From: Tidjanibacter sp.
GTDB lineage: Bacteria > Bacteroidota > Bacteroidia > Bacteroidales > Rikenellaceae
Direction: 5' to 3'
Length of the DNA stretch: 61,542 bases
NCBI GenBank assembly: GCA_017390585.1
Contig: JAFPBB010000066.1
Span: forward strand, 1 to 61,542
Below, in pieces: positions 1 to 61,542 of the stretch (the first letter of the stretch is position 1; each line of letters starts with the position of its first letter). Both the position numbers and the translations under genes were made by a program. Below the pieces are notes generated by a model. It saw only the letters and a program-made list of their open reading frames with translations, was not told where the DNA came from and made no database searches.

Positions 1-1
1 G

Positions 2-547
2 CGTATGAACTTGGGACAGATCTACGAGACCGTTCTGGGTTGGGCCGGTAAAGAGCTCGGTTTGAAGTTCGCTACCCCCATCTTCGACGGTGCTAATCTG
101 GACCAGATCAACGAGTACACCGCCAAGGCAGGCGTACCTGTGAATGGTTGCTGCCACCTGAGGGATGGTGGTACCGGTGAGCGTTTCGACCAGCCTGCAA
201 CTGTTGGTGTGATCTATATGCTGAAACTCGGCCACATGATCGACGACAAGATGCACGCTCGTTCGATCGGTCCCTACTCGCTCATCACTCAGCAGCCACT
301 CGGTGGTAAAGCCCAGTTTGGTGGTCAGAGGTTCGGTGAGATGGAGGTTTGGGCACTCGAAGGCTTCGGTGCAGCAAATATCCTCCAAGAGATTCTTACT
401 ATCAAGTCTGACGACGTTATGGGCCGCGCTAAGACCTACGAGGCAATCGTCAAGGGTGATAATCTGCCAACCCCAGGTATTCCTGAGTCGCTCAATGTGC
501 TCTTGCACGAGTTGCGCGGTTTGGCTCTTAGTGTAAAACTGTCTTAA
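2..547 (+). CDS. rpoB: RNA polymerase beta subunit, C-terminal fragment
   Basis: This is the last ~181 codons of the beta subunit of DNA-directed RNA polymerase; the 5' part lies outside the window. The frame is open from base 2 and begins with the conserved RMNLGQIYE stretch of the beta C-terminal region. It continues through the [19 protein letters not shown] block (the clamp/switch region that contacts beta') and ends in [14 protein letters not shown], the usual Bacteroidota terminus. The stop is a TAA at 545-547, and rpoC starts 16 bp downstream, so the standard rpoB-rpoC operon is intact. Nothing suggests damage; the fragment is partial only because of the window edge. Confidence 0.98.
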
Positions 548-563
548 ACATTACAGAGAGTAT

Positions 564-4925
<4,362 letters not shown>

Positions 4926-4962
4926 TGACTCACCCCTCCCCAGCGAGGGAGAAATATAATGA

Positions 4963-5003
4963 AAGAGAGGGGCCAACCGTTGTGGTTGGCCCCTCTCTTG
5001 TGT
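4963..5003. terminator. Bidirectional rho-independent terminator between rpoC and yraN
   Basis: A 16-bp perfect inverted repeat (arms 4963-4978 and 4984-4999, 5-nt loop GTTGT) is followed by a short T-rich stretch. It lies between convergent genes and can serve both rpoC (+) and the pepE-yraN unit (-). Confidence 0.85.
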
Positions 5004-5032
5004 TTATGCCGTGCCCATTCGGGGTGGGAGGG

Positions 5033-5401
5033 CTACCAATGGAGATTGGCTACGTCGGGGATGTACTCGGTGGTCATCGAACCGTCGTCGGCAACCTCCA
5101 CGGCAATGAAATCTATCCAAGCCTCGGCATCTATGGCCCGCGACTCAATGTAGACATTGGCCGCCTTGGTGAGGTTGGAGATCTTCTTGCGCGTGATGGC
5201 CTCGTGAGGCGAGGTCAGGGCACCACATTGGCGCGTCTTGACCTCCACGAAGTGGTAGCCTCCGTCGTGGGATTGTGCAATGAGGTCGATCTCGTGTGGA
5301 GGGTTGCGCCAGTTGCGCTCCACGATGAGGAAGCCGTTGTTGCGGAGCCACTCCATAGCCGCCTCCTCGCCCAATGCACCCGTTTGCAGTGTCTTGGACA
5401 T
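5033..5401 (-). CDS. yraN: YraN/UPF0102 family putative endonuclease-like protein
   Basis: This 122-residue protein of the YraN (UPF0102) family has a predicted restriction-endonuclease-like fold; its cellular role is not established. I chose the ATG at 5401 because the family begins at TGALGEEAAMEWL; an in-frame extension reaching 5503 has no family resemblance and runs into pepE. The nuclease-type core is visible as NPPHEIDLIAQ, then FVEVKTRQ (E-x-K), then the KKISNLTKAANVYI helix. It sits 13 bp downstream of pepE on the same strand and is probably co-transcribed with it. The family assignment is firm; nuclease activity is inferred from the fold. Confidence 0.9.
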   Translation of the reverse strand: MSKTLQTGALGEEAAMEWLRNNGFLIVERNWRNPPHEIDLIAQSHDGGYHFVEVKTRQCGALTSPHEAITRKKISNLTKAANVYIESRAIDAEAWIDFIAVEVADDGSMTTEYIPDVANLHW

Positions 5402-5414
5402 TGCTGTGGGGCTC

Positions 5415-6119
5415 TTATGCGAGAAGGAAATCGAGCGACTCGCCTGCGTTAACCTCGTAGGGCTCAATGCCGTAGCGGAAGATGCGCAAGGGGCGAGGAC
5501 CAATGAGCTCGAGCTTGCCGTCGATGTAGCGGAGCATACAACCCTCGCGCAGACCTACGACCCACTTGGTGGGGTTGGCCACCACATACTCTGCGATGCG
5601 CTGCTCACGAGTCTCACCGGCGTGACCCTCGGGGTTGGCGTCGAGGTAGTGGGGGTTGATCTGGAAGGGAATGGCACCTATGGCGTTGAAGGAGAGAGGC
5701 TGCACGATGGGCATATCGTTGGTGGTGCAGAGAGTGGGGCAAGCGACGTTGCTACCTGCGCTCCAACCCACATAGGGGGTGCCTTGGTTGAGTTTGGCGA
5801 GGATGGCCTCCATCAGGCCCTGCTCCTGCATATTTTTCACCAGGTGGAAGGTGTTGCCACCGCCCACAACGATGGCCTCGGCTGCCTCGATGGCTGCTTT
5901 GGGGCTCTCGGCGTGGTGTACGGAGCGCACGCGGATGCCAATCTCCTCGAAGCGGGCCTGCACTTTGGCCTCATACTCGTCGTAGGAGAAGGTGACGCCT
6001 GCGTAGGGAACGAAGGCAACCTCTTTGACACCTGCCAGGTGCTCTTTGATTTGGTTGAGTGGATACCTGAGATACTCTTCACCTGCGTTGGTGGAGTTGC
6101 TGATAAGAAGAAGTTTCAT
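5415..6119 (-). CDS. pepE: Dipeptidase E (alpha-aspartyl dipeptidase, S51 family)
   Basis: This 234-residue cytosolic serine peptidase of family S51 is predicted to hydrolyse Asp-X dipeptides. The nucleophile elbow GWSAGSNVACPT places the catalytic serine at residue 120, the same position as in the enterobacterial enzyme. The strand before it, IVVGGGNTFHLV, is also family-typical. The ATG at 6119 gives the canonical MKLLLISNST start; a 10-residue upstream extension is possible but not conserved. The length matches the family (about 230). yraN follows 13 bp downstream. No clear -7 box was found in the 360-bp region upstream, which it shares divergently with acpP. Confidence 0.95.
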   Translation of the reverse strand: MKLLLISNSTNAGEEYLRYPLNQIKEHLAGVKEVAFVPYAGVTFSYDEYEAKVQARFEEIGIRVRSVHHAESPKAAIEAAEAIVVGGGNTFHLVKNMQEQGLMEAILAKLNQGTPYVGWSAGSNVACPTLCTTNDMPIVQPLSFNAIGAIPFQINPHYLDANPEGHAGETREQRIAEYVVANPTKWVVGLREGCMLRYIDGKLELIGPRPLRIFRYGIEPYEVNAGESLDFLLA

Positions 6120-6479
6120 AGAATCTTGTTGTATGGTTATTGTTTGCAAGTCAGTTTTTGTATGTCTCCCTGCGGGGAGGGCACAAAATCTGTTGTAAGG
6201 TAGTGAAAAATGCTCTGTCGGGCAAATTTCTTGGTCTGTTTTTTGCGAAAAAAAGGAGTGAGAGGGAATGTGGGGCTCGAAAGGGCAATGGTGTAGGAGG
6301 TGAATGGCTTTGTGTATGTGATTGAGTTGCAGTGGGTTGCGCTTGTGGTGGTGGCGAGAGGGTGCAAAAAGTGGGCTGAAATTGGCGGAATTAGGGAAAA
6401 AGTGCTATATTTGTGACGATTTTCGCCGATGTGCGAAAGATGAAATAGCCACACAATGTTAAACTTAAACTTATAAATT
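6120..6479. other. Intergenic region between divergent pepE and acpP
   Basis: This 360-bp AT-richer gap holds the acpP promoter (see 6382-6413) and about 65 nt of acpP leader. Short frames on both strands lack family-like sequence or good starts. I see no RNA gene or repeat. Confidence 0.6.
6382..6413 (+). promoter_or_regulatory. Bacteroidota-type promoter of acpP
   Basis: TTG at 6382-6384, a 21-bp spacer and TATATTTG at 6406-6413 match the -33/-7 consensus of Bacteroidota housekeeping promoters. Transcription would start near 6419, giving a leader of about 60 nt. Confidence 0.75.
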
Positions 6480-6716
6480 ATGTCAGAAATTTCGCAGAAA
6501 GTAGTTGAGATTATCAAAGACAGGCTCAATCAGGATGTGAAGAACATCACCCCCGAGGCCAGCTTTGCTAACGACCTTGGCGCTGATTCGCTTGACACCG
6601 TTGAACTTATTATGGCCTTCGAGGAGGAGTTTGGTTTGGAGATTCCCGATGAGGCTGCAGAGAAAATCTCGACTGTTGGCGACGCCATCAAGTATGTTGA
6701 GGAGCACGCTAATTAA
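6480..6716 (+). CDS. acpP: Acyl carrier protein
   Basis: This 78-residue acidic protein carries growing acyl chains in type II fatty-acid synthesis. The phosphopantetheine attachment motif [10 protein letters not shown] places the modified serine at Ser37. The four-helix ACP pattern is complete, including the [20 protein letters not shown] recognition helix. It has its own strong promoter and is followed by a hairpin terminator before fabF. ACP could therefore be made in excess over the downstream enzymes by partial termination, which is an inference from the layout. Confidence 0.98.
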
Positions 6717-6752
6717 TTTTATCGCGCTTCAAAGGCTCAGTAGAGTAATATG

Positions 6753-6790
6753 AGTGAGGTAAAATCAGTTTTACCTCACTTTTTTCTTTT
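6753..6790 (+). terminator. Intra-operon terminator/attenuator between acpP and fabF
   Basis: A 12-bp perfect stem (6753-6764 with 6769-6780, loop TCAG) is followed by T5-C-T4. No TAnnTTTG box lies between it and fabF, so fabF probably depends on read-through. Confidence 0.8.
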
Positions 6791-6839
6791 CGGGGGACTG
6801 CGATAGTGACCCCTATGTAAACGATTGAAAACGAAGATT

Positions 6840-8090
6840 ATGGAAAATAGAAGAGTGGTAATCACAGGTCTTGGCACCATCAATCCCCTCGGCCACAACG
6901 TCGAGGAGTATTTCGCCGCGCTCGAGGCGGGCGTGAGTGGTGTGGACTTCATTCGCAACTTCGACTGCACCACCAACAAAACCAAGTTTGCAGCCGAGGT
7001 GAAAAACTATAATCCCGAAGATTATTTCGAGCGCAAGGAGGTGCGTAAGCTCGACGCCTTCACACAGTATGCGCTCATCTCCGCCGAGGAGGCCATCCGC
7101 GATGCCCGCCTCGAGGAGAGTGAACTCGACAAAAATAGGGTTGGTGTAATTTGGGGTGCCGGCATAGGTGGTATCAACGCCATCTATGAGGAGATCTCTG
7201 CCTTCAATAAGAGCGAGAGCGGAGTGCCCCGATTCAGTCCCTTCCTCATACTCAAGATGTTGCCCAATATGGCCGCGGGTCACATCTCCCTCAAATATGG
7301 CTACAAGGGCCCCGGCTTCAGCACCGTTTCGGCCTGCTCGTCGAGCACCCACTCCATCGTTTCGGCTGTGGACCAGATTCGTCTGGGCAGGGCCGACGTG
7401 ATGGTCACCGGAGGTTCGGAGGGTGCGGTGTCGCTCGTGGGCATCGGCAGCTTCAACTCTATGATGGCCCTGTCGACTCGCAACGACGACCCCAAGACCG
7501 CTTCGCGCCCCTATGATAAGGATAGGGACGGATTTGTTATGGGCGAGGGTGGTGGTGCCATTGTCATCGAGGAGCTCAACCACGCACTTGCACGCGGTGC
7601 CAAGATCTATGCCGAGATTGTGGGCTGCGGTGTCAGCTCCGACGCCTACCACGTTACGGCTCCCGAGCCCGAGGGCGAAGGTGCCAAGTGCTGTATGCAG
7701 ATGGCACTCGAGGATGCCGGCATTGCTCCCGAGCAGATCGACTACATCAACACCCACGGTACCTCCACTCCTCTGGGCGACCTCGCCGAGTTGAAGGGTA
7801 TCCAGAAGTGCTTTGGCGACCACGCCTTCAATCTCAATATCAGCTCCACCAAGTCGATGACGGGCCACCTTCTCGGCGCGGCAGGTGCTGTGGAGGTGTT
7901 GGCAACTGTGCTTGCCATCACCAAGGGTGTGATTCCCCCCACCATCAACATCCAGGAGCTCGACCCCGCCATCGACGAGAGGTTCAACCTCACCCGCGAC
8001 GTGGCACAGCACAGGGAGGTGACCTACGCACTGAGCAACACCTTCGGCTTTGGAGGTCAGAACTCCACCGTAATTCTCAAGAAATACTAA
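6840..8090 (+). CDS. fabF: Beta-ketoacyl-ACP synthase II
   Basis: This 416-residue condensing enzyme elongates acyl-ACP with malonyl-ACP in fatty-acid synthesis. The catalytic triad is complete: Cys166 in STVSACSSSTHS, His306 in NTHGTSTPLGD and His343 in KSMTGHLLGAAG, with the conserved Lys338 just before it. ATG 6840 gives the family start MENRRVVITGLGTINPLG; a TTG 15 bp upstream is an unlikely alternative. It follows acpP by 123 bp containing a terminator and precedes rnc by 25 bp, the common Bacteroidota order acpP-fabF-rnc. Confidence 0.98.
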   Translation: MENRRVVITGLGTINPLGHNVEEYFAALEAGVSGVDFIRNFDCTTNKTKFAAEVKNYNPEDYFERKEVRKLDAFTQYALISAEEAIRDARLEESELDKNRVGVIWGAGIGGINAIYEEISAFNKSESGVPRFSPFLILKMLPNMAAGHISLKYGYKGPGFSTVSACSSSTHSIVSAVDQIRLGRADVMVTGGSEGAVSLVGIGSFNSMMALSTRNDDPKTASRPYDKDRDGFVMGEGGGAIVIEELNHALARGAKIYAEIVGCGVSSDAYHVTAPEPEGEGAKCCMQMALEDAGIAPEQIDYINTHGTSTPLGDLAELKGIQKCFGDHAFNLNISSTKSMTGHLLGAAGAVEVLATVLAITKGVIPPTINIQELDPAIDERFNLTRDVAQHREVTYALSNTFGFGGQNSTVILKKY

Positions 8091-8115
8091 TCTCCCCAAA
8101 TAGACGACAATAGCT

Positions 8116-8904
8116 GTGGGTTGCATTGCACGCATCATACACCGCCACTGCGGTGCCGACAAGGAGTACTACCGCGCCTTCAAGCGCATCTTTGGTGTCA
8201 CTCCCGACAACATCGAGCTCTACAAACTCGCTCTTGTTCACCGCTCTGCCTCCATCAAGGTTGAGGGCGGTGAGAACATCAACAACGAGCGCCTCGAGTT
8301 CCTCGGCGACGCCATCCTCGAGTCCATCGTCTCGGACTACCTCTTCATCGAGTATCCCCACGAGTCGGAGGGATTTCTCACCAAGACCCGCTCCAAGATT
8401 GTCAGCCGCCAGTCGCTCAATGCACTCGCGGTGAAGCTGGGGCTCGACCAGATGGTCATCTACAATGCCACGGGCAACTTCGCGCAGAAACACCTCTTTG
8501 GCGACTGCTTCGAGGCTCTGCTCGGTGCGCTCTATTTGGACAAGGGCTACAACGTGGTCAATCGCTTGGTGATCAACTCGTTGTTGCCCAACTATATGGA
8601 CCTCGAGGATATCTCCCAGGTGGAGACCGACTACAAGAGTCGACTGATTGAGTGGTGCCAGAAGAGTAAGCGCACCATTCAGTTTGCCACGGAGGCCGAT
8701 GGCGAACATACGGGTCCCTCCACGGGTTTTGTGTCGCGAGTGCTCATCGACGATATGAAGATGGGTAGCGGCTGTGGCTCCACCAAGAAGGAGGCCGAGC
8801 AGGAGGCCGCACACAACGCTTGGCTCCTGGTGAGCGACGAGGTGGGCGACTACATTCTCAATCGATACGACCACCTCGCCAATGAAATCAACAACAACCG
8901 ATAG
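8116..8904 (+). CDS. rnc: Ribonuclease III
   Basis: This 262-residue double-stranded-RNA endonuclease processes rRNA precursors and structured mRNAs. The signature NNERLEFLGDAILE is at about residues 56-69, with Glu61 and Asp65 as predicted metal ligands. The second acidic cluster is in GDCFEALLGALYLDKG. A dsRNA-binding domain begins near residue 175 (TDYKSRLIEWCQ) and ends with KKEAEQEAAHNAW. The start is a GTG at 8116, the only usable start after an in-frame stop at 8101-8103. It overlaps radC by 23 bp and is probably translationally coupled to it. Confidence 0.96.
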   Translation: MGCIARIIHRHCGADKEYYRAFKRIFGVTPDNIELYKLALVHRSASIKVEGGENINNERLEFLGDAILESIVSDYLFIEYPHESEGFLTKTRSKIVSRQSLNALAVKLGLDQMVIYNATGNFAQKHLFGDCFEALLGALYLDKGYNVVNRLVINSLLPNYMDLEDISQVETDYKSRLIEWCQKSKRTIQFATEADGEHTGPSTGFVSRVLIDDMKMGSGCGSTKKEAEQEAAHNAWLLVSDEVGDYILNRYDHLANEINNNR

Positions 8905-9547
8905 GGAGGTGCGTGAGAAGGCTATGGTGCGCGGTTTCGACTCGCTCAACGACCTCGAACTCCTCAGCCTGCTTGTTGCATCCGACAAGGGTAGGAGCGC
9001 CATCGATGTGGCGGAGCGAATCCTGGAGACTTCGGGTTCGCTCGCCACGCTTGCGGCCACCCCTCTTGCCGAGTTGAGGCGTATGGAGGGGCTCGGAATG
9101 GAGCGCGCACTCCACCTGCGTGCCGCCGCAGAACTCGGGCGCCGCATCCTTGTGGCGGAGGGCCAGCAGACCACCACAATCCAGAATCGCAACGATGTGG
9201 TGGCACTCTTTGCTCCCCTCATTGGCTCACTCGACCACGAGGAGATGTGGGTGCTCTACCTCACCTCCTCCAATAGCATCATCGAGCGCCGCCGCATCTC
9301 CATTGGCGGCTCCTCGGCACTCACCACCGACTTCAAGCTGATTCTGCGCCACGCACTCAATCTGGTGGCCTCGTCGATAATTGTGGTCCACAACCACCCC
9401 TCGGGATGCTCGGAACCGAGCGAGGAGGATAGGCGCTTCACGGCCCGCCTGAAGGAGGCCGCAGCGCTGCTCGACGTTCAGCTGCTCGACCACATTATCA
9501 TCAGCCGCAATAGCTCATTCAGTTTCCGCTCCTCCGACTTGTTGTAG
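8882..9547 (+). CDS. radC: RadC family JAB-domain protein
   Basis: This 221-residue protein has an N-terminal helix-hairpin-helix-like half (residues ~10-95) and a C-terminal MPN/JAB domain. The JAMM metal motif is complete in HNHPSGCSEPSEED: His170, His172, Ser174 and Asp183. The name comes from an old repair phenotype in E. coli that was later attributed elsewhere, so the real function is uncertain; a DNA-linked metalloenzyme is the usual guess. The ATG lies inside the end of rnc (23-bp overlap). The REKAMVRGFDSLNDLELL segment matches the normal RadC N-terminus, supporting this start. Confidence 0.92.
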   Translation: MKSTTTDREVREKAMVRGFDSLNDLELLSLLVASDKGRSAIDVAERILETSGSLATLAATPLAELRRMEGLGMERALHLRAAAELGRRILVAEGQQTTTIQNRNDVVALFAPLIGSLDHEEMWVLYLTSSNSIIERRRISIGGSSALTTDFKLILRHALNLVASSIIVVHNHPSGCSEPSEEDRRFTARLKEAAALLDVQLLDHIIISRNSSFSFRSSDLL

Positions 9548-9803
9548 GGGAGGGTGGGGAACTGCGCGTTGGTGCCTTTCGCACGGCCATTTCATCCCTG
9601 TGGCCGAGGGTGGGAGTTGCCCATAAAGTGCGAAACATCTGTTTTTTAAGTCCATTTTTTCCCACCGCCGCTACGCTCTATTCCGACACAAAAGTGTCGC
9701 AAACTTCTCTTTGCACCATTTTGGGCATCGTAAACAGCGCCCCACATAGTGGTATGAAAATAGTATTGGTGGAAAGGGTGATGGATGTTTGATAAAAAAT
9801 ATG

Positions 9804-9811
9804 TATCTTTG
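9804..9811 (+). promoter_or_regulatory. -7 element upstream of plsY
   Basis: TATCTTTG matches the Bacteroidota -7 consensus. No -33 TTG is found at the usual distance; the nearest TTTG (9788-9791) is only 12 bp away. Transcription would start near 9817 with a leader of about 100 nt. Confidence 0.55.
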
Positions 9812-9819
9812 TATTTGTG

Positions 9820-9884
9820 CCTCGATGGAGTGCCCGCAAAATGGGCGCCGAGGGGCATTGAGTCGGGCGTGACGACGGCCCGAC
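9820..9884 (+). promoter_or_regulatory. Two-hairpin structured leader of plsY
   Basis: Stem 1 pairs CCTCG (9820-9824) with CGAGG (9849-9853) and, stacked on it, GTGCCC (9830-9835) with GGGCGC (9843-9848). Stem 2 pairs GTCGGGC (9862-9868) with GCCCGAC (9878-9884). The two lie in tandem in the predicted mRNA leader just before plsY. No known riboswitch class is recognised. Confidence 0.45.
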
Positions 9885-9919
9885 GTACCATTAATAATTA
9901 ACATAGCACAGAGACACAG

Positions 9920-10564
9920 ATGAACACCGCAATAGTTATCGCTCTCGCCCTGGGAGCCTATCTGCTCGGCTCGATTCCGAGCGCCGTGTGGATTGGCAAA
10001 ATCTTCTACGGAGTGGATGTCCGCACCAAAGGTAGCGGCAATGCAGGCACCACCAATGTGCTCCGCGTTCTCGGCGCCAAGGCGGCCCTGCCCGTATTTG
10101 TCATAGATATGCTCAAGGGCTACGCAGCCGTATCTCTGGCCACCCTGGGTCCCATTGCGCCCGAGTCGCCCAACTTTCTCTATGTGAAGATGGCGCTCTG
10201 TGTTCTTGCCGTGGTGGGTCATATGTATCCCGTATTTGCGGGTTTCCGCGGCGGCAAGGGTGTGGCGACACTTGTGGGAGCGATGTTTGCTTTCTCTGTG
10301 GGAGGCATATTGCTCTCGCTGGCCACCTTCGTTGTGATTGTCTCGCTCACCCACTATGTCTCGGTGGGCTCTATGGTTGGCGGACTTCTTCTTCCCTTCT
10401 ATGCGGCGCTGACGGGCGACACAGATTGGCGACTCATCCTCTTCTTTGCGCTCATCTCGCTGCTGCTTTTCTACACCCACCGCACCAATATCGGTCGCTT
10501 GCTCCACGGTACGGAGAACAAAACACATCTCTTTGGGCGTAGTAAACAGGGGGAGCAAAAGTAG
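9920..10564 (+). CDS. plsY: Glycerol-3-phosphate acyltransferase PlsY
   Basis: This 214-residue integral membrane enzyme transfers acyl groups from acyl-phosphate to glycerol-3-phosphate, the first step of phospholipid synthesis. The three family motifs are present: GSIPSAVWIGK near the N-terminus, GSGNAGTTN at ~40-48 and GFRGGKGVAT at ~112-121. The C-terminal HRTNIGRLLHGTENK is also typical. Several hydrophobic segments span the chain. The C-terminus is somewhat longer than the minimal family length. The gene has its own structured leader. It precedes an acyl-CoA ligase, a functionally related lipid gene with a separate promoter. Confidence 0.96.
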   Translation: MNTAIVIALALGAYLLGSIPSAVWIGKIFYGVDVRTKGSGNAGTTNVLRVLGAKAALPVFVIDMLKGYAAVSLATLGPIAPESPNFLYVKMALCVLAVVGHMYPVFAGFRGGKGVATLVGAMFAFSVGGILLSLATFVVIVSLTHYVSVGSMVGGLLLPFYAALTGDTDWRLILFFALISLLLFYTHRTNIGRLLHGTENKTHLFGRSKQGEQK

Positions 10565-10573
10565 AGCGACCTA

Positions 10574-10603
10574 TTGCCGAGCGACGAAGAAAGAATACCT
10601 TTG
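10574..10603 (+). promoter_or_regulatory. Promoter of the acyl-CoA ligase gene
   Basis: TTG at 10574-10576, a 19-bp spacer and TACCTTTG at 10596-10603 form a near-consensus promoter directly after the plsY stop. Confidence 0.75.
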
Positions 10604-10706
10604 TACACCCTTTCGGGGAGTGCCCGAGAGGAACAAAGCAGACAATTGAATAACCTGCCCCTCCCCGTGAGGGCGCAGGGACGAGTATAACATAAATATT
10701 GGATTT

Positions 10707-12368
10707 ATGCTGAAAGAAAACCTCATTAAGATCTACGAGCAGAGCTTCCGCGACAACCGCGAACTGCCCGCCCTGACCGACTACTTCAAGAAGGAGACCT
10801 TCTCCTACTATGAGATGGCCAAAGAGATTGCCAAACTCCACCTTCTTTTTGAGCAGTGTGGCATCCAGAAGGGCGACAAGATTGCTCTGATTGGTCGCAA
10901 CAACCCCCGCTGGGTCATTGCCTATCTGGCCACCATCACCTATGGTGCCGTCATCGTGCCCATTTTGCAGGACTTCAACCCCAATGATATCAACCATATC
11001 ATCAACCACTCCGAGTCGAAACTCCTCTTCCTCGGCGACACCTTCTGGGATGTCATCGACGAGGAGCGAGTGGCGGGCATCAAAGCTGTCTTCTCGCTCA
11101 CCGACTTCCGCTGTATCTATGAGCGCGAGGGCGACGAGATTACCTCCTTCCAGAAGAATATCGTCAAGCACTATCGCAGTCGCTACCCCCGAGGCTTCTC
11201 GGCCGACGACATCCAATACCCCGAGGTGGGCAACGACGAGGTGTGCCTCTTGAGCTACACCAGCGGCTCCACAGGCTTCTCGAAGGGCGTGATGCTCACC
11301 GTCAACAATCTCACCGTGCAGCTCGCCTATGTGCTTCCCAAGAAGTATCACTTCCGCGGTTCAAGGGTGCTCTGCTTCTTGCCCTTGGCCCACGCATTTG
11401 GTGCAGCCATCGATATGTTGTGCTCGCTGGGTGCGGGTACCCACGTCACCCTCTTGGGTAGGATTCCTTCGCCCAAGATTTTGGTGGAGGCTATGGCCGA
11501 GGTTAGGCCCCACATCATCTGCTCGGTGCCTATGATCATCGAGAAAGTGGTGAAGAAACAGATCTTCCCCATCCTCGGTAGCGGCCTGATGAAGACGGCT
11601 CTTTCGATTCCTCTGATTGATAATGTGGTCTATGCACAGGTTCGCAAGAAACTTGTTGCCACAATGGGAGGCGAGTTCTTGGAGTTTGTTGTGGGAGGTG
11701 CTGCTCTCAATGCAGAGGTTGAGGAGTTTCTCCACCGCATCAAGTTCCCCATCACGGTGGGCTACGGTATGACCGAGTGTGGCCCCCTGATTAGCCACCG
11801 ACTCTACACCGACGGCTATGTGCCCACCTCTGCGGGCCGACTGCTCTCGGAGTTCTGCGAGTGTCGCATCCTCTCGCCCGACGCTGCCCACATCCCCGGA
11901 GAGATTCTCATCCGCGGTGAGCAGGTGATGAAGGGCTACTACAAGAATCCCGAGGCCACGGCGGAGGCTATTGATGCCGACGGCTGGCTCCACACGGGCG
12001 ATATGGGTACGATCGACGCCGATGGTAACATCTTCCTGCGTGGTCGCAGCAAGACTATGATTCTGATGAGTGGCGGACAGAACGTCTACCCCGAGGAGAT
12101 TGAGGCCAAGCTCAACAACCTTGCCTATGTGCTCGAGAGCCTCATTGTGGAGAGGGATGGCAAGTTGGTGGCGCTGGTAGTGCCCGACTATGAGCAGCTG
12201 GATGCTGCCGGTCTGCCCCACTCGCAGCTCGGCGACCTTATGGCCGACACTCTCAAGGAGCTCAACAGCTTGGTTGCAAGCTACGAGAAGGTGGCACAGA
12301 TTGAGCTGCGTCCCACAGAGTTTGAGAAGACCCCCAAGAAGTCCATCAAGCGCTTCCTCTACCGATAG
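10707..12368 (+). CDS. Long-chain fatty acid-CoA ligase (AMP-forming)
   Basis: This 553-residue ANL-superfamily adenylate-forming enzyme is predicted to activate fatty acids to acyl-CoA or acyl-AMP. The P-loop-like motif SYTSGSTGFSKG is at residues 183-194, followed by GYGMTECGP (A5) and GEILIRGEQVMKGYYKNP (A7). The hinge region is WLHTGDMG...GRSKTMI (A8), and the C-terminal KTPKKSIKRFLYR holds the catalytic lysine region (A10). All core motifs are present. Substrate length cannot be read from sequence. It has its own promoter after plsY and a strong shared terminator downstream. Confidence 0.92.
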   Translation: MLKENLIKIYEQSFRDNRELPALTDYFKKETFSYYEMAKEIAKLHLLFEQCGIQKGDKIALIGRNNPRWVIAYLATITYGAVIVPILQDFNPNDINHIINHSESKLLFLGDTFWDVIDEERVAGIKAVFSLTDFRCIYEREGDEITSFQKNIVKHYRSRYPRGFSADDIQYPEVGNDEVCLLSYTSGSTGFSKGVMLTVNNLTVQLAYVLPKKYHFRGSRVLCFLPLAHAFGAAIDMLCSLGAGTHVTLLGRIPSPKILVEAMAEVRPHIICSVPMIIEKVVKKQIFPILGSGLMKTALSIPLIDNVVYAQVRKKLVATMGGEFLEFVVGGAALNAEVEEFLHRIKFPITVGYGMTECGPLISHRLYTDGYVPTSAGRLLSEFCECRILSPDAAHIPGEILIRGEQVMKGYYKNPEATAEAIDADGWLHTGDMGTIDADGNIFLRGRSKTMILMSGGQNVYPEEIEAKLNNLAYVLESLIVERDGKLVALVVPDYEQLDAAGLPHSQLGDLMADTLKELNSLVASYEKVAQIELRPTEFEKTPKKSIKRFLYR

Positions 12369-12389
12369 GAGCGCGCAGAAGAGCAATAG

Positions 12390-12428
12390 AAAAACCAACG
12401 GCCCCGAGAGTGGGGCCGTTGGTTTTTT
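12390..12428. terminator. Bidirectional terminator after the acyl-CoA ligase
   Basis: A 16-bp stem (12390-12405 with 12412-12427, loop GAGAGT) is flanked by A-rich and T-rich sides (T9 on the + strand). It can end the + strand ligase gene and the - strand gene starting at 13157. Confidence 0.88.
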
Positions 12429-12470
12429 TTTGTATCTGATTGGTTGTTGTGCCGCGTTGAGGGGGTCGCT

Positions 12471-13157
12471 TTAGAAGGTGAGCGAGATGTTCATTCCCAT
12501 CGAGGGACGATTCTCACCAATGACTATGCCCACTGCGGGGGCGACATTGATGTAGTTGTCGCCATTGAAACTGAAGCCGTGCTTCTTGTTCCAGCGCGAG
12601 GCCACGATGGGGGCGTCGATGAGCGCGTAGAGGTAGCTACCCGCATAGATGGCCAGGCTTCCCCAGCCTACAATATCATACCAACCGTTGGGAAGCATAT
12701 CGCTGCCGGTGGAGATGGCAAGTCCCACGAGGCTTGCAACGCCTCCTACAATGAGGAGCGAACCTTTGAGGTATTCGCCGTTGTAGAGTTGTCCGAGTCC
12801 GGGGAATAATGCGGAGCGCGACATAGCTTCGGCGGGGTCGAGCGGGAAGATGGGGTTGCCATTCTCGTCGAATTTGCAGCTAACATAGGGGGAGTAGTTG
12901 TAGTTTTGGAGTGTGTAGGGGGCATTGACCACCTCGCGTGTGATGCGCTTCACTTTGAGTGCGTCGATGGTGTAGGTGCTACCTTCGAGGGTGGTGATGG
13001 TGTAGTTCACGCCGGGGATTTGCTCCACGATGGTGCCCTGGAGGATGCGTCCGTCGGTGGTGTAGATGACGTCGGTGTTGAGCTGTTGGACGGGCTGGGC
13101 GGTGGCGAGGGTCGCAAAACCTATGAGTGCGGCGACCAAAATGAGGAGACGTTTCAT
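12471..13157 (-). CDS. Secreted/envelope protein with DUF5683-like segment
   Basis: This 228-residue protein begins with a clear signal peptide (KRLLILVAALIGFATLATA-Q). Residues ~25-75 form a small beta-rich segment (YTTDGRILQGTIVEQIPG). The middle has SRSALFPGLGQLYNGEYLKG, the P-G-x-GQ-x-YN-G hallmark of the DUF5683 family, followed by two hydrophobic segments likely to span or associate with a membrane. The C-terminus is short and beta-like, ending in SLTF. Function is unknown. A 20-bp motif shared with the gene at 50251-51798 lies about 65 bp upstream in a possible ECF-sigma promoter (13203-13233). Confidence 0.7.
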   Translation of the reverse strand: MKRLLILVAALIGFATLATAQPVQQLNTDVIYTTDGRILQGTIVEQIPGVNYTITTLEGSTYTIDALKVKRITREVVNAPYTLQNYNYSPYVSCKFDENGNPIFPLDPAEAMSRSALFPGLGQLYNGEYLKGSLLIVGGVASLVGLAISTGSDMLPNGWYDIVGWGSLAIYAGSYLYALIDAPIVASRWNKKHGFSFNGDNYINVAPAVGIVIGENRPSMGMNISLTF

Positions 13158-13202
13158 AGTTCTATGGGGTTTTTGTTGGTTTGACTTGGGTTGCTTTACT
13201 TA

Positions 13203-13233
13203 TATGGACACACAAGGGTGGCAAAACGTTGCA
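13203..13233 (-). promoter_or_regulatory. Possible ECF-sigma-type promoter
   Basis: On the minus strand TGCAAC is followed after 17 bp by TGTCCATA. The surrounding block GGCAAAACGTTGCACGAGGG (+ strand, from 13220) is identical to one upstream of 51798, with the same spacing to the -10-like box. AAC plus a CGTC-like -10 at about 17 bp is typical of ECF sigma promoters. No TAnnTTTG box is seen here. Confidence 0.5.
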
Positions 13234-13321
13234 CGAGGGGGTGGATTTTTTCTCTTTTTGTTTGGGGGCTCTTCGATTTGTGTGCCCACCTCTCTCGGCA
13301 TCCTATCCCACTCCACCTCTT

Positions 13322-14428
13322 CTACTCCTGCGACCCCATTAGGTAGGCCTTGATGAAGGCGTCGATGTCGCCATCCATTACGGCCTCCACAGCCGAGGTC
13401 TGATGGCCCGTGCGGTGGTCCTTCACGCGGCGGTCGTCGAAGACGTAGGAGCGTATCTGCGAGCCCCACTCGATGCGTTTCTTGCCCTTCTCCAACTCAT
13501 TTTGGAGTGCCATACGCTTGTCGAGCTCGCGCTGATAGAGCTTGGAGCGGAGGATGCGGAGTGCATTTTCGCGGTTCATAAGCTGCGAGCGAGTCTCGGT
13601 GTTTTCGATGAGGAACTCCACGGGCTCACCCGTATCGGGGTCCTTGCCGTGGTAGCGGAGCCTCACGCCCGTCTCCACCTTGTTGACATTCTGTCCGCCG
13701 GCGCCGCTACTGCGATAGGTGTCCCACTCATAGTCGGCGGGGTTGATGTTGATCTCTATGGTGTCGTCCACGGCGGGCGAGACGAATACCGATGCAAAGG
13801 TGGTCTGACGCTTGTTGTTGGCATTGAAGGGCGAGAGCCTCACCATACGGTGCACACCACTTTCGCTCTTGAGATAGCCGTAGGCGTAGTCGCCCTCAAA
13901 GAGGAGGGTGGCCGACTTGACGCCCACCTCCTCGCCGGCTTGGAAGTCGGCAATCCTCACCTTGAAACCGTTGCGCTCACCCCAGCGGGTGTACATCCTC
14001 ATCAGCATCGAGGCCCAATCGAGGCTCTCTGTGCCGCCTGCGCCCGAGTTGATATCCACCACGGCTCCGAGTTTGTCCTCCTCGCCGCGGAGCATATTAC
14101 GCATCTCGAGAGCCTCTGTGGCCTCGAGCGTGCGGCTGAAGTGGGCATCGAGCTCCTCCTCCTGGGCACCACCTTCGCGCACAAATTCTGCCACCACCTC
14201 GAGGTCGTCGACCAGCGCGGAGAGGGCGTCGAAATCGTCTATCCAACTCTTTATGGAGGCGACCTTCTTGAGCTGCTTTTCGGCTGCGTCGGGGTTGTCC
14301 CAGAAGTCGGGTGCGGTGGTTTTCATCTGCTCCTCCTCGTGGGCTATTCTCTTGTCGTCGATGGCGAGGTAGCGATGGAGTTCGTCGCGGCGGTGGATAA
14401 GGTCGCGTATTTGTTCGGTTGTTATCAT
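13322..14428 (-). CDS. prfB: Peptide chain release factor 2, single continuous frame
   Basis: This 368-residue class I release factor recognises UGA and UAA stop codons and triggers peptidyl-tRNA hydrolysis. The stop-codon-reading tripeptide SPF is at residues 199-201 and the catalytic GGQ at 244-246 in SSGAGGQNVNK. It is full length without any recoding. At the position where most bacterial prfB genes carry the CTT-TGA-C programmed frameshift (after HRYL, residue 21), this gene reads CTC GCC ATC. The autoregulatory frameshift is therefore absent. It lies 40 bp downstream of a radical SAM gene on the same strand. Confidence 0.97.
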   Translation of the reverse strand: MITTEQIRDLIHRRDELHRYLAIDDKRIAHEEEQMKTTAPDFWDNPDAAEKQLKKVASIKSWIDDFDALSALVDDLEVVAEFVREGGAQEEELDAHFSRTLEATEALEMRNMLRGEEDKLGAVVDINSGAGGTESLDWASMLMRMYTRWGERNGFKVRIADFQAGEEVGVKSATLLFEGDYAYGYLKSESGVHRMVRLSPFNANNKRQTTFASVFVSPAVDDTIEININPADYEWDTYRSSGAGGQNVNKVETGVRLRYHGKDPDTGEPVEFLIENTETRSQLMNRENALRILRSKLYQRELDKRMALQNELEKGKKRIEWGSQIRSYVFDDRRVKDHRTGHQTSAVEAVMDGDIDAFIKAYLMGSQE

Positions 14429-14468
14429 TGGCGTCTCTACTATTCAGATGTTTTGGGTTGTGGGTGGC

Positions 14469-15239
14469 CTATCCCGCCACGCTACACTCTATGCCGAGGG
14501 CCCTCACCCTCTCGGCTATGGCCTTGAGCTCCTCCACTCCCACCTTCTCGAGGTTGGGCGCGGGGGTGTCGCGGTCGATGGTGTAGACCATCACGCTGCG
14601 GGGAGCAATCTCCTCCACCAGCTTGAGCCACGCGGCAATCTCCTCCTCGGTGGCGTTGTCCACCCTCTGGCCCTCAAATTCGCCACGCAGGAACATCGTC
14701 TGCACAATGCAGTTGCCCCCGAAGAGCTTCATATTCTCCACCACGTTCCTCACGGAGTAGTTGCCCAGGGGTTTGTCGATGAGCTGCACGGTGGCGTCGA
14801 ATGCGGAGTCGAGCTTGAGGATGGGGTTGTCCACCTTGCCGAGTGCGCGTCGCACGCTTTCGCGGTGGAGCATCGTGGCGTTGGAGAGCACGGAGACCTT
14901 GGCTGCGGGGCAGAGCCTGTCGCGCAGGGCCACAACTCCATCCACAATCTCCTCGAAGTCGGGGTGCATTGTGGGCTCGCCGTTGCCTGCAAAGGTGAGC
15001 ACATCGGGAGGTGTGCCTGCCTCGACCATATCGCCGAGCACGCTCTCGAGCATTGCCAACACAGCTTTTTTGTCGTTGAAGCGTGGTTTTTGGCCACCCA
15101 AAGTCCAGCCGCACTCGCAGTAGATGCAGTTGAAGGAGCAGAGTTTGCAATCCACGGGCAGGAGGTTGATGCCGAGCGAGAGTCCCAAGCGTCGTGAGCG
15201 TATGGGGCCGAAGATGAAGTTATCGTAGAGTAGTGTCAT
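14469..15239 (-). CDS. Radical SAM protein of unknown substrate
   Basis: This 256-residue radical SAM enzyme carries the cluster motif C-x3-C-x2-C at Cys34, Cys38 and Cys41, within CKLCSFNCIYCECG. Two further cysteines flank it at 31 and 43. The SAM-binding GNGEPTMHPDFEEI motif follows at about residue 90. The fold looks like the compact COG0731-type (wyosine-synthase-like) radical SAM proteins, but the substrate is not identifiable. It lies upstream of prfB in the same orientation, which might link it to translation; this is only suggestive. A very weak TGCAACGTTTT-like motif lies 90-100 bp upstream. Confidence 0.85.
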   Translation of the reverse strand: MTLLYDNFIFGPIRSRRLGLSLGINLLPVDCKLCSFNCIYCECGWTLGGQKPRFNDKKAVLAMLESVLGDMVEAGTPPDVLTFAGNGEPTMHPDFEEIVDGVVALRDRLCPAAKVSVLSNATMLHRESVRRALGKVDNPILKLDSAFDATVQLIDKPLGNYSVRNVVENMKLFGGNCIVQTMFLRGEFEGQRVDNATEEEIAAWLKLVEEIAPRSVMVYTIDRDTPAPNLEKVGVEELKAIAERVRALGIECSVAG

Positions 15240-15356
15240 AATTAGTTTGCGTTCTATTCTTGCGCGAAGTTACATTTTTTTTGCCGAACCGCTATCCTTG
15301 GGGCGACATTTTCTTCTTCTGCTGCTCGGAAAAACGTTGCAGGAGGGTTGTGATTA

Positions 15357-15829
15357 ATTCAAAATTCAAAATTCAAAATGCAAAATTAATGAGCCTTCGG
15401 CGCATTACTCAAATTTACTCCCCCTCTAAGTTAGAGGGGGTGCCTGAAAGGCGGGGGCGTGTGTTCTCCTCCCCTACGAAAGGGGAGGCTGGGAGGGGTG
15501 GTCGAAAACTGCGTGCGCGGCCTCGCGCACAGGCGTGTGTAGAGGGTAGACACGGTGAAGAGATACGCAGTATCTCGAGAGAAATTTTTGGGCGACTTTT
15601 TATAAAAAGTCGCAGAACAACCGCGACGAATGTCGCAAAGAAGAAAAGCGACGTCAGTCGCAAGAAAAAGAACGAAGCTTTTTGTAAAAAGCTTCACCAA
15701 AAACTTTTAGTGTAGAGTTTGCTCAGCCAAAGTAAGGCCGATACTGATGAAGAGATACGAAGTATCTCGACAAAAATTTTTGGGCGACTTTTTATAAAAA
15801 GTCGCAAAGAGAAAAGCGACGTCAGTCGC
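15357..15829. repeat. Composite hairpin repeat, 15-kb copy
   Basis: In order: three or four TTCAAAA heptads; GCCTTCGGC (15393-15401); CCCCTCTAA/TTAGAGGGG (15421-15439); GCCT-GAA-AGGC (15442-15452); CCTCCCCT/AGGGGAGG (15468-15488); GTGCGCG/CGCGCAC (15513-15530); GAGATAC-GCA-GTATCTC (15560-15576); GCGACTTTTT/AAAAAGTCGC (15592-15613); GCGAC-GAAT-GTCGC (15623-15636); GCGAC-GTCA-GTCGC (15648-15661); GAAGCTTTTT/AAAAAGCTTC (15674-15695). The GAGATAC, GCGACTTTTT and GCGAC-GTCA modules then repeat at 15752-15829. Several modules recur near 57.3 kb. Confidence 0.8.
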
Positions 15830-15854
15830 AAAAAAGAAAACCCAGCGCAAAAAA

Positions 15855-15884
15855 GAGGCCTCTCCCGAGATGGGGAGAGGCCTT
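15855..15884 (-). terminator. Terminator of the four-domain lipoprotein gene
   Basis: GGCCTCTCCC (15857-15866) pairs with its complement at 15873-15882. On the minus strand the stem is followed by a T6 run (AAAAAA on the + strand just left of it). Confidence 0.85.
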
Positions 15885-15932
15885 CTGTCGTGCTACTTGG
15901 TGAGCGGTGTCACCATAGTATTATAGGCTCGC

Positions 15933-17996
15933 TTATTTGATGCGGAGCTCGATGCCGGTGTTCTCCTTAACGAGGCTGGGGAAGCGGCTGCCGGGCATAT
16001 AAGCACGGGTGCAGTTGCTTACCTGAGCTTTTGCTTTTGCGGGAGCTGCCATCTTGTAGCCTGCGCTCTTGAGAACTTTTGCGGGAGCTGCTGCCTGGCT
16101 GTCGTCGGCAATGGGCATCTCACCCGAGAAGGTACCGATGATGGTGTCACCGTTGTAGTCCTCGAAGGCGGTGGTGATTGCGTAGGTGCCGTCGCCATTG
16201 TTGGTGATCTCTGCGGAGCCACCAACGATGATGTTCTTAACCGAGGTCTGCTCGAGGTTGAGAACAAAGGAGCCGTTTACGTAGCCATCGTTGTCTACGA
16301 AGCCCATATCGATGGTGTAGGGCGCCATAGAGGTGTCAACGGTGTAGGTGCCGGTGGGGAGACCAGCCTCTGCGGTGTTGTCTGCGGGGGTGTTTACGGA
16401 GAGGTAGAAGAGGTTGTCACCTGCATACTCCGCGAGGAAGAGAATCCAGTAGGTAGCAGACTCCCAGGGACCCTGGAAGCGTGCCATAGCCTCGTCGAAA
16501 GCGATGCTAACCTCGTTGCCGCCCTCGTTGCCGCCGCCGGTGTTGCCACCGCCGCCAGTGGTGCCGTCGTAAACAGCAACCTCGCCGGAGTACTCAGCCA
16601 CGAAGAAGTAGGTGTCGCCACCTGCGCCAACGCTGAAGCTGTAGGTGCCGTCGCCGTTGTTCACAACGGTGAGCTCACCCGATGCGAGGATGTCGTAGTA
16701 CCTCTGCATATCGCCGGTGAGTGCGAGCGAGCCGCCAACGCCCTGGCTGGTTGCGTAGCCTGCCTCAACGGTCATAGGAGCAAGGGTGTCGTTGAACTGG
16801 TAGGTACCACTTGCCAGACCAGCCTCGAGGCTTGCGGTTGCGGGATCGTTGAAAGCCTCCATATAGAGAACAACGCCCTGCGCGGTGCTGGTTTCGTCAA
16901 GCAGAGCAACGGTCCAGTGGCCGTCGCCATTCCACATCATCTCTGCGCTGGCGATAGTCAGAGGAATCTCCTGGGCGCCGCCGCCGCCACCGCCGCCGCT
17001 ACCGTTCTCGTCGAAGAGCTGAACTTCGCCCGAGTAGGTCTGTTTCCAAGCGGTCATACCGTAGCCAACGTTCTCGATGGTGTATTTGCCCTCGCCAAGA
17101 GCTTTGATGGTCATCTTACCAGCGACGGGGGTGTCGATAACCATGTCATCCTCATTTGCGGAGTTGAAAGTGACGTTCATCTGAATATACTGCGAGCCAA
17201 TCAAACCAACGCCGAGGTAGTCAACGTCGTAGGTGCCCTGGGGCAGTACATCGGGACCGAGGTCCTCGGTGATAATCACAATCTCAGTTGCGTGTGCGGG
17301 GAACTTGTCGTTGGTGGGATCCTCGTCGGCAGCCATATAGTAGTAGTTGGCGTCGAGCATAAAGATATCCCAGAGAGCCAAACCGTCGCCCAGGGAGGAG
17401 TAGGTAGCCTGGCAGAGCACGGGGGTGTAAACGTCGAAGTTGTTGCTTGCGGGAAGACCTGCCATATTGGGCTCACCCTCGAAGCGGCACTCCTGTTTGG
17501 GACGGCCTGCGCCGGTCTCGGAGTCGATACCCTCAAACTTTGCGGTGAACTGGTAGCCACCCTTCTCGAGGTGTTTAACCTCAAACGAACCCTCGGTTAC
17601 GAGCATAATGAAGCCGCCCTCCTCGGTGTTGCGAACGTAGGCACTACCGTCGAGTTTGGTGGGAGTGATTTCGCCCTCTTTGAGGGTGCCGTCAGCCACG
17701 GTGTATTTACCCTCGGGGATGATGCCGTCGTTCACCTCGGGAGTGGTGATCTCGGCAGCAACGATACGAGTAGCTGCTGCGTCGTCGCCGCTACCCTCCA
17801 TCTTGTACATATAGATGAGGTACTTGTTGGTGCCGTCGTTGTTGACATCACCAAGGTTGATCACGTCGGAGGCGTTGAGGGTCATACCCACAAACTCATC
17901 CTCGACGGGGTCCTCACCCGGAGTGGGGGTGGGAGTGGGGTTACAGCCCACCATAAGGGTTGCGGCTGCAACGATAAATGCGAAGAATTTTCTCAT
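15933..17996 (-). CDS. Large lipoprotein with four related beta-rich domains
   Basis: This 687-residue predicted lipoprotein has a signal peptide and lipobox LMVGC (acylated Cys18), then a TPTPTPGEDP spacer. I read four related domains at about 36-157, 190-330, 343-478 and 497-630. Each carries an x-GTY/GKYT-V strand followed by a G-x-Y-x-I/F strand and a SGE-V/M ending. Domains 2-3 and 3-4 are joined by glycine-rich linkers (SGGGGGGG near 333-340; GGGGNTGGGNEGG near 481-493). The Ala/Lys-rich tail (631-687) is unusual. It is probably surface or periplasmic and possibly binds glycan or a partner; no known family is recognised. Confidence 0.75.
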   Translation of the reverse strand: MRKFFAFIVAAATLMVGCNPTPTPTPGEDPVEDEFVGMTLNASDVINLGDVNNDGTNKYLIYMYKMEGSGDDAAATRIVAAEITTPEVNDGIIPEGKYTVADGTLKEGEITPTKLDGSAYVRNTEEGGFIMLVTEGSFEVKHLEKGGYQFTAKFEGIDSETGAGRPKQECRFEGEPNMAGLPASNNFDVYTPVLCQATYSSLGDGLALWDIFMLDANYYYMAADEDPTNDKFPAHATEIVIITEDLGPDVLPQGTYDVDYLGVGLIGSQYIQMNVTFNSANEDDMVIDTPVAGKMTIKALGEGKYTIENVGYGMTAWKQTYSGEVQLFDENGSGGGGGGGAQEIPLTIASAEMMWNGDGHWTVALLDETSTAQGVVLYMEAFNDPATASLEAGLASGTYQFNDTLAPMTVEAGYATSQGVGGSLALTGDMQRYYDILASGELTVVNNGDGTYSFSVGAGGDTYFFVAEYSGEVAVYDGTTGGGGNTGGGNEGGNEVSIAFDEAMARFQGPWESATYWILFLAEYAGDNLFYLSVNTPADNTAEAGLPTGTYTVDTSMAPYTIDMGFVDNDGYVNGSFVLNLEQTSVKNIIVGGSAEITNNGDGTYAITTAFEDYNGDTIIGTFSGEMPIADDSQAAAPAKVLKSAGYKMAAPAKAKAQVSNCTRAYMPGSRFPSLVKENTGIELRIK

Positions 17997-18060
17997 AGTT
18001 GTTTAAGAATTAAATGATGGTTTGTTTATTTGGTTTTGTTATATCCACACTAACCAATTA

Positions 18061-18068
18061 CAAAAGTA
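18061..18068 (-). promoter_or_regulatory. -7 element of the four-domain lipoprotein gene
   Basis: TACTTTTG on the minus strand, about 65 bp before the ATG. No -33 TTTG is evident; the upstream half would overlap the end of the M16 gene. Confidence 0.5.
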
Positions 18069-18087
18069 GAAATAAAAAAATAAATTC

Positions 18088-19353
18088 CTACCTCTCCGGC
18101 CCTACAATTGTCACCGTGGTGCGATTTTTTTTCAGGTACTTCGAGGCCACCTCCTGCAGCTCCTTGGCGGTGATTGTGGCCACGCGCTCCATAAATCGCT
18201 CTGTGTAGTCGTTTTGCTCGCCGTTTTGGATGTTCTCGATGGTCACGTCAGCAGCGCCAAAGGGGCCGTCGAAGATGCGGATCACGTCGCCCACGATGAT
18301 CTTGCGCACAATCGAGAGCTCCTCCTCGTCCATAGGCTCCGAGGCCATCCTCTCCATCTCGGCAAACATCTCTGCCACAGCCTCTTCGGTGTGGTCGGCG
18401 GCCACGTCGGCACTCATCACAAAGTAGCCTGCCTTGTCGAGATTTATCATCGCAGCATAGGCGCCATAGGTGTAGCCGTGCTCCTCGCGGAGGTTCTGCA
18501 TCAGCCTCGAGCCGAAGTAGCCGCCCATAGCGGTGGCGATGATCTGCATCGGGATGAAGTCGGGGTGGGTGCGGGGGAAGAGCGGTATGCCCAGCTTGAG
18601 GGAGGACTGCACAGCCCCCTCCAGGCAGAGTGTGGCCAGCGGGGTGGGGGTGGGCTCGGGGATGTTGCACCCTGTGCAACTGCCCGCAGGCAGCCCCTCG
18701 AGGATGGAGAGCACGCGACTCTCCTCGGCCTCGCCGAAGTCGCCACAGATGATGGCAAAGCTCTCCGAGGCGTTGTAGTGGCTCTGGTAGAATTGGCGGA
18801 GAATCTCGGGGGTGATGTTGTCGTAGCACTCCTCGGGCGAGGTGACTCCATAGGGGTGCTCGGGGCCGAAGAGGGCCTTGCCGAAGAGCTCACGCGAGAG
18901 TTGGTCGGGCTTGCTGCGCTGGATGTGGAGCTGCTCTTTGCGTTTGGCGCAGTAGGAGGCAATCTCTCGTTCGGGGAAGGTGGGGTGGAGCACCACCTCC
19001 TCGGCCACATCGAGGGTGGGGCCCACAAACTTCTTGAGTGAGCAGAAGGTTACCACGGCCCAATCGCGGTCGATGTTGGCGTCGTAGTAGGAGCCCACAA
19101 AGTCGAGCGCCTCGGCAATCTCCTTGCCGCTGTGGAGGGTGGTACCCTCCGAGAGGGTGTTGACCACCGTGGATGCGGTGAAGGGGATGGATTGGGTGGA
19201 GGTGCCGGCGCGGAAGACAAAGCTCACGCGCACAACCCCTTGGGTGGAGTTGTGGAGTGTGTAGAGTGGGGTGCCAGCCTCGGTGCGGATGACCCTGTAG
19301 TGGGGTATGGCGGGGAGGCTTACGGGTTTTATCTCGGGTCGGCGGATGGTCAT
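18088..19353 (-). CDS. M16 peptidase-like protein, non-catalytic subunit
   Basis: This 421-residue protein belongs to the pitrilysin/insulinase (M16) superfamily but has no HxxEH zinc motif; the corresponding region reads TVVNTLSEGTTLHSGKE. It therefore resembles the inactive partner of two-subunit M16 peptidases (the alpha-subunit role in mitochondrial processing peptidase). The C-terminal M16 domain is present, including GGYFGSRLMQNLREEHGYTYG. Its ATG overlaps the stop of the catalytic partner by 4 bp, so the two are translationally coupled and probably form a heterodimer. No signal peptide is visible, so it is likely cytoplasmic. Confidence 0.88.
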   Translation of the reverse strand: MTIRRPEIKPVSLPAIPHYRVIRTEAGTPLYTLHNSTQGVVRVSFVFRAGTSTQSIPFTASTVVNTLSEGTTLHSGKEIAEALDFVGSYYDANIDRDWAVVTFCSLKKFVGPTLDVAEEVVLHPTFPEREIASYCAKRKEQLHIQRSKPDQLSRELFGKALFGPEHPYGVTSPEECYDNITPEILRQFYQSHYNASESFAIICGDFGEAEESRVLSILEGLPAGSCTGCNIPEPTPTPLATLCLEGAVQSSLKLGIPLFPRTHPDFIPMQIIATAMGGYFGSRLMQNLREEHGYTYGAYAAMINLDKAGYFVMSADVAADHTEEAVAEMFAEMERMASEPMDEEELSIVRKIIVGDVIRIFDGPFGAADVTIENIQNGEQNDYTERFMERVATITAKELQEVASKYLKKNRTTVTIVGPER

Positions 19354-20585
19354 TTTGCGAGGTATATTAGGGTTGCACTTTGGGTGGGGTTGAGTCGGCG
19401 GCGGATGAAGTCCGCGACCTCCTCGGGGGTGATGGAGCGGTAGATGTCGACCTCGCCGTTGAGGAGAGCCATATCGCCCAACATCTTGTAGTAGCCGAGG
19501 TTCATAGCCTTGTTCATCACGTTGAGCTCACCAAAGGTGATGTTGGCCTCAAACTTGTTCTGCACCTTCCGCAGCTCGTAGTCGCCCACGGGCTCCCTCA
19601 CCAGGAGCTCCAGCTCGCCGTAGAGGGCCTCCTCGGCCTCCTCCACATCCACCTCGGGGCTTATCTGACCCGTCAGAATGAGCAGTCCGCGGTCGGTCTC
19701 GCCTGTGATGTAGGCGTTTGCGGCGGAGAAGAGTCGGCGCTCCTTGACCAAGTGTTGATAGATGCGGGCCGACTCGCCTCCGGCCAGCAGGTCGGTGAGC
19801 AGGTCGGCGAGATAGTAGTCGCGGCAGCCGCGCTCACCGATGAGGAATGCAATGGTTATCTGGTCGGCGGGAACGGCTGCCTCAATGGTCCTGCGACGGG
19901 GCGCGAGAATCTCCGGCTCCTCGATGGTGGTGCGCTCCGGACGTGGCCTCAGGGGGAGCGCTCCGAAGTAGCGCTCGGCGGCCTCAAAGAGCTGCTCGGC
20001 GGGGAGCGCTGCGGAGACGGAGAGGATGGCGTTGGAGGGGACGTAGAAACGGTTGTAGAAGTCGCGCACCTGCTCGAGCGTGGCGTTGCGGATGTGGTCG
20101 GGGGTGAGACCTATGACGGGCCAACGATAGGGGTGGCGGGTGTAGACCATCTCCCTCAGCGCGTGCCACTGCTCGCCGTAGGGGCGGTTGAGGAAGCGCT
20201 GATTGAACTCCTCGATGACCACCGACTTCTCGAGGGCGAGTTTCTCGGGAGTGATGTCGAGCCCCATTAGTCGGTCGGCCTCGAGCCAGAGGGCGGTCTC
20301 GAAGTTGTCCTTGGGGGTGGTGATGTAGTAGTTGGTGTAGTCGGCGGAGGTGAAGGCGTTGTTCTCGCCACACACCTCCTGCACGGGAACGTCGAAATCT
20401 GGCACTCGCTCGGTGCCGCGGAACATCAGGTGTTCGAAGAGGTGTGCGAAGCCCGTGTGGTTGGGCTCTTCGTCGCGCGAGCCCACTTCGTAGAGGATGT
20501 TGACGGCGGCCATTTGGGAGACCTCATCCTCGTTTACCAACACCCTGAGACCGTTGGGCAGAGTGCGTTCTTTGTAGCTTATCAT
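19350..20585 (-). CDS. M16 zinc peptidase, catalytic subunit
   Basis: This 411-residue pitrilysin-family metallopeptidase carries the inverted zinc motif HLFEH at His48, Glu51 and His52, with the downstream glutamate in KSVVIEEFNQRF. It starts MISYKERTLPNGLRVLVNEDE, typical of processing-peptidase beta-like subunits. It lacks a signal peptide. It is upstream of, and overlaps by 4 bp, the non-catalytic M16 partner, so the two probably act as a pair. The natural substrates are unknown. Confidence 0.93.
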   Translation of the reverse strand: MISYKERTLPNGLRVLVNEDEVSQMAAVNILYEVGSRDEEPNHTGFAHLFEHLMFRGTERVPDFDVPVQEVCGENNAFTSADYTNYYITTPKDNFETALWLEADRLMGLDITPEKLALEKSVVIEEFNQRFLNRPYGEQWHALREMVYTRHPYRWPVIGLTPDHIRNATLEQVRDFYNRFYVPSNAILSVSAALPAEQLFEAAERYFGALPLRPRPERTTIEEPEILAPRRRTIEAAVPADQITIAFLIGERGCRDYYLADLLTDLLAGGESARIYQHLVKERRLFSAANAYITGETDRGLLILTGQISPEVDVEEAEEALYGELELLVREPVGDYELRKVQNKFEANITFGELNVMNKAMNLGYYKMLGDMALLNGEVDIYRSITPEEVADFIRRRLNPTQSATLIYLAK

Positions 20586-20960
20586 CGGCTGTTTGCGGTA
20601 TGTTAAATTATGTTGAAATTTTCAATTGGCGGGGCAGCTTCGGAGGGGGTCGGTGGCGCCTTGTTTGTGCTGCCGAGGGGCCGAAACTATGTTGTTTATA
20701 ATCAGTCAAAAAAGTGCCATTTTTGGGTGCTGTTATTTTTGTAACACATTGATACTGTTAGGGAAATAACAAATCCGCACCCCCGATTTTCGGCTCTTTT
20801 TTGTGGCACAAAGATAGCGAGTTTCAAAGAAGTTATTATCTTTGCGTGATGAAAAATCCGCTCCCTAAGGGGAGAGGTGTCGAAAAATCAATTGTCGGGA
20901 TTGATTTTCAGCAGGTTAGGAAGTCTGAAAAAGAAAATACAATACAGAGTAAAGAGAAAT
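20586..20960. other. Intergenic region M16 pair - nifJ
   Basis: The 375-bp divergent gap contains a + strand -7 box (20837-20844) and a nifJ leader of about 110 nt. The leader has a 9-bp perfect hairpin (AAAATCAAT at 20884-20892 with its complement at 20900-20908). A 46-codon open frame at 20849-20989 overlaps the nifJ start; it has no recognisable homology. Confidence 0.55.
20837..20844 (+). promoter_or_regulatory. -7 element of nifJ
   Basis: TATCTTTG matches the -7 consensus; a -33 TTG at 19-21 bp is not present. Transcription would begin near 20850. Confidence 0.55.
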
Positions 20961-23900
20961 ATGGCACAGAAGAAATTTATCACCTGTGATGGTAACTACG
21001 CAGCCGCCCACATCGCCTATATGTTCAGCGAGGTGGCCGCCATCTACCCCATCACACCCTCATCCACTATGGCAGAGCTCGTTGACGAGTGGGCTGCCGC
21101 AGGTCAGAAAAACATCTTTGGCGAGACCGTCAAGGTTGTGGAGATGCAGTCGGAGGCTGGTGCCGCCGGCGCCGTTCACGGCTCGTTGCAGGCAGGTGCT
21201 CTCACCTCCACCTTCACCGCTTCGCAGGGTCTGCTGCTGATGATTCCCAATATGTACAAAATCGCCGGCGAGTTGCTCCCCGGTGTTTTCCACGTTTCGG
21301 CTCGCGCACTCGCAGCACAGTCGCTCTCCATCTTCGGTGACCACCAGGATGTGATGGCCGCACGCCAGACCGGCTTTGCGATGCTCGCAACCTCGTCGGT
21401 GCAGGAGGTTATGGACCTTGCAGGTGTGGCACACATCGTGTCGCTCACCTCGCGCATCCCCTTCCTCCACTTCTTCGACGGCTTCCGCACTTCGCACGAG
21501 ATCCAGAAGGTGGAGCTGATGGAGATGAGCGATCTGGAGCCCCTCTTCGACAAGGCTGCCCTGGCTGAGTTCCGCGCACGCGCTCTCAACCCTGAGCACC
21601 CCGTGACCCGCGGTACCGCCCAGAACCCCGACATCTACTTCCAGACCCGCGAGGCCAGCAACAAGTTCTACGACGCAGTGCCCGACGCAGTGGCCGAGGC
21701 TATGAAGAAGATTTCGGCCATCACCGGTCGCAACTACGCACCCTTCACCTACTACGGTGCACCCGATGCAGAGAACGTGATCGTCGCTATGGGTTCCATC
21801 ACCGAGACCATCAAGGAGGTTATCGACTACCTCTCCGAGCGTGGTGAGAAGGTGGGCGTGGTGACCGTTCACCTCTACCGTCCCTTCAGCGTGAAGTACC
21901 TCGGCGCAGTGCTGCCCGAGACCACCAAGCGCATCTGCGTGCTCGACCGCACCAAGGAGCCCGGAGCCAACGGCTGCCCCCTCTATCTCGACGTTGTGGA
22001 GGCATTCGCAAGCTGCAAGGATATCCCTGCAGAGAACAAGCCCCTCATTATCGGTGGCCGCTATGGCCTCTCGTCGAAGGACACCACCCCCGCACAGATG
22101 CTCGCCGTGTTCGAGAACCTCAAGGCCGAGGAGCCCCGCAACCAGTTCACCGTGGGTATCGTTGACGATGTGACCAACCTCTCGCTCCCCGTGGGCAAGG
22201 AGATTTCGATGGCCAAGGAGGGTACCTTCGAGGCTGTGTTCTATGGTCTGGGTGCCGACGGTACTGTGGGTGCCAACAAAAACTCGATTAAGATTATCGG
22301 TGGTACCACCGACAAATATTGCCAGGCCTACTTCTCCTACGACTCGAAGAAGTCGGGCGGCTACACCTCGTCGCACTTGCGCTTTGGTGACAGCCCCATC
22401 CGTTCGCCCTACCTGGTGACCACTCCCGACTTTGTGGCTTGCCACGTGCCCTCGTATGTCGACAAGTACGATGTGCTCAAGGGCCTCAAGAGGGGCGGTT
22501 CGTTCCTGCTCAACAGCGTTCACGACGCCGAGCAGACCCTCTCTACCCTGCCTGTGCATATGAAAGCCTATATGGCCAAGAAGGGCATCCGCTTCTACAT
22601 CATCAACGCCACCAAGATTGCTGCCGAGATTGGTCTGGGCAACCGCACCAACACCATTATGCAGTCGGCCTTCTTCAAGATTGCAGGCGTAATCCCCTAT
22701 GAGCAGGCTGTGGAGGAGATGAAGAAAGCCATCTACAAGTCCTATGGCAAGAAGGGCGAGGATATCGTCAATATGAACTACGCCGCTGTAGACAAGGGTG
22801 GCGAGGTGATTGAGGTTGCAATTCCCGCCGAGTGGGCCAACCTTGTGGAGCCCGAGTGCGAGTGCAAGGGTGCCGATTGCGACAAACCCGCCTTCGTGAG
22901 GGAGATTTGCGATCCCATCAACAACCTCAAGGGCGACCTTCTCCCCGTGAGCGCCTTCAATGGCCGCGAGGATGGCACTTGGGACAACGGCACCGCTGCC
23001 TACGAGAAGCGCGGCATTGCTGTGAAGGTGCCCGAGTGGGTGGCTGAGAACTGTATCCAGTGCAACCAGTGTTCGTTTGTCTGCCCCCACGCAGCCATCC
23101 GTCCCTTCCTGCTGACCGAGGAGGAGGCAGCCAAAGTCCCCGCAGGCGTTGCTCTGCGCGATGGCTTGGCACAGACCAAGGGCTACAAGTTCCGCATTCA
23201 GCTCTCGCCTCTGGATTGTACCGGTTGCGGCAACTGCGTTGATGCCTGCCCCGCCAAGACCAAGGCCCTCGTGATGAAACCCCTCGAGGAGCAGATGGGC
23301 GAGCAGAAGAATTGGGACTTTATGCACAAGGAAGTGGGCTACAAAGAGGATGTGATGGACAAGAGCAAGACCATCAAGGGCAACCAGTTTGCACAGCCCC
23401 TCTTTGAGTTCTCGGGTGCTTGCGCCGGTTGTGGCGAGACCCCCTATATCAAGACTATCACCCAGCTCTTTGGTGACCGTATGATGGTTGCCAATGCCAC
23501 GGGCTGTACCTCCATCTACTCGGGTTCGGCACCTTCGACCCCCTACTGCACCAATGCCAAAGGCCACGGTCCTGCTTGGGCCAACTCGCTCTTTGAGGAC
23601 AATGCCGAGTTTGGCCTCGGTATGAAGGTGGCTGTGGAGAAACGCCGCGATATGCTGGCATCGAAGATGGCGGAGGCCATTGCGAACTGCGCCGAGTGCT
23701 CCGAGGAGCTCAAGGGCGTGATGCAGGAGTGGATCGACGGCCGCCACATCAGCGCCACCAGCGCCGAGGTTGCTACCCGCCTGTTGCCTCTGGCCGAGGC
23801 TTGTGGTTGTGAGACCTGCAAGGCCATCGTGGAGCAGAAAGACCTGCTGGTGAAGAAGTCGCAGTGGATCATCGGTGGTGACGGCTGGGGCTACGACATC

Positions 23901-24509
23901 GGCTTCGGTGGTGTGGACCACGTTTTGGCGTCGGGCGAGGATGTGAACATCCTGATTGTCGACACCGAGGTCTACTCCAACACCGGTGGTCAGTCGTCCA
24001 AGTCGACCCCCGTGGGTGCTGTGGCCAAGTTTGCTTCGGCCGGTAAGCGCATCCGCAAGAAAGATATCGGTGCCATTGCAATGACCTATGGCTATGTTTA
24101 TGTTGCTCAGGTTTCGATTTCCAACCCCAACCAGCTGCTCACCGTGCTGCGCGAGGCCGAGGCCTACAATGGTCCTTCGCTGATTATTGCCTACGCACCC
24201 TGTATCAACCACGGCATCAAGGGCGGTATGACCCGCACCCCCAGCGTGGGTAAGGAGGCTGTGGAGTGTGGCTACTGGCACTTGTGGCACTACAATCCCG
24301 AGTTGGCGGAGCAGGGTCAGAACCCCTTCAAGCTCGACTCGAAGGAGCCCGATTGGAGCAAGTTCCAGGCCTTCTTGGCTGCCGAGGTGCGCTACTCGTC
24401 GCTCAAGAAGATGTTCCCTGCCGAGGCTGAGGAGCTCTTCCAGGCTGCCGAGGAGAATGCCAAGTGGCGCTACAATGGCTATGTACGCCTTGCAAAACAG
24501 GAGTATTAA
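20961..24509 (+). CDS. nifJ: Pyruvate:ferredoxin (flavodoxin) oxidoreductase
   Basis: This 1182-residue single-chain PFOR oxidises pyruvate to acetyl-CoA and CO2 and reduces ferredoxin, a central step of anaerobic fermentation. The N-terminal domain has YPITPSSTMAE. Two 4Fe-4S clusters are bound by Cys698/701/704/708 and Cys753/756/759/763. The TPP-domain cluster has Cys821 and Cys824 in CAGCGETPY, and the TPP site is GDGWGYDIGFGG with DTEVYSNTGGQ. ATG 20961 gives the family start MAQKKFITCDGNYAAAH after an AAAGAGAAA ribosome-binding stretch; a GTG 84 bp upstream would add unconserved sequence. It is monocistronic, with a terminator at 24557. Confidence 0.97.
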   Translation: MAQKKFITCDGNYAAAHIAYMFSEVAAIYPITPSSTMAELVDEWAAAGQKNIFGETVKVVEMQSEAGAAGAVHGSLQAGALTSTFTASQGLLLMIPNMYKIAGELLPGVFHVSARALAAQSLSIFGDHQDVMAARQTGFAMLATSSVQEVMDLAGVAHIVSLTSRIPFLHFFDGFRTSHEIQKVELMEMSDLEPLFDKAALAEFRARALNPEHPVTRGTAQNPDIYFQTREASNKFYDAVPDAVAEAMKKISAITGRNYAPFTYYGAPDAENVIVAMGSITETIKEVIDYLSERGEKVGVVTVHLYRPFSVKYLGAVLPETTKRICVLDRTKEPGANGCPLYLDVVEAFASCKDIPAENKPLIIGGRYGLSSKDTTPAQMLAVFENLKAEEPRNQFTVGIVDDVTNLSLPVGKEISMAKEGTFEAVFYGLGADGTVGANKNSIKIIGGTTDKYCQAYFSYDSKKSGGYTSSHLRFGDSPIRSPYLVTTPDFVACHVPSYVDKYDVLKGLKRGGSFLLNSVHDAEQTLSTLPVHMKAYMAKKGIRFYIINATKIAAEIGLGNRTNTIMQSAFFKIAGVIPYEQAVEEMKKAIYKSYGKKGEDIVNMNYAAVDKGGEVIEVAIPAEWANLVEPECECKGADCDKPAFVREICDPINNLKGDLLPVSAFNGREDGTWDNGTAAYEKRGIAVKVPEWVAENCIQCNQCSFVCPHAAIRPFLLTEEEAAKVPAGVALRDGLAQTKGYKFRIQLSPLDCTGCGNCVDACPAKTKALVMKPLEEQMGEQKNWDFMHKEVGYKEDVMDKSKTIKGNQFAQPLFEFSGACAGCGETPYIKTITQLFGDRMMVANATGCTSIYSGSAPSTPYCTNAKGHGPAWANSLFEDNAEFGLGMKVAVEKRRDMLASKMAEAIANCAECSEELKGVMQEWIDGRHISATSAEVATRLLPLAEACGCETCKAIVEQKDLLVKKSQWIIGGDGWGYDIGFGGVDHVLASGEDVNILIVDTEVYSNTGGQSSKSTPVGAVAKFASAGKRIRKKDIGAIAMTYGYVYVAQVSISNPNQLLTVLREAEAYNGPSLIIAYAPCINHGIKGGMTRTPSVGKEAVECGYWHLWHYNPELAEQGQNPFKLDSKEPDWSKFQAFLAAEVRYSSLKKMFPAEAEELFQAAEENAKWRYNGYVRLAKQEY

Positions 24510-24556
24510 TAGAGGTAGGGGTTGTCGCGCTCGACAATCGTAGCCTCCAATGCAAC

Positions 24557-24590
24557 ATCCCCCGAGCGTCTGACGCTCGGGGGATTGTTG
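24557..24590 (+). terminator. Terminator of nifJ
   Basis: A GC-rich perfect inverted repeat (24557-24570 with 24572-24585) is followed by TTGTTGTTTT. Confidence 0.85.
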
Positions 24591-24653
24591 TTTTGGCGTA
24601 GTGGCCGCGGGCAGATGCGCGGGATAGGATGGGGCGACTATGCCAATACAAAG

Positions 24654-24690
24654 ATGACGACGCACTCCAATCATCGGAGTGCGTCGTCAT
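24654..24690 (-). terminator. Hairpin downstream of dut
   Basis: A 15-bp perfect stem (24654-24668 with 24676-24690, 7-nt loop) lies between the convergent nifJ and dut. T-richness is modest on both sides, so it may instead be an mRNA-stabilising end. Confidence 0.65.
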
Positions 24691-24737
24691 TTGTATGCTG
24701 TTCCTGCGCTGTTTGTGCGCCGTTAGTTGCAACCTTC

Positions 24738-25169
24738 CTATTTACCTGTGCTGCCAAATCCGCCTGCACCGCGGCTGGTCTCGGAGAGCTCCTCGGCGGG
24801 CAACCACTCCACCTGCTCGTGGCGTGCCACAACGAGTTGGGCTATGCGCTCACCGTCGTTGATGGTGAACTCGCTATCGGAGAGGTTGGCAAGAATCACC
24901 TTCACCTCGCCACGATAGTCGGCATCGATGGTGCCGGGGGCGTTGAGCACTGTGAGCCCATACTTGGCGGCGAGTCCGCTGCGTGGCCTCACCTGCATCT
25001 CATAGCCTGCGGGGAGCTCCACGAAGAGTCCCGTGGGCACGAGTGCTCGTGCGAGGGGGCGGAGAGTGATGGGCTCGTCGAGGTTGGCACGCACATCCAT
25101 ACCTGCCGAGAGGGGGGTCTCGTAGCGGGGAAGGTCGTGGTGGGAGCGGTTGATGACTTTGACGTTCAT
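24738..25169 (-). CDS. dut: dUTP diphosphatase
   Basis: This 143-residue trimeric dUTPase hydrolyses dUTP to dUMP and pyrophosphate, keeping uracil out of DNA. All five family motifs are visible in order: [35 protein letters not shown] with the catalytic Asp, GERIAQLV, and the C-terminal flap [11 protein letters not shown]. The ATG at 25169 is chosen because the family begins at MNVKVINRS; a 20-residue upstream extension is not conserved. It is last in a minus-strand unit rlmN - flippase - dut, 25 bp after the flippase. Confidence 0.97.
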
Positions 25170-25194
25170 AGCTTTATGTGGAGTTTGTTTTCGA

Positions 25195-26664
25195 TTACTT
25201 TCTGCGGAGAATGCTACGCACAAGTGCACCTATGCGGATCCTCTCGCGCCTGATGGCAAAGATGATGAAGCCGAGGAGCATAGCGCCATTTGCGACATAC
25301 TCAACCACCGAGGGGAGCTTGGCGGTGAGGAATGATGCTCCCCACAGGGCTGCCGCCACGGCCACATAGGAGAATATGCGTGGCAGGTCGTAGGGGGTGG
25401 GGTAGTGCTTCTGTGTGAGTCGATAGCTCACTACCACCATTGCCGACTCGCAAATGAGCCTTGCGAGGGCCGCACCCGCATAGCCGAGCGAGGGCACCAG
25501 CAGGATGTTGAAGAGGATGGTGAAGAGCAGTCCGGTGCCGGTGATGCGGATGGCATATTTGGTCTGCCCCGTCTGCTTATACCAGAAGGAGAGGTTGAGG
25601 ACCACACCTCCGAGTGCGTTGCTGACGAGAATCATTGGCAGGATGAAGATGCCTTCGCGGAAATTGGGGCCCACGATGAGGGCAAAGAGGTCGCTGAAGA
25701 GGGTTATGACGAGGAAGATGACAAGGCTCGCCACAACAAAGTATTTCATCACCTCCGCATTGGAGTTCTTGAACTCGTCCTTCTTAAATTCGGCCAGGAA
25801 GAAGGGCTCGGCAGCCAGACGATACATCTGGGTGAAGAGCAACATCACCACGCCTATTTTGACCACCGCGCCATAGATGCCGAGCGCAGCGAGGCTCTCC
25901 TCGGCGGGCATCAGGAATTTGATCATCTGCCTGTCGATGAACTCGTTGGCTGTGCCGGCAATGCCACTCACAAGCAGCGGGAGGGAGTAGACGAATATGG
26001 TGCGGAGTTGCTTGGAGTCGATGCGTGGGGCGGTGCCTCGGCAGAGGATGAGCAGCAGCACAAAGGTGATGGCGCTCGAGATGAGGTTGGCCACAAAGGC
26101 ATAGCCGGGGTCGGTGGGGGTGGCGAAGAGTGCCCCCTCCGAGGCGGGGAGGAAGTTGTAGAAGTAGATGCACAGACCTATGTTCACCACCACCGAGAGG
26201 AGTCTCACGCCCACAAATTGGAGCGCTCTGCCCTCCTGCCTCAATCGGGCAAAGGGGATGGCGCCCGCCACGTCGAGGAAGATTATCAGCGCCGTGATCC
26301 ACACATAGGGCCTACCCTCATAGCCCATAGCCCTCGAGAGTGGCTCGTTGAAGAGGAGCGCGAGGAGGAGAAAGAGGGATGCGGCGGTGAGCACAGCTCC
26401 CCAAGTGGTCCCATAGACGCGCTTGCGTTCGCTCTGGTTGGTGGCCTTGGCGGCGAAGCGGAAGTAGCCACTCTCCATACCGAGGGTGAGAATCACCAGC
26501 GCAAAGGGGATGAGTGCGTAGATGTCGGTGATGATGCCATACTCTGCCGGACTCATAATGCGGGTGTAGTAGGGCACCAGGAGGTAGTTCAGCAGTCGTG
26601 CGACGACGCTGCTGATGCCGTAGATTGCTACTTGTCCTGCGAGTTTCGAGAGGTTTGCGGCCAT
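25195..26664 (-). CDS. Polysaccharide flippase (Wzx/MATE-like)
   Basis: This 489-residue polytopic membrane protein has about 12-14 hydrophobic segments. The N-terminal segment [20 protein letters not shown] followed by [12 protein letters not shown] is typical of the polysaccharide synthesis/export (Wzx, MOP superfamily) flippases. It would translocate lipid-linked sugars across the inner membrane. It lies between rlmN and dut with short gaps (30 and 25 bp) instead of inside a capsule locus. Two glycosyl/phosphotransferase genes at 28.8-30.7 kb and a polyprenol transferase at 32.4 kb are candidate partners, but that grouping is an inference. Confidence 0.9.
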
Positions 26665-26694
26665 TCTATTTCGTGTGGGTAGGTTGTGGGTTGT

Positions 26695-27711
26695 TTACTT
26701 GCGACCTGCCTCTCCGGAGAGGAGTCCGCAGGCGGCCTTGATGTCCTCGCCTCGGGAGGCGCGGATGGTGGTCATAATACCCTTCTTGGTGAGGGTGTCG
26801 CGGAAGCGGAGCATCTTCTCATTGTCGGGGCTCACATAGGGCGAGTCGGGGATGGCGTGGAAGCGGATGAGGTTGATGCGGCACTTCAGGCCGTCGAGCA
26901 ACCTGCACAGCTCCTTGATGTGGTCGGGCGAGTCGTTCATATCCTTCAGTACGATATACTCGAAGCTCACCCTGCGCTGGTGGGTGAAGTCATACTCCTT
27001 GAGCAGAGCCACCACATCCCTGATGGGGAAGGCCTTCTCCACGGGCATAATCTCCTTGCGCTGGTCGCTGAAGGGGTTGTGGAGCGACACGGCCAAGTGG
27101 ACCTGCGACTCCTCGAGGAAGCGGCGCAGATTGGGGATGACGCCCACCGTCGAGAGGGTAATCCTCGTGGGGCTCCAGCCGAAACCCCACGCCGAGGTCA
27201 TCACCTCCAGCGCACGCAGCACATTGTCGGGGTTGTCGAGGGGCTCACCCATACCCATTAGCACCACATTGGTGATCTTCTCCCTTTCGGGGAGCGAGCA
27301 GATTTGGTTGAGGATTTCGGCCACAGTGAGGTCGCCGTGGTAGCCACCACGACCCGTGAAGCAGAACTTGCAACCCATCTTGCACCCCGCTTGCGAGGAG
27401 ATGCAGATGGTTGCTCGGTCGCCATCGGGGATGTAGGCACACTCCACGCGGTTGCCGCCTGCGACCACGAAGATGTACTTCTTGGTGCCGTCGGTGCTCT
27501 CGGCCACGCTAACGGGCCCGCTGAGGCCGAGTGTGTAGCGCTCTGCGAGTGCTTTGCGTCCTGCCAAGGAGATGTTGGTCATATCCTCGAAGGAGGTTGC
27601 CCCCTTCTTGTAGATCCATTCGGCGAGTTGTGTTGCGGCGAATTTCTTGAGTCCCACGGAGAGAGCCACCTCTCTGAGTTCCTCCATATTTTTTCCTAAC
27701 AGTGGTTCCAT
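26695..27711 (-). CDS. rlmN: Dual-specificity 23S rRNA/tRNA adenine-C2 methyltransferase RlmN
   Basis: This 338-residue radical SAM methyltransferase modifies A2503 of 23S rRNA and A37 of some tRNAs. The cluster cysteines are Cys110, Cys114 and Cys117 (CKMGCKFC), with GMGEPLDN as the SAM-binding GEP motif. The C-terminal catalytic cysteine is Cys328 in KAACGLLSGE. ATG 27711 gives the family start MEPLLGKNMEEL. A TATCTTTG box (27716-27723, minus strand) ends only 4 bp before this ATG, so the mRNA may have almost no leader. It heads a unit with the flippase and dut. Confidence 0.95.
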   Translation of the reverse strand: MEPLLGKNMEELREVALSVGLKKFAATQLAEWIYKKGATSFEDMTNISLAGRKALAERYTLGLSGPVSVAESTDGTKKYIFVVAGGNRVECAYIPDGDRATICISSQAGCKMGCKFCFTGRGGYHGDLTVAEILNQICSLPEREKITNVVLMGMGEPLDNPDNVLRALEVMTSAWGFGWSPTRITLSTVGVIPNLRRFLEESQVHLAVSLHNPFSDQRKEIMPVEKAFPIRDVVALLKEYDFTHQRRVSFEYIVLKDMNDSPDHIKELCRLLDGLKCRINLIRFHAIPDSPYVSPDNEKMLRFRDTLTKKGIMTTIRASRGEDIKAACGLLSGEAGRK

Positions 27712-27715
27712 AGTG

Positions 27716-27723
27716 CAAAGATA
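27716..27723 (-). promoter_or_regulatory. -7 element abutting the rlmN start codon
   Basis: Minus-strand TATCTTTG is followed by CACT and then the ATG. With a start site 5-7 bp after the box, the transcript would begin at or next to the initiation codon. Confidence 0.5.
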
Positions 27724-27794
27724 CTTTTTTTTGTGAAGATTGAGGTCTTTGGCGAGGTTTTGTTTTGCAGGAGTTGTGGGTGTGGGATTGGGGC

Positions 27795-27828
27795 AACAAA
27801 AAAACCACATCGCGTCCGATGTGGTTTT
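27795..27828 (-). terminator. Terminator of rpmH
   Basis: A 12-bp stem (27801-27812 with 27817-27828, loop CGTC) is followed on the minus strand by a T7 run. Confidence 0.85.
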
Positions 27829-27904
27829 CTCTTGTGCTCTGCCTCTTGAGCGGGTGACCTTGTCACCATCAGTGGCAGCGAATCAACAGTCAGTCTCTCA
27901 CAGA

Positions 27905-28060
27905 CTATTTGTTGCGAAGCTCGTCGGAAACGGTGAGTTTCTTACGACCTTTAGCGCGGCGAGCGGCAAGTACTTTGCGACCGTTAGCGGTAGCCATACG
28001 AGCACGGAAGCCGTGTTTGTTGATTCTCTTTCTCTTGGAAGGTTGATAAGTCCTTTTCAT
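27905..28060 (-). CDS. rpmH: 50S ribosomal protein L34
   Basis: This 51-residue, highly basic protein reads [18 protein letters not shown] at its start and [13 protein letters not shown] at its end. The first 44 residues match ribosomal protein L34, which sits at the base of the large subunit near 23S rRNA; a short acidic-basic tail is the usual Bacteroidota extension. It has its own promoter (28107-28136) and terminator. In many bacteria rpmH neighbours dnaA/rnpA; here it stands alone between rlmN and rsmG. Confidence 0.97.
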
Positions 28061-28106
28061 AGCGCTATTTATATTTGTTTATCAGTTTTCGTCAATTTTC
28101 GGACTG

Positions 28107-28136
28107 CAAAGGTAAACAATAAATTCAAAATTCAAA
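28107..28136 (-). promoter_or_regulatory. rpmH promoter with TTTTGAA heptads as upstream element
   Basis: On the minus strand, a TTTTGAA-type tract (28119-28140) lies upstream of TACCTTTG (28107-28114). The TTTG at 28133-28136 is 18 bp from the -7 box. The layout matches the rplS promoter at 34713-34742. Confidence 0.7.
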
Positions 28137-28185
28137 ATTGTGGTTTTTCTGCCCGATTTTGTGGCATTTACTCACTTCGGTGGCT

Positions 28186-28809
28186 CTACTTACGGGCGTA
28201 GATGACCTGCTTTGTCTCAAAAAACTCCTCCTCGAACCACTCGCCTATGCGGTGGATGTCACATCGGAGTCGAGCCTGGGCAATCTCCTCGGCCAAATCT
28301 CCGCCCTTGAGGACAATCATTCCGTTGGGGAGGCTGCCCGCCTGACCGGAGCGCAACTTGGGGAGTACCCATCCCTTGAGGGTTTTCATATCCGTCACGG
28401 CGCGACTCACAACATAGTCGAACTCCCCCTTCACAGCCTCGATGCGTGCGTTGATGGGGGTGACGTTGGTGAGGCCGAGCGCCGAGGCAATCTCGCGCAC
28501 CACCGTGATCTTCTTGCCAATGGAGTCCACAGCCGTAAACTCCACCTCGGGGAACATTATGGCCAGCGGAATGGTGGGGAATCCGCCTCCGCAACCGATG
28601 TCACACACCTTGGCGCCTGCCGCAAAATCGCACACCTTGGCGATGGCGAGCGAGTGGAGCACGTGGCGCACATAGAGCTCGTCGATGTCCTTGCGGGAGA
28701 CCACATTTATCTTGGCGTTCCACTCGGTGTAGAGCGTGCCGAGGGCCTCCATCTGGCGCTGCTGCTCGGCTGTGAGAGAGAAGTATTTGGAGATTATTTC
28801 GGGTTGCAT
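28186..28809 (-). CDS. rsmG: 16S rRNA m7G527 methyltransferase
   Basis: This 207-residue SAM-dependent methyltransferase (GidB) modifies G527 of 16S rRNA. The SAM-binding motif VCDIGCGGGFPTIPLAIMFP is typical, followed by FTAVDSIGKKI. Its length equals that of the E. coli protein. The ATG at 28809 gives MQPEIISKYFSLTAEQ, the usual start; an upstream in-frame extension of 32 residues overlaps the Stealth gene and is unconserved. It follows the Stealth gene by 38 bp and is probably the last gene of that minus-strand unit. Confidence 0.95.
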   Translation of the reverse strand: MQPEIISKYFSLTAEQQRQMEALGTLYTEWNAKINVVSRKDIDELYVRHVLHSLAIAKVCDFAAGAKVCDIGCGGGFPTIPLAIMFPEVEFTAVDSIGKKITVVREIASALGLTNVTPINARIEAVKGEFDYVVSRAVTDMKTLKGWVLPKLRSGQAGSLPNGMIVLKGGDLAEEIAQARLRCDIHRIGEWFEEEFFETKQVIYARK

Positions 28810-28847
28810 ATCCTTTTTCTGATTTTGGCCGTCGCGGTGTTCCACGC

Positions 28848-29855
28848 TCAGCCTTTGGGTTCTAACAATAGTTTTTCGTTGAGCTCTATGCGTCGGCAGG
28901 CCCACTTGTGGAACATCTCCTGCTCCTCCGTAGGGGCCTCGGAGAGGGAGTTGATGCAGCCGAACAGGAGCTTCGGATTGTGGTCGGCACTCTCGAGTCG
29001 CTTGGCCATATACCCCCTTTTCTTCCTGCGCGAGGGCTTCAGAAAGAGGGTTAGTCCGCGCGGGGGTGCTATGGACACCACACCCTGCCGCTGGCCCTCG
29101 ATGAGGTAGAGAGAGGCGAAGCTATACTGACTCCCGTCGCGGAAGCGGTGGCGGATGTTGTCGTGGAGCCACTGCGGATGGGCATCATAAAAGGCCTCAT
29201 ACCACGACTTGCGGAGCGCAAGTGGCGAGTGGGGAAAGTGCCAGAAGTGGTCGGAGCCCAAGCGGATGGCCGCATTGACCATAGCGTCCTTGTAGCCAAA
29301 GGGTTTGCGCCCCCCTTTGCGGGGCTTGAGTAGGCGCAGAAGTTGGCCTGCGAGGGTGGAGAAGCGCTCGGCATAGAGCCTTGTGGTCTCTCCCTCAAAC
29401 CACACCTCGGGACTCACGGGTGAGGCGAGAAACATATCGTCGTTGAGGTAGAGGAATCGCTCGGCCAGGTCGGGGATGCGCCACATCATCGTCTCGATAC
29501 TTATGGAGTTGAAGGTGGGAAGATACTCCTCATAGCCGCGGAAGATGACCTTGTGGTCGACGATGGCTATGGAGGTGGTGTGGCCCGGAAACTCCCTCTC
29601 GGCCCACTCGGCAACGTGGGGGTCTTGGTTGTCGGTGATGATGTGGATCTTCCTCACCCAGGGTGCAAAGCGCAGTATGGAGCCCACGGCATAGAAGATC
29701 TCTCCTGCCGAGGAGTAGCGACACTCGCCACCCACGTCGTCGCTCTTCTCCACGGAGCCACCGCCACCCATCGCCATACGTTTGGCGCGGTGGGCGGGGT
29801 CGGAGCCGTCGACCCAGGTCAGGATGACATCTATGTCTACTCTCGGGGTTGCCAT
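28848..29855 (-). CDS. Stealth family capsular phosphotransferase-like protein
   Basis: This 335-residue protein belongs to the Stealth family, which transfers sugar-1-phosphates in capsule synthesis and includes the eukaryotic GlcNAc-1-phosphotransferase. Conserved region 1 is IDVILTWVDGSDPAHRAKR at the N-terminus. Conserved region 2 is visible as IFYAVGSILRFAPWVRKIHI, then LPTFNSISIETMMWRIPDL and FLYLNDDMFL. A basic C-terminal region follows. The start at 29855 puts CR1 six residues in. It is 16 bp downstream of a glycosyltransferase, so the two probably act on the same surface or exported glycan. Sugar specificity is not readable. Confidence 0.9.
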   Translation of the reverse strand: MATPRVDIDVILTWVDGSDPAHRAKRMAMGGGGSVEKSDDVGGECRYSSAGEIFYAVGSILRFAPWVRKIHIITDNQDPHVAEWAEREFPGHTTSIAIVDHKVIFRGYEEYLPTFNSISIETMMWRIPDLAERFLYLNDDMFLASPVSPEVWFEGETTRLYAERFSTLAGQLLRLLKPRKGGRKPFGYKDAMVNAAIRLGSDHFWHFPHSPLALRKSWYEAFYDAHPQWLHDNIRHRFRDGSQYSFASLYLIEGQRQGVVSIAPPRGLTLFLKPSRRKKRGYMAKRLESADHNPKLLFGCINSLSEAPTEEQEMFHKWACRRIELNEKLLLEPKG

Positions 29856-29871
29856 AGCGGGAGGGTGGGGG

Positions 29872-30705
29872 CTATACGATGTTGTGGAACCTCTCGGGGA
29901 TGCGGACAATCACGGCCTGCTCGAGCATCGAGGGCTTGTTGAGCGCATAGGGAGGGCGGAAGATAGTCTGGATGAGGCGTGCTATGGGCACTGCTCTCTC
30001 CCAGCGGTGTGCCTTGCGCGAAGAGCAGAGGCGGATGGTCTTGGAGCGTTTGGTGAGGTGCTTGGTCCAACCATCGGCGCAGCGCGAGGGGTCGGCAAAG
30101 CGAGCCTCGATGCGACCAATGTCGAAGTAGCCGAAGTGGAAGAGGTAGAGGCCCTTGCCGATGTGGTAGTTGTGGCCCTTGACGCGGTGGAAACCCGAGC
30201 CCCAGCGGAGCGGCTGAGCTATGACGTTGGCCTTGGTGTAGCGGCTGGAGAGACGTCCGTAGTGGCGCTGGGAGAGGAAGGGGCGCGAGGGGTCGATGGG
30301 CTCCTCGAGGGTGACGTGCTGCCCCACGTCCACTCCGAGTCCGGAGAGGGTGGTGGTGATGTTGGCCTGGGAGAGATACTCGGCCAGCGAGAGGCCGAGC
30401 TTGGGGTCTACGATGAGAATCTCATCGGCGTCGGTGCCGATGACAAGGTCGTATCTCTTGAACAACTTGGCGGCCCTGTCGGAGAGGAAGTTGATGCGTC
30501 CCTTGTCGGACTTGGCCACCTGTCCCATAACCTTGGGGCAGAGGGTGACATTGACCCCTTCGCACCACTCGGGGACGAGTTGGTCGAGTCCGTCGAAGTA
30601 GACGTAGAGGTTCTCGCGTCCGAGTTGGGCACCGTAGTACTCTATCCACTTACGCAGATAGAACTCGTCGTTGCGGACCATTGTCAGGGCTGCTATGCGT
30701 TTCAT
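29872..30705 (-). CDS. Glycosyltransferase family 2-like protein
   Basis: This 277-residue protein begins MKRIAALTMVRNDEFYLRKW, typical of the Glyco_tranf_2_4/GT92-like bacterial glycosyltransferases. The metal/nucleotide-sugar motif is GTDADEILIV at about residue 88-97. No transmembrane segment is obvious, so it is likely cytosolic. The ATG at 30705 follows a TACATTTG box (30729-30736, minus strand) by 23 bp. It precedes the Stealth gene by 16 bp. Donor and acceptor are unknown. Confidence 0.85.
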   Translation of the reverse strand: MKRIAALTMVRNDEFYLRKWIEYYGAQLGRENLYVYFDGLDQLVPEWCEGVNVTLCPKVMGQVAKSDKGRINFLSDRAAKLFKRYDLVIGTDADEILIVDPKLGLSLAEYLSQANITTTLSGLGVDVGQHVTLEEPIDPSRPFLSQRHYGRLSSRYTKANVIAQPLRWGSGFHRVKGHNYHIGKGLYLFHFGYFDIGRIEARFADPSRCADGWTKHLTKRSKTIRLCSSRKAHRWERAVPIARLIQTIFRPPYALNKPSMLEQAVIVRIPERFHNIV

Positions 30706-30728
30706 ATTCCTATTTGGGTTTACTCCCA

Positions 30729-30736
30729 CAAATGTA
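30729..30736 (-). promoter_or_regulatory. -7 element of the glycosyltransferase-Stealth unit
   Basis: Minus-strand TACATTTG, 23 bp before the start codon and inside the 54-bp gap after the FAD-enzyme gene. No -33 TTTG is seen within the gap. Confidence 0.5.
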
Positions 30737-30759
30737 GTGATTTTTTTGCAAACTTCGGG

Positions 30760-32313
30760 CTACTTGGTGTGCGTCGCAATCATTTCGGCAACTCTTGTGC
30801 CATCCAGTGCGGCGGAGATGATGCCACCCGCATAGCCTGCACCCTCGCCTGTGGGGTAGAGACCTGCCACCACGGGGTGCTGGAGGCTCTCCCTATCGCG
30901 CGGGATACGCACGGGGGTGGAGGTGCGCGACTCGAGTCCTATGATCTGTGCCTCGTTGGTGACGAATCCTCTCATTCGGCTGCCCCACTGCTTGAAGCCG
31001 CCACGAAGTGCGGAGGCCATATAGTCGGGCAACCACTCCTCGCCGCGACGGGCTACGGCTTTGGGGAGGTAGCTGGTGCGTGGGAGGTCGATGGAGATGC
31101 GGCCTGCCACGAAGTCGGCGAGTCGTTGTGCGGGGGCTGTGCCTCCTCCGCCCACAATCTCGGCGGCGTGCTGCTCGAGCTGTTGGCGATATTTGAGTCC
31201 TGCCAACACACCCCACTCCTCGGCAAGGTGGGCAAAGTCGCTCTCGCGCACCTCGGTGACAATGCCGGCATTGGCCCAACGGGAGGAGCGTGCCGAGGCA
31301 CTCATTCCGTTGACCACACACTCGCGGTAGTCGGTCATTGCGGGCACAATCACTCCGCCCTGGCACATACAGAAGGAGTAGACTCCCCTGCCTCCCACTT
31401 GTGCAGTGAGGGTGTAGGCTGCGGCGGGCAACCACTCCCTCATATCGTCGGAGTGGTATTGGATGCGGTCGATGAGTGCTTGGGGGTGCTCCACCCTCAC
31501 ACCCATAGCCCACGGTTTGGCTTCGAGGAGCACTCCTCGGGCGTGGAGCATCTCATAGATGTCGTCTGCCGAGTGGCCCGTGGCGAGAATCACCGCTGCG
31601 CCCTCCACGAGGGTGTCGCCGAGGCGGACTCCCACAGCCCTGCCACCACGAATCTCAATGTCGGTCACTTTGGCGCCGAAGTGGAACTCACCGCCTGCGG
31701 CGATGATGGTCTTGCGGATCTGTTCGATGATGCGGGGCAGACAGTCGGTGCCGATGTGGGGGTGAGCTTCGTAGAGAATCTCGGGGGAGGCTCCGTGGAA
31801 CACGAGGGTGCGTAGGGCGCGGTTGTAGTCGCCACGTTTCTTGGAGCGCGTGAAGAGCTTGCCGTCGCTGAAGGTGCCGGCGCCGCCCTCGCCGAAGGCA
31901 TAGTTCGACTCCTTGTCGACTCCCGCACCTCGGTGAATCTGTGCTATGTCCCTCCTGCGCTCCGCAACATCCTTACCTCGCTCGAGGATGACGGGTTTGA
32001 GTCCCAATTCGATGAGTCGGAGTGCGGCAAAGAGGCCGGCGGGGCCGCCGCCAACAATAACCACCTCTGTGGCTCCGTTTACATCGGGATAGTCGAAATG
32101 AATTTCGGGAGGCATCTGGTCGCCATCGACGAATATTTCCACGGTGAGCAACACCTTGGGAGTCTGGTGGCGAGCGTCGACGGAGCGCTTGAGCACTCGT
32201 GCGAGGGCCACCTGGTCGCGGCGCACTCCGAGGGTGCGTACCGCAATGCCCAGCCACGCCTCTGTGGAGGCTGCCTGCTTGGGTGAGAGAGTTAAATTTA
32301 ATGTTTTAGCCAC
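30760..32313 (-). CDS. FAD-dependent oxidoreductase (COG2509-like)
   Basis: This 517-residue flavoprotein has an N-terminal ~80-residue segment that precedes the Rossmann fold (VVIVGGGPAGLFAALRL, dinucleotide motif at residues 88-93). The family-specific GEGGAGTFSDGKLFTR motif and the later ILATGHSADDIYEML follow. The C-terminal TGEGAGYAGGIISAALDG closes the FAD site. These features fit the uncharacterised FAD-dependent dehydrogenase family COG2509; the substrate is unknown. Its promoter shares a palindromic back-to-back -7 pair with the divergent gene at 32373. Confidence 0.88.
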   Translation of the reverse strand: MAKTLNLTLSPKQAASTEAWLGIAVRTLGVRRDQVALARVLKRSVDARHQTPKVLLTVEIFVDGDQMPPEIHFDYPDVNGATEVVIVGGGPAGLFAALRLIELGLKPVILERGKDVAERRRDIAQIHRGAGVDKESNYAFGEGGAGTFSDGKLFTRSKKRGDYNRALRTLVFHGASPEILYEAHPHIGTDCLPRIIEQIRKTIIAAGGEFHFGAKVTDIEIRGGRAVGVRLGDTLVEGAAVILATGHSADDIYEMLHARGVLLEAKPWAMGVRVEHPQALIDRIQYHSDDMREWLPAAAYTLTAQVGGRGVYSFCMCQGGVIVPAMTDYRECVVNGMSASARSSRWANAGIVTEVRESDFAHLAEEWGVLAGLKYRQQLEQHAAEIVGGGGTAPAQRLADFVAGRISIDLPRTSYLPKAVARRGEEWLPDYMASALRGGFKQWGSRMRGFVTNEAQIIGLESRTSTPVRIPRDRESLQHPVVAGLYPTGEGAGYAGGIISAALDGTRVAEMIATHTK

Positions 32314-32333
32314 GATTGTGTGATTCTTTTCGG

Positions 32334-32351
32334 CAAAAATAACTATTTTTG
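32334..32351. promoter_or_regulatory. Palindromic divergent -7 pair
   Basis: CAAAAATA (32334-32341; TATTTTTG on the minus strand) and TATTTTTG (32344-32351, plus strand) are separated by 2 bp, forming CAAAAATAACTATTTTTG. Each faces the nearby divergent gene (starts 32313 and 32373). Confidence 0.65.
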
Positions 32352-32372
32352 TGAAATATCCTATCCGACCAG

Positions 32373-33098
32373 ATGCGTAAACTGATAATCATTCCCACCT
32401 ACAACGAGCGAGAAAACATCGAATTGATGGTCCGCAAGGTCTTTTCGCTCCCCGGGGAGTTCTCGCTCCTCGTTGTCGACGACGGCTCGCCCGACGGCAC
32501 CGCCGCCATCGTGCGCCAACTCCAAGCCGACCATCCCGACAGACTCTTCCTCCTCGAGCGCGAGGGCAAACTCGGACTCGGCACCGCCTACCTTGCGGGA
32601 TTCCGCTGGGCACTTGAGCGTGGCTACGAGGCCATCTACGAGATGGATTGCGACTTCTCCCACGACCCCGACGACCTGCTGAGGCTCACCGCAGAGCTTG
32701 AGAAGGGTGCCGATGTGGCTGTGGGCTCGAGGTATGTGAGTGGGGTGAATGTGGTCAATTGGCCGATGCGCCGACTGCTGCTCAGCTACTTCGCCTCGCG
32801 CTATGTGCGCTGCGTGACCCGTATGCCTGTGCGCGACGCCACGGCGGGCTTTGTGGCCTATCGTGCCGATGTGTTGCGCACCATCAATCTCGACAAGGTG
32901 AGGATGAAGGGCTATGGTTTCCAGATAGAGATGAAGTACACCGCCTGGAAGCTCGGCTTCGGCATCAAGGAGGTATCCATCATATTCCGCGACCGCACGA
33001 TGGGAACATCCAAGATGAGCGGCTCCATCCTCGGCGAGGCCTTCTGGGGTGTGCTCGGATTGCGCTTCAGGCGATTCGACAAACGACAAACCGAATAG
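32373..33098 (+). CDS. Polyprenol monophosphomannose synthase-like glycosyltransferase
   Basis: This 241-residue GT2 enzyme closely resembles dolichol/polyprenol-phosphate mannose synthases, which load a sugar onto a lipid carrier at the inner face of the membrane. The N-terminal LIIIPTYNERENIELMV, the VVDDGSPDGT nucleotide site and the DxD motif (Asp92, Asp94 in EMDCDFSHDP) are all present. The KGYGFQIEMKYTAWKLG block is also family-typical. No C-terminal membrane anchor is seen, as in the soluble-type enzymes. The next gene starts 24 bp downstream on the same strand. Confidence 0.92.
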   Translation: MRKLIIIPTYNERENIELMVRKVFSLPGEFSLLVVDDGSPDGTAAIVRQLQADHPDRLFLLEREGKLGLGTAYLAGFRWALERGYEAIYEMDCDFSHDPDDLLRLTAELEKGADVAVGSRYVSGVNVVNWPMRRLLLSYFASRYVRCVTRMPVRDATAGFVAYRADVLRTINLDKVRMKGYGFQIEMKYTAWKLGFGIKEVSIIFRDRTMGTSKMSGSILGEAFWGVLGLRFRRFDKRQTE

Positions 33099-33122
33099 AA
33101 ACCCTAAACGTGACCAAATACT

Positions 33123-34127
33123 ATGAGAGTAGCAATCTATGGTGCCGGCTCACTCGGCACAATCCTCGGAGCCTACATCGCCAAGGCGGGCGAGAGGATT
33201 GAACTTATCAATCGCAATAAAGCCCACGTCGAGGCGCTCCAAACAGAGGGCGCAAAGGTTGTGGGTACGGTGAACTTTACCCAGAAGGTGGAGGCCTACA
33301 CCCCCGACCAGATGAACGGTCTCTACGACGTGGTGTTCCTGATGACCAAACAGCAACACAATGCCGAGGTGGTGGCTATGCTCAAGGATTTCCTCGCACC
33401 CGACGGTGTGCTTGTCACCTTCCAGAACGGTCTGCCCGAGGTGCAGATTGCCGAGATTCTGGGTCCGGAGCGCGTGTTGGGTTGCACGGTGGCCTGGGGT
33501 GCAACTATGCAGGGCCCGGGCGTGTGTGAACTCACAAGTAGTCCCGATGCACTCTCCTTTGCGCTCGGAGCCATCGCCCCCAAGCGCCACAAACATTTCG
33601 AGGCTGTGAAGGCGCTGCTGGAGAAGATGGGTACGGTGGATGTGGAGGAGAACTTCCTCGGCACTCGCTGGAGCAAACTCCTCATCAATGCCTCCTTCTC
33701 GGGAATGAGTGCCGTGTTGGGTTGCACCTTTGGTGAGGCTGCCAAGCCCAAGGCCTCGCGTCGCATTGTGCAGGCCCTCATCAAGGAGTGCATAGATGTG
33801 TGCGCTGCGGGCGGCATCCGCATCGAGCCTGTGCAGGGCAAGGACATCGTCAAGTTGCTCGACTACTCCGGCGGCCTCAAGAAGGCCATCTCCTTCTTCA
33901 TCATCCCCATTGCCATCCGCAAGCACGCCAAGCTCAAGGCGAGTATGCTCCAGGACCTCGAGAAGGGCAAACTTACCGAGGTGGATGCCATCAATGGTGC
34001 TGTTTCGGCCTTTGGTCGCAAGGTGGGGTGCCCCACTCCTGTCAACGACAAGGTGGTGGAGATCATCCACCTCATCGAGCAGGGCAAGGCCACTCCGAGT
34101 GTCGACAATCTGCGCTACTTCGAGTAG
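33123..34127 (+). CDS. Ketopantoate reductase family protein
   Basis: This 334-residue NAD(P)H-dependent enzyme resembles 2-dehydropantoate 2-reductase (PanE) of pantothenate/CoA synthesis. The dinucleotide motif GAGSLG is at residues 7-12, the catalytic lysine lies in TRWSKLLINAS, and the conserved glutamate lies in GKLTEVDAINGAV. The chain is slightly longer than classic PanE (about 300) and has a KKAISFFIIPIAIRKHAKLK insertion near residue 260. True ketopantoate activity is likely but not certain, because this family includes paralogues. It follows the polyprenol transferase by 24 bp and ends at a strong bidirectional terminator. Confidence 0.82.
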   Translation: MRVAIYGAGSLGTILGAYIAKAGERIELINRNKAHVEALQTEGAKVVGTVNFTQKVEAYTPDQMNGLYDVVFLMTKQQHNAEVVAMLKDFLAPDGVLVTFQNGLPEVQIAEILGPERVLGCTVAWGATMQGPGVCELTSSPDALSFALGAIAPKRHKHFEAVKALLEKMGTVDVEENFLGTRWSKLLINASFSGMSAVLGCTFGEAAKPKASRRIVQALIKECIDVCAAGGIRIEPVQGKDIVKLLDYSGGLKKAISFFIIPIAIRKHAKLKASMLQDLEKGKLTEVDAINGAVSAFGRKVGCPTPVNDKVVEIIHLIEQGKATPSVDNLRYFE

Positions 34128-34191
34128 TGCCTGCATTAGTGTTGCCTGCTGTGGGGAGGGTTGTTCTTTCCGCCCCGAGGCAGGGGCAAAC

Positions 34192-34229
34192 AAAAACCGC
34201 GAAGTTCACGTCTGAACTTCGCGGTTTTT
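34192..34229. terminator. Bidirectional terminator between the reductase gene and rplS
   Basis: A 17-bp perfect stem (34192-34208 with 34213-34229, loop CGTC) ends in T7 on the + strand and an A-run on the other side, serving both convergent genes. Confidence 0.9.
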
Positions 34230-34256
34230 TTCTGTTCCGTCTCCGGCATCCAAGGA

Positions 34257-34622
34257 CTATTTCTCCTTGGCAACGTAGCGTTTCTCTTTGATACGTGCTT
34301 TCTTACCGGTGAGGTTGCGGAGGTAGTAGATACGTGCGCGACGTACAACACCCACTTTGTTAACCTCAATCGACTCGATGTGGGGCGAGTAGAGGGGGAA
34401 GATACGCTCTACACCAACACCGTTCGAAATCTTACGGATGGTGAACATTTTGGTCACACCGCGACCTTTGATCTGGATTACCACACCGCGGAAGCTCTGG
34501 ATACGCTCTTTGTTACCCTCTACGATTTTGTAGCTTACGGTGATGGTGTCGCCGGCTTTGAACGAGGGAACCTCCTTGGGTGCCCACATAGCCTCTTCTG
34601 CGATTCGGATTAAGTTGTCCAT
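34257..34622 (-). CDS. rplS: 50S ribosomal protein L19
   Basis: This 121-residue protein is ribosomal L19, located at the 30S-50S interface. Diagnostic segments include [55 protein letters not shown] and [19 protein letters not shown]. The length is normal. It is a single-gene unit, not in the common rpsP-rimM-trmD-rplS order. It has a promoter with TTTTGAA heptads and a leader that includes a perfect 14-bp palindrome (34631-34644). Confidence 0.98.
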
Positions 34623-34712
34623 CTTTTTGTTTTAATCGATTAAAATGAAAATGTTAAGGCGGGGAATATTACGGACTCCTGTGTTCTCATAAGAGATTCC
34701 GCCACCGGGCTG

Positions 34713-34742
34713 CAAAGGTACGAACAAAATTCAAAATTCAAA
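34713..34742 (-). promoter_or_regulatory. rplS promoter with TTTTGAA heptads as upstream element
   Basis: On the minus strand a three-heptad TTTTGAA tract (34725-34745) precedes TACCTTTG (34713-34720). TTTG at 34739-34742 lies 18 bp from the -7 box, as in the rpmH promoter. Confidence 0.75.
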
Positions 34743-34828
34743 ATTTTCGCCAAAATTGCAACTCCAAAATAGTCATACGTTTGGTTGCCAACATTTTAGC
34801 CCTCGAAAATCGCACCTATTTTTTTGCA

Positions 34829-35614
34829 CTACTCGTGGAGTTTGAGCGCTTTGAGTTGGTCGATGCGTGCATAATCCGTCAGGTCGACCTTGATGGGGAC
34901 CACGGCGATGTAGCCATTCTTGAGTGCCCACTCGTCGGTGTCCTCCGCCTCGGGCTCGTGGTTGCAGAAGCCTCCCGTGAGCCAAAAGTAGTCGCGGCCT
35001 CGGGGGTCCTGACGGCAGAAAAACTCCTCCCTCCAGAAGCCTTTGGTCTGGCGGCAGATGCGGTGGCCGCGAATCTGCTCGGGGCGTGCCACGGGAACGT
35101 TGATGTTGAGGCAGAGGGGTGTGGTGGGCCTCTCCATAGCGAGCAGCGCGGGGATGAGTCGCTCGGCAAAGGCTATGGTGGCGTCGAAATCGGCGTCGGC
35201 ATTGTGGTCGTCGAGCGAGAGTCCCACCGAGGGGGCACCATAGAAGCTCGCCTCGATGGCCGCACCCATAGTGCCCGAGTAGAGCACATTGATGGCGGCA
35301 TTGGAGCCGTGGTTGATGCCGCTCAGGTTGAGGTCGGGGGTGACTCCCAGCTCGGGGAGGAGCCAATCGTAGGCCATCTTCACGCAGTCCACGGGGGTGC
35401 CGTTGCAGGAGTAGACCTTGATGTGGGGTTCGTCTCTGCGGAGGGTGAGGTAGAGGGGGTCGTACATTGTTATGGCGTGGGCCTTGCCCGATTGGGTTTG
35501 GTCGGGTGCGAGTGCTATGACATCGCCGAACTGTGCCGCACAATCCACAATGGCGTTGAATCCTTTGGCTCTGTAGCCGTCGTCGTTGCTGATGAATATT
35601 ATGGGTCTCTTCAT
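34829..35614 (-). CDS. surE: 5'/3'-nucleotidase SurE
   Basis: This 261-residue metal-dependent nucleoside-monophosphate phosphatase begins MKRPIIFISNDDGYRAKG, with the metal ligands Asp11 and Asp12 in the SNDDG motif. DQTQSGKAHAIT supplies the conserved serine, and the NLSGINHGSNAAINVLYSGT loop holds the Asn ligand. The ATG at 35614 is preferred over one 24 bp upstream, because the family starts at this point and the -7 box (35638-35645) would otherwise overlap the coding region. It is monocistronic. It is commonly linked to stationary-phase survival. Confidence 0.96.
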   Translation of the reverse strand: MKRPIIFISNDDGYRAKGFNAIVDCAAQFGDVIALAPDQTQSGKAHAITMYDPLYLTLRRDEPHIKVYSCNGTPVDCVKMAYDWLLPELGVTPDLNLSGINHGSNAAINVLYSGTMGAAIEASFYGAPSVGLSLDDHNADADFDATIAFAERLIPALLAMERPTTPLCLNINVPVARPEQIRGHRICRQTKGFWREEFFCRQDPRGRDYFWLTGGFCNHEPEAEDTDEWALKNGYIAVVPIKVDLTDYARIDQLKALKLHE

Positions 35615-35637
35615 ACTCTTGTCTCGATAATTCTCCA

Positions 35638-35645
35638 CAAAGATA
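35638..35645 (-). promoter_or_regulatory. -7 element of surE
   Basis: Minus-strand TATCTTTG, 23 bp upstream of the ATG. A -33 element is not clear. Confidence 0.55.
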
Positions 35646-35753
35646 GCTCACCTTGTGCAATTTTACAAAAACACGCCCCCTCTTTGGCGCAAGGTTTGCA
35701 ACCCCTGGCCGAAGGAAATCAACCTTCAAACCATACAAATCAGTGAAATAACT

Positions 35754-36929
35754 ATGAGACACGAAATCCTATTTTGCATTGCGGCATCCCTTGTGGGGGT
35801 GGCCTGCAACCGCGGAGGTGTCGCGGCTCCTGCTCCTCTGCCACGGGTGGAGGTGGCTCGAGCTGTGGGTGAGCGGGTGGTGGTGCCTATGCGCTTCCCG
35901 ACGCTGCTCTACTCCAACTACGACGCCACCATCCAACCACGCGTCAGTGGCTACCTCCTCTCCAAAGATTTCTACAAGGGGATGCCTGTGGAGCGCGGTC
36001 AGGTGCTCTTCACCATCGATGCGGCGCCCATTGAGCTGAGTGTAGCCTCGGCTCGTGCGCAGTTGGCCTCGGCGCGTGCGGCCTTGGCCGAGGCGGAGAA
36101 CAACTACAAGAGGGCGGTGCCGCTGGCGCGCATTGAGGCCATCAGCCAGAGTTCGCTCGACCAATATCGTGCGGCCTACCTCTCGGCGAGCGCACAGGTG
36201 GAGTTGGCCTCCGCTCAGCTCGATGAGGCGCTGCTGCAGTTGAGCTACACCACCATCACCTCGCCCATCGACGGCATCATCGACGACCAGGGGGCCACGG
36301 TGGGTGATTGGGTGGGGGTGGGGACCTCCTACTCGTTGTTGGCCACCGTCTCCAACATCGACGAGATGGGGGTGCATATCCCCATCCCCTATGGTCGCTA
36401 CCTCACCTCGCGTGGCGGTGGCAGCGACTCCACCCCCTCCTACGACAACGCCACCCTCCTCGAGAACATCCGCCTCTACCTTTCCGACGGGTCGCTCTAC
36501 CCCCACTCGGGCACCTATGCCTACACCAAGCGCGAGGTGGGCAACTCCACCGGTAGCATCATCATCGTTGCCTCCTTTCCCAATCCCGAGGGGGTGCTGA
36601 AGGTGGGACAATCGGCGGTGGTGGTGGCCGATGTAGGCTCACCCGAGGGGGTGGTGCTGATTCCGCAGAGGGCTGTGGTGAAGATGCTCGACAGAACGGC
36701 TGTGTGGGTTGTGGGGCCCGACGATAGGGTCTCCTTCCGCAACGTGAAGTTGGGCAACACCTTTGGCTCCCATTGGATTGTGGAGAGTGGCCTGAAGGAG
36801 GGTGAGCGCGTGGTTACGGCGGGCATCCAGCACCTCTCCGAGGGTGCCAAGGTGAGCGTCGACGAGCCCTCCGAGCAGGACCACAAAGGGGAGTCCCACA
36901 CCCACGGTGTAAATGCAGAGAGGAGGTAG
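35754..36929 (+). CDS. RND efflux periplasmic adaptor lipoprotein
   Basis: This 391-residue membrane-fusion protein links an inner-membrane RND pump to an outer-membrane channel. It has a signal peptide with lipobox GVAC (acylated Cys18). A lipoyl-like half (QPRVSGYLLSKDFYKGMPVERGQVLF) leads into a coiled-coil hairpin (residues ~110-170, Ala/Gln/Glu-rich), the second lipoyl half (TSPIDGIIDDQGATVGDWV) and a beta-barrel. The C-terminal IPQRAVVKM and GLKEGERVVTAGIQHL are typical of AcrA/MexA. It starts the operon, 3 bp before the pump gene. No promoter consensus was found upstream. Confidence 0.93.
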   Translation: MRHEILFCIAASLVGVACNRGGVAAPAPLPRVEVARAVGERVVVPMRFPTLLYSNYDATIQPRVSGYLLSKDFYKGMPVERGQVLFTIDAAPIELSVASARAQLASARAALAEAENNYKRAVPLARIEAISQSSLDQYRAAYLSASAQVELASAQLDEALLQLSYTTITSPIDGIIDDQGATVGDWVGVGTSYSLLATVSNIDEMGVHIPIPYGRYLTSRGGGSDSTPSYDNATLLENIRLYLSDGSLYPHSGTYAYTKREVGNSTGSIIIVASFPNPEGVLKVGQSAVVVADVGSPEGVVLIPQRAVVKMLDRTAVWVVGPDDRVSFRNVKLGNTFGSHWIVESGLKEGERVVTAGIQHLSEGAKVSVDEPSEQDHKGESHTHGVNAERR

Positions 36930-36932
36930 GCT

Positions 36933-39900
36933 ATGGAGAGATTCTTTGTCAATAGGCCCATTTTTGCCATCGTCATCGCCATTGTCATCCTCCTGCTGGG
37001 AGGGCTTTCGGTGGGGAGTCTCCCCATTGAGCAGTATCCCGACATCACTCCCCCTGTGGTGGAGGTGGAGGCGAACTATGTGGGTGCCGATGCGGCTTCG
37101 GTGAACGATGCGGTGGCTATGCCCCTGGCCGAGAGTGTTATGGGTGTGGGCGAGATGCTCTATATGCAGACCACCTCCGCGGGCGACGGCTCAATGTCGC
37201 TCCAGATTCTCTTCGACATTGGCTCCAATCCCGACCTCGACGAGATCTTCGTGCAGAACCGCATCTCCTCGGCTACCTCACAACTTCCCCAAGCGGTGGT
37301 GCAGCAGGGTGTCACCACCCAAAAGTCCGAGACGGGTTTCCTGCTCATCTATGCACTCTACTCCGAGGACGGCTCTCTCGACGACAACTTCCTGGCCAAT
37401 TGGGCCTACATCAATCTCCGCAACGAGATTCTCAAGATCGACGGTGTGGGCAAGGTGGAGGTTATGGGCTCGGGGGAGTATGCAATGAGGGTGTGGGTCG
37501 ATCCCTATAGGATGGCTTTCTACGACATCACCGTGGAGGATATTGCCTCGGCCATCGAGAGTCAGGCCTCCATCTTTGCGGCGGGTAAGTTTGGTGCGGA
37601 GCCCTCGGCAACCCCCGGCGACTTCACCTACACCGTGACCACACCTCCCTCGCTTTCCGAGGCGCAACTCTACGAGCAGCTGGCCCTGCGCGTGCTGCCC
37701 GACGGGGAGATTCTGAGGCTGGGCGAGGTGGCCCGCGTGGAGTTGGGCTGCAAGAGCTATGGTGCCTACTCCTCCTTCGACAACCACCCCGCGGCCCTTG
37801 TGGCCATCTACCAGAGCCCCGGTAGTAATGCTGTGGAGGTAGGCCGTCAGGTGAAGAGTGTGGTGGCGGAGTTGGAGAGGAGCCTCCCCGAGGGGTTGGC
37901 CACCTCCACGGTTATCGACGCCACGGTGAGCATCGAGGAGGGCATCCGTGAGATTTTCGTGACGATGTTCTTCACCCTCCTGCTGGTGATTGTGGTCATC
38001 TACATCTTCCTGCAGGATTGGAGGGCCACGCTCATTCCGCTTGTGGCCATCCCTGTCTCCATCGTGGGTGCCTTTGCCATCTTCCCGCTGCTGGGCTTCT
38101 CCATCAACATCATCTCGTTGCTCGGCTTGGTCTTGGCCATCGGTCTTGTGGTCGACGACGCCATTGTGGTGGTGGAGGCTGTGCAGGTGGGCATTGAGAA
38201 TGGGGAGAGTCCCCGCAAAGCCACCCTTGCGGCTATGAAGCAGGTGGCCTCGCCCATTGTGGCCACCACGGTGGTGCTGCTGGCGGTCTTTGTGCCGGCC
38301 ACTCTGGTGGAGGGGATCACGGGACGACTCTTCCGCCAATTTGCTATGGGCATCTCCACCTCGTTGGTCATCTCCGCCTTCAATGCACTCACCCTCTCGC
38401 CCGCACTCTGTGCTCTCATTCTGCGCCCCCACAAGAGGTCGACAAGGGGCTTCTTTGGGGCCTTCAACCGCTTGTTCAATCGCAGTGTGGAGGGCTATCT
38501 GCGTGGCACGGAGAGGGTGGTGCGCAGGGTGGTGCTCACGCTGTTGCCTGTGGTCGTTACGGCTCTGGGCACTTGGTGGATTTTCCGCACTCTGCCCAGC
38601 GGTTTCCTCACCGTGGAGGACCAAGGCTACCTGATGGTCTCGGTCGCGCTCCCCGATGCGGCGAGTGTGAGCCGCACGGAGGAGGCCGTGGCACGGGCGG
38701 TGGATGTGATTGGCTCCATCGAGGGGGTCGACTACGAGTCGTCGGTGGCGGGCTTCGACCTCATCTCGGGTGTGGCCTCCACCAATAGCGGTGTCATCTT
38801 CGTCACCCTCAAGCCCTATGGCGAGCGCACCCAAAGCGCCGAACAGATTGCCGCCACCATCAACGAGCGTCTCTATGCTGCTGTGCCGGAGGGTGTGTTC
38901 TACGCCTTTGAGCCCCCTTCGATTCCCGGTCTGGGGGTCACCTCGGGACTCTCCTTCTCCTTGCAGGAGCGTGGGGGTGGGGATATCCGCGAGCTGGCCA
39001 AGGTGGCCGACGAGTTTATGGCCAAGGTGGAGAAGCTGCCCGAGATTGCCGCCGTCTCGACCCGTTTCGACGCCGAGGTGCCCCAACTCCACCTCTCCAT
39101 CAACGAGCCGCTGGCTATGAGTCGCGGGGTCGATGTGGAGGAGTTGCGCACCCTGCTCTCCACGATGCTCGGAGGTGAGTATGTGGGCAACTTCAGCCGC
39201 TTTGGGCGACTCTATCAGACCTACATTCAGGCCGACTCCGAGTGGCGACGCACGCCGAGCGACTTGGAGGGATACTACATCCGCAACAACGAGGGGGAGA
39301 GCATCCCCGTGGCACCACTTGTTACGGTGCGCGACACGGTGGGCGTGGAGTTCCTCACCACCTTCAACCTCTACGATGCCATCGCCATCAACGCCACTCC
39401 CGCACCAGGAGTCTCCACAGGCCAGGCTATGGCGGCACTCGAGAGGCTCGCACACTCCGAGCTCCCCTCCGACGTCACTCTCGCCTGGAGTGGTGTCTCC
39501 TATCAAGAGGCCTCGGCTTCGGGCGGTGGGCTCACCTATCTCCTGGCAGTGGTGTTCGTTTTTCTTGCTCTTGCTGCCCTCTACAACTCGTGGAGTCTCC
39601 CCATCGGAGTGCTCCTCGGCGTGCCGCTGGCCATCTTCGGTGCGCTCCTCTCACTCTGGGTTGCCCACCTATTCAATCCCATCTACGTGGACAATATATT
39701 CATAAAGGTATCCCTTGTGATGCTCATAGGTCTCTCGGCCAAGAGTGCCATCCTTGTGGTGGAGTATGCCGACAGGAAGTTTCTCGACGAGGGGCTCGAC
39801 TTGGGGAAGGCCGCCCTTGCGGCTGCACGACTGCGACTGCGCCCGATTCTGATGACCGCCGTGGCCTTCATTGTGGGCATTTCGCCCCTGATCTTCGCCT

Positions 39901-40091
39901 CGGGAGCCTTCTCCGTAGCCCGCAATCTTATGGGGGTGGCGCTGGTGGGCGGTATGTTGGTGGCCACCATCCTCGGCATCTTCATCTATCCTGCGCTCTA
40001 CTACCTCGTGGGACGAATCGCGAGGTTCGAAAAACGACGCGAGAGAATCCACAAAAACAGACTCGAATATGAAAACACACAGACTCATTAG
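36933..40091 (+). CDS. RND multidrug efflux pump, inner-membrane subunit
   Basis: This 1052-residue proton-driven hydrophobe/amphiphile efflux (HAE1, AcrB-like) transporter has 12 expected membrane helices and two large periplasmic loops. It starts MERFFVNRPIFAIVIAIVIL, typical of the class. The proton-relay residues are present: Asp408-Asp409 in GLVVDDAIVVVEAV and Lys937 in GLSAKSAILVVEYA. It is 3 bp downstream of the adaptor and overlaps the outer-membrane factor by 23 bp, so the tripartite system is complete and co-translated. Substrates cannot be predicted from sequence. Confidence 0.97.
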   Translation: MERFFVNRPIFAIVIAIVILLLGGLSVGSLPIEQYPDITPPVVEVEANYVGADAASVNDAVAMPLAESVMGVGEMLYMQTTSAGDGSMSLQILFDIGSNPDLDEIFVQNRISSATSQLPQAVVQQGVTTQKSETGFLLIYALYSEDGSLDDNFLANWAYINLRNEILKIDGVGKVEVMGSGEYAMRVWVDPYRMAFYDITVEDIASAIESQASIFAAGKFGAEPSATPGDFTYTVTTPPSLSEAQLYEQLALRVLPDGEILRLGEVARVELGCKSYGAYSSFDNHPAALVAIYQSPGSNAVEVGRQVKSVVAELERSLPEGLATSTVIDATVSIEEGIREIFVTMFFTLLLVIVVIYIFLQDWRATLIPLVAIPVSIVGAFAIFPLLGFSINIISLLGLVLAIGLVVDDAIVVVEAVQVGIENGESPRKATLAAMKQVASPIVATTVVLLAVFVPATLVEGITGRLFRQFAMGISTSLVISAFNALTLSPALCALILRPHKRSTRGFFGAFNRLFNRSVEGYLRGTERVVRRVVLTLLPVVVTALGTWWIFRTLPSGFLTVEDQGYLMVSVALPDAASVSRTEEAVARAVDVIGSIEGVDYESSVAGFDLISGVASTNSGVIFVTLKPYGERTQSAEQIAATINERLYAAVPEGVFYAFEPPSIPGLGVTSGLSFSLQERGGGDIRELAKVADEFMAKVEKLPEIAAVSTRFDAEVPQLHLSINEPLAMSRGVDVEELRTLLSTMLGGEYVGNFSRFGRLYQTYIQADSEWRRTPSDLEGYYIRNNEGESIPVAPLVTVRDTVGVEFLTTFNLYDAIAINATPAPGVSTGQAMAALERLAHSELPSDVTLAWSGVSYQEASASGGGLTYLLAVVFVFLALAALYNSWSLPIGVLLGVPLAIFGALLSLWVAHLFNPIYVDNIFIKVSLVMLIGLSAKSAILVVEYADRKFLDEGLDLGKAALAAARLRLRPILMTAVAFIVGISPLIFASGAFSVARNLMGVALVGGMLVATILGIFIYPALYYLVGRIARFEKRRERIHKNRLEYENTQTH

Positions 40092-41511
40092 CCTCCTCCT
40101 TTCGCTCCTCGCCCTGCTGGGCAGCTGCTCCGTGACGCCTCCTGCAGCCGAGGTTGTTCCCCCAACCCTGCCCGATGAGTTCATCTTTGCCCGCAGTGGC
40201 GACACGGTGGTGGTTGTGGGGGTGGAGTGGTGGGAGATCTTCGGCGACACCACCCTCAATAGGCTCATCACCACAGCCGTCGAAAACAACAAGTCCCTCG
40301 CCTCCACGGCGGCCAAACTCGTGGCCGCACGCGCCTCACTCGCTGCCGTCCGTGCCTCACTCGCACCCTCCATCGACCTCTCCGTGAGTGGCTCAGCGAC
40401 CTACAACACCCCTGCGGATGGTGGGCGCAAGTCCATCGCACAGTCCTACTCCGTCCTCCCCTCCGTGAGTTGGGAAGTGCCCATCTTTGGCGGCATCGCG
40501 GCCACCTCCGAGCAGGCTCTCCACACCTACCTCGCCACCGAGTGGGGCTATCGTGCCGCGCGTCTTGCCCTCGAGGCCGAGGTGGCCACCACCTACTTCC
40601 AGTGGCTGCAATATGCACGCTCTCTCGAGATCTCCGAGCGCAGCTATGAACTCCGACTCGAGGCTCAGCAGAAGGCCGACTCGCTATTCTACTACGGCTA
40701 CTCCTCGGGTGTCGACCTCCAGCAGGCGCGCTCCCTCACCGCCACTGCCGCAGCCGACATCCCCTCCTACCGTCGTGCGATGCTCTCCACCTCGCTTGTG
40801 CTTGCCTCGCTGCTTGGCGAGGAGCCCTTCCTCCTTCCTCCGCCCACCCACTCGCGTGAGTGTGTCCACTCACAAGAGGCGCAGCTCGATGGACTCTACT
40901 GTGGCCACCTCACAGCCTCGCCGCTTCCTGCCTACGTTCCGGGTGGGTTGCCCTCGGCGATGTTGGAGCGTCGTCCGGATGTGATGGAGGCCTACCACCA
41001 AGTGGAGTCGGCGGCTGCGGCCACCCGCCTTGCGCGTGCCCACCGCTTCCCCTCCATAGCCCTCACAGGCGAAGGCGGACTCCTCTCAGCCACCCTCAAA
41101 GGGCTCACCTCCCACAACCCCGCCTATTGGACCGCCGCACTCTCGCTCACCCAACCTCTCTTCCACTTTGGCGAGCTCAAGGCCGAGGAGCAGCGGGCAG
41201 TGGAGTTGTGGCGTGCGGAGACTCTGAACTACCACGGGGTGGTGCTTCAGGCTTTGTCGGAGGTGGAGAGTGTCCTCGTCTCGGTGGAGAACTACAATCT
41301 CGAGGCTGCGCGTCAGCTCGAGTTGCTCCAGGCCAACAATCGTCTGCGCGAGATGACGTCTGCGCTCTATGGCGATGGTCTTGCCTCGTCGCTCAATCTG
41401 ATTGATGCCGAGCGCAATCTCTACTCCTCGCAACTATCCTATGTCTCTCTTCTCACCGAGCAGCTTTGTGCCTATGTCAATTTATATAAGGCGTTGGGTG
41501 GCGGCTGGTAG
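40069..41511 (+). CDS. RND efflux outer-membrane factor lipoprotein
   Basis: This 480-residue TolC/OprM-family (NodT-type) lipoprotein forms the outer-membrane channel of the RND system. The signal peptide ends in lipobox LGSC (Cys20). The two repeated helical-hairpin halves are visible: the first around LITTAVENNKSLASTAAKLV and the second around GGLPSAMLERRPDVMEAYHQ. The QPLFHFGELKAEE and LVSVENYNLEAARQLELL segments are typical. It overlaps the pump gene by 23 bp and is the last gene before the 41.5-42.0 kb repeat cluster. Confidence 0.94.
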   Translation: MKTHRLISLLLSLLALLGSCSVTPPAAEVVPPTLPDEFIFARSGDTVVVVGVEWWEIFGDTTLNRLITTAVENNKSLASTAAKLVAARASLAAVRASLAPSIDLSVSGSATYNTPADGGRKSIAQSYSVLPSVSWEVPIFGGIAATSEQALHTYLATEWGYRAARLALEAEVATTYFQWLQYARSLEISERSYELRLEAQQKADSLFYYGYSSGVDLQQARSLTATAAADIPSYRRAMLSTSLVLASLLGEEPFLLPPPTHSRECVHSQEAQLDGLYCGHLTASPLPAYVPGGLPSAMLERRPDVMEAYHQVESAAAATRLARAHRFPSIALTGEGGLLSATLKGLTSHNPAYWTAALSLTQPLFHFGELKAEEQRAVELWRAETLNYHGVVLQALSEVESVLVSVENYNLEAARQLELLQANNRLREMTSALYGDGLASSLNLIDAERNLYSSQLSYVSLLTEQLCAYVNLYKALGGGW

Positions 41512-41554
41512 GGGGGCGAGTGAATCTCACGGGTAAATTTTGCACCAAATTTCA

Positions 41555-41661
41555 AGAGCGACTTCCTCATTTACCTTTTAGTAAACTGCGGAGTCGCTCT
41601 CTCCTTTGGCCCAAAATTTCCTCCGCGATATTCACTCGCCCTGCGCTCGCCTCTCTCGCGA
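41555..41661. repeat. Hairpin repeat, copy A, with its conserved 3' flank
   Basis: AGAGCGACT (41555-41563) pairs with AGTCGCTCT (41592-41600). Inside are CC/GG, a T-C mismatch, CA/TG, a bulged C, then TTTAC/GTAAA closing a CTTTTA loop. The flank 41601-41661 (TTTGGCCCAAAATTTCCTCC and onward) is repeated after copy B. Confidence 0.85.
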
Positions 41662-41699
41662 GTCGGTTTGCCACCCCAATAAATCGCCCCCACCTCCCC

Positions 41700-41803
41700 G
41701 AGCGACTTCCTCATTTACCTTTAGTAAACTGCGGAGTCGCTCTCCTCTTTGGCCCAAAATTTCCTCCGCGATATTCACTCGCCCTGCGCTCGCCTCTCTC
41801 GCG
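41700..41803. repeat. Hairpin repeat, copy B, with its conserved 3' flank
   Basis: GAGCGACT (41700-41707) pairs with AGTCGCTC (41735-41742), with the same inner TTTAC/GTAAA stem and one T fewer in the loop. The following ~60 bp nearly match the flank of copy A. The offset from copy A is 144-145 bp. Confidence 0.85.
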
Positions 41804-41836
41804 GTAACTACGCCATTTTTCCGAGAGTCGCCCCCC

Positions 41837-41880
41837 CCTCATTTACCTTTTAGTAAACTGTGGAGTCGCTCTCTCCTTTG
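41837..41880. repeat. Hairpin repeat, copy C, degenerate outer stem
   Basis: The inner part (CCTCA, TTTAC loop GTAAA, C, TGTGG) is kept at 41837-41863, and AGTCGCTCTCTCCTTTG follows as in copy A. The 5' outer arm is replaced by a C-run, so the long stem cannot form. Confidence 0.7.
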
Positions 41881-41894
41881 CGCCCTGGTTACAC

Positions 41895-41939
41895 AAAAAA
41901 CCCCTCCGGAGTCTGTGTAGCGCAACTCGGGAGGGGGTT
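41895..41939 (-). terminator. Terminator of the large M16 peptidase gene
   Basis: AACCCCTCC (41899-41907) pairs with GGAGGGGGTT (41930-41939) apart from one extra G, flanked internally by GAG/CTC. The minus strand continues into T6. The arms resemble those of the hairpin at 48467-48508. Confidence 0.75.
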
Positions 41940-41979
41940 GGGGGTGGGGTCCAACCTAACGGTTGGCCTCAATCAGACC

Positions 41980-44802
41980 CTACTGCTGGGGGTCCATAAT
42001 GAGTTTCATAATGTTGCCGTCGGCAAGAATCTTGGCTGCAAGAGCCTTGATGTCGTCGGCAGCGATGTTGGCGAGAGTCTCCTCATAGCCGGTGGTGTTG
42101 TCGATGCCATAGAGGTCGGCATTGAGAATCCAATTCATCCAGTTGCCATTCTGCTTGAGTGCATCGGCACGCTCCTTAACCATATACTCCTTGATCTTGG
42201 CGATGTCGGCCACGTTGGGACCCTCGGTGGCGATCTTCTCGATCTCGGGAAGGAGTGCGCCACGAGCCTCGTCGGCGATCTCGGGTTTGGTGTCGAAGCC
42301 GATCATCAGAACGTAGTCTGCTTTGGCGGGGTGGCTGCTCATCTGACCCGAGCTCGACACGCCATAGGTTGCGCCCATCTCCTCACGAATCACTGCGGTG
42401 TAGCGGATGTCGAGGAGCTGGTCGAGGATCGAGAGAGCGATGCGGTTTTTGAGGGTGAGGTCGATATTGCCGCTCAGAGCGTAGTAGATGGCGGTTTTGG
42501 GCATCTCCATCACTGTGGTGAAGCGGTTGGTGCGATCGCCGGTCTGGTAGCCTACGAGGTTCTCCACATTGTAGTTCGAGGTGCCTTTGACCTTCTTGAA
42601 GGAGCCGAGGTATTTCTCCACGAGGGGTTTGAGCTCGGCCTCGTTGAAGTTACCAACGAAGTAGAAGGTGAAGTCATCGGGGTTGGCGAAGAGCTGTTTG
42701 TAGACCTTCTGATACTGCTCAAAGGTGAGGGCTTTCATATCCTCTGCGGTGCGAACTTTGATGCGCTCGGGCTGGTCGTAGAGGGTTGCGTAGAGCTCAC
42801 GCTGGAGTGCGTAGCTGGGGTCGGACTCGATGTTTGCATAGGCGTCCACGAGCTGCTCTTTCACGAGGTTGAATGCGTTCTCATCGAAGCGGGGCGAAGT
42901 GCCGTGGAGGTAGATGAGCTGGAGCATAGTCTCGAGATCCTTGGGCGAGCAGGAAGCCGCGAGGCCGTGGGTGCTGCCACCGAGGCTCATACTTACGCGC
43001 GCAGCCTTACCTGCGAGCTGCTTGTTAAGGTCGGTCATCGAGAACTCACCCACACCCTGATAGGAGTTGAAGGTGCTGAGCTGGTCGGCCATAGCCAGAT
43101 CCTCGGTTGCGATGAGTGAGGTGCCGCCGTGTGCGATGGCGCGCACGGAGATCTGGTCGGCGTTGAAGTCGGTGGGTTTGAGAACCACGCGCACACCGTT
43201 CTTGAGGGTCCAGATGGTGTTGCCAAATTTATCCTCGCTGGTCGATTTCACCTTGGAACCTTTGAGTTTGGTGCCCTCGGGGATGAGGGGTTTCTTCACG
43301 CTGGTGTCTGCATAGGGCTGGAGCTCTGCTGCATTCACGGCTGCGATGATGGCCTCAACCTCTGCGGTGGTGGGCACTGCGAGGCTCTCTTTCTCGGGCT
43401 GGCTCATCAGAACAACGTGGTTGTTGGTGGTGAACTTGGCCTGCTGAGCATACTGGTTGAGGGTGTTCAGGTCGAGCGACGAGATGAGGGTGCTGTCGAG
43501 TTTCCACTCATCCTCCACGCTGTAGATGGGGGTGTTTTTGCTGAAGTTGCTGGTGTAGCGACCCACAAACTCGCTGTTGCGGCGGTCGTTGCGGCGGTCA
43601 TAGGACTGCTGGTTGCGACGGAGAACGTTGGTCTGTGCACGCTCAAACTCCGAGGGGGTGAAGCCGAAGCGGCGAACCTTCTCAAACTCGGTGTAGATGG
43701 CCTCGAATGCCTTGAGCATCTCGCCCTCGCGGGGCTGTGCATAGAACTCGAGCATATCCATCGAGCGGGTGATGTTGCCGGCATAGTAGCCTGCGCCGAT
43801 GAAGGGTGCGCCGGGGGTCTGTGCGATGTCGTTCAGACGCTCGTTGATGATGGTCGAGATGAACGAGTCGAGGATGGAGTAGAGCTCATACACGATGGTG
43901 TTGTTCAACTCATTGGGCAGGGGCTCGCTACGAACGATGAACTCCACGCTGCTCTCGGTGAGCTCGGGGTCGGTGAAGATACCGATGGCGGGGGTCTCGT
44001 TCACGGGGATGGGGATGTACTCAATGGCCTCGGGGTTCTCCACAGCGGGGATGTCGCTCATAGTGGCAATCACCTTCTGCTCCATCTCGTCCACGTCGAA
44101 ATCACCAACAACCACGATACACTGGTTGGAGGTGTTGTACCAACGGTGGTAGAAGTCGCGGAGCTCGTCGTAGGTGAAGCTCTTGAGTCTCTCCTCGGTG
44201 CCGATGATGTTGCGTTTGGCATATTTGGTGTCGCCATAGAGGTAGGGAGCGCTCTTCTCGCGGATGCGCCACGAAGCGTCCTGACGGGTGCGGAGCTCCT
44301 CGATGATCACGCCGCGCTCGTTGTCGATCTCCTCATCGGCGAGGGTGATGTAGTAGGCCCAATCGTGGAGGATGAGCAGCACGTTATCCACAATGCTGGG
44401 GTCGGTCAGGGGCACACCCTGCATCATATATTGGGTCTGCTCCATTGCGGTCCAAGCGTTGAGGTTGGCACCAAATTTGACGCCCACGCTCTCGAGGTAG
44501 TTGATCATATTCTTCTCGGGGAAGTTCTTGGTGCCGTTGAAGGCCATATGCTCGAGGAAGTGGGCCAGACCGATCTGGAGGTCCTCCTCCTGCACAGCAC
44601 CCACGCGGTCGTAGATGTAGAAGTCGGCCTGGTTCTCGGGCTTGGCATTGTGGCGGATGTAGTAGGTGAGTCCGTTGGGGAGGACACCCTTACGCAGTTC
44701 GGGATCCTGTGGCAGAGGCTCCATCATAGGATTTCCCTGTGCCTGCACGCCCATAATGGTGAGGGCTGCAAAGGCGATGATTGTGAACAATCTTTTAATC
44801 AT
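41980..44802 (-). CDS. Secreted M16 zinc peptidase, two-repeat (PqqL-like) type
   Basis: This 940-residue protein has a signal peptide (MIKRLFTIIAFAALTIMGVQ-AQ) and is predicted periplasmic. The inverted zinc motif HFLEH is at His81, Glu84 and His85, with the third ligand in NERGVIIEELRTRQ. The C-terminal half is a second M16 repeat without the metal site (GGTSLIATEDLAMADQLSTF onward), as in pitrilysin/PqqL-like fused enzymes. This contrasts with the split two-gene pair at 18.1-20.6 kb. Substrates are unknown. It is monocistronic with its own terminator. Confidence 0.94.
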   Translation of the reverse strand: MIKRLFTIIAFAALTIMGVQAQGNPMMEPLPQDPELRKGVLPNGLTYYIRHNAKPENQADFYIYDRVGAVQEEDLQIGLAHFLEHMAFNGTKNFPEKNMINYLESVGVKFGANLNAWTAMEQTQYMMQGVPLTDPSIVDNVLLILHDWAYYITLADEEIDNERGVIIEELRTRQDASWRIREKSAPYLYGDTKYAKRNIIGTEERLKSFTYDELRDFYHRWYNTSNQCIVVVGDFDVDEMEQKVIATMSDIPAVENPEAIEYIPIPVNETPAIGIFTDPELTESSVEFIVRSEPLPNELNNTIVYELYSILDSFISTIINERLNDIAQTPGAPFIGAGYYAGNITRSMDMLEFYAQPREGEMLKAFEAIYTEFEKVRRFGFTPSEFERAQTNVLRRNQQSYDRRNDRRNSEFVGRYTSNFSKNTPIYSVEDEWKLDSTLISSLDLNTLNQYAQQAKFTTNNHVVLMSQPEKESLAVPTTAEVEAIIAAVNAAELQPYADTSVKKPLIPEGTKLKGSKVKSTSEDKFGNTIWTLKNGVRVVLKPTDFNADQISVRAIAHGGTSLIATEDLAMADQLSTFNSYQGVGEFSMTDLNKQLAGKAARVSMSLGGSTHGLAASCSPKDLETMLQLIYLHGTSPRFDENAFNLVKEQLVDAYANIESDPSYALQRELYATLYDQPERIKVRTAEDMKALTFEQYQKVYKQLFANPDDFTFYFVGNFNEAELKPLVEKYLGSFKKVKGTSNYNVENLVGYQTGDRTNRFTTVMEMPKTAIYYALSGNIDLTLKNRIALSILDQLLDIRYTAVIREEMGATYGVSSSGQMSSHPAKADYVLMIGFDTKPEIADEARGALLPEIEKIATEGPNVADIAKIKEYMVKERADALKQNGNWMNWILNADLYGIDNTTGYEETLANIAADDIKALAAKILADGNIMKLIMDPQQ

Positions 44803-45027
44803 AATCTTTTGTGTTTGTTTATTAGGTTGTTATGTGTTTGTTTGCGCCTGGGAAGGTGTGCCGTGTGGGTGGTCTCACGGCCTAATTCACCAAATTCTCT
44901 GCAATATACGTCTTTTTTGCTGAATTATTATCACATCCAACGATTTTTTTACACTCCCACCCGTTCTATTTTACTCCTCGGAGGGGCAATTTGGGACAGC
45001 GGTGGGTGCAATCTCGGGAAAAATAAC

Positions 45028-45035
45028 TATCTTTG
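45028..45035 (+). promoter_or_regulatory. -7 element of the acyl-ACP thioesterase gene
   Basis: TATCTTTG, 34 bp before the ATG at 45070. No matching -33 TTG is found. The remaining ~220 bp of the divergent gap back to 44803 show no other recognisable signal. Confidence 0.55.
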
Positions 45036-45069
45036 CTCTCCGTAAACACCCCTTCCACACGAGGCAACA

Positions 45070-45804
45070 ATGGAGAAAAAGCGTTCCTACACCTATCGCA
45101 TAGAACCCTATCAGGCCGACCTCTCGCAGCGTCTCACCCTGACAGGGCTTGCCGACTACATCCTCACGGCCGCCTTCACCGATGCGCTCTTTGTGGGCTA
45201 CGACAACAGCGCCTTTGGTCCCCACAGTGGCTGGGTGTTGCTCCGTATGGCTATGGATGTGCGCCGACTCCCGAGGCAGCTCGAAAACATCACTATTCGA
45301 GTCTGGATAAGCGATGTCAACCGACTCGCTTCGACCCACAACTTCGAGGTGCTCGACCAGGAGGGCAACACCATTGCTCTCTCCTCGACCATCTGGGCCG
45401 TCATCGACCTCGAGAGCCGAAAGTCGCTTACGTTCAACGATTTCCCCGACTTCTGCAATCGGGTGGTGGACCGCGATCAGGAGCCTGCAATGAGTGCTCC
45501 GTTGCGCCTTTCGACCCCCGAACTCAATGGTCGCTACACCCACCAGGTCCTCTACAGCTACATCGACGGCAACGGCCACACCTACTCCATCAACTACCTC
45601 CGTATGGCGCTCGACACGCTCGACATCGCCGAGCTCACCACGGACCGCTCCGTGAGGGTCGATATGAACTATATGCACGAGACCCACTACGGCGAACGCC
45701 TCACCATCCAGACCGACCACCACCCCTCGCCGCTCTTCGAGATTCTGGCGGAGGATGGCACCCCTGCCTGCCGCATATTCATCCAATGGAATCCCGCACA
45801 ATAG
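45070..45804 (+). CDS. Acyl-ACP thioesterase
   Basis: This 244-residue protein of the acyl-ACP thioesterase (FAT) family has two hot-dog domains and releases free fatty acids from acyl-ACP. The N-terminal domain runs from YRIEPYQADLSQRLTLTGLA to about residue 135. The second begins near YTHQVLYSYIDGNGHTYSIN, where the N-x-H-like catalytic segment lies. It shares a metabolic theme with acpP/fabF and the acyl-CoA ligase elsewhere in the window. It is monocistronic with its own promoter and terminator. Chain-length preference is not readable. Confidence 0.9.
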   Translation: MEKKRSYTYRIEPYQADLSQRLTLTGLADYILTAAFTDALFVGYDNSAFGPHSGWVLLRMAMDVRRLPRQLENITIRVWISDVNRLASTHNFEVLDQEGNTIALSSTIWAVIDLESRKSLTFNDFPDFCNRVVDRDQEPAMSAPLRLSTPELNGRYTHQVLYSYIDGNGHTYSINYLRMALDTLDIAELTTDRSVRVDMNYMHETHYGERLTIQTDHHPSPLFEILAEDGTPACRIFIQWNPAQ

Positions 45805-45810
45805 ATACGA

Positions 45811-45848
45811 AAGAGAGGCCTCTCCGAGATGGAGGGGCCTCTCTTGTA
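45811..45848. terminator. Bidirectional terminator thioesterase / DUF721 gene
   Basis: A 15-bp stem with one wobble pair (45811-45825 with 45831-45845, loop GAGAT) lies 7 bp after the thioesterase stop, between convergent genes. Confidence 0.8.
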
Positions 45849-45872
45849 TTGCTGCGGCGGCCACTGCTCGCC

Positions 45873-46163
45873 CTATTTCACAATGATTGTGCGGACCAAC
45901 TCCTCACCCAAGGCGGAGTTGAGCTCGTAGCGGAAGTTCTCACGGTTCATAAAGATCTCGTGGCGCACAACCGAGGGGCCCACCTTGACATACAACACCC
46001 CGCGCACGAAGTTGACCTCCGTGACGTCGGCAAGCCTATCGCCCACAATGGTGCGCCACACCTCGGGGATGGAACCCTCGGCTATGAGGCGTTTGATGAA
46101 GGGGTGCTCATCCTTCCAGCCACTCCAGAGGGAGCCTATGCGTGTTGGGAAACAGCGTCTCAT
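45873..46163 (-). CDS. DUF721 / DciA-like protein
   Basis: This 96-residue protein belongs to the DUF721 family; the DciA members load or assist the replicative helicase DnaB in bacteria lacking DnaC/DnaI. The conserved core is PEVWRTIVGDRLADVTEVNF, then VRGVLYVKVGPSVVRHEIFM and ELNSALGEELVRTIIVK. It lies 61 bp downstream of recF on the same strand, a common pairing. No DNA-binding extension is present; it is the minimal domain. Helicase loading is inferred from the family. Confidence 0.85.
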   Translation of the reverse strand: MRRCFPTRIGSLWSGWKDEHPFIKRLIAEGSIPEVWRTIVGDRLADVTEVNFVRGVLYVKVGPSVVRHEIFMNRENFRYELNSALGEELVRTIIVK

Positions 46164-46224
46164 TATCTGTGTGTTTTTTGTTGATCTACAAATTGTTATG
46201 GTGTGGTCGAAGACCCGTGGGTCC

Positions 46225-47328
46225 CTACTCCTCGCTGGTGGTGACGTTGCCCCCCTCGACGCAGAAGAGTCGGTAGGGGATGGAGCGTTGGCGGAGTAGC
46301 GAGGCTATGCGTTCGCGGTTGCAGTCGGTGATGAAGACCTGACCATACTCGCTTCCCGTGGTGATGGCAATGAATCGCCCGAGGCGCTCCTCGTCGAGCT
46401 TGTCGAAGAGGTCGTCGAGCAGGAGTATGGGGCGCTCACCGAGGCGCTCACCGAGGAGGGTGTACTGTGCCAATTTGAGCGCCAGGAGGAAGGATTTTTG
46501 CTGCCCCTGCGAGCCAAACTTACGGAGTGGGTAGCCCCCGATGGTCATCACCACATCGTCGCGGTGGATGCCACAAGTGGAGAATCCCATCACCACATCC
46601 TTGCCACGCGAGCCCCTCAGCAGGTCGATGAACGGGGTGGTATTGAGCTCGGAGCGGTAGGTGAGCTCAACGCTCTCCGCGCAGCCCGAAATCTCGGCGT
46701 AGAAGCTCTCCACAAGGGGTGCCAGGCGCGCGAGCACCTCGCGGCGGAGGGAGGCTATGCGCTCTCCGAGGTCGGCAAGTTGTTCGTCGATGACGTCGAG
46801 CAACTCGGGTGGGAGCATTTCGCCCTGCTTGAGGAGGGTGTTGCGCTCGGCCAGGAGTCGGTTGTAGCGCATTGTGGTGTCGAGATAGGGGTGGTCGAGT
46901 TGGGAGATGAAGGCATTGAGCCATCGGCGTCGCTCCTCGGCGGCGTCGCTCACCAGCGAACCGTCGGCAGGGGAGACCATCACAATGGGGATGACTCCTA
47001 TGTGGTCGGCCAGGCGTTCATACTCCTTGCCACAGAATTTGAGCGACTTACCCTCGCCACGCTTGAAGGCACACGCCACGTTGAGAGCGGCCTCGCCATC
47101 GGAGCAGTAGTCGCCCGAGAGCATAAAGAAGGGTGCTCCGTGGAGGATGCTCTGTCCGTCGGTCATCTGGAGGGAACTCTTGCTCATCGAGAGGTAGTGG
47201 ATGGCGTCGACGATGTTGGTCTTTCCGGCGCCGTTGGGGCCCACGATGCAGTTGATTCCCGGGGAGGGGAGCAGGTCGCACTCGGCAATATTTTTGAAAT
47301 TCAGGAGGGTTAATTTTTCGAGTCTCAT
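46225..47328 (-). CDS. recF: DNA replication/repair protein RecF
   Basis: This 367-residue SMC-like ATPase helps load RecA at single-strand gaps. The Walker A motif GPNGAGKT is at residues 30-37. The signature segment is KFGSQGQQKSFLLALKLAQY, and the Walker B/D-loop is ILLLDDLFDKLDEERL with Asp305-Asp306. It starts MRLEKLTLLNFKNIAEC, as expected. It heads a two-gene unit with the DUF721 gene. Its -7 box is at 47354-47361 (minus strand). The usual dnaA-dnaN neighbourhood is not present. Confidence 0.96.
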   Translation of the reverse strand: MRLEKLTLLNFKNIAECDLLPSPGINCIVGPNGAGKTNIVDAIHYLSMSKSSLQMTDGQSILHGAPFFMLSGDYCSDGEAALNVACAFKRGEGKSLKFCGKEYERLADHIGVIPIVMVSPADGSLVSDAAEERRRWLNAFISQLDHPYLDTTMRYNRLLAERNTLLKQGEMLPPELLDVIDEQLADLGERIASLRREVLARLAPLVESFYAEISGCAESVELTYRSELNTTPFIDLLRGSRGKDVVMGFSTCGIHRDDVVMTIGGYPLRKFGSQGQQKSFLLALKLAQYTLLGERLGERPILLLDDLFDKLDEERLGRFIAITTGSEYGQVFITDCNRERIASLLRQRSIPYRLFCVEGGNVTTSEE

Positions 47329-47353
47329 CCTTCTTGTTGCGATTTTGGTCTCT

Positions 47354-47361
47354 CAAAGGTA
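47354..47361 (-). promoter_or_regulatory. -7 element of recF
   Basis: Minus-strand TACCTTTG, 25 bp before the recF ATG. No -33 TTTG at the standard distance. Confidence 0.55.
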
Positions 47362-47399
47362 GCAATTTTGCCGGAAAAGAGAAAAAAAATGGGTGCCAC

Positions 47400-47431
47400 T
47401 TGCTGTTTTTCCACAAAAAGGTTTACTTTTG
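47400..47431 (+). promoter_or_regulatory. Promoter of the TPR membrane protein gene
   Basis: TTG at 47400-47402, a 21-bp spacer and TACTTTTG at 47424-47431 face the gene at 47477, divergent to the recF promoter. Confidence 0.7.
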
Positions 47432-47476
47432 TGGTTCGAATCCGCAGATTATAAACGACAAAATACAAATACTACT

Positions 47477-48163
47477 ATGGCAACAAACAAAATTCAAGAG
47501 CCCACCTACGAGGAGGTTGTAACCGAGACCGTGGGCAAAACCGAGAAATTCTTTGAGAAGAATCAGAAACTTATCACCATCCTGCTCGTAGCCATCATCG
47601 TGGTTATCGGCGGCTACTTCGCAAACAAGTATCTCATCGCACAGCCCAAGGCTGAGAAGGCTTCGGCAGAGATGTTTGCTGCAATCCAGCACTTCGGCAC
47701 CGAGGAGTGGCAGATCGCTCTCGACGGCGACGGCAACTATGCAGGTTTCCTCGAGATCGTGGACAACTACGGTTCCACCCCCCAGGGTTCGCTCGCAGCA
47801 CACTACGCAGGCATCTGCTACATCAAGCTCGGCGACAAGGAGAATGCTCTCAAGTACCTCGCAAAGTATGACGCAGCAAGCGGTGCTCCCGCAGAGATCG
47901 TCAATGCACAGAACATCGGTCTCCAGGCCGACATCATCGCCGATGGTGGCGACCTCGCAAAAGCTGCTGAGCTCTATCGCAAGGCCGTTGCAGAGAGTGC
48001 CAACAGCCTCACTGCTCCCTTCTATCTGAAGAAACTCGGTCAGGTTGAGGCTGCTCTTGGTAACAAAGAGGCCGCTCTTGCAGCCTACCAGCGCATTGCC
48101 GACGAGTACTTCACCTCGCTTGAGGCTCGCGACATCGACGCTCTCATCGGTGGCTTGAAGTAG
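47477..48163 (+). CDS. Membrane-anchored TPR-type protein
   Basis: This 228-residue protein has a short charged N-terminus, one hydrophobic span at about residues 32-52 (LITILLVAIIVVIGGYFAN), and a helical periplasmic or cytosolic domain with tetratricopeptide-like repeats (GSLAAHYAGICYIKLGDKEN; APFYLKKLGQVEAALGNKEA). The architecture resembles YfgM-like proteins that work near the Sec translocon or in envelope assembly, but that role is an inference. I chose ATG 47477 because the earlier in-frame start (47393) lies before the promoter. A terminator follows at 48221. Confidence 0.82.
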   Translation: MATNKIQEPTYEEVVTETVGKTEKFFEKNQKLITILLVAIIVVIGGYFANKYLIAQPKAEKASAEMFAAIQHFGTEEWQIALDGDGNYAGFLEIVDNYGSTPQGSLAAHYAGICYIKLGDKENALKYLAKYDAASGAPAEIVNAQNIGLQADIIADGGDLAKAAELYRKAVAESANSLTAPFYLKKLGQVEAALGNKEAALAAYQRIADEYFTSLEARDIDALIGGLK

Positions 48164-48220
48164 TCCCCCGACCGCAGGGTGCGACTCGGCGAGAGTCGAC
48201 ACATACCGAGACGGAAATAG

Positions 48221-48256
48221 AAACTCCGGAAGCAATGAGCTTCTGGAGTTTTTTTT
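48221..48256 (+). terminator. Terminator of the TPR gene
   Basis: A 13-bp stem with one wobble (48221-48233 with 48239-48251) is followed by a T8 run. Confidence 0.85.
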
Positions 48257-48268
48257 GTGGGTGTGCGC

Positions 48269-48332
48269 CACCTCGGCGGAATGTGGGTCCCACCTCGGCG
48301 GAATGTGGGTGTGACTATTGGCGACTATTGGC
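48269..48332. repeat. Short tandem repeats
   Basis: CACCTCGGCGGAATGTGGGT occurs at 48269-48288 and 48291-48310; GACTATTGGC occurs at 48313-48322 and 48323-48332. Confidence 0.8.
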
Positions 48333-48466
48333 GAGAGTGTTGTCCCTGCGCGGCTGGCAAAACCTGTGATGTGTAATGGTGTTGCCGTTGTAGAATCCTG
48401 CGTTCTGGAATGGTATGGCCGTTGTCACATACTTTGTTGGTGGGGTTGCAAGATGATTCCACTACC

Positions 48467-48508
48467 GACACAAAAAACCCCTCCAGACTCGGAGGGGGTT
48501 TTTGTGTC
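48467..48508 (-). terminator. Terminator of the FadL-family gene
   Basis: An 18-bp stem with one mismatch (48467-48484 with 48491-48508, loop AGACTC) contains AAAAAA on the + strand, giving a T-run on the minus strand. Confidence 0.8.
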
Positions 48509-48576
48509 GGATAGGTGCGAGGGATGGCGCAACCATCCCTATGTTGTGTGCCGAGAGCTCCGGCACGGCAATCGGC

Positions 48577-50190
48577 TTAGAAGAGCACGTTGTAGGTGAC
48601 GCCGATGGTCGTGGAGGAGTGCTTGGTGTTGTTCATCGTGGGGCCGCTGACGTTGATGTTGGTCGAGGCGTCGGTGTAGGAGTAGTAGTACATCACGCTG
48701 TTGGTGTAGTGTGCCGACGAGAGGGTACAGACCACATCGAGGCTCGAGCCACTCGCAAAGCGCCAACCTGCACCAAAGGAGTAGTGGGTGCTGTGGGTCT
48801 TGTAGGTGCCATAGAAGTGGTTGCCGTCGTCGTTGTATTTGGTTGCGGCGCTGTTCAGGGGCGAGCCGTAGTAGGCATAGCCGCCACGCAGATAGAGGCT
48901 CGAGAAGGGACGCACCTCCACACCTGCGCGGAAGTTGGAGGCGGTGCCGAGGTCGGTCTCCACATCCTGCTCAAAGAGCTCCTCCAGACCGCGGGTACGC
49001 ATCCTCATTCCTCCATACCACACCTTGTCGTAGTCCACCGAGATGAGTGCCTTGTTGGAGAGTGCATAGGAGACTCCGAGGAGGAGTTTTGCGGGGGAGG
49101 TGTAGGTGTAGCCATAGGAGCTCAGGAGCGAGTTTTTGACGTAGCCGTCGCCATTGGCGAAGTGGGTCTCCATAGTGGCGCTATAGTCGCGGGTGATGCT
49201 CATTGCGGTGGGGGTGTGGAAGGCGATGCCGAGTCGGAGCGGGGCCACGGGGCGCACGATGGCTCCGATTTTGAAGTTCACGCCCGATCCGTAGGTCGAC
49301 ACGATGGGGGTGTAGCCCGTGTAGGTGAGTTCCTCGGCTCCAGTGGCACCGTCGTAGGACTCCTCGAAGTTGTAGAAGATATTCTGGACGATGTCCTGCA
49401 CCGTGAGGGTGGTGCCGAGATAGAGGATGTTGCCGAAGTTGAAGCCCATCGAGAAGTCATACTCGCCCACCGAGCCGTCGCTCTCGACATTCAGACGCGA
49501 GTCGACCCTGTTCTCGAGGGGCACACCCGAGACGATGTAGTTGCCGAGAAACTTCTTGTCCTCGCCTAAAGCGGGGTCGATGAGGTAGGTCTGATAGGCG
49601 AGGATGCCGCCCCACTCGTCGACGTAGATGTTGTTGTTGCGGAAGGGGTCGGCACTGGAGTTGAGTGCTGTGGGGTCGATGCCATACATCTGCTCGGCAA
49701 AGAACTCACCTATGGTCACCTCGCCATTGTCCCATCGGCCGCTGTTGCGGAAGGAGAGGTCGGCGAGTTGGTTGTAGCCAAAGCCTACGGAGACGCTCAC
49801 CAACGAACCCGAACTCTGATAGAGGTTGAGCACGGTGCCGAGTTGGTTGAAGCCGAAGTTGCTCTTGCTCGCGGTGCCTGCCTGGGTGTCGGAGTTGGAG
49901 CGAGTGCGGTCGAAGGCCACCGACACCGAGAGTGCCGAGGTGCGGAACATTCCGAGGCCTGCGGGGTTGATGGCCATACTCGAGATGTCGGCTCCGAGGG
50001 ATGTGTATGCGCCACCCATTGCTGCCACCCTCGAAGAGAGGAAGGTGTGCTCGGTGTTGCCATATTTAGCAGCCTCCATATGGCTCATATTTGCGGGAGA
50101 GACAACCTCGCCGCCGAATATGGTGGTCTGTGCTGTGGCTCCGAGGGTGCAGAGTGTTGCTGCCAGGAGCGCCAATATGCTTTTTTTCAT
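48577..50190 (-). CDS. FadL/OmpP1-family outer membrane protein
   Basis: This 537-residue predicted outer-membrane beta-barrel has a signal peptide (MKKSILALLAATLCTLGATA-Q). The N-terminal hatch-like region has FLSSRVAAMGGAYTSLGADI and the NPAGLGMFR motif that marks the FadL/TodX/OmpP1 family. Alternating beta strands follow to a C-terminal NVLF. It would pass hydrophobic molecules such as fatty acids across the outer membrane; the actual substrate is unknown. It lies 60 bp downstream of the Ser/Arg-tailed lipoprotein gene on the same strand and may share its ECF-like promoter. Confidence 0.88.
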   Translation of the reverse strand: MKKSILALLAATLCTLGATAQTTIFGGEVVSPANMSHMEAAKYGNTEHTFLSSRVAAMGGAYTSLGADISSMAINPAGLGMFRTSALSVSVAFDRTRSNSDTQAGTASKSNFGFNQLGTVLNLYQSSGSLVSVSVGFGYNQLADLSFRNSGRWDNGEVTIGEFFAEQMYGIDPTALNSSADPFRNNNIYVDEWGGILAYQTYLIDPALGEDKKFLGNYIVSGVPLENRVDSRLNVESDGSVGEYDFSMGFNFGNILYLGTTLTVQDIVQNIFYNFEESYDGATGAEELTYTGYTPIVSTYGSGVNFKIGAIVRPVAPLRLGIAFHTPTAMSITRDYSATMETHFANGDGYVKNSLLSSYGYTYTSPAKLLLGVSYALSNKALISVDYDKVWYGGMRMRTRGLEELFEQDVETDLGTASNFRAGVEVRPFSSLYLRGGYAYYGSPLNSAATKYNDDGNHFYGTYKTHSTHYSFGAGWRFASGSSLDVVCTLSSAHYTNSVMYYYSYTDASTNINVSGPTMNNTKHSSTTIGVTYNVLF

Positions 50191-50250
50191 TGCTGTGGTG
50201 TGTGTTGACGTTGTGTGATGTGTGGTTGATGTTGCCTGCGGAGCGGGGGC

Positions 50251-51798
50251 CTACCTGCCACCGCGACTCGAACTGCTGCTGCGACTCGAGGAGCTGCTAC
50301 TGCTGCTTCGGCTCGAGCTTCCGCTGCTGAAACTGCTCGACGAACGCGACGAGGAGCTCACGCTCGAGCTGCGACGCGACGATGACGAGGTCGAACTACT
50401 GCTGCGACTCGAAGAGGAGTTGCTGTTGTTGCGTTTGGAGGAGCTCACCGAACTGCTGCTGTTGTTGCGTTTGGTGGAGTTAGTCACCTTCACGCCTCCG
50501 TTGTGGGTGTTGATCTTCACGCCGCTCGAGGAGTTGCCCACCTTGGAGCCTCGGCTCGAGGAGTTGCTGGTGCCGGAGCTGTTGCCGCCACGCACGCTGC
50601 CCGAAGGTCGGATGGTGGTGCCGCTGAGCGAGCCCGACAGGGAGCCGGGTGTGAGCGAGGGCACATTGTCGTTGTTGCCATTGTCGTTGTTGCGACCACC
50701 GCCGAGATTGTTGTCGCGGATGGGGGTGTTTCTGTCACCACGGGTGTTGTTGTCGCGGATGGGTGTGCTTCCGGGGCGGCTCACGGTGGTGCCGGGGCGT
50801 GCGGAGCTGCTGCCGGGGCGCCTACCGCCACCATTGTTATCCACCGAGATGAGGGTTGCGCCGCGCGAGTTGTCGCGTCCGCCTATGCGCTCACTGTAGG
50901 TGGGGCGGTTGCCTCCGCCGGGGCGTACACTCGAGGAACCGCTGCCGGTGCCGTAGCTGGGGCGGTGTACCACAGGGGGCCTGTGGTCACCCACACCGGG
51001 ACCCGAGGGTTTGTGGTGGGGGTGGTGATAGCCGGGGTGGTGGCTGTGGTGGGGGTGGTGGTGTCCGTGGGGAGCGTGCCAATAGAGGTGGCTGTAGTAG
51101 TGGTAGTAGGGGTCGCATCCCCAGTAGGGGGAGTTCCAGCCCCAATAGTCGTAGTAGCCGTAGCTATAACCATAGTAGTAGGGGTTGTAGCCATAGTGGT
51201 AGCCATAGTAATAGGGGTTGTTCCAGCTGCCAAACATATTGGTGATGTAGCGAGGCTCCACCCACACCTGATCGCCCACAATCATCACGGTGTAGAATGC
51301 GGGGTCGTAGGCCAGAGTGAGGAAGTAGGCGTCGCCGTAGCGATAGTCGTAGTAGGAGGAGGGCAGACGGTAGGTGAGCGACGAGAAGCCCTGCAAGCGC
51401 CTTGCATAGGCACTGCTGTAGTCGTCGACATAGATACTATTGTAGTTGCTCACGCCCGTGCTCGCGCCCGTAGTGGGCACAACCACACCTGCCACGGCAT
51501 CCACGCTCTCCACATCACCGAGCAGATAGTCGATGTCTGCTGCGGCATTGGAGGAGGCCACCATTGCGGCTATGCGTCGCTCGTTTTCGGCCCTGATGGC
51601 TGCTTCGGCCTCCTTCTCGATGCGCTCTTGTTCGGCCAGGGCGGCCCTGTCGTGTACGGCATAGAGGTCGTCGATGTAGGCTGCGGCTCCTGTGGAGGCG
51701 GTGGTGTTCAGCTGTAGGAATGCTCCACACGAAGTCAAGGCGGGTGCCACAATCATCAGCACCGCGGCCATAAGTAGTCTATTTCTCATAGGTCTCAT
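50251..51798 (-). CDS. Lipoprotein with Tyr/Gly/His region and Ser/Arg tail
   Basis: This 515-residue predicted lipoprotein has lipobox LTSC (Cys24). Residues ~35-80 are Ala/Glu-rich and helical, and ~100-185 form a folded region (YSSAYARRLQGFSSLTYRLP). Residues ~185-240 are Tyr/Gly/Asn-rich, ~240-262 are His/Pro-rich, and ~265-400 are Gly/Asn/Arg-rich. The last ~115 residues are almost only Ser with regularly placed Arg. Such low-complexity regions suggest a flexible, surface- or periplasm-exposed, possibly metal-binding or cell-wall-contacting protein. I recognise no family. The ECF-like motif at 51850-51880 lies about 52 bp upstream. Confidence 0.75.
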   Translation of the reverse strand: MRPMRNRLLMAAVLMIVAPALTSCGAFLQLNTTASTGAAAYIDDLYAVHDRAALAEQERIEKEAEAAIRAENERRIAAMVASSNAAADIDYLLGDVESVDAVAGVVVPTTGASTGVSNYNSIYVDDYSSAYARRLQGFSSLTYRLPSSYYDYRYGDAYFLTLAYDPAFYTVMIVGDQVWVEPRYITNMFGSWNNPYYYGYHYGYNPYYYGYSYGYYDYWGWNSPYWGCDPYYHYYSHLYWHAPHGHHHPHHSHHPGYHHPHHKPSGPGVGDHRPPVVHRPSYGTGSGSSSVRPGGGNRPTYSERIGGRDNSRGATLISVDNNGGGRRPGSSSARPGTTVSRPGSTPIRDNNTRGDRNTPIRDNNLGGGRNNDNGNNDNVPSLTPGSLSGSLSGTTIRPSGSVRGGNSSGTSNSSSRGSKVGNSSSGVKINTHNGGVKVTNSTKRNNSSSSVSSSKRNNSNSSSSRSSSSTSSSSRRSSSVSSSSRSSSSFSSGSSSRSSSSSSSSRSSSSSRGGR

Positions 51799-51849
51799 AT
51801 CTTTTGTGTTCGTTCGTTTCTCGGTGGGGAGTGGTGCTCCCTCCTACAC

Positions 51850-51880
51850 TATAGACGCAAAAAGGGGGCAAAACGTTGCA
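51850..51880 (-). promoter_or_regulatory. Possible ECF-sigma-type promoter
   Basis: On the minus strand TGCAAC, a 17-bp spacer and CGTCTATA form a near-textbook ECF layout (AAC ... CGTC). The + strand block GGCAAAACGTTGCACGAGGG (from 51867) is identical to the one upstream of 13157. Confidence 0.55.
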
Positions 51881-51950
51881 CGAGGGTGCAAAAAATTTTC
51901 TATTTATTTGATGCCCGAGGGTAAATGCACCATATTTCGGCAAAAAAGTG

Positions 51951-51958
51951 TACCTTTG
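51951..51958 (+). promoter_or_regulatory. -7 element of proS
   Basis: TACCTTTG with a leader of about 105 nt to the ATG at 52070. No -33 at the standard distance. Confidence 0.55.
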
Positions 51959-52069
51959 TGGCGACTTTGTCGCCCCACCTTCGCAAAATTAATACATTTG
52001 TCGAAGATTCCCATAGGGGCAACCAACTTTTTTGAACGCAAAAATATTATAACGCAACTATAAAAAACA

Positions 52070-53554
52070 ATGGCAAAAGAACTCAAACAACTCACCCCCC
52101 GCGAGGAGAACTACTCGCAGTGGTACAACGACCTCGTTGTGAAGGCAGGTCTGGCCGAGAACTCGGCCGTAAGGGGCTGTATGGTCATCAAACCCTATGG
52201 CTACGCAATCTGGGAGAAGATGCAGCGCGCTCTCGACGATATGTTCAAGGCCACCGGCCACCAGAACGCCTACTTCCCCTTGTTCATCCCCAAATCCTTC
52301 TTCAGCCGTGAGGCCGACCACGTTGAGGGCTTCGCAAAGGAGTGTGCAGTGGTCACCCACTACCGCCTGATGAACGACCCCGAGGGTAACGGTGTGGTTG
52401 TCGATCCCGAGGCTCGCCTCGAGGAGGAGCTCATCGTGCGTCCCACCTCCGAGACCATCATCTGGAATACCTATAAAAACTGGATCCACTCCTACCGCGA
52501 CCTCCCCATCCTCTGCAACCAGTGGGCCAACGTTGTTCGTTGGGAGATGCGTACCCGTCTCTTCCTCCGCACCGCCGAGTTCCTCTGGCAGGAGGGCCAC
52601 ACCGCCCACGAAACCCGCGAGGAGGCCGTGGCAGAGGCACAGAAGATGATTCGCGTCTATGCCGACTTCGCCCAGAATTGGATGGGTGTGCCCGTGATTA
52701 TGGGTACCAAGAGCGCCAATGAGCGCTTCGCAGGTGCTGTGGACACCTTCACCATCGAGGCCCTGATGCAGGATGGTAAGGCTCTCCAGAGCGGTACCTC
52801 CCACTTCCTCGGTCAGAACTTCGGTAAGGCTTTCGACGTGCAGTTTGCCACCCGCGACGGTGGTATGGACTATGCGTGGGCAACTTCGTGGGGTGTGTCG
52901 ACCCGTCTGATGGGTGCGCTCATTATGGCCCACTCCGACAACAACGGTCTTGTGCTGCCTCCCAAGCTCGCCCCCATTCAGGTGGTGATGATCCCCATCT
53001 ACAAGGGCGACGAGGAGTTGCAGAGGATGACTGCCGAGCTCGAGAAGATTGCCGACAAGCTCCGCGCCAAAGGTATCAGCGTGAAGATCGACAACCGCGA
53101 CAACGTGCGCTCGGGCTTCAAGTTTGCCGAGTATGAGCTCAAGGGTGTGCCTGTGCGACTCGTTGTTGGTCCTCGCGACCTTGCCAACGGCACCGTGGAG
53201 ATGATGCGTCGCGACACTCTCGAGAAGGAGAACGTCGCTCTGGAGGGCATTGAGAACCTCGTGGAGACCACCCTCGAGCAGATGCAGCAGACCATCTTCC
53301 AGAAGGCTCTCGACTTCCGAAACTCTATGATTACCAAGGTGGACACTTGGGAGGAGTTCAAGGATGTGCTCGAGAATAAGGGTGGCTTCATCCTTGCACA
53401 TTGGGATGGCACCACCGAGACCGAGGTGGCAATCAAGGAGGCCACCAAGGCTACCATCCGTTGCATCCCCTTCGACACTGTCGACGAGGATGGCGTGTGT
53501 GTATTCAGCGGCAAGCCTTCGAAGCGTCGCGTTTTGTTTGCCCGCTCCTACTAA
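52070..53554 (+). CDS. proS: Prolyl-tRNA synthetase, archaeal/eukaryote-like type
   Basis: This 494-residue class II synthetase charges tRNA-Pro. Motif 1 includes [17 protein letters not shown], motif 2 is [20 protein letters not shown], and motif 3 lies around [16 protein letters not shown]. The catalytic core is followed by the anticodon-binding domain ([17 protein letters not shown]) and the C-terminal zinc-type extension ending in [10 protein letters not shown]. There is no INS editing insertion, as in the short ProS type common in Bacteroidota. ATG 52070 follows a purine-rich AAAAAACA leader. It is monocistronic. Confidence 0.97.
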
Positions 53555-53596
53555 AAAAAGCACATCTCGCTCGCGACTGCGGCGTTGCACTTCGAT

Positions 53597-53640
53597 AAAT
53601 CCCCTCCTCATTTGCGTTCAGCAAACTGCGGAGGGGATTT
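53597..53640. repeat. Hairpin repeat, copy D, with a compensated stem
   Basis: AAATCCCCTCC (53597-53607) pairs perfectly with GGAGGGGATTT (53630-53640). Inside are the same T-C mismatch, CA/TG pair and bulged C as in copy A, then TTTGC/GCAAA closing a GTTCA loop. Compared with copy A, the outer stem is replaced on both sides and the inner A-T pair is G-C. Confidence 0.85.
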
Positions 53641-53680
53641 TCTTGTGCGCCTTGCATTCATCGAGCGATATGCACTTTTT
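53630..53680. repeat. 51-bp direct repeat, first copy
   Basis: This segment (right arm of copy D through GCGATATGCACTTTTT) recurs without visible change at 53866-53916. Confidence 0.85.
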
Positions 53681-53702
53681 AAGTCGTGGGGGAGCACTAT
53701 CT

Positions 53703-53770
53703 TTCAGCAAGCTGCGGAGCCGTTACTTCGTTTGGCAAAAAATTCCCTCCGCGATATGCGCTTTTTACCG
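53703..53770. repeat. Partial hairpin-repeat copy E
   Basis: TTCAGCAAGCTGCGGAG is the 3' half of the hairpin only. It is followed by TTTGGCAAAAAATTCCCTCC and GCGATATGCGC, matching the flank seen after copies A and B. Confidence 0.7.
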
Positions 53771-53865
53771 TTCCCGAGTCTGGTGGATTTTCACCACACT
53801 TCGACAAATTCCCTCCGCTATTTTGCAGTTTTTACCTCTTTGGACCGTTGTGTCTATTACCTGCA

Positions 53866-53916
53866 GGAGGGGATTTTCTTGTGCGCCTTGCATTCATCGA
53901 GCGATATGCACTTTTT
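53866..53916. repeat. 51-bp direct repeat, second copy
   Basis: Matches 53630-53680. The left arm that would complete the hairpin is absent here (CTATTACCTGCA precedes it). Confidence 0.85.
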
Positions 53917-54033
53917 TACCTCTTTATGTCTATGCAACGGATAAGCCCTTCCTGCGGAAAGTAGGCTGCGGGATTGTCCCTCTTTGCCGTCAAAACAACC
54001 CCTTCGACTTTTACCTCTATACACCTTATATAT

Positions 54034-54075
54034 AAAAACCCCACCCCAGAGAGAATCGACCTCGGGGTGGGGTTT
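54034..54075 (-). terminator. Terminator of the nitroreductase-like gene
   Basis: AAACCCCACCCC (54036-54047) pairs with GGGGTGGGGTTT (54064-54075); the minus strand then runs into T5. Confidence 0.8.
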
Positions 54076-54098
54076 ATGGTGGGTTGTGCGCGGGGCTG

Positions 54099-54755
54099 TT
54101 ATTTACCCACGGTCTGTGCCAGAACGGGCAGGAAGTTTTCGCCCAAGCCGAGCAGAGCCACAACCTCGCTGCTACGCAGGCTGCCGCGGGTGATGGACTT
54201 CAGGCCGTGGCCCGCAGCGTAGAGGTTCACATTCTCCGCATAGCCCGCAGCATCCTGACCGCAGAGGAACTCCGCCTTGGTGCGAGGGATGCCCCTGTTC
54301 TCATATTTGCCCAGGTCGGCGATGTAGACGATGTTGAGGGCGGCCTCATAGGCAAAATCCTGCGAGGCGGTGAGGGCGCGGTGGTCACCCTCGACAACGC
54401 GAGTGAGGGTGTGGGTGGCGGAGGAGTAGAGGTAGACTCCCTCGGCGGTGAAGGCATAGAGGCTCAGGGGATAGAGGGCTATGGCCGATGGTGCGGTGAG
54501 GTGCCCATCGGGACGGTTTACTCCTGCGGCTGCCCAGAGTACCTCGCTGAGTTCCTCGAGCGAGAGTGGTTCGGAGGTGTAGTTGCGCGAGGAGGCGCGG
54601 AGCGAGAGTGCTCGATTGATGGGGAGTCCGCCGTCGAGATCGGGTTGGAGCAGGGCGATGGTCTCTCCGTGTGGAATGGGGGTGGAGGGCTTGGTGTTGT
54701 TGTTGCCGCAGGCTATGAGTGCCAGGGCGAGGAGTGTGAGCAGGATGTTTTTCAT
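54099..54755 (-). CDS. Nitroreductase family lipoprotein (SagB-like)
   Basis: This 218-residue protein combines a lipoprotein signal (LALIACG, acylated Cys16) with a nitroreductase/SagB-type fold. The family markers are SSRNYTSEPLSLEELSEVLW, AAAGVNRPDG, TAPSAIALYPLSLYAF and, near the C-terminus, AAGHGLKSITRGSL. Such proteins bind FMN and reduce quinones, nitro-groups or iodotyrosine-like substrates; the substrate here is unknown. The start at 54755 gives a proper signal peptide; the frame stays open upstream to 54941 but includes the promoter region. Periplasmic or outer-membrane location is inferred. Confidence 0.85.
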   Translation of the reverse strand: MKNILLTLLALALIACGNNNTKPSTPIPHGETIALLQPDLDGGLPINRALSLRASSRNYTSEPLSLEELSEVLWAAAGVNRPDGHLTAPSAIALYPLSLYAFTAEGVYLYSSATHTLTRVVEGDHRALTASQDFAYEAALNIVYIADLGKYENRGIPRTKAEFLCGQDAAGYAENVNLYAAGHGLKSITRGSLRSSEVVALLGLGENFLPVLAQTVGK

Positions 54756-54841
54756 AGGGGTAGTTTTTTTGTGATGTTTAGTGTTTACTTGAGTGAGGTG
54801 GGCCACCGCTCGGAGTCTTTGGTTGGAGTGGGGGCCTACTG

Positions 54842-54849
54842 CAAATATA
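54842..54849 (-). promoter_or_regulatory. -7 element of the nitroreductase-like gene
   Basis: Minus-strand TATATTTG, 86 bp before the ATG. The -33 is weak. Confidence 0.5.
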
Positions 54850-54963
54850 AGTAAAAGGTGTGACAATTCCGACACGATGGGGTGTTCTCTCCCCTTGTTT
54901 TGTTCGCTTTTTGCCCCGAAACAAACTTTTTTCACTCCCAAAGTGATTTTTTTACCCGAAAAG

Positions 54964-54994
54964 TTTGGAGATTCGGAAATTGTGTGTACTTTTG
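54964..54994 (+). promoter_or_regulatory. Upstream promoter P1 of the tRNA-Leu region
   Basis: TTTG at 54964-54967, a 19-bp spacer and TACTTTTG at 54987-54994. Transcription would begin near 55001, about 195 nt before the tRNA. Confidence 0.7.
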
Positions 54995-55067
54995 TGGGCT
55001 TTTCCGCGAAAGGTGAAGGTTCTTAGAGAAAACTAATGTTAACTAATCGTGAAATTTGCACTGCAAA

Positions 55068-55099
55068 TTTGGTGATTACAAAACTCTGACCTACCTTTG
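55068..55099 (+). promoter_or_regulatory. Promoter P2 of tRNA-Leu, overlapped by a palindrome
   Basis: TTTG at 55068-55071, a 20-bp spacer and TACCTTTG at 55092-55099. A perfect 9+1+9 palindrome (AAATTTGCA, C, TGCAAATTT; 55052-55070) covers most of the -33 element and could be an operator. Confidence 0.7.
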
Positions 55100-55196
55100 C
55101 GGCGAAGTTTTTAAGGTTCATTTAGGTTAGTAGTTTTAGGTTAGTGAAGGAAATTGGAGGTGCAGGTTCGCCTCGCCTTGATTTCCTTGTTTTTAT

Positions 55197-55281
55197 GCCC
55201 AGGTGGTGGAATTGGTAGACACGCTACTTTGAGGGGGTAGTGGCCGTTTTGGCCGTGCAAGTTCGACTCTTGTCCTGGGCA
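55197..55281 (+). tRNA. tRNA-Leu (anticodon GAG)
   Basis: This 85-nt class II tRNA has acceptor arms GCCCAGG (55197-55203) and CCTGGGC (55274-55280), with discriminator A55281. The anticodon stem CTACT/GGTAG (55224-55228, 55236-55240) encloses loop TTGAGGG with anticodon GAG at 55231-55233. The long variable arm (TGGCCG...GGCCGT) and the TTCGACT T-loop are typical of tRNA-Leu. The 3' CCA is not encoded. It reads CUC/CUU codons. Two tandem promoters lie upstream and a terminator follows at once. Confidence 0.97.
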
Positions 55282-55285
55282 CAAC

Positions 55286-55322
55286 AAACCGCGTTGGATG
55301 ATAATCCGGCGCGGTTTTTTTG
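55286..55322 (+). terminator. Terminator of tRNA-Leu
   Basis: AAACCGCG (55286-55293) pairs with CGCGGTTT (55310-55317), followed by T4. Confidence 0.8.
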
Positions 55323-55420
55323 TATTCCTACCCATCCGCCGACAATTCATCCCGATGCCGTCTTAATCCTTATTCCATCAAAGAGTGGTCATAGAGTGGG
55401 CGCAGACCGACAGCCAACAA

Positions 55421-55455
55421 AAAAACGGGCAACGAAATCATCGTTGCCCGTTTTT
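55421..55455 (-). terminator. Terminator of pckA
   Basis: A 15-bp perfect stem (55421-55435 with 55441-55455, loop AATCA) has A-rich and T-rich flanks, serving mainly the minus-strand pckA. Confidence 0.88.
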
Positions 55456-55482
55456 GGGTTTTTATGGCTTTGCTAAGCCAGA

Positions 55483-57090
55483 CTATTTCTCCAACTTGGG
55501 ACCTGCAGCCACGAGAGCCTTGCCCTCCTCGTTGGTGGTGAACTTCGAGAAGTTCTTGATGAAGCGGCCAGCCAAATCCTCTGCCTTAACGGTCCACTCT
55601 GCCTCGGCAGCGTAGGTGTCGCGGGGATCGAGAATTGCGGGGTCAACGCCGGGAAGCTCGGTGGGTACGGTGAAATCGAAGTAGGGGATCTGCTTGGTGG
55701 GAGCCTTGTCGATCGAACCGTCGAGGATGGCGTCGATGATGCCACGGGTATCCTTGATCGAGATACGCTTGCCGGTGCCGTTCCAACCGGTGTTCACGAG
55801 GTAGGCGGTAGCGCCCGAAGCCTGCATACGTTTCACGAGCTCCTCACCATACTTGGTGGGGTGGAGCGAGAGGAACGCTGCGCCGAAGCAAGCCGAGAAG
55901 GTGGGAGTGGGCTCGGTGATGCCGCGCTCGGTACCTGCGAGTTTTGCGGTGAAGCCCGAGAGGAAGTAGTACTTGGTCTGCTCGGGAGTCAGGATCGACA
56001 CGGGAGGAAGCACGCCGAAAGCGTCGGCCGAGAGGAAGATAACCTTCTTGGCAGCGGGAGCCTTCGAGATGGGCTTCACGATGTTGTTGATGTGGTAGAT
56101 GGGGTAGGACACGCGGGTGTTCTCGGTCACGCTCTTGTCGGCGAAGTCGCAGTGGCCCTCGGCGTCAACGGTGACATTCTCGAGGAGTGCGTCGCGGCGG
56201 ATGGCGTTCCAGATGTCGGGCTCGCTCTCCTTGTCGAGGTTGATAACCTTGGCGTAGCAGCCACCCTCGAAGTTGAATACGCCCTCGTCGTCCCAGCCGT
56301 GCTCGTCGTCACCGATGAGCTGACGTTTGGGGTCGGTCGAGAGGGTGGTCTTACCGGTACCGGAGAGGCCGAAGAAGATTGCGGTCTCGCCCTTCTCGTT
56401 GGTGTTGGCCGAGCAGTGCATCGAAGCCATACCCTTCAGGGGGAGGAGGTAGTTCATATAGGAGAACATACCCTTCTTCATCTCACCACCATACCAGGTG
56501 TTGATGATCACCTGCATCTTCTCGGTGAGGTTGAACACAACGGCGGTCTCGCTGTTGAGGCCGAGCTCCTTGTAGTTCTCCACTTTTGCTTTGGAGGCGT
56601 TGAGCACCACGAAATCGGGCTCACCATAGTTTGCGAGCTCCTCCTCGGTGGGGCGGATGAACATATTCTTCACGAAGTGTGCCTGCCAAGCAACCTCCAT
56701 AATGAAACGGATTTTCAGACGGCTGTTCTCGTTGGCGCCGCAGAAGGTGTCCATAACATAGAGTTTCTTGCCGTTGAGCTGCTCGGTGGCGATCTTCTTG
56801 AGCTCCTTCCAAGCCTCGGGGGTCACGGGCTTATTGTCGTTTTTGTACTCCTCGCTGGTCCACCATACGGTATCCTTCGAGGTCTCATCCATCACGAAAA
56901 ATTTGTCTTTGGGCGAGCGGCCGGTGTAGATACCGGTCATCACGTTCACAGCGCCGGTCTCGGTGAGCTGGCCTTTCTCGAAGCCGGTGAGCTCGGGATT
57001 GGTCTCATCGATGAAGAGCTGCTCATAGGAGGGGTTGTAGATAATCTCGGCACCCTCGATGCCATACTTTTTCAAATCCAAAGTAGCCAT
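55483..57090 (-). CDS. pckA: Phosphoenolpyruvate carboxykinase (ATP)
   Basis: This 535-residue ATP-type PEPCK interconverts oxaloacetate and phosphoenolpyruvate. In anaerobic Bacteroidota it often runs in the CO2-fixing direction toward succinate. The P-loop [10 protein letters not shown] is at residues 241-250, with the kinase-1a motif before it and the metal-binding [20 protein letters not shown] after it. The N-terminal [12 protein letters not shown] is the oxaloacetate-binding region. The length matches the family. It is monocistronic; the -7 box at 57158-57165 lies about 70 bp upstream and is half of a palindromic divergent pair. Confidence 0.97.
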
Positions 57091-57157
57091 AGTTACTTCT
57101 ATATTTTTTAGAGATAATAATGTGTTGTTTTGTGAAATTAACTTAACTAACCGAGTA

Positions 57158-57174
57158 CAAAGGTAATACCTTTG
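57158..57174. promoter_or_regulatory. Palindromic divergent -7 pair
   Basis: CAAAGGTA (57158-57165; TACCTTTG on the minus strand, for pckA) and TACCTTTG (57167-57174, + strand, toward the MITE-like element) are separated by one A, a perfect 17-bp palindrome. Compare 32334-32351. Confidence 0.65.
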
Positions 57175-57251
57175 TTGTTATTAGAAAAACACATCGTGTG
57201 AAATAATCATTAATTTTTCCTCCCCTACGAGGAAGAGGCTCTGTTTCAATT

Positions 57252-57467
57252 CAAAATTCAAAATGCAAAATTCAAAATTTTCCCACTCTAAGTTAGAGGG
57301 GGTGGCACGAAGTGCCGGGGGCGTGTGTCTTTTGCAATTCAAAATTATCCTTTTCGAAGCTTTTTGTAAAAAGCTTCACCAAAAACTTTTAGTGCAGACT
57401 TTACTCTACCCTTTTAAGGTCGTGCGCCGAAGGCCCATTAATTTTGAATTTTGCATTTTGAATTTTG
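57252..57467. mobile_element. MITE-like element with 28-bp terminal inverted repeats
   Basis: The left end (57252-57279) and right end (57440-57467) are identical 28-bp inverted repeats made of CAAAATT/CAAAATG heptads. Inside are CTCTAA/TTAGAG (57286-57298), GGCAC-GAA-GTGCC (57304-57316), GAAGCTTTTT/AAAAAGCTTC (57356-57377) and GCC-GAA-GGC (57426-57434), modules shared with 15.4-15.7 kb. No transposase is encoded. The element sits in the 403-bp pckA-hemW gap; the left part of the gap (57175-57251) holds only a CCTCCCCTACGAGG remnant. Confidence 0.65.
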
Positions 57468-57488
57468 CATTTCTTTCCCGTACCTTTG
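57457..57488 (+). promoter_or_regulatory. hemW promoter, upstream half inside the repeat
   Basis: TTTG at 57457-57460 (inside the right terminal repeat), a 20-bp spacer and TACCTTTG at 57481-57488. Only 5 bp separate the -7 box from the ATG at 57494, so the mRNA is probably leaderless. Confidence 0.65.
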
Positions 57489-57493
57489 GGGCA

Positions 57494-58597
57494 ATGAATG
57501 CCTCACTCTACATACACATCCCCTTCTGTCGCAAACTCTGCGGCTACTGCGATTTCTTCAAAACAATGTCGCTCACCCACAAGAGCGATGTGCTCGCCCG
57601 TATGGCGGTGGAGATGGCCGAAAGAGCCCCAATGTTGGAGGGGAAAACGCTGAAAACCATCTACTTCGGTGGCGGCACCCCAACGGTGTGTACCCCCGAG
57701 GAACTCGGCTCACTCATCCGTAGAGCAGGTGAAATTTTCGACACCTCGGCCGTGGAAGAAATTACGGTCGAGGCCAACCCCGACGACCTCACCGACGACT
57801 ACCTACGCAGGCTCCGTGGTGTGGGTGTCAACCGACTAAGCATCGGTATCCAATCTTTCCGCGACGAGGATCTGAGGACTATGAATCGTCGCCACACGGC
57901 TGCCGAGGCTGTGGAGGCTGTGCGCCGTGCTCGCTCGGCAGGGTTTGATAATATCTCCATCGACCTCATCTATGGTCTGCCCGAGGCGACGCTCGACGAT
58001 TGGCGGAGGAGTGTGGAGTGTGCCATCGCGCTCGGCGTGGAGCACATCTCGGCCTACCACCTCACCATTGAGGAGCGCACACCCTTTGGTAAACGTGGGG
58101 TGGAGACGGCCCCCGAGGAGTTGTCCGACGAGGAATATGTGACATTGTGCAACCTCCTCCGCGAGGCGGGTTATGAGCACTACGAAATATCCAATTTTGC
58201 ACGCCTCGGCCGCCGCTCGCGCCACAACTCGGCCTATTGGCAGGGTACTCCATATCTTGGTCTTGGCCCGGGTGCCCACTCTTTCGACGGCTCCCACACC
58301 CGAAGCTGGAATCCTCCCGCCCTGCGCCACTACCTCGACGGAGGTGCCGCAGAGAGCGAAACACTTTCGGAAACAGAACGTTATGAGGAGGTGGTGATGG
58401 TCTCGCTCCGCACCTCGGAGGGTGTGGATTTGGAGGCTTTGGAGCGGCGTTTTGGCTCCGAAGTGAGGGCTCGATTCTGTGGTGTTGCGGCCCCCTGGGT
58501 GGAGAGGGGAGTGCTCCACAGGAGCGATACGCACATCTGTTTCGATGAGTCGCATTGGCTCATCTCCGACTCCGTCATTGCCGAGTTCTTCGAGTAG
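57494..58597 (+). CDS. hemW: Radical SAM family heme chaperone HemW
   Basis: This 367-residue protein belongs to the HemN/HemW radical SAM family. The cluster cysteines lie in PFCRKLCGYCDF: Cys12, Cys16 and Cys19, followed by the FGGGTPT motif. The lack of an HemN-specific extended N-terminus and the presence of GPGAHSF point to HemW, the heme-binding chaperone, not to coproporphyrinogen dehydrogenase. ATG 57494 is chosen because MNASLYIHIPFCRKLCGYC is the family start; the longer frame upstream translates the MITE-like repeat. A -7 box ends 5 bp before the ATG, suggesting a leaderless transcript. Confidence 0.92.
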   Translation: MNASLYIHIPFCRKLCGYCDFFKTMSLTHKSDVLARMAVEMAERAPMLEGKTLKTIYFGGGTPTVCTPEELGSLIRRAGEIFDTSAVEEITVEANPDDLTDDYLRRLRGVGVNRLSIGIQSFRDEDLRTMNRRHTAAEAVEAVRRARSAGFDNISIDLIYGLPEATLDDWRRSVECAIALGVEHISAYHLTIEERTPFGKRGVETAPEELSDEEYVTLCNLLREAGYEHYEISNFARLGRRSRHNSAYWQGTPYLGLGPGAHSFDGSHTRSWNPPALRHYLDGGAAESETLSETERYEEVVMVSLRTSEGVDLEALERRFGSEVRARFCGVAAPWVERGVLHRSDTHICFDESHWLISDSVIAEFFE

Positions 58598-59010
58598 TCC
58601 AATCTGGGAAATATGTGACATCGTAGGGGTGGGTGTGAGGCACCTGCCCCTATCTGTTTGCCCACCCCGAGTTTTGGTCAAAATGAGTGTAGTGGATAAT
58701 ATTATTAAAAAAATTTAATAACACTCATAAAATATAGTTGTTTAGTTCGGAGAAAAACCCTATATTTGTCACATTGTTTTGCCTGTATCTTTTCCGTAGG
58801 AAAAACAGTATATGAAAAACGAAAAATCAGTATAATTTAACAAACAAAATCAGAATCCGCAAATAGCCATTTCCCCCCGTTGCCGAATGGGCGTTGTGAG
58901 CGGGAGGGCAAATCTCCAAAGGTCACGCATTAGGCGAGTGGTGCGAAAAGTGGTGGAGCCTCCACCAGAGCGACACGATGGGGCAAATGGATAGATGCAA
59001 ACGAAAAATT
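58598..59010. other. Intergenic region and long leader of the glycogen gene
   Basis: The 413-bp gap has an AT-only hairpin TTATTAAA/TTTAATAA (58702-58721), a promoter at 58738-58768 and about 235 nt of predicted leader. The leader has GTGA/TCAC enclosing GGAG/CTCC (58896-58926) and TGGTGGAG/CTCCACCA (58951-58967). An 8-codon mini-frame ATGAAAAACGAAAAATCAGT (58812-58835, stop TAA) resembles the start of the real gene. Confidence 0.6.
58738..58768 (+). promoter_or_regulatory. Promoter of the glycogen synthase-phosphorylase gene
   Basis: TTG at 58738-58740, a 20-bp spacer and TATATTTG at 58761-58768. The start near 58775 gives an unusually long leader (~235 nt). Confidence 0.75.
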
Positions 59011-61542
59011 ATGAAAAACGAAACAGTACAGAAACCGGATTATTTATTTGAGGTTAGTTGGGAGGTTTGCAACAAGGTGGGTGGCATCCACACCGTGCTT
59101 GCAACCAAGGCCCAGACAATGACAAAGGAGTTGGGTGATAAATATATCCTGATTGGTCCCGACATCAACCGCGAGGATGCAAACCCCGAGTTTGTGGAGG
59201 ACTTCAATATGTTGCGCGAGTGGAAACAGCTGCTCTATTCGCAGGGCTACCGCGTGAAGGTGGGCCGCTGGAATGTGGAGGGCTCGCCCGTGGCTGTCCT
59301 TGTGGACTTCTCCTCGCTTATCAGCAAGAAAGACGACATCCTGAAGTATCTTTGGGAGAACTATAAGGTGGACAGTATCAGCGGTCAGTGGGACTACATC
59401 GAGCCCGTGATTTTCGGCTTTGCTGCAGGTAAGGTGATTGAGAGCTATGTGAGCAACTTCTGCTCCTCGGCCGAGCGCACCGTGGCACACTTCCACGAGT
59501 GGATGACCGCGAGTGGTGGTCTCTACCTCCGCTCCGCTTCGCCCTATGTGGCCACCGTGTTCACCACCCACGCCACCGTTATGGGTCGCTGCATCGCCGG
59601 CAACGGACTCCCCCTCTACAGCGGTCTCGGAACTTTCAATGCCGACGACTTTGCCCGCCAGTTCAACGTTGTTGCCAAACACTCGCTCGAGAAGGTGGCA
59701 GCACGCAATCACGACGCATTCTGCACCGTTAGCCGCATCACCTCCAAAGAGGGTAAATATCTCCTCGGCGTGGAGGCAGATGTGATCACCCCCAACGGCT
59801 TCGAGGACGACTTCGTGTGGAAGGGTGAGGAGGCTGTAGAGCGTCGCAAATATGCACGCAAATCGCTCATCGAGGCTGCCGAGGCTTGCTACGGCACCAA
59901 GTTCGAGAAGGAGCCCCTGATTGTGGGCACCTCGGGCCGCTATGAGTTCAAGAATAAGGGTTTGGATGTGGTGCTGGAGGCTCTCAAGAGGGTCGCAGAG
60001 CGCGCACCCGAGGGCCGCGAGATTCTGGCACTCATCACTGTGCCTGCCGGCAATGAGGGTCCCCGTCGTGACCTCAGGGCCCACCTCGACGACCCCAAGA
60101 ACCCCATCGACCCCGCACAGCTGCGCTTCACCACCCACTACCTCTCGCACCCCGAGAGCGACCCCGTGGTGAAGAGCATCCTGGGTAGCTCTCTCGACAA
60201 GGTGGATTCGAGAGTGAAAGTCCTCTTTGTTCCCACCTATCTGCAGGGTGCCGACGGCATCTTCTCGATGAACTACTATGAGTGCCTCGTGGGTATGGAC
60301 CTCACCCTGTTTGCCTCCTACTATGAGCCTTGGGGCTACACCCCCCTGGAGAGTGTTGCCTTCTCGATTCCCACCGTCACCACCTCGCTCGCAGGCTTCG
60401 GTAAGTGGGTGGACGACCAGGATGGCAGCCACCTCGGCGTGAAGGTTATCGCTCGCAACGACTCCAACGACGCACAGGTTATCGACGCTCTGGCCGAGAC
60501 CGTGGAGCGCTACGCTATGATGGGCGAGAAGGAGTATGAGGAGATGAGGGCTTCGGCAGGCGAGGTTGCACGCACCGCATTGTGGGACAACTTCGTGCAG
60601 TACTACCGCGACGCCTATGCAGTGGCTCTCGATAGGGTTGTTACCCGCACCAATAAGGCAGTCTACGACGGTGGCGCCAAGACCGAGCAGGTCAACTTCG
60701 TGCGCCAGCAGCTGGTGAGCAGCCGTCCCTCGTGGAGCCGCCTGATGGTGGAGAAGAGCCTTCCCGAGAGGCTCCGCGCACTCGAGGTGCTCTCCAAGAA
60801 CCTCTGGTGGAGCTGGACCCTCGGCGCACACGAACTCTTTGAGTATATCGACGCCGAACTGTGGGCCGCAACCTCCAAGAACCCCATCGCCTTCCTCGAT
60901 AAACTCACCTACTCGAAGGTGAAAGAGCTGGAGCAGGATGAGACCTTCCTCGCAAAACTCGACGACGTCTATGCACAGTATCGCGCATATATGGCCAAGA
61001 AGAGCTCGGCACAGGGTCCCCGCATCGCCTACTTCTCGATGGAGTATGGTCTCCACTCGTCGCTGAAGATCTACTCGGGTGGTCTCGGCATCCTCGCCGG
61101 TGACTACATCAAGGAGGCTTCGGATAAGAACGTACCTATGGTGGCCGTGGGCTTGCTCTATCGCTATGGCTACTTCACCCAGAAACTCTCCGCACAGGGT
61201 GCACAGGAGGCTGCCTATGAGGCACAGAACTTCCTGAAACTCCCCATCTCGCCTGCACGTGACGAGACCGGCAACTGGTGCTCGGTGCAGGTGGCTCTCC
61301 CCGGCCGCACAGTCACTGCCCGCATCTGGAAGTGCGAGGTGGGCCGCACCGACCTCTACCTGCTCGATACCGACCACGAGCTTAACCTCGAGGAGGATAG
61401 GAGCATTACTCACCACCTCTATGGCGGTGACTTGGAGAATCGCTTGAAACAGGAGCTCTTGTTGGGCGTTGGCGGTATCCGCGCTTTGAATGCACTCGGT
61501 ATCAAGTCGGATATCTACCACTGCAATGAGGGCCACGCTGCC
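59011..61542 (+). CDS. Glycogen synthase-alpha-glucan phosphorylase fusion (5' part)
   Basis: The gene runs off the window after 844 codons. Residues 1 to ~560 are a GT3 (eukaryote-like) glycogen synthase: EVSWEVCNKVGGIHTVLATK at the start, HFHEWMTASGG, TTHATVMGR, and EPWGYTPLESVAFSIPTVTT near the acceptor site. After a junction, a DUF3417-like segment (LWWSWTLGAHELFEYID, from residue ~598) leads into a GT35 alpha-glucan phosphorylase domain (AYFSMEYGLHSSLKIYSGGL, ~672 on). The last residues are CNEGHAA. Such fusions are known in Bacteroidales and would build and shorten storage glucan in one protein. ATG 59011 gives the family start. Confidence 0.92.
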   Translation, partial: MKNETVQKPDYLFEVSWEVCNKVGGIHTVLATKAQTMTKELGDKYILIGPDINREDANPEFVEDFNMLREWKQLLYSQGYRVKVGRWNVEGSPVAVLVDFSSLISKKDDILKYLWENYKVDSISGQWDYIEPVIFGFAAGKVIESYVSNFCSSAERTVAHFHEWMTASGGLYLRSASPYVATVFTTHATVMGRCIAGNGLPLYSGLGTFNADDFARQFNVVAKHSLEKVAARNHDAFCTVSRITSKEGKYLLGVEADVITPNGFEDDFVWKGEEAVERRKYARKSLIEAAEACYGTKFEKEPLIVGTSGRYEFKNKGLDVVLEALKRVAERAPEGREILALITVPAGNEGPRRDLRAHLDDPKNPIDPAQLRFTTHYLSHPESDPVVKSILGSSLDKVDSRVKVLFVPTYLQGADGIFSMNYYECLVGMDLTLFASYYEPWGYTPLESVAFSIPTVTTSLAGFGKWVDDQDGSHLGVKVIARNDSNDAQVIDALAETVERYAMMGEKEYEEMRASAGEVARTALWDNFVQYYRDAYAVALDRVVTRTNKAVYDGGAKTEQVNFVRQQLVSSRPSWSRLMVEKSLPERLRALEVLSKNLWWSWTLGAHELFEYIDAELWAATSKNPIAFLDKLTYSKVKELEQDETFLAKLDDVYAQYRAYMAKKSSAQGPRIAYFSMEYGLHSSLKIYSGGLGILAGDYIKEASDKNVPMVAVGLLYRYGYFTQKLSAQGAQEAAYEAQNFLKLPISPARDETGNWCSVQVALPGRTVTARIWKCEVGRTDLYLLDTDHELNLEEDRSITHHLYGGDLENRLKQELLLGVGGIRALNALGIKSDIYHCNEGHAA

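Follow-up and report, generated by a model that had tools for sequence, protein, structure and literature searches.

A putative cross-phylum family of ERIC-like MITEs, conserved at its centre, that may become 3′-UTR hairpins

The repeated hairpins noted earlier in the window, by which we mean the whole 61,542-nucleotide stretch of DNA from the gut bacterium Tidjanibacter, are only the tips of a longer structure, and the whole element is a fold-back of about 120–145 nt that is paired end to end. The sequences are best read as a cross-phylum, ERIC-like family of MITEs that is conserved at its centre and would become the hairpin of a 3′ UTR. We put at roughly two in three the probability that the copies are a non-autonomous mobile fold-back element of ~120–145 bp, whose family extends over Bacteroidota and Proteobacteria with ERIC as a probable distant branch.

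Re-examination of the window sequence places hairpins A to D, and their architecture, where the first-pass annotation had them. The gap containing D also holds three partial structures: a truncated copy (E), a remnant that lacks the tip, and a duplicate of the right half of D. The elements and their neighbours are:

40069..41511, + strand: TolC-like outer membrane efflux gene, upstream of A (PF02321)
41512..41642, + strand: element A, full length, directly 3′ of the TAG stop of the tolC-like gene (fold z -10.3)
41538-41617: core model match of element A (R2 43.1 bits, R3 48.8 bits)
41690..41785, + strand: element B, second array copy; ends approximate, outer left arm broken
41704-41754: R3 match of element B (41.7 bits)
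41809..41890, + strand: element C, third array copy; outer stem lost, tip kept (R3 24.4 bits)
41980..44802, - strand: M16 peptidase gene, convergent with the tolC-like gene across the A gap (PF05193/PF00675)
52070..53554, + strand: prolyl-tRNA synthetase gene (proS), upstream of D (PF09180/PF03129/PF00587)
53555..53680, + strand: element D, full length, directly 3′ of the TAA stop of proS; T run at end (fold z -7.7)
53578-53657: core model match of element D (R2 62.7 bits, R3 64.4 bits)
53689..53768, + strand: element E, left arm truncated, right half and tip kept; ends approximate
53769..53838, + strand: tip-less remnant with outer arms, recognised in the sequence by eye
53866..53916, + strand: duplicate of the right half of D, 100% identical to 53630-53680
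54099..54941, - strand: nitroreductase-family gene, convergent with proS across the D gap (PF00881)

The match of A is centred 66 nt past the stop of the tolC-like gene, and E gives no R3 match at E 0.01. Both window gaps are convergent, as had been described, and their flanking genes have Pfam matches, but this is not the rule in the congeneric genome G018, where, among 79 placeable copies, 31 are in convergent gaps and 44 between co-directional genes. Similarly, the flank said to be shared by the copies, TTTGGC and then CTCCGCGATAT, is found at A, B and E but not at D, which has TCTTGTGCGCC and GAGCGATAT.

Stretches of 130 nt around six copies each form a single long stem (z -4.9 to -10.3, with none of 200 shuffles as good in any case), and the folding includes the outermost arms, which differ between loci. 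The tip is near-invariant, CCTCA-YTTRC-loop-GYAAR-CTGCGG with a kept T•C mismatch and bulged C, and is flanked in many copies by the marks GCGTT ... GCCTTG, while the arms vary from copy to copy with retention of pairing. Tracts of A and T are found at both ends of 28 of 71 G018 copies, compared with 0.6% of random positions. Readable units measure 119–145 bp in the relative G321, and 113–142 bp, mostly 121, in a second, G107. Like ERIC, the element is an imperfect end-to-end palindrome of ~127 bp, and it has the short length and terminal inverted repeats of a MITE together with, in relatives only, a target-site duplication (TSD). A search of the window and seven further loci against Rfam 15 at the gathering score gave no match over the element; the matches were to tRNA and an unrelated sRNA, and otherwise weak chance ones.

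How widespread is the element? Copies occur well beyond the two window loci, in the same genome, the genus and the order. The genome itself gives 22 core matches, and none for the reversed pattern; the count is a lower bound, because the assembly is 84.7% complete and several copies are close to the ends of contigs. Core matches are present in 15 of 23 congeneric genomes, the remaining eight (six of them 98–99% complete) having no match, and across the order there are matches in 18 of 295 genomes. One relative has 99 model matches. R2, a model built from 33 Bacteroidota copies, also finds relatives of the element in five proteobacterial genomes (in four the best E is 2e-9 to 8e-12, in the fifth 5e-8); in the order to which one of these belongs, 17 of 148 genomes give matches. 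Viral contigs contain no exact match to one pattern, and plasmids searched with element D gave no match.

The copies of G018 are placed by a clear rule, in sense and after the 3′ end of the upstream gene. With genes called by codon usage, trained on 11 window genes with Pfam matches, this holds for 75 of 79 placeable copies, of which 47 start at about the stop codon. Length-based ORF calling puts 43 of 68 in sense, and is misleading because long antisense ORFs are common. All 23 copies (11 loci) of the window's own genome are likewise in sense 3′ positions, the first copy being centred 57–66 nt past the stop in 11 of 11, so that the suggested bias toward 3′ ends is indeed found. Self-trained gene callers gave sense 3′ placement for 18/24 copies in G321, 12/18 in G107, 14/15 in G317, 9/11 in G442 and 1/2 in G360, against an expected 0.42–0.51. 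Adjacency to the stop (56–67 nt) is strong in G018 (47/75), G442 (8/9) and G321 (9/18), partial in G317 (5/14) and weak in G107 (2/12), and because of this last result we hold the mobile-element reading, and that of a superfamily discussed below, slightly less firmly.

The stop codons of element-bearing genes in G018 are TAA 48, TAG 18 and TGA 1, compared with 143/169/38 for element-free genes, with TGA depleted (p = 0.011). A plain TA target is insufficient to explain stop adjacency, because 240 element-free 3′ ends have a mean of 5.7 TA in their first 100 nt; it also leaves the preference for TAA over TAG unaccounted for. Could the element itself complete the stop codon by supplying its third base? 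The data agree only in part, as CGAGC-type copies lie behind both TAG and TAA. In G018 72 of 82 copies are on the leading strand, where 57 of 233 gene ends are followed by an element, against 8 of 182 on the lagging strand (p = 8e-9). This polarity is not general (9/11 copies leading in G442, 10/15 in G317, 2/2 in G360, 17/29 in G321 and 7/21 in G107), and we reject it as a trait of the family. When we scanned for consensus terminators, a single site emerged. It lies on the minus strand and not within an element, and the D gap has no such site; the scan is neutral on termination because its limit on loop length leaves out 130-nt stems.

The TSDs of two Bacteroidota relatives lead us to regard the element as mobile, its movement being read from sequence, and favour the earlier suggestion of a non-autonomous mobile unit. 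In G321, 12 of 20 readable copies have a 6-bp TSD, all TANNTA (cross-copy control 9.5% with ≥4), and in G107 an A/T-rich TSD of 4 bp, thus differing in length, is found for 12 of 18 (control 16.7%), with the right boundary adjusted by one base following an initial placement that had given 2/16. The Tidjanibacter copies show no clear TSD. Nor did examination of Y1_Tnp, RVT_1 and the G321 end matches reveal a mobilising gene in carriers. Among 41 end-like matches in G321 we examined 13. For 11 of these a right end is present within 612 bp, and for two none was found; a transposase-sized insert is enclosed by none of the 13. A reverse transcriptase is unsupported as mobiliser: three of the 15 carriers have RVT_1, and none of the eight non-carriers does. 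TSDs are not expected of Y1 transposition. Movement of the hairpins by a Y1 HUH transposase, as in REP/RAYT systems, would fit an imperfect hairpin with a conserved mismatch and the strand polarity of G018, but it is largely refuted and scarcely credible given the TSDs of G321 and G107, a length several times the 20–40 bp ascribed to REPs (PMC3733652), and the absence of Y1_Tnp from all 15 carriers in the genus; its single occurrence among the 23 genomes is in a non-carrier. In the RAYT sense, the proposed description as REP-like is unsupported.

Changes in the stems are better paired than in shuffled or slid controls, both in the window's own genome (19 copies; 88.6% of cells paired, covariation score 0.417 versus 0.167 for controls) and in G018 (71 distinct copies; 93.4%, 0.552 versus 0.180). 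The number of further pair types is not exceptional, being reached by 112/500 and 59/500 shuffles, respectively. Neither of the outcomes said in the first-pass annotation to refute a structural element, poorly paired stem changes or confinement to the two loci, was observed. In an alignment-free comparison of 71 of the 82 G018 copies, a copy's own arms pair at 7.5 of 8 positions against 5.5 with arms of other copies, and the outer arms at -31.3 against -21.5 kcal/mol, although the right arm of a copy is the best of all 71 in only 12. Pairing is thus kept, as had been claimed, but the selection on structure deduced from it has a competitor in the mechanics of DNA. Because the stem is nested, a central tract passed from one copy to another carries both inner arms with it, and such conversion, with template switching in the hairpin, might produce paired changes unaided by selection. 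Among the proS orthologues the tip of G018 has become a perfect palindrome and that of G011 is inverted within flanks of the same orientation (both by eye), the expected healed and inverted outcomes of template switching; moreover, types of outer arm are combined with types of inner stem in many ways (by eye), and the inner stem is wholly swapped in several G321 copies. Yet the T•C mismatch, an expected target of such repair, survives in 66 of 71 tips in G018, located by a model that favours the consensus, and tip pairs are compensatory between phyla, e.g. CC/GG to GC/GC. On balance we find a purely mechanical origin of the paired changes rather doubtful; it is compatible with a mobile element, and the two can hold together.

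If the element is mobile, an enzyme acting in trans might insert it at A/T-rich targets containing TA, and insertions at the TA of TAA or TAG stops would be favoured or retained because the reading frame still ends there. From its position, a copy would then be read into the mRNA of the upstream gene as its 3′ UTR. There the hairpin may alter the fate of the message: it could cap or terminate it, or destabilise it as has been published for the ERICs of Yersinia. We propose that the tip is kept because a protein must recognise the mismatch and bulge, perhaps the mobilising enzyme or else a host RNA- or DNA-binding protein. The arms would diversify through template switching and exchange of central tracts, and the need for foldback would keep them paired.

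The role of 3′-end stabiliser, also suggested previously, draws its support from position, as does the broader alternative of a host 3′-end module, a structural terminator or stabiliser kept behind leading-strand genes and spread by duplication and gene conversion without being primarily mobile. The sense placement and leading-strand excess in G018 and the terminal A/T tracts would all suit such a module, as would the proS site, which is common to 5 of 21 orthologues and where a hairpin followed by a T run is seen by eye in the element-free G005, G014 and G009. We nevertheless consider it improbable in the face of the TSDs in G321 and G107, the eight congeneric genomes without a match, and an occurrence scattered across phyla. 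At locus A, too, there is no tip in the 11 other orthologues displayed, G018 having a left-arm-like stretch there.

The first-pass annotation knew no named family that matched; this must be amended, as ERIC is the closest named kin, probably a distant one. The ERICs of E. coli are probably relatives of the elements, not members. The three best R3 matches in 150 kb of E. coli are its three ERICs (E 0.008–0.022; 21.4–23.2 bits, with a non-ERIC site at 20.9 bits), one of which is antisense to its genes. R2 also ranks them first in the 150 kb, weakly (E 0.4–0.8), as does Smith-Waterman comparison by a small margin, while R1 gives no match. Such weak scores, the small margin and the shortness of the shared motif could indicate convergence of two palindromic MITE families. 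We think this unlikely, since ERICs come top in the R3, R2 and Smith-Waterman comparisons, the tip TCAYTTAC/GTAARCT is held in common with the GCGTT/GCCTT marks in the same register, and the copies of Cryomorpha have an ERIC-like tip, CAGTCA..CTCCTTG, in the Bacteroidota frame. Our host belongs to the Rikenellaceae (its genus-mate G018 is labelled Tidjanibacter) and not to the Enterobacteriaceae or Vibrionaceae, which a review names as ERIC hosts (PMC10969869), and for this reason we use ‘ERIC-like’. In searches of the open-licence literature we recognised no report of ERIC-like elements in Bacteroidota.

More tentatively, at somewhat under even odds, these elements may all belong to one ancient fold-back superfamily spanning at least two phyla, with ERIC as one branch, a tip read by a widely shared factor, and several branches that insert in sense at stops as a ready-made 3′ UTR. 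Such a superfamily would reverse the pattern of ordinary MITEs, in that its centre, the asymmetric tip, is conserved while its ends and arms are free to change. ERIC repeats are classic targets for typing, and kinship with them could help to explain the spread of such repeats. A 2007 review describes their transposase-driven movement as without experimental support yet (PMC2229807). The TSDs of relatives, including the flavobacterial Cryomorpha ignava QSSC 1-22, look fresh and make movement testable, and the sharp stop-codon rule of several lineages and the conserved tip also open these questions to testing. In Bacteroidales, the 51 elements that lie behind 204 sampled gene ends on the leading strand of one species, a figure inflated because the stretches were chosen around copies, would represent a large layer of 3′ UTRs absent from Rfam. 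The elements may also break assemblies.

Among known systems, the MITEs of Porphyromonas gingivalis, named BrickBuilt, are also found in Bacteroidales. By description they are similarly non-autonomous inverted-repeat elements (PMC4596501). YPAL/RU-2, Correia/NEMIS and RUP are likewise small bacterial repeats that are palindromic and mobile, and for some of them TA targets or an influence on mRNA are described (PMC2229807). Extrahelical bases and tandem arrays also brought integron attC sites into consideration. REP/BIME sequences with RAYT share the conserved imperfect hairpin, extragenic location and multiple copies, but the present elements are 120–145 bp long, have TSDs in relatives, and have carriers that lack Y1_Tnp. 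ERIC (also IRU or RU-1) comes closest. It is described as a 127-bp palindromic repeat with TA at its termini and a target-site duplication, whose effect on the upstream mRNA depends on orientation (PMC2229807), and it shares the tip TCACTTAC-loop-GTAAGCTCC between GCGTT and GCCTT; in contrast, the elements described here usually carry the tip CCTCA/CTGCGG, and differ from it in their arms and termini.

The four hairpins picked out by the first-pass annotation, A to C after a tolC-like gene and D after proS, are real; each sits in the middle of a longer foldback of ∼120–145 nt, here termed the element. Six 130-nt stretches from the home genome (assembly GCA_017390585.1) fold end to end with z between –4.9 and –10.3, and none of 200 shuffles folds as well. 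Outward from a near-fixed tip, the central hairpin with its T•C mismatch and bulged C, three parts vary: the inner stem, the adjoining stem and the outermost arms. Both element gaps in the window are convergent, as that annotation held, and the D gap contains degraded further copies.

Element A: directly 3′ of the TAG stop codon of the tolC-like gene
Element D: directly 3′ of the TAA stop codon of proS

The window holds two other repeat pairs (15673–15740 with 57355–57422, and 15556–15614 with 15748–15806; 85 and 95% alike) bearing AAGCTTTTTGTAAAAAGCTT and GACTTTTTATAAAAAGTC palindromes. There are also AATTCAAAATTCAAAATT stretches at 15341–15380, 28100–28139, 34706–34745 and 57240–57279; similar AATTGAAAATTG stretches lie downstream of some elements of a genus-mate genome, G018. 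Length-based gene calling fails in the home genome, where very long antisense ORFs (528–4976 and 21060–24674 in the window) lie opposite rpoC and a pyruvate:ferredoxin oxidoreductase gene.

How general is the element? Confinement to the two window loci had been named as evidence against a structural element, but the home genome has 22 pattern matches (≤1 mismatch; none with the reversed pattern), and matches occur in 15 of 23 genomes of Tidjanibacter, a genus of the Rikenellaceae. R1, a model built from 19 home-genome copies, matches 18 of 295 genomes across the order at E ≤ 1e-4, with 99 matches in G018, one place being counted on both strands. An exact-pattern search of named genomes gave at least 117 stretches; by the records' own taxon labels, the 80 matches listed are mostly Bacteroidota, together with Pseudoalteromonas, Marinobacterium, Kangiella, an Alteromonadaceae and a Gallionellaceae. 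A second model, R2, from 33 Bacteroidota copies, matches all seven genomes picked from these matches, usually along its whole length. It also matches 17 of 148 genomes in the order of one of the exact-pattern genomes, that genome included. The tips of relatives are kept with compensatory changes (CC/GG to GC/GC; TTTAC/GTAAA to TTGGC/GCCAA), and the copies often carry two further marks, GCGTT to the left and GCCTTG to the right. Neither mark is present in every copy: 48 and 78 of the 114 copies scanned have them. At four loci of the relative G321, reached via Cryomorpha ignava locus L089, the inner stem of the tip is wholly replaced (CAGTCATCCCGCCCCAGCGGGACT; L400, L401, L414 and L418), and some of these are composite mosaics with other sequence nested in the arms.

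The elements mostly follow gene 3′ ends. Using codon-usage gene calls, 79 of 82 G018 matches could be placed, three being at edges; 75 of the 79 follow the 3′ end of the upstream gene in sense, against an expectation of roughly half from the mix of gaps. Of these 75, 47 are centred 56–67 nt past the stop codon. In the fetched home-genome contigs all 23 copies are in sense, copies within one array not being independent, and the first copy is centred 57–66 nt past the stop in 11 of 11 loci. Other relatives have 18/24 (G321), 12/18 (G107), 14/15 (G317), 9/11 (G442) and 1/2 (G360) in sense, with 9/18, 2/12, 5/14, 8/9 and 0/1, respectively, at 56–67 nt. TGA stops are rarer at element-bearing G018 genes (1/67 versus 38/350 at element-free genes, p = 0.011); TAA outnumbers TAG there by 48 to 18, against 143 to 169 at element-free genes.

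Orientation also follows the leading strand in G018 (L293–L332), in 66 of 73 copies by GC skew (|skew| ≥ 0.02) and 72 of 82 by third-position skew, in stretches picked around copies, which raises base rates equally on both strands. In convergent gaps, where an element is in sense to one of the two genes whichever way it points, the leading strand is favored 26 to 5 (p = 2e-4). Fewer copies (59/82) agree with the majority coding strand of their surroundings. The home genome gives 20 of 23 from the skew of short stretches; G321 gives an equivocal 17 of 29, and the polarity is absent in G107 (7/21).

The stem covariation proposed in the first-pass annotation stands by score but not clearly by the count of further pair types. 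Home-genome copies have standard pairs in 88.6% of pair cells and a covariation of 0.417 (0.167 shuffled); 71 distinct G018 rows, in an alignment fitted to the model, give 93.4% and 0.552 (0.180 shuffled). The number of further pair types is not clearly above shuffles, being reached by 112/500 and 59/500, respectively. An alignment-free test of 71 of the 82 G018 copies found that a copy's own arms pair at 7.5 of 8 positions and those of other copies at 5.5, and the outer arms give –31.3 kcal/mol, against –21.5 with other copies' arms and –16.3 shuffled. Only 12 of the 71 copies pair better with their own right arm than with that of any other copy, because G018 copies fall into subfamilies. Of 71 G018 tips located, 66 retain the T•C mismatch. 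At proS, 5 of 21 orthologues carry the element with rewritten arms, of which a pattern search gave three and inspection by eye two; in G018 the tip forms a perfect palindrome, and in G011 it is inverted. Stem pairing is therefore maintained, though point-by-point compensation is probably not the only cause: mechanisms at the DNA level and exchange of whole central tracts probably contribute.

Two relatives carry target-site duplications. Recognizable ends are wanting in 9 of 29 G321 copies; identical TANNTA 6-mers flank 12 of the other 20 (cross-copy control, ≥4 matching in 9.5%). G107 has 4-bp duplications in 12 of 18 copies, with three more unreadable (control 16.7%), after the right boundary was shifted by one base from a first pass giving 2/16. 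At locus A, for which 20 genomes gave a match, no tip was seen in the 11 further orthologues displayed, though G018 has a left-arm-like stretch there. No mobilizing gene was identified among Y1_Tnp and reverse transcriptase domains in genus genomes or at 13 of 41 end-like matches in G321. The sequences show the element's anatomy, distribution and placement and the duplications in relatives; beyond that, we infer that an enzyme acting in trans would insert the element at A/T-rich targets containing TA, that copies would be retained at stop codons and 3′ ends, and that, if transcribed, they may function, or at least be tolerated, as 3′-UTR hairpins. Work cited in review PMC2229807 has the E. coli repeat ERIC (enterobacterial repetitive intergenic consensus) destabilizing upstream transcripts in Yersinia, depending on orientation; on that account any effect on mRNA could go in either direction.

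ERIC is also the known repeat that the elements resemble. A third model, R3, from 118 copies with no ERIC among them, ranks the three ERICs first in 150 kb of E. coli, in register (E 0.008–0.022), with a non-ERIC fourth match scoring nearly as high. R2 also ranks ERICs first, but at E 0.4–0.8, and R1 found none there. In plain local alignment of three G321 copies, picked after their ERIC-like tips had been seen, the best seven of 9966 windows overlap ERICs, but their lead is slight (31 and 30 against 29). Being members of a single family, the three ERICs count as one observation. The ERIC-common stretch at ybhJ-ybhI begins directly past the ybhI stop codon, in sense; that after cusC is in sense and that at pgk-fbaA antisense. 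G321 copies with CAGTCA..CTCCTTG tips are, by sequence, a plausible bridge between ERIC and the elements. The elements do not qualify as members of the ERIC family, yet judged on sequence they are probably its kin (probability about 0.7).
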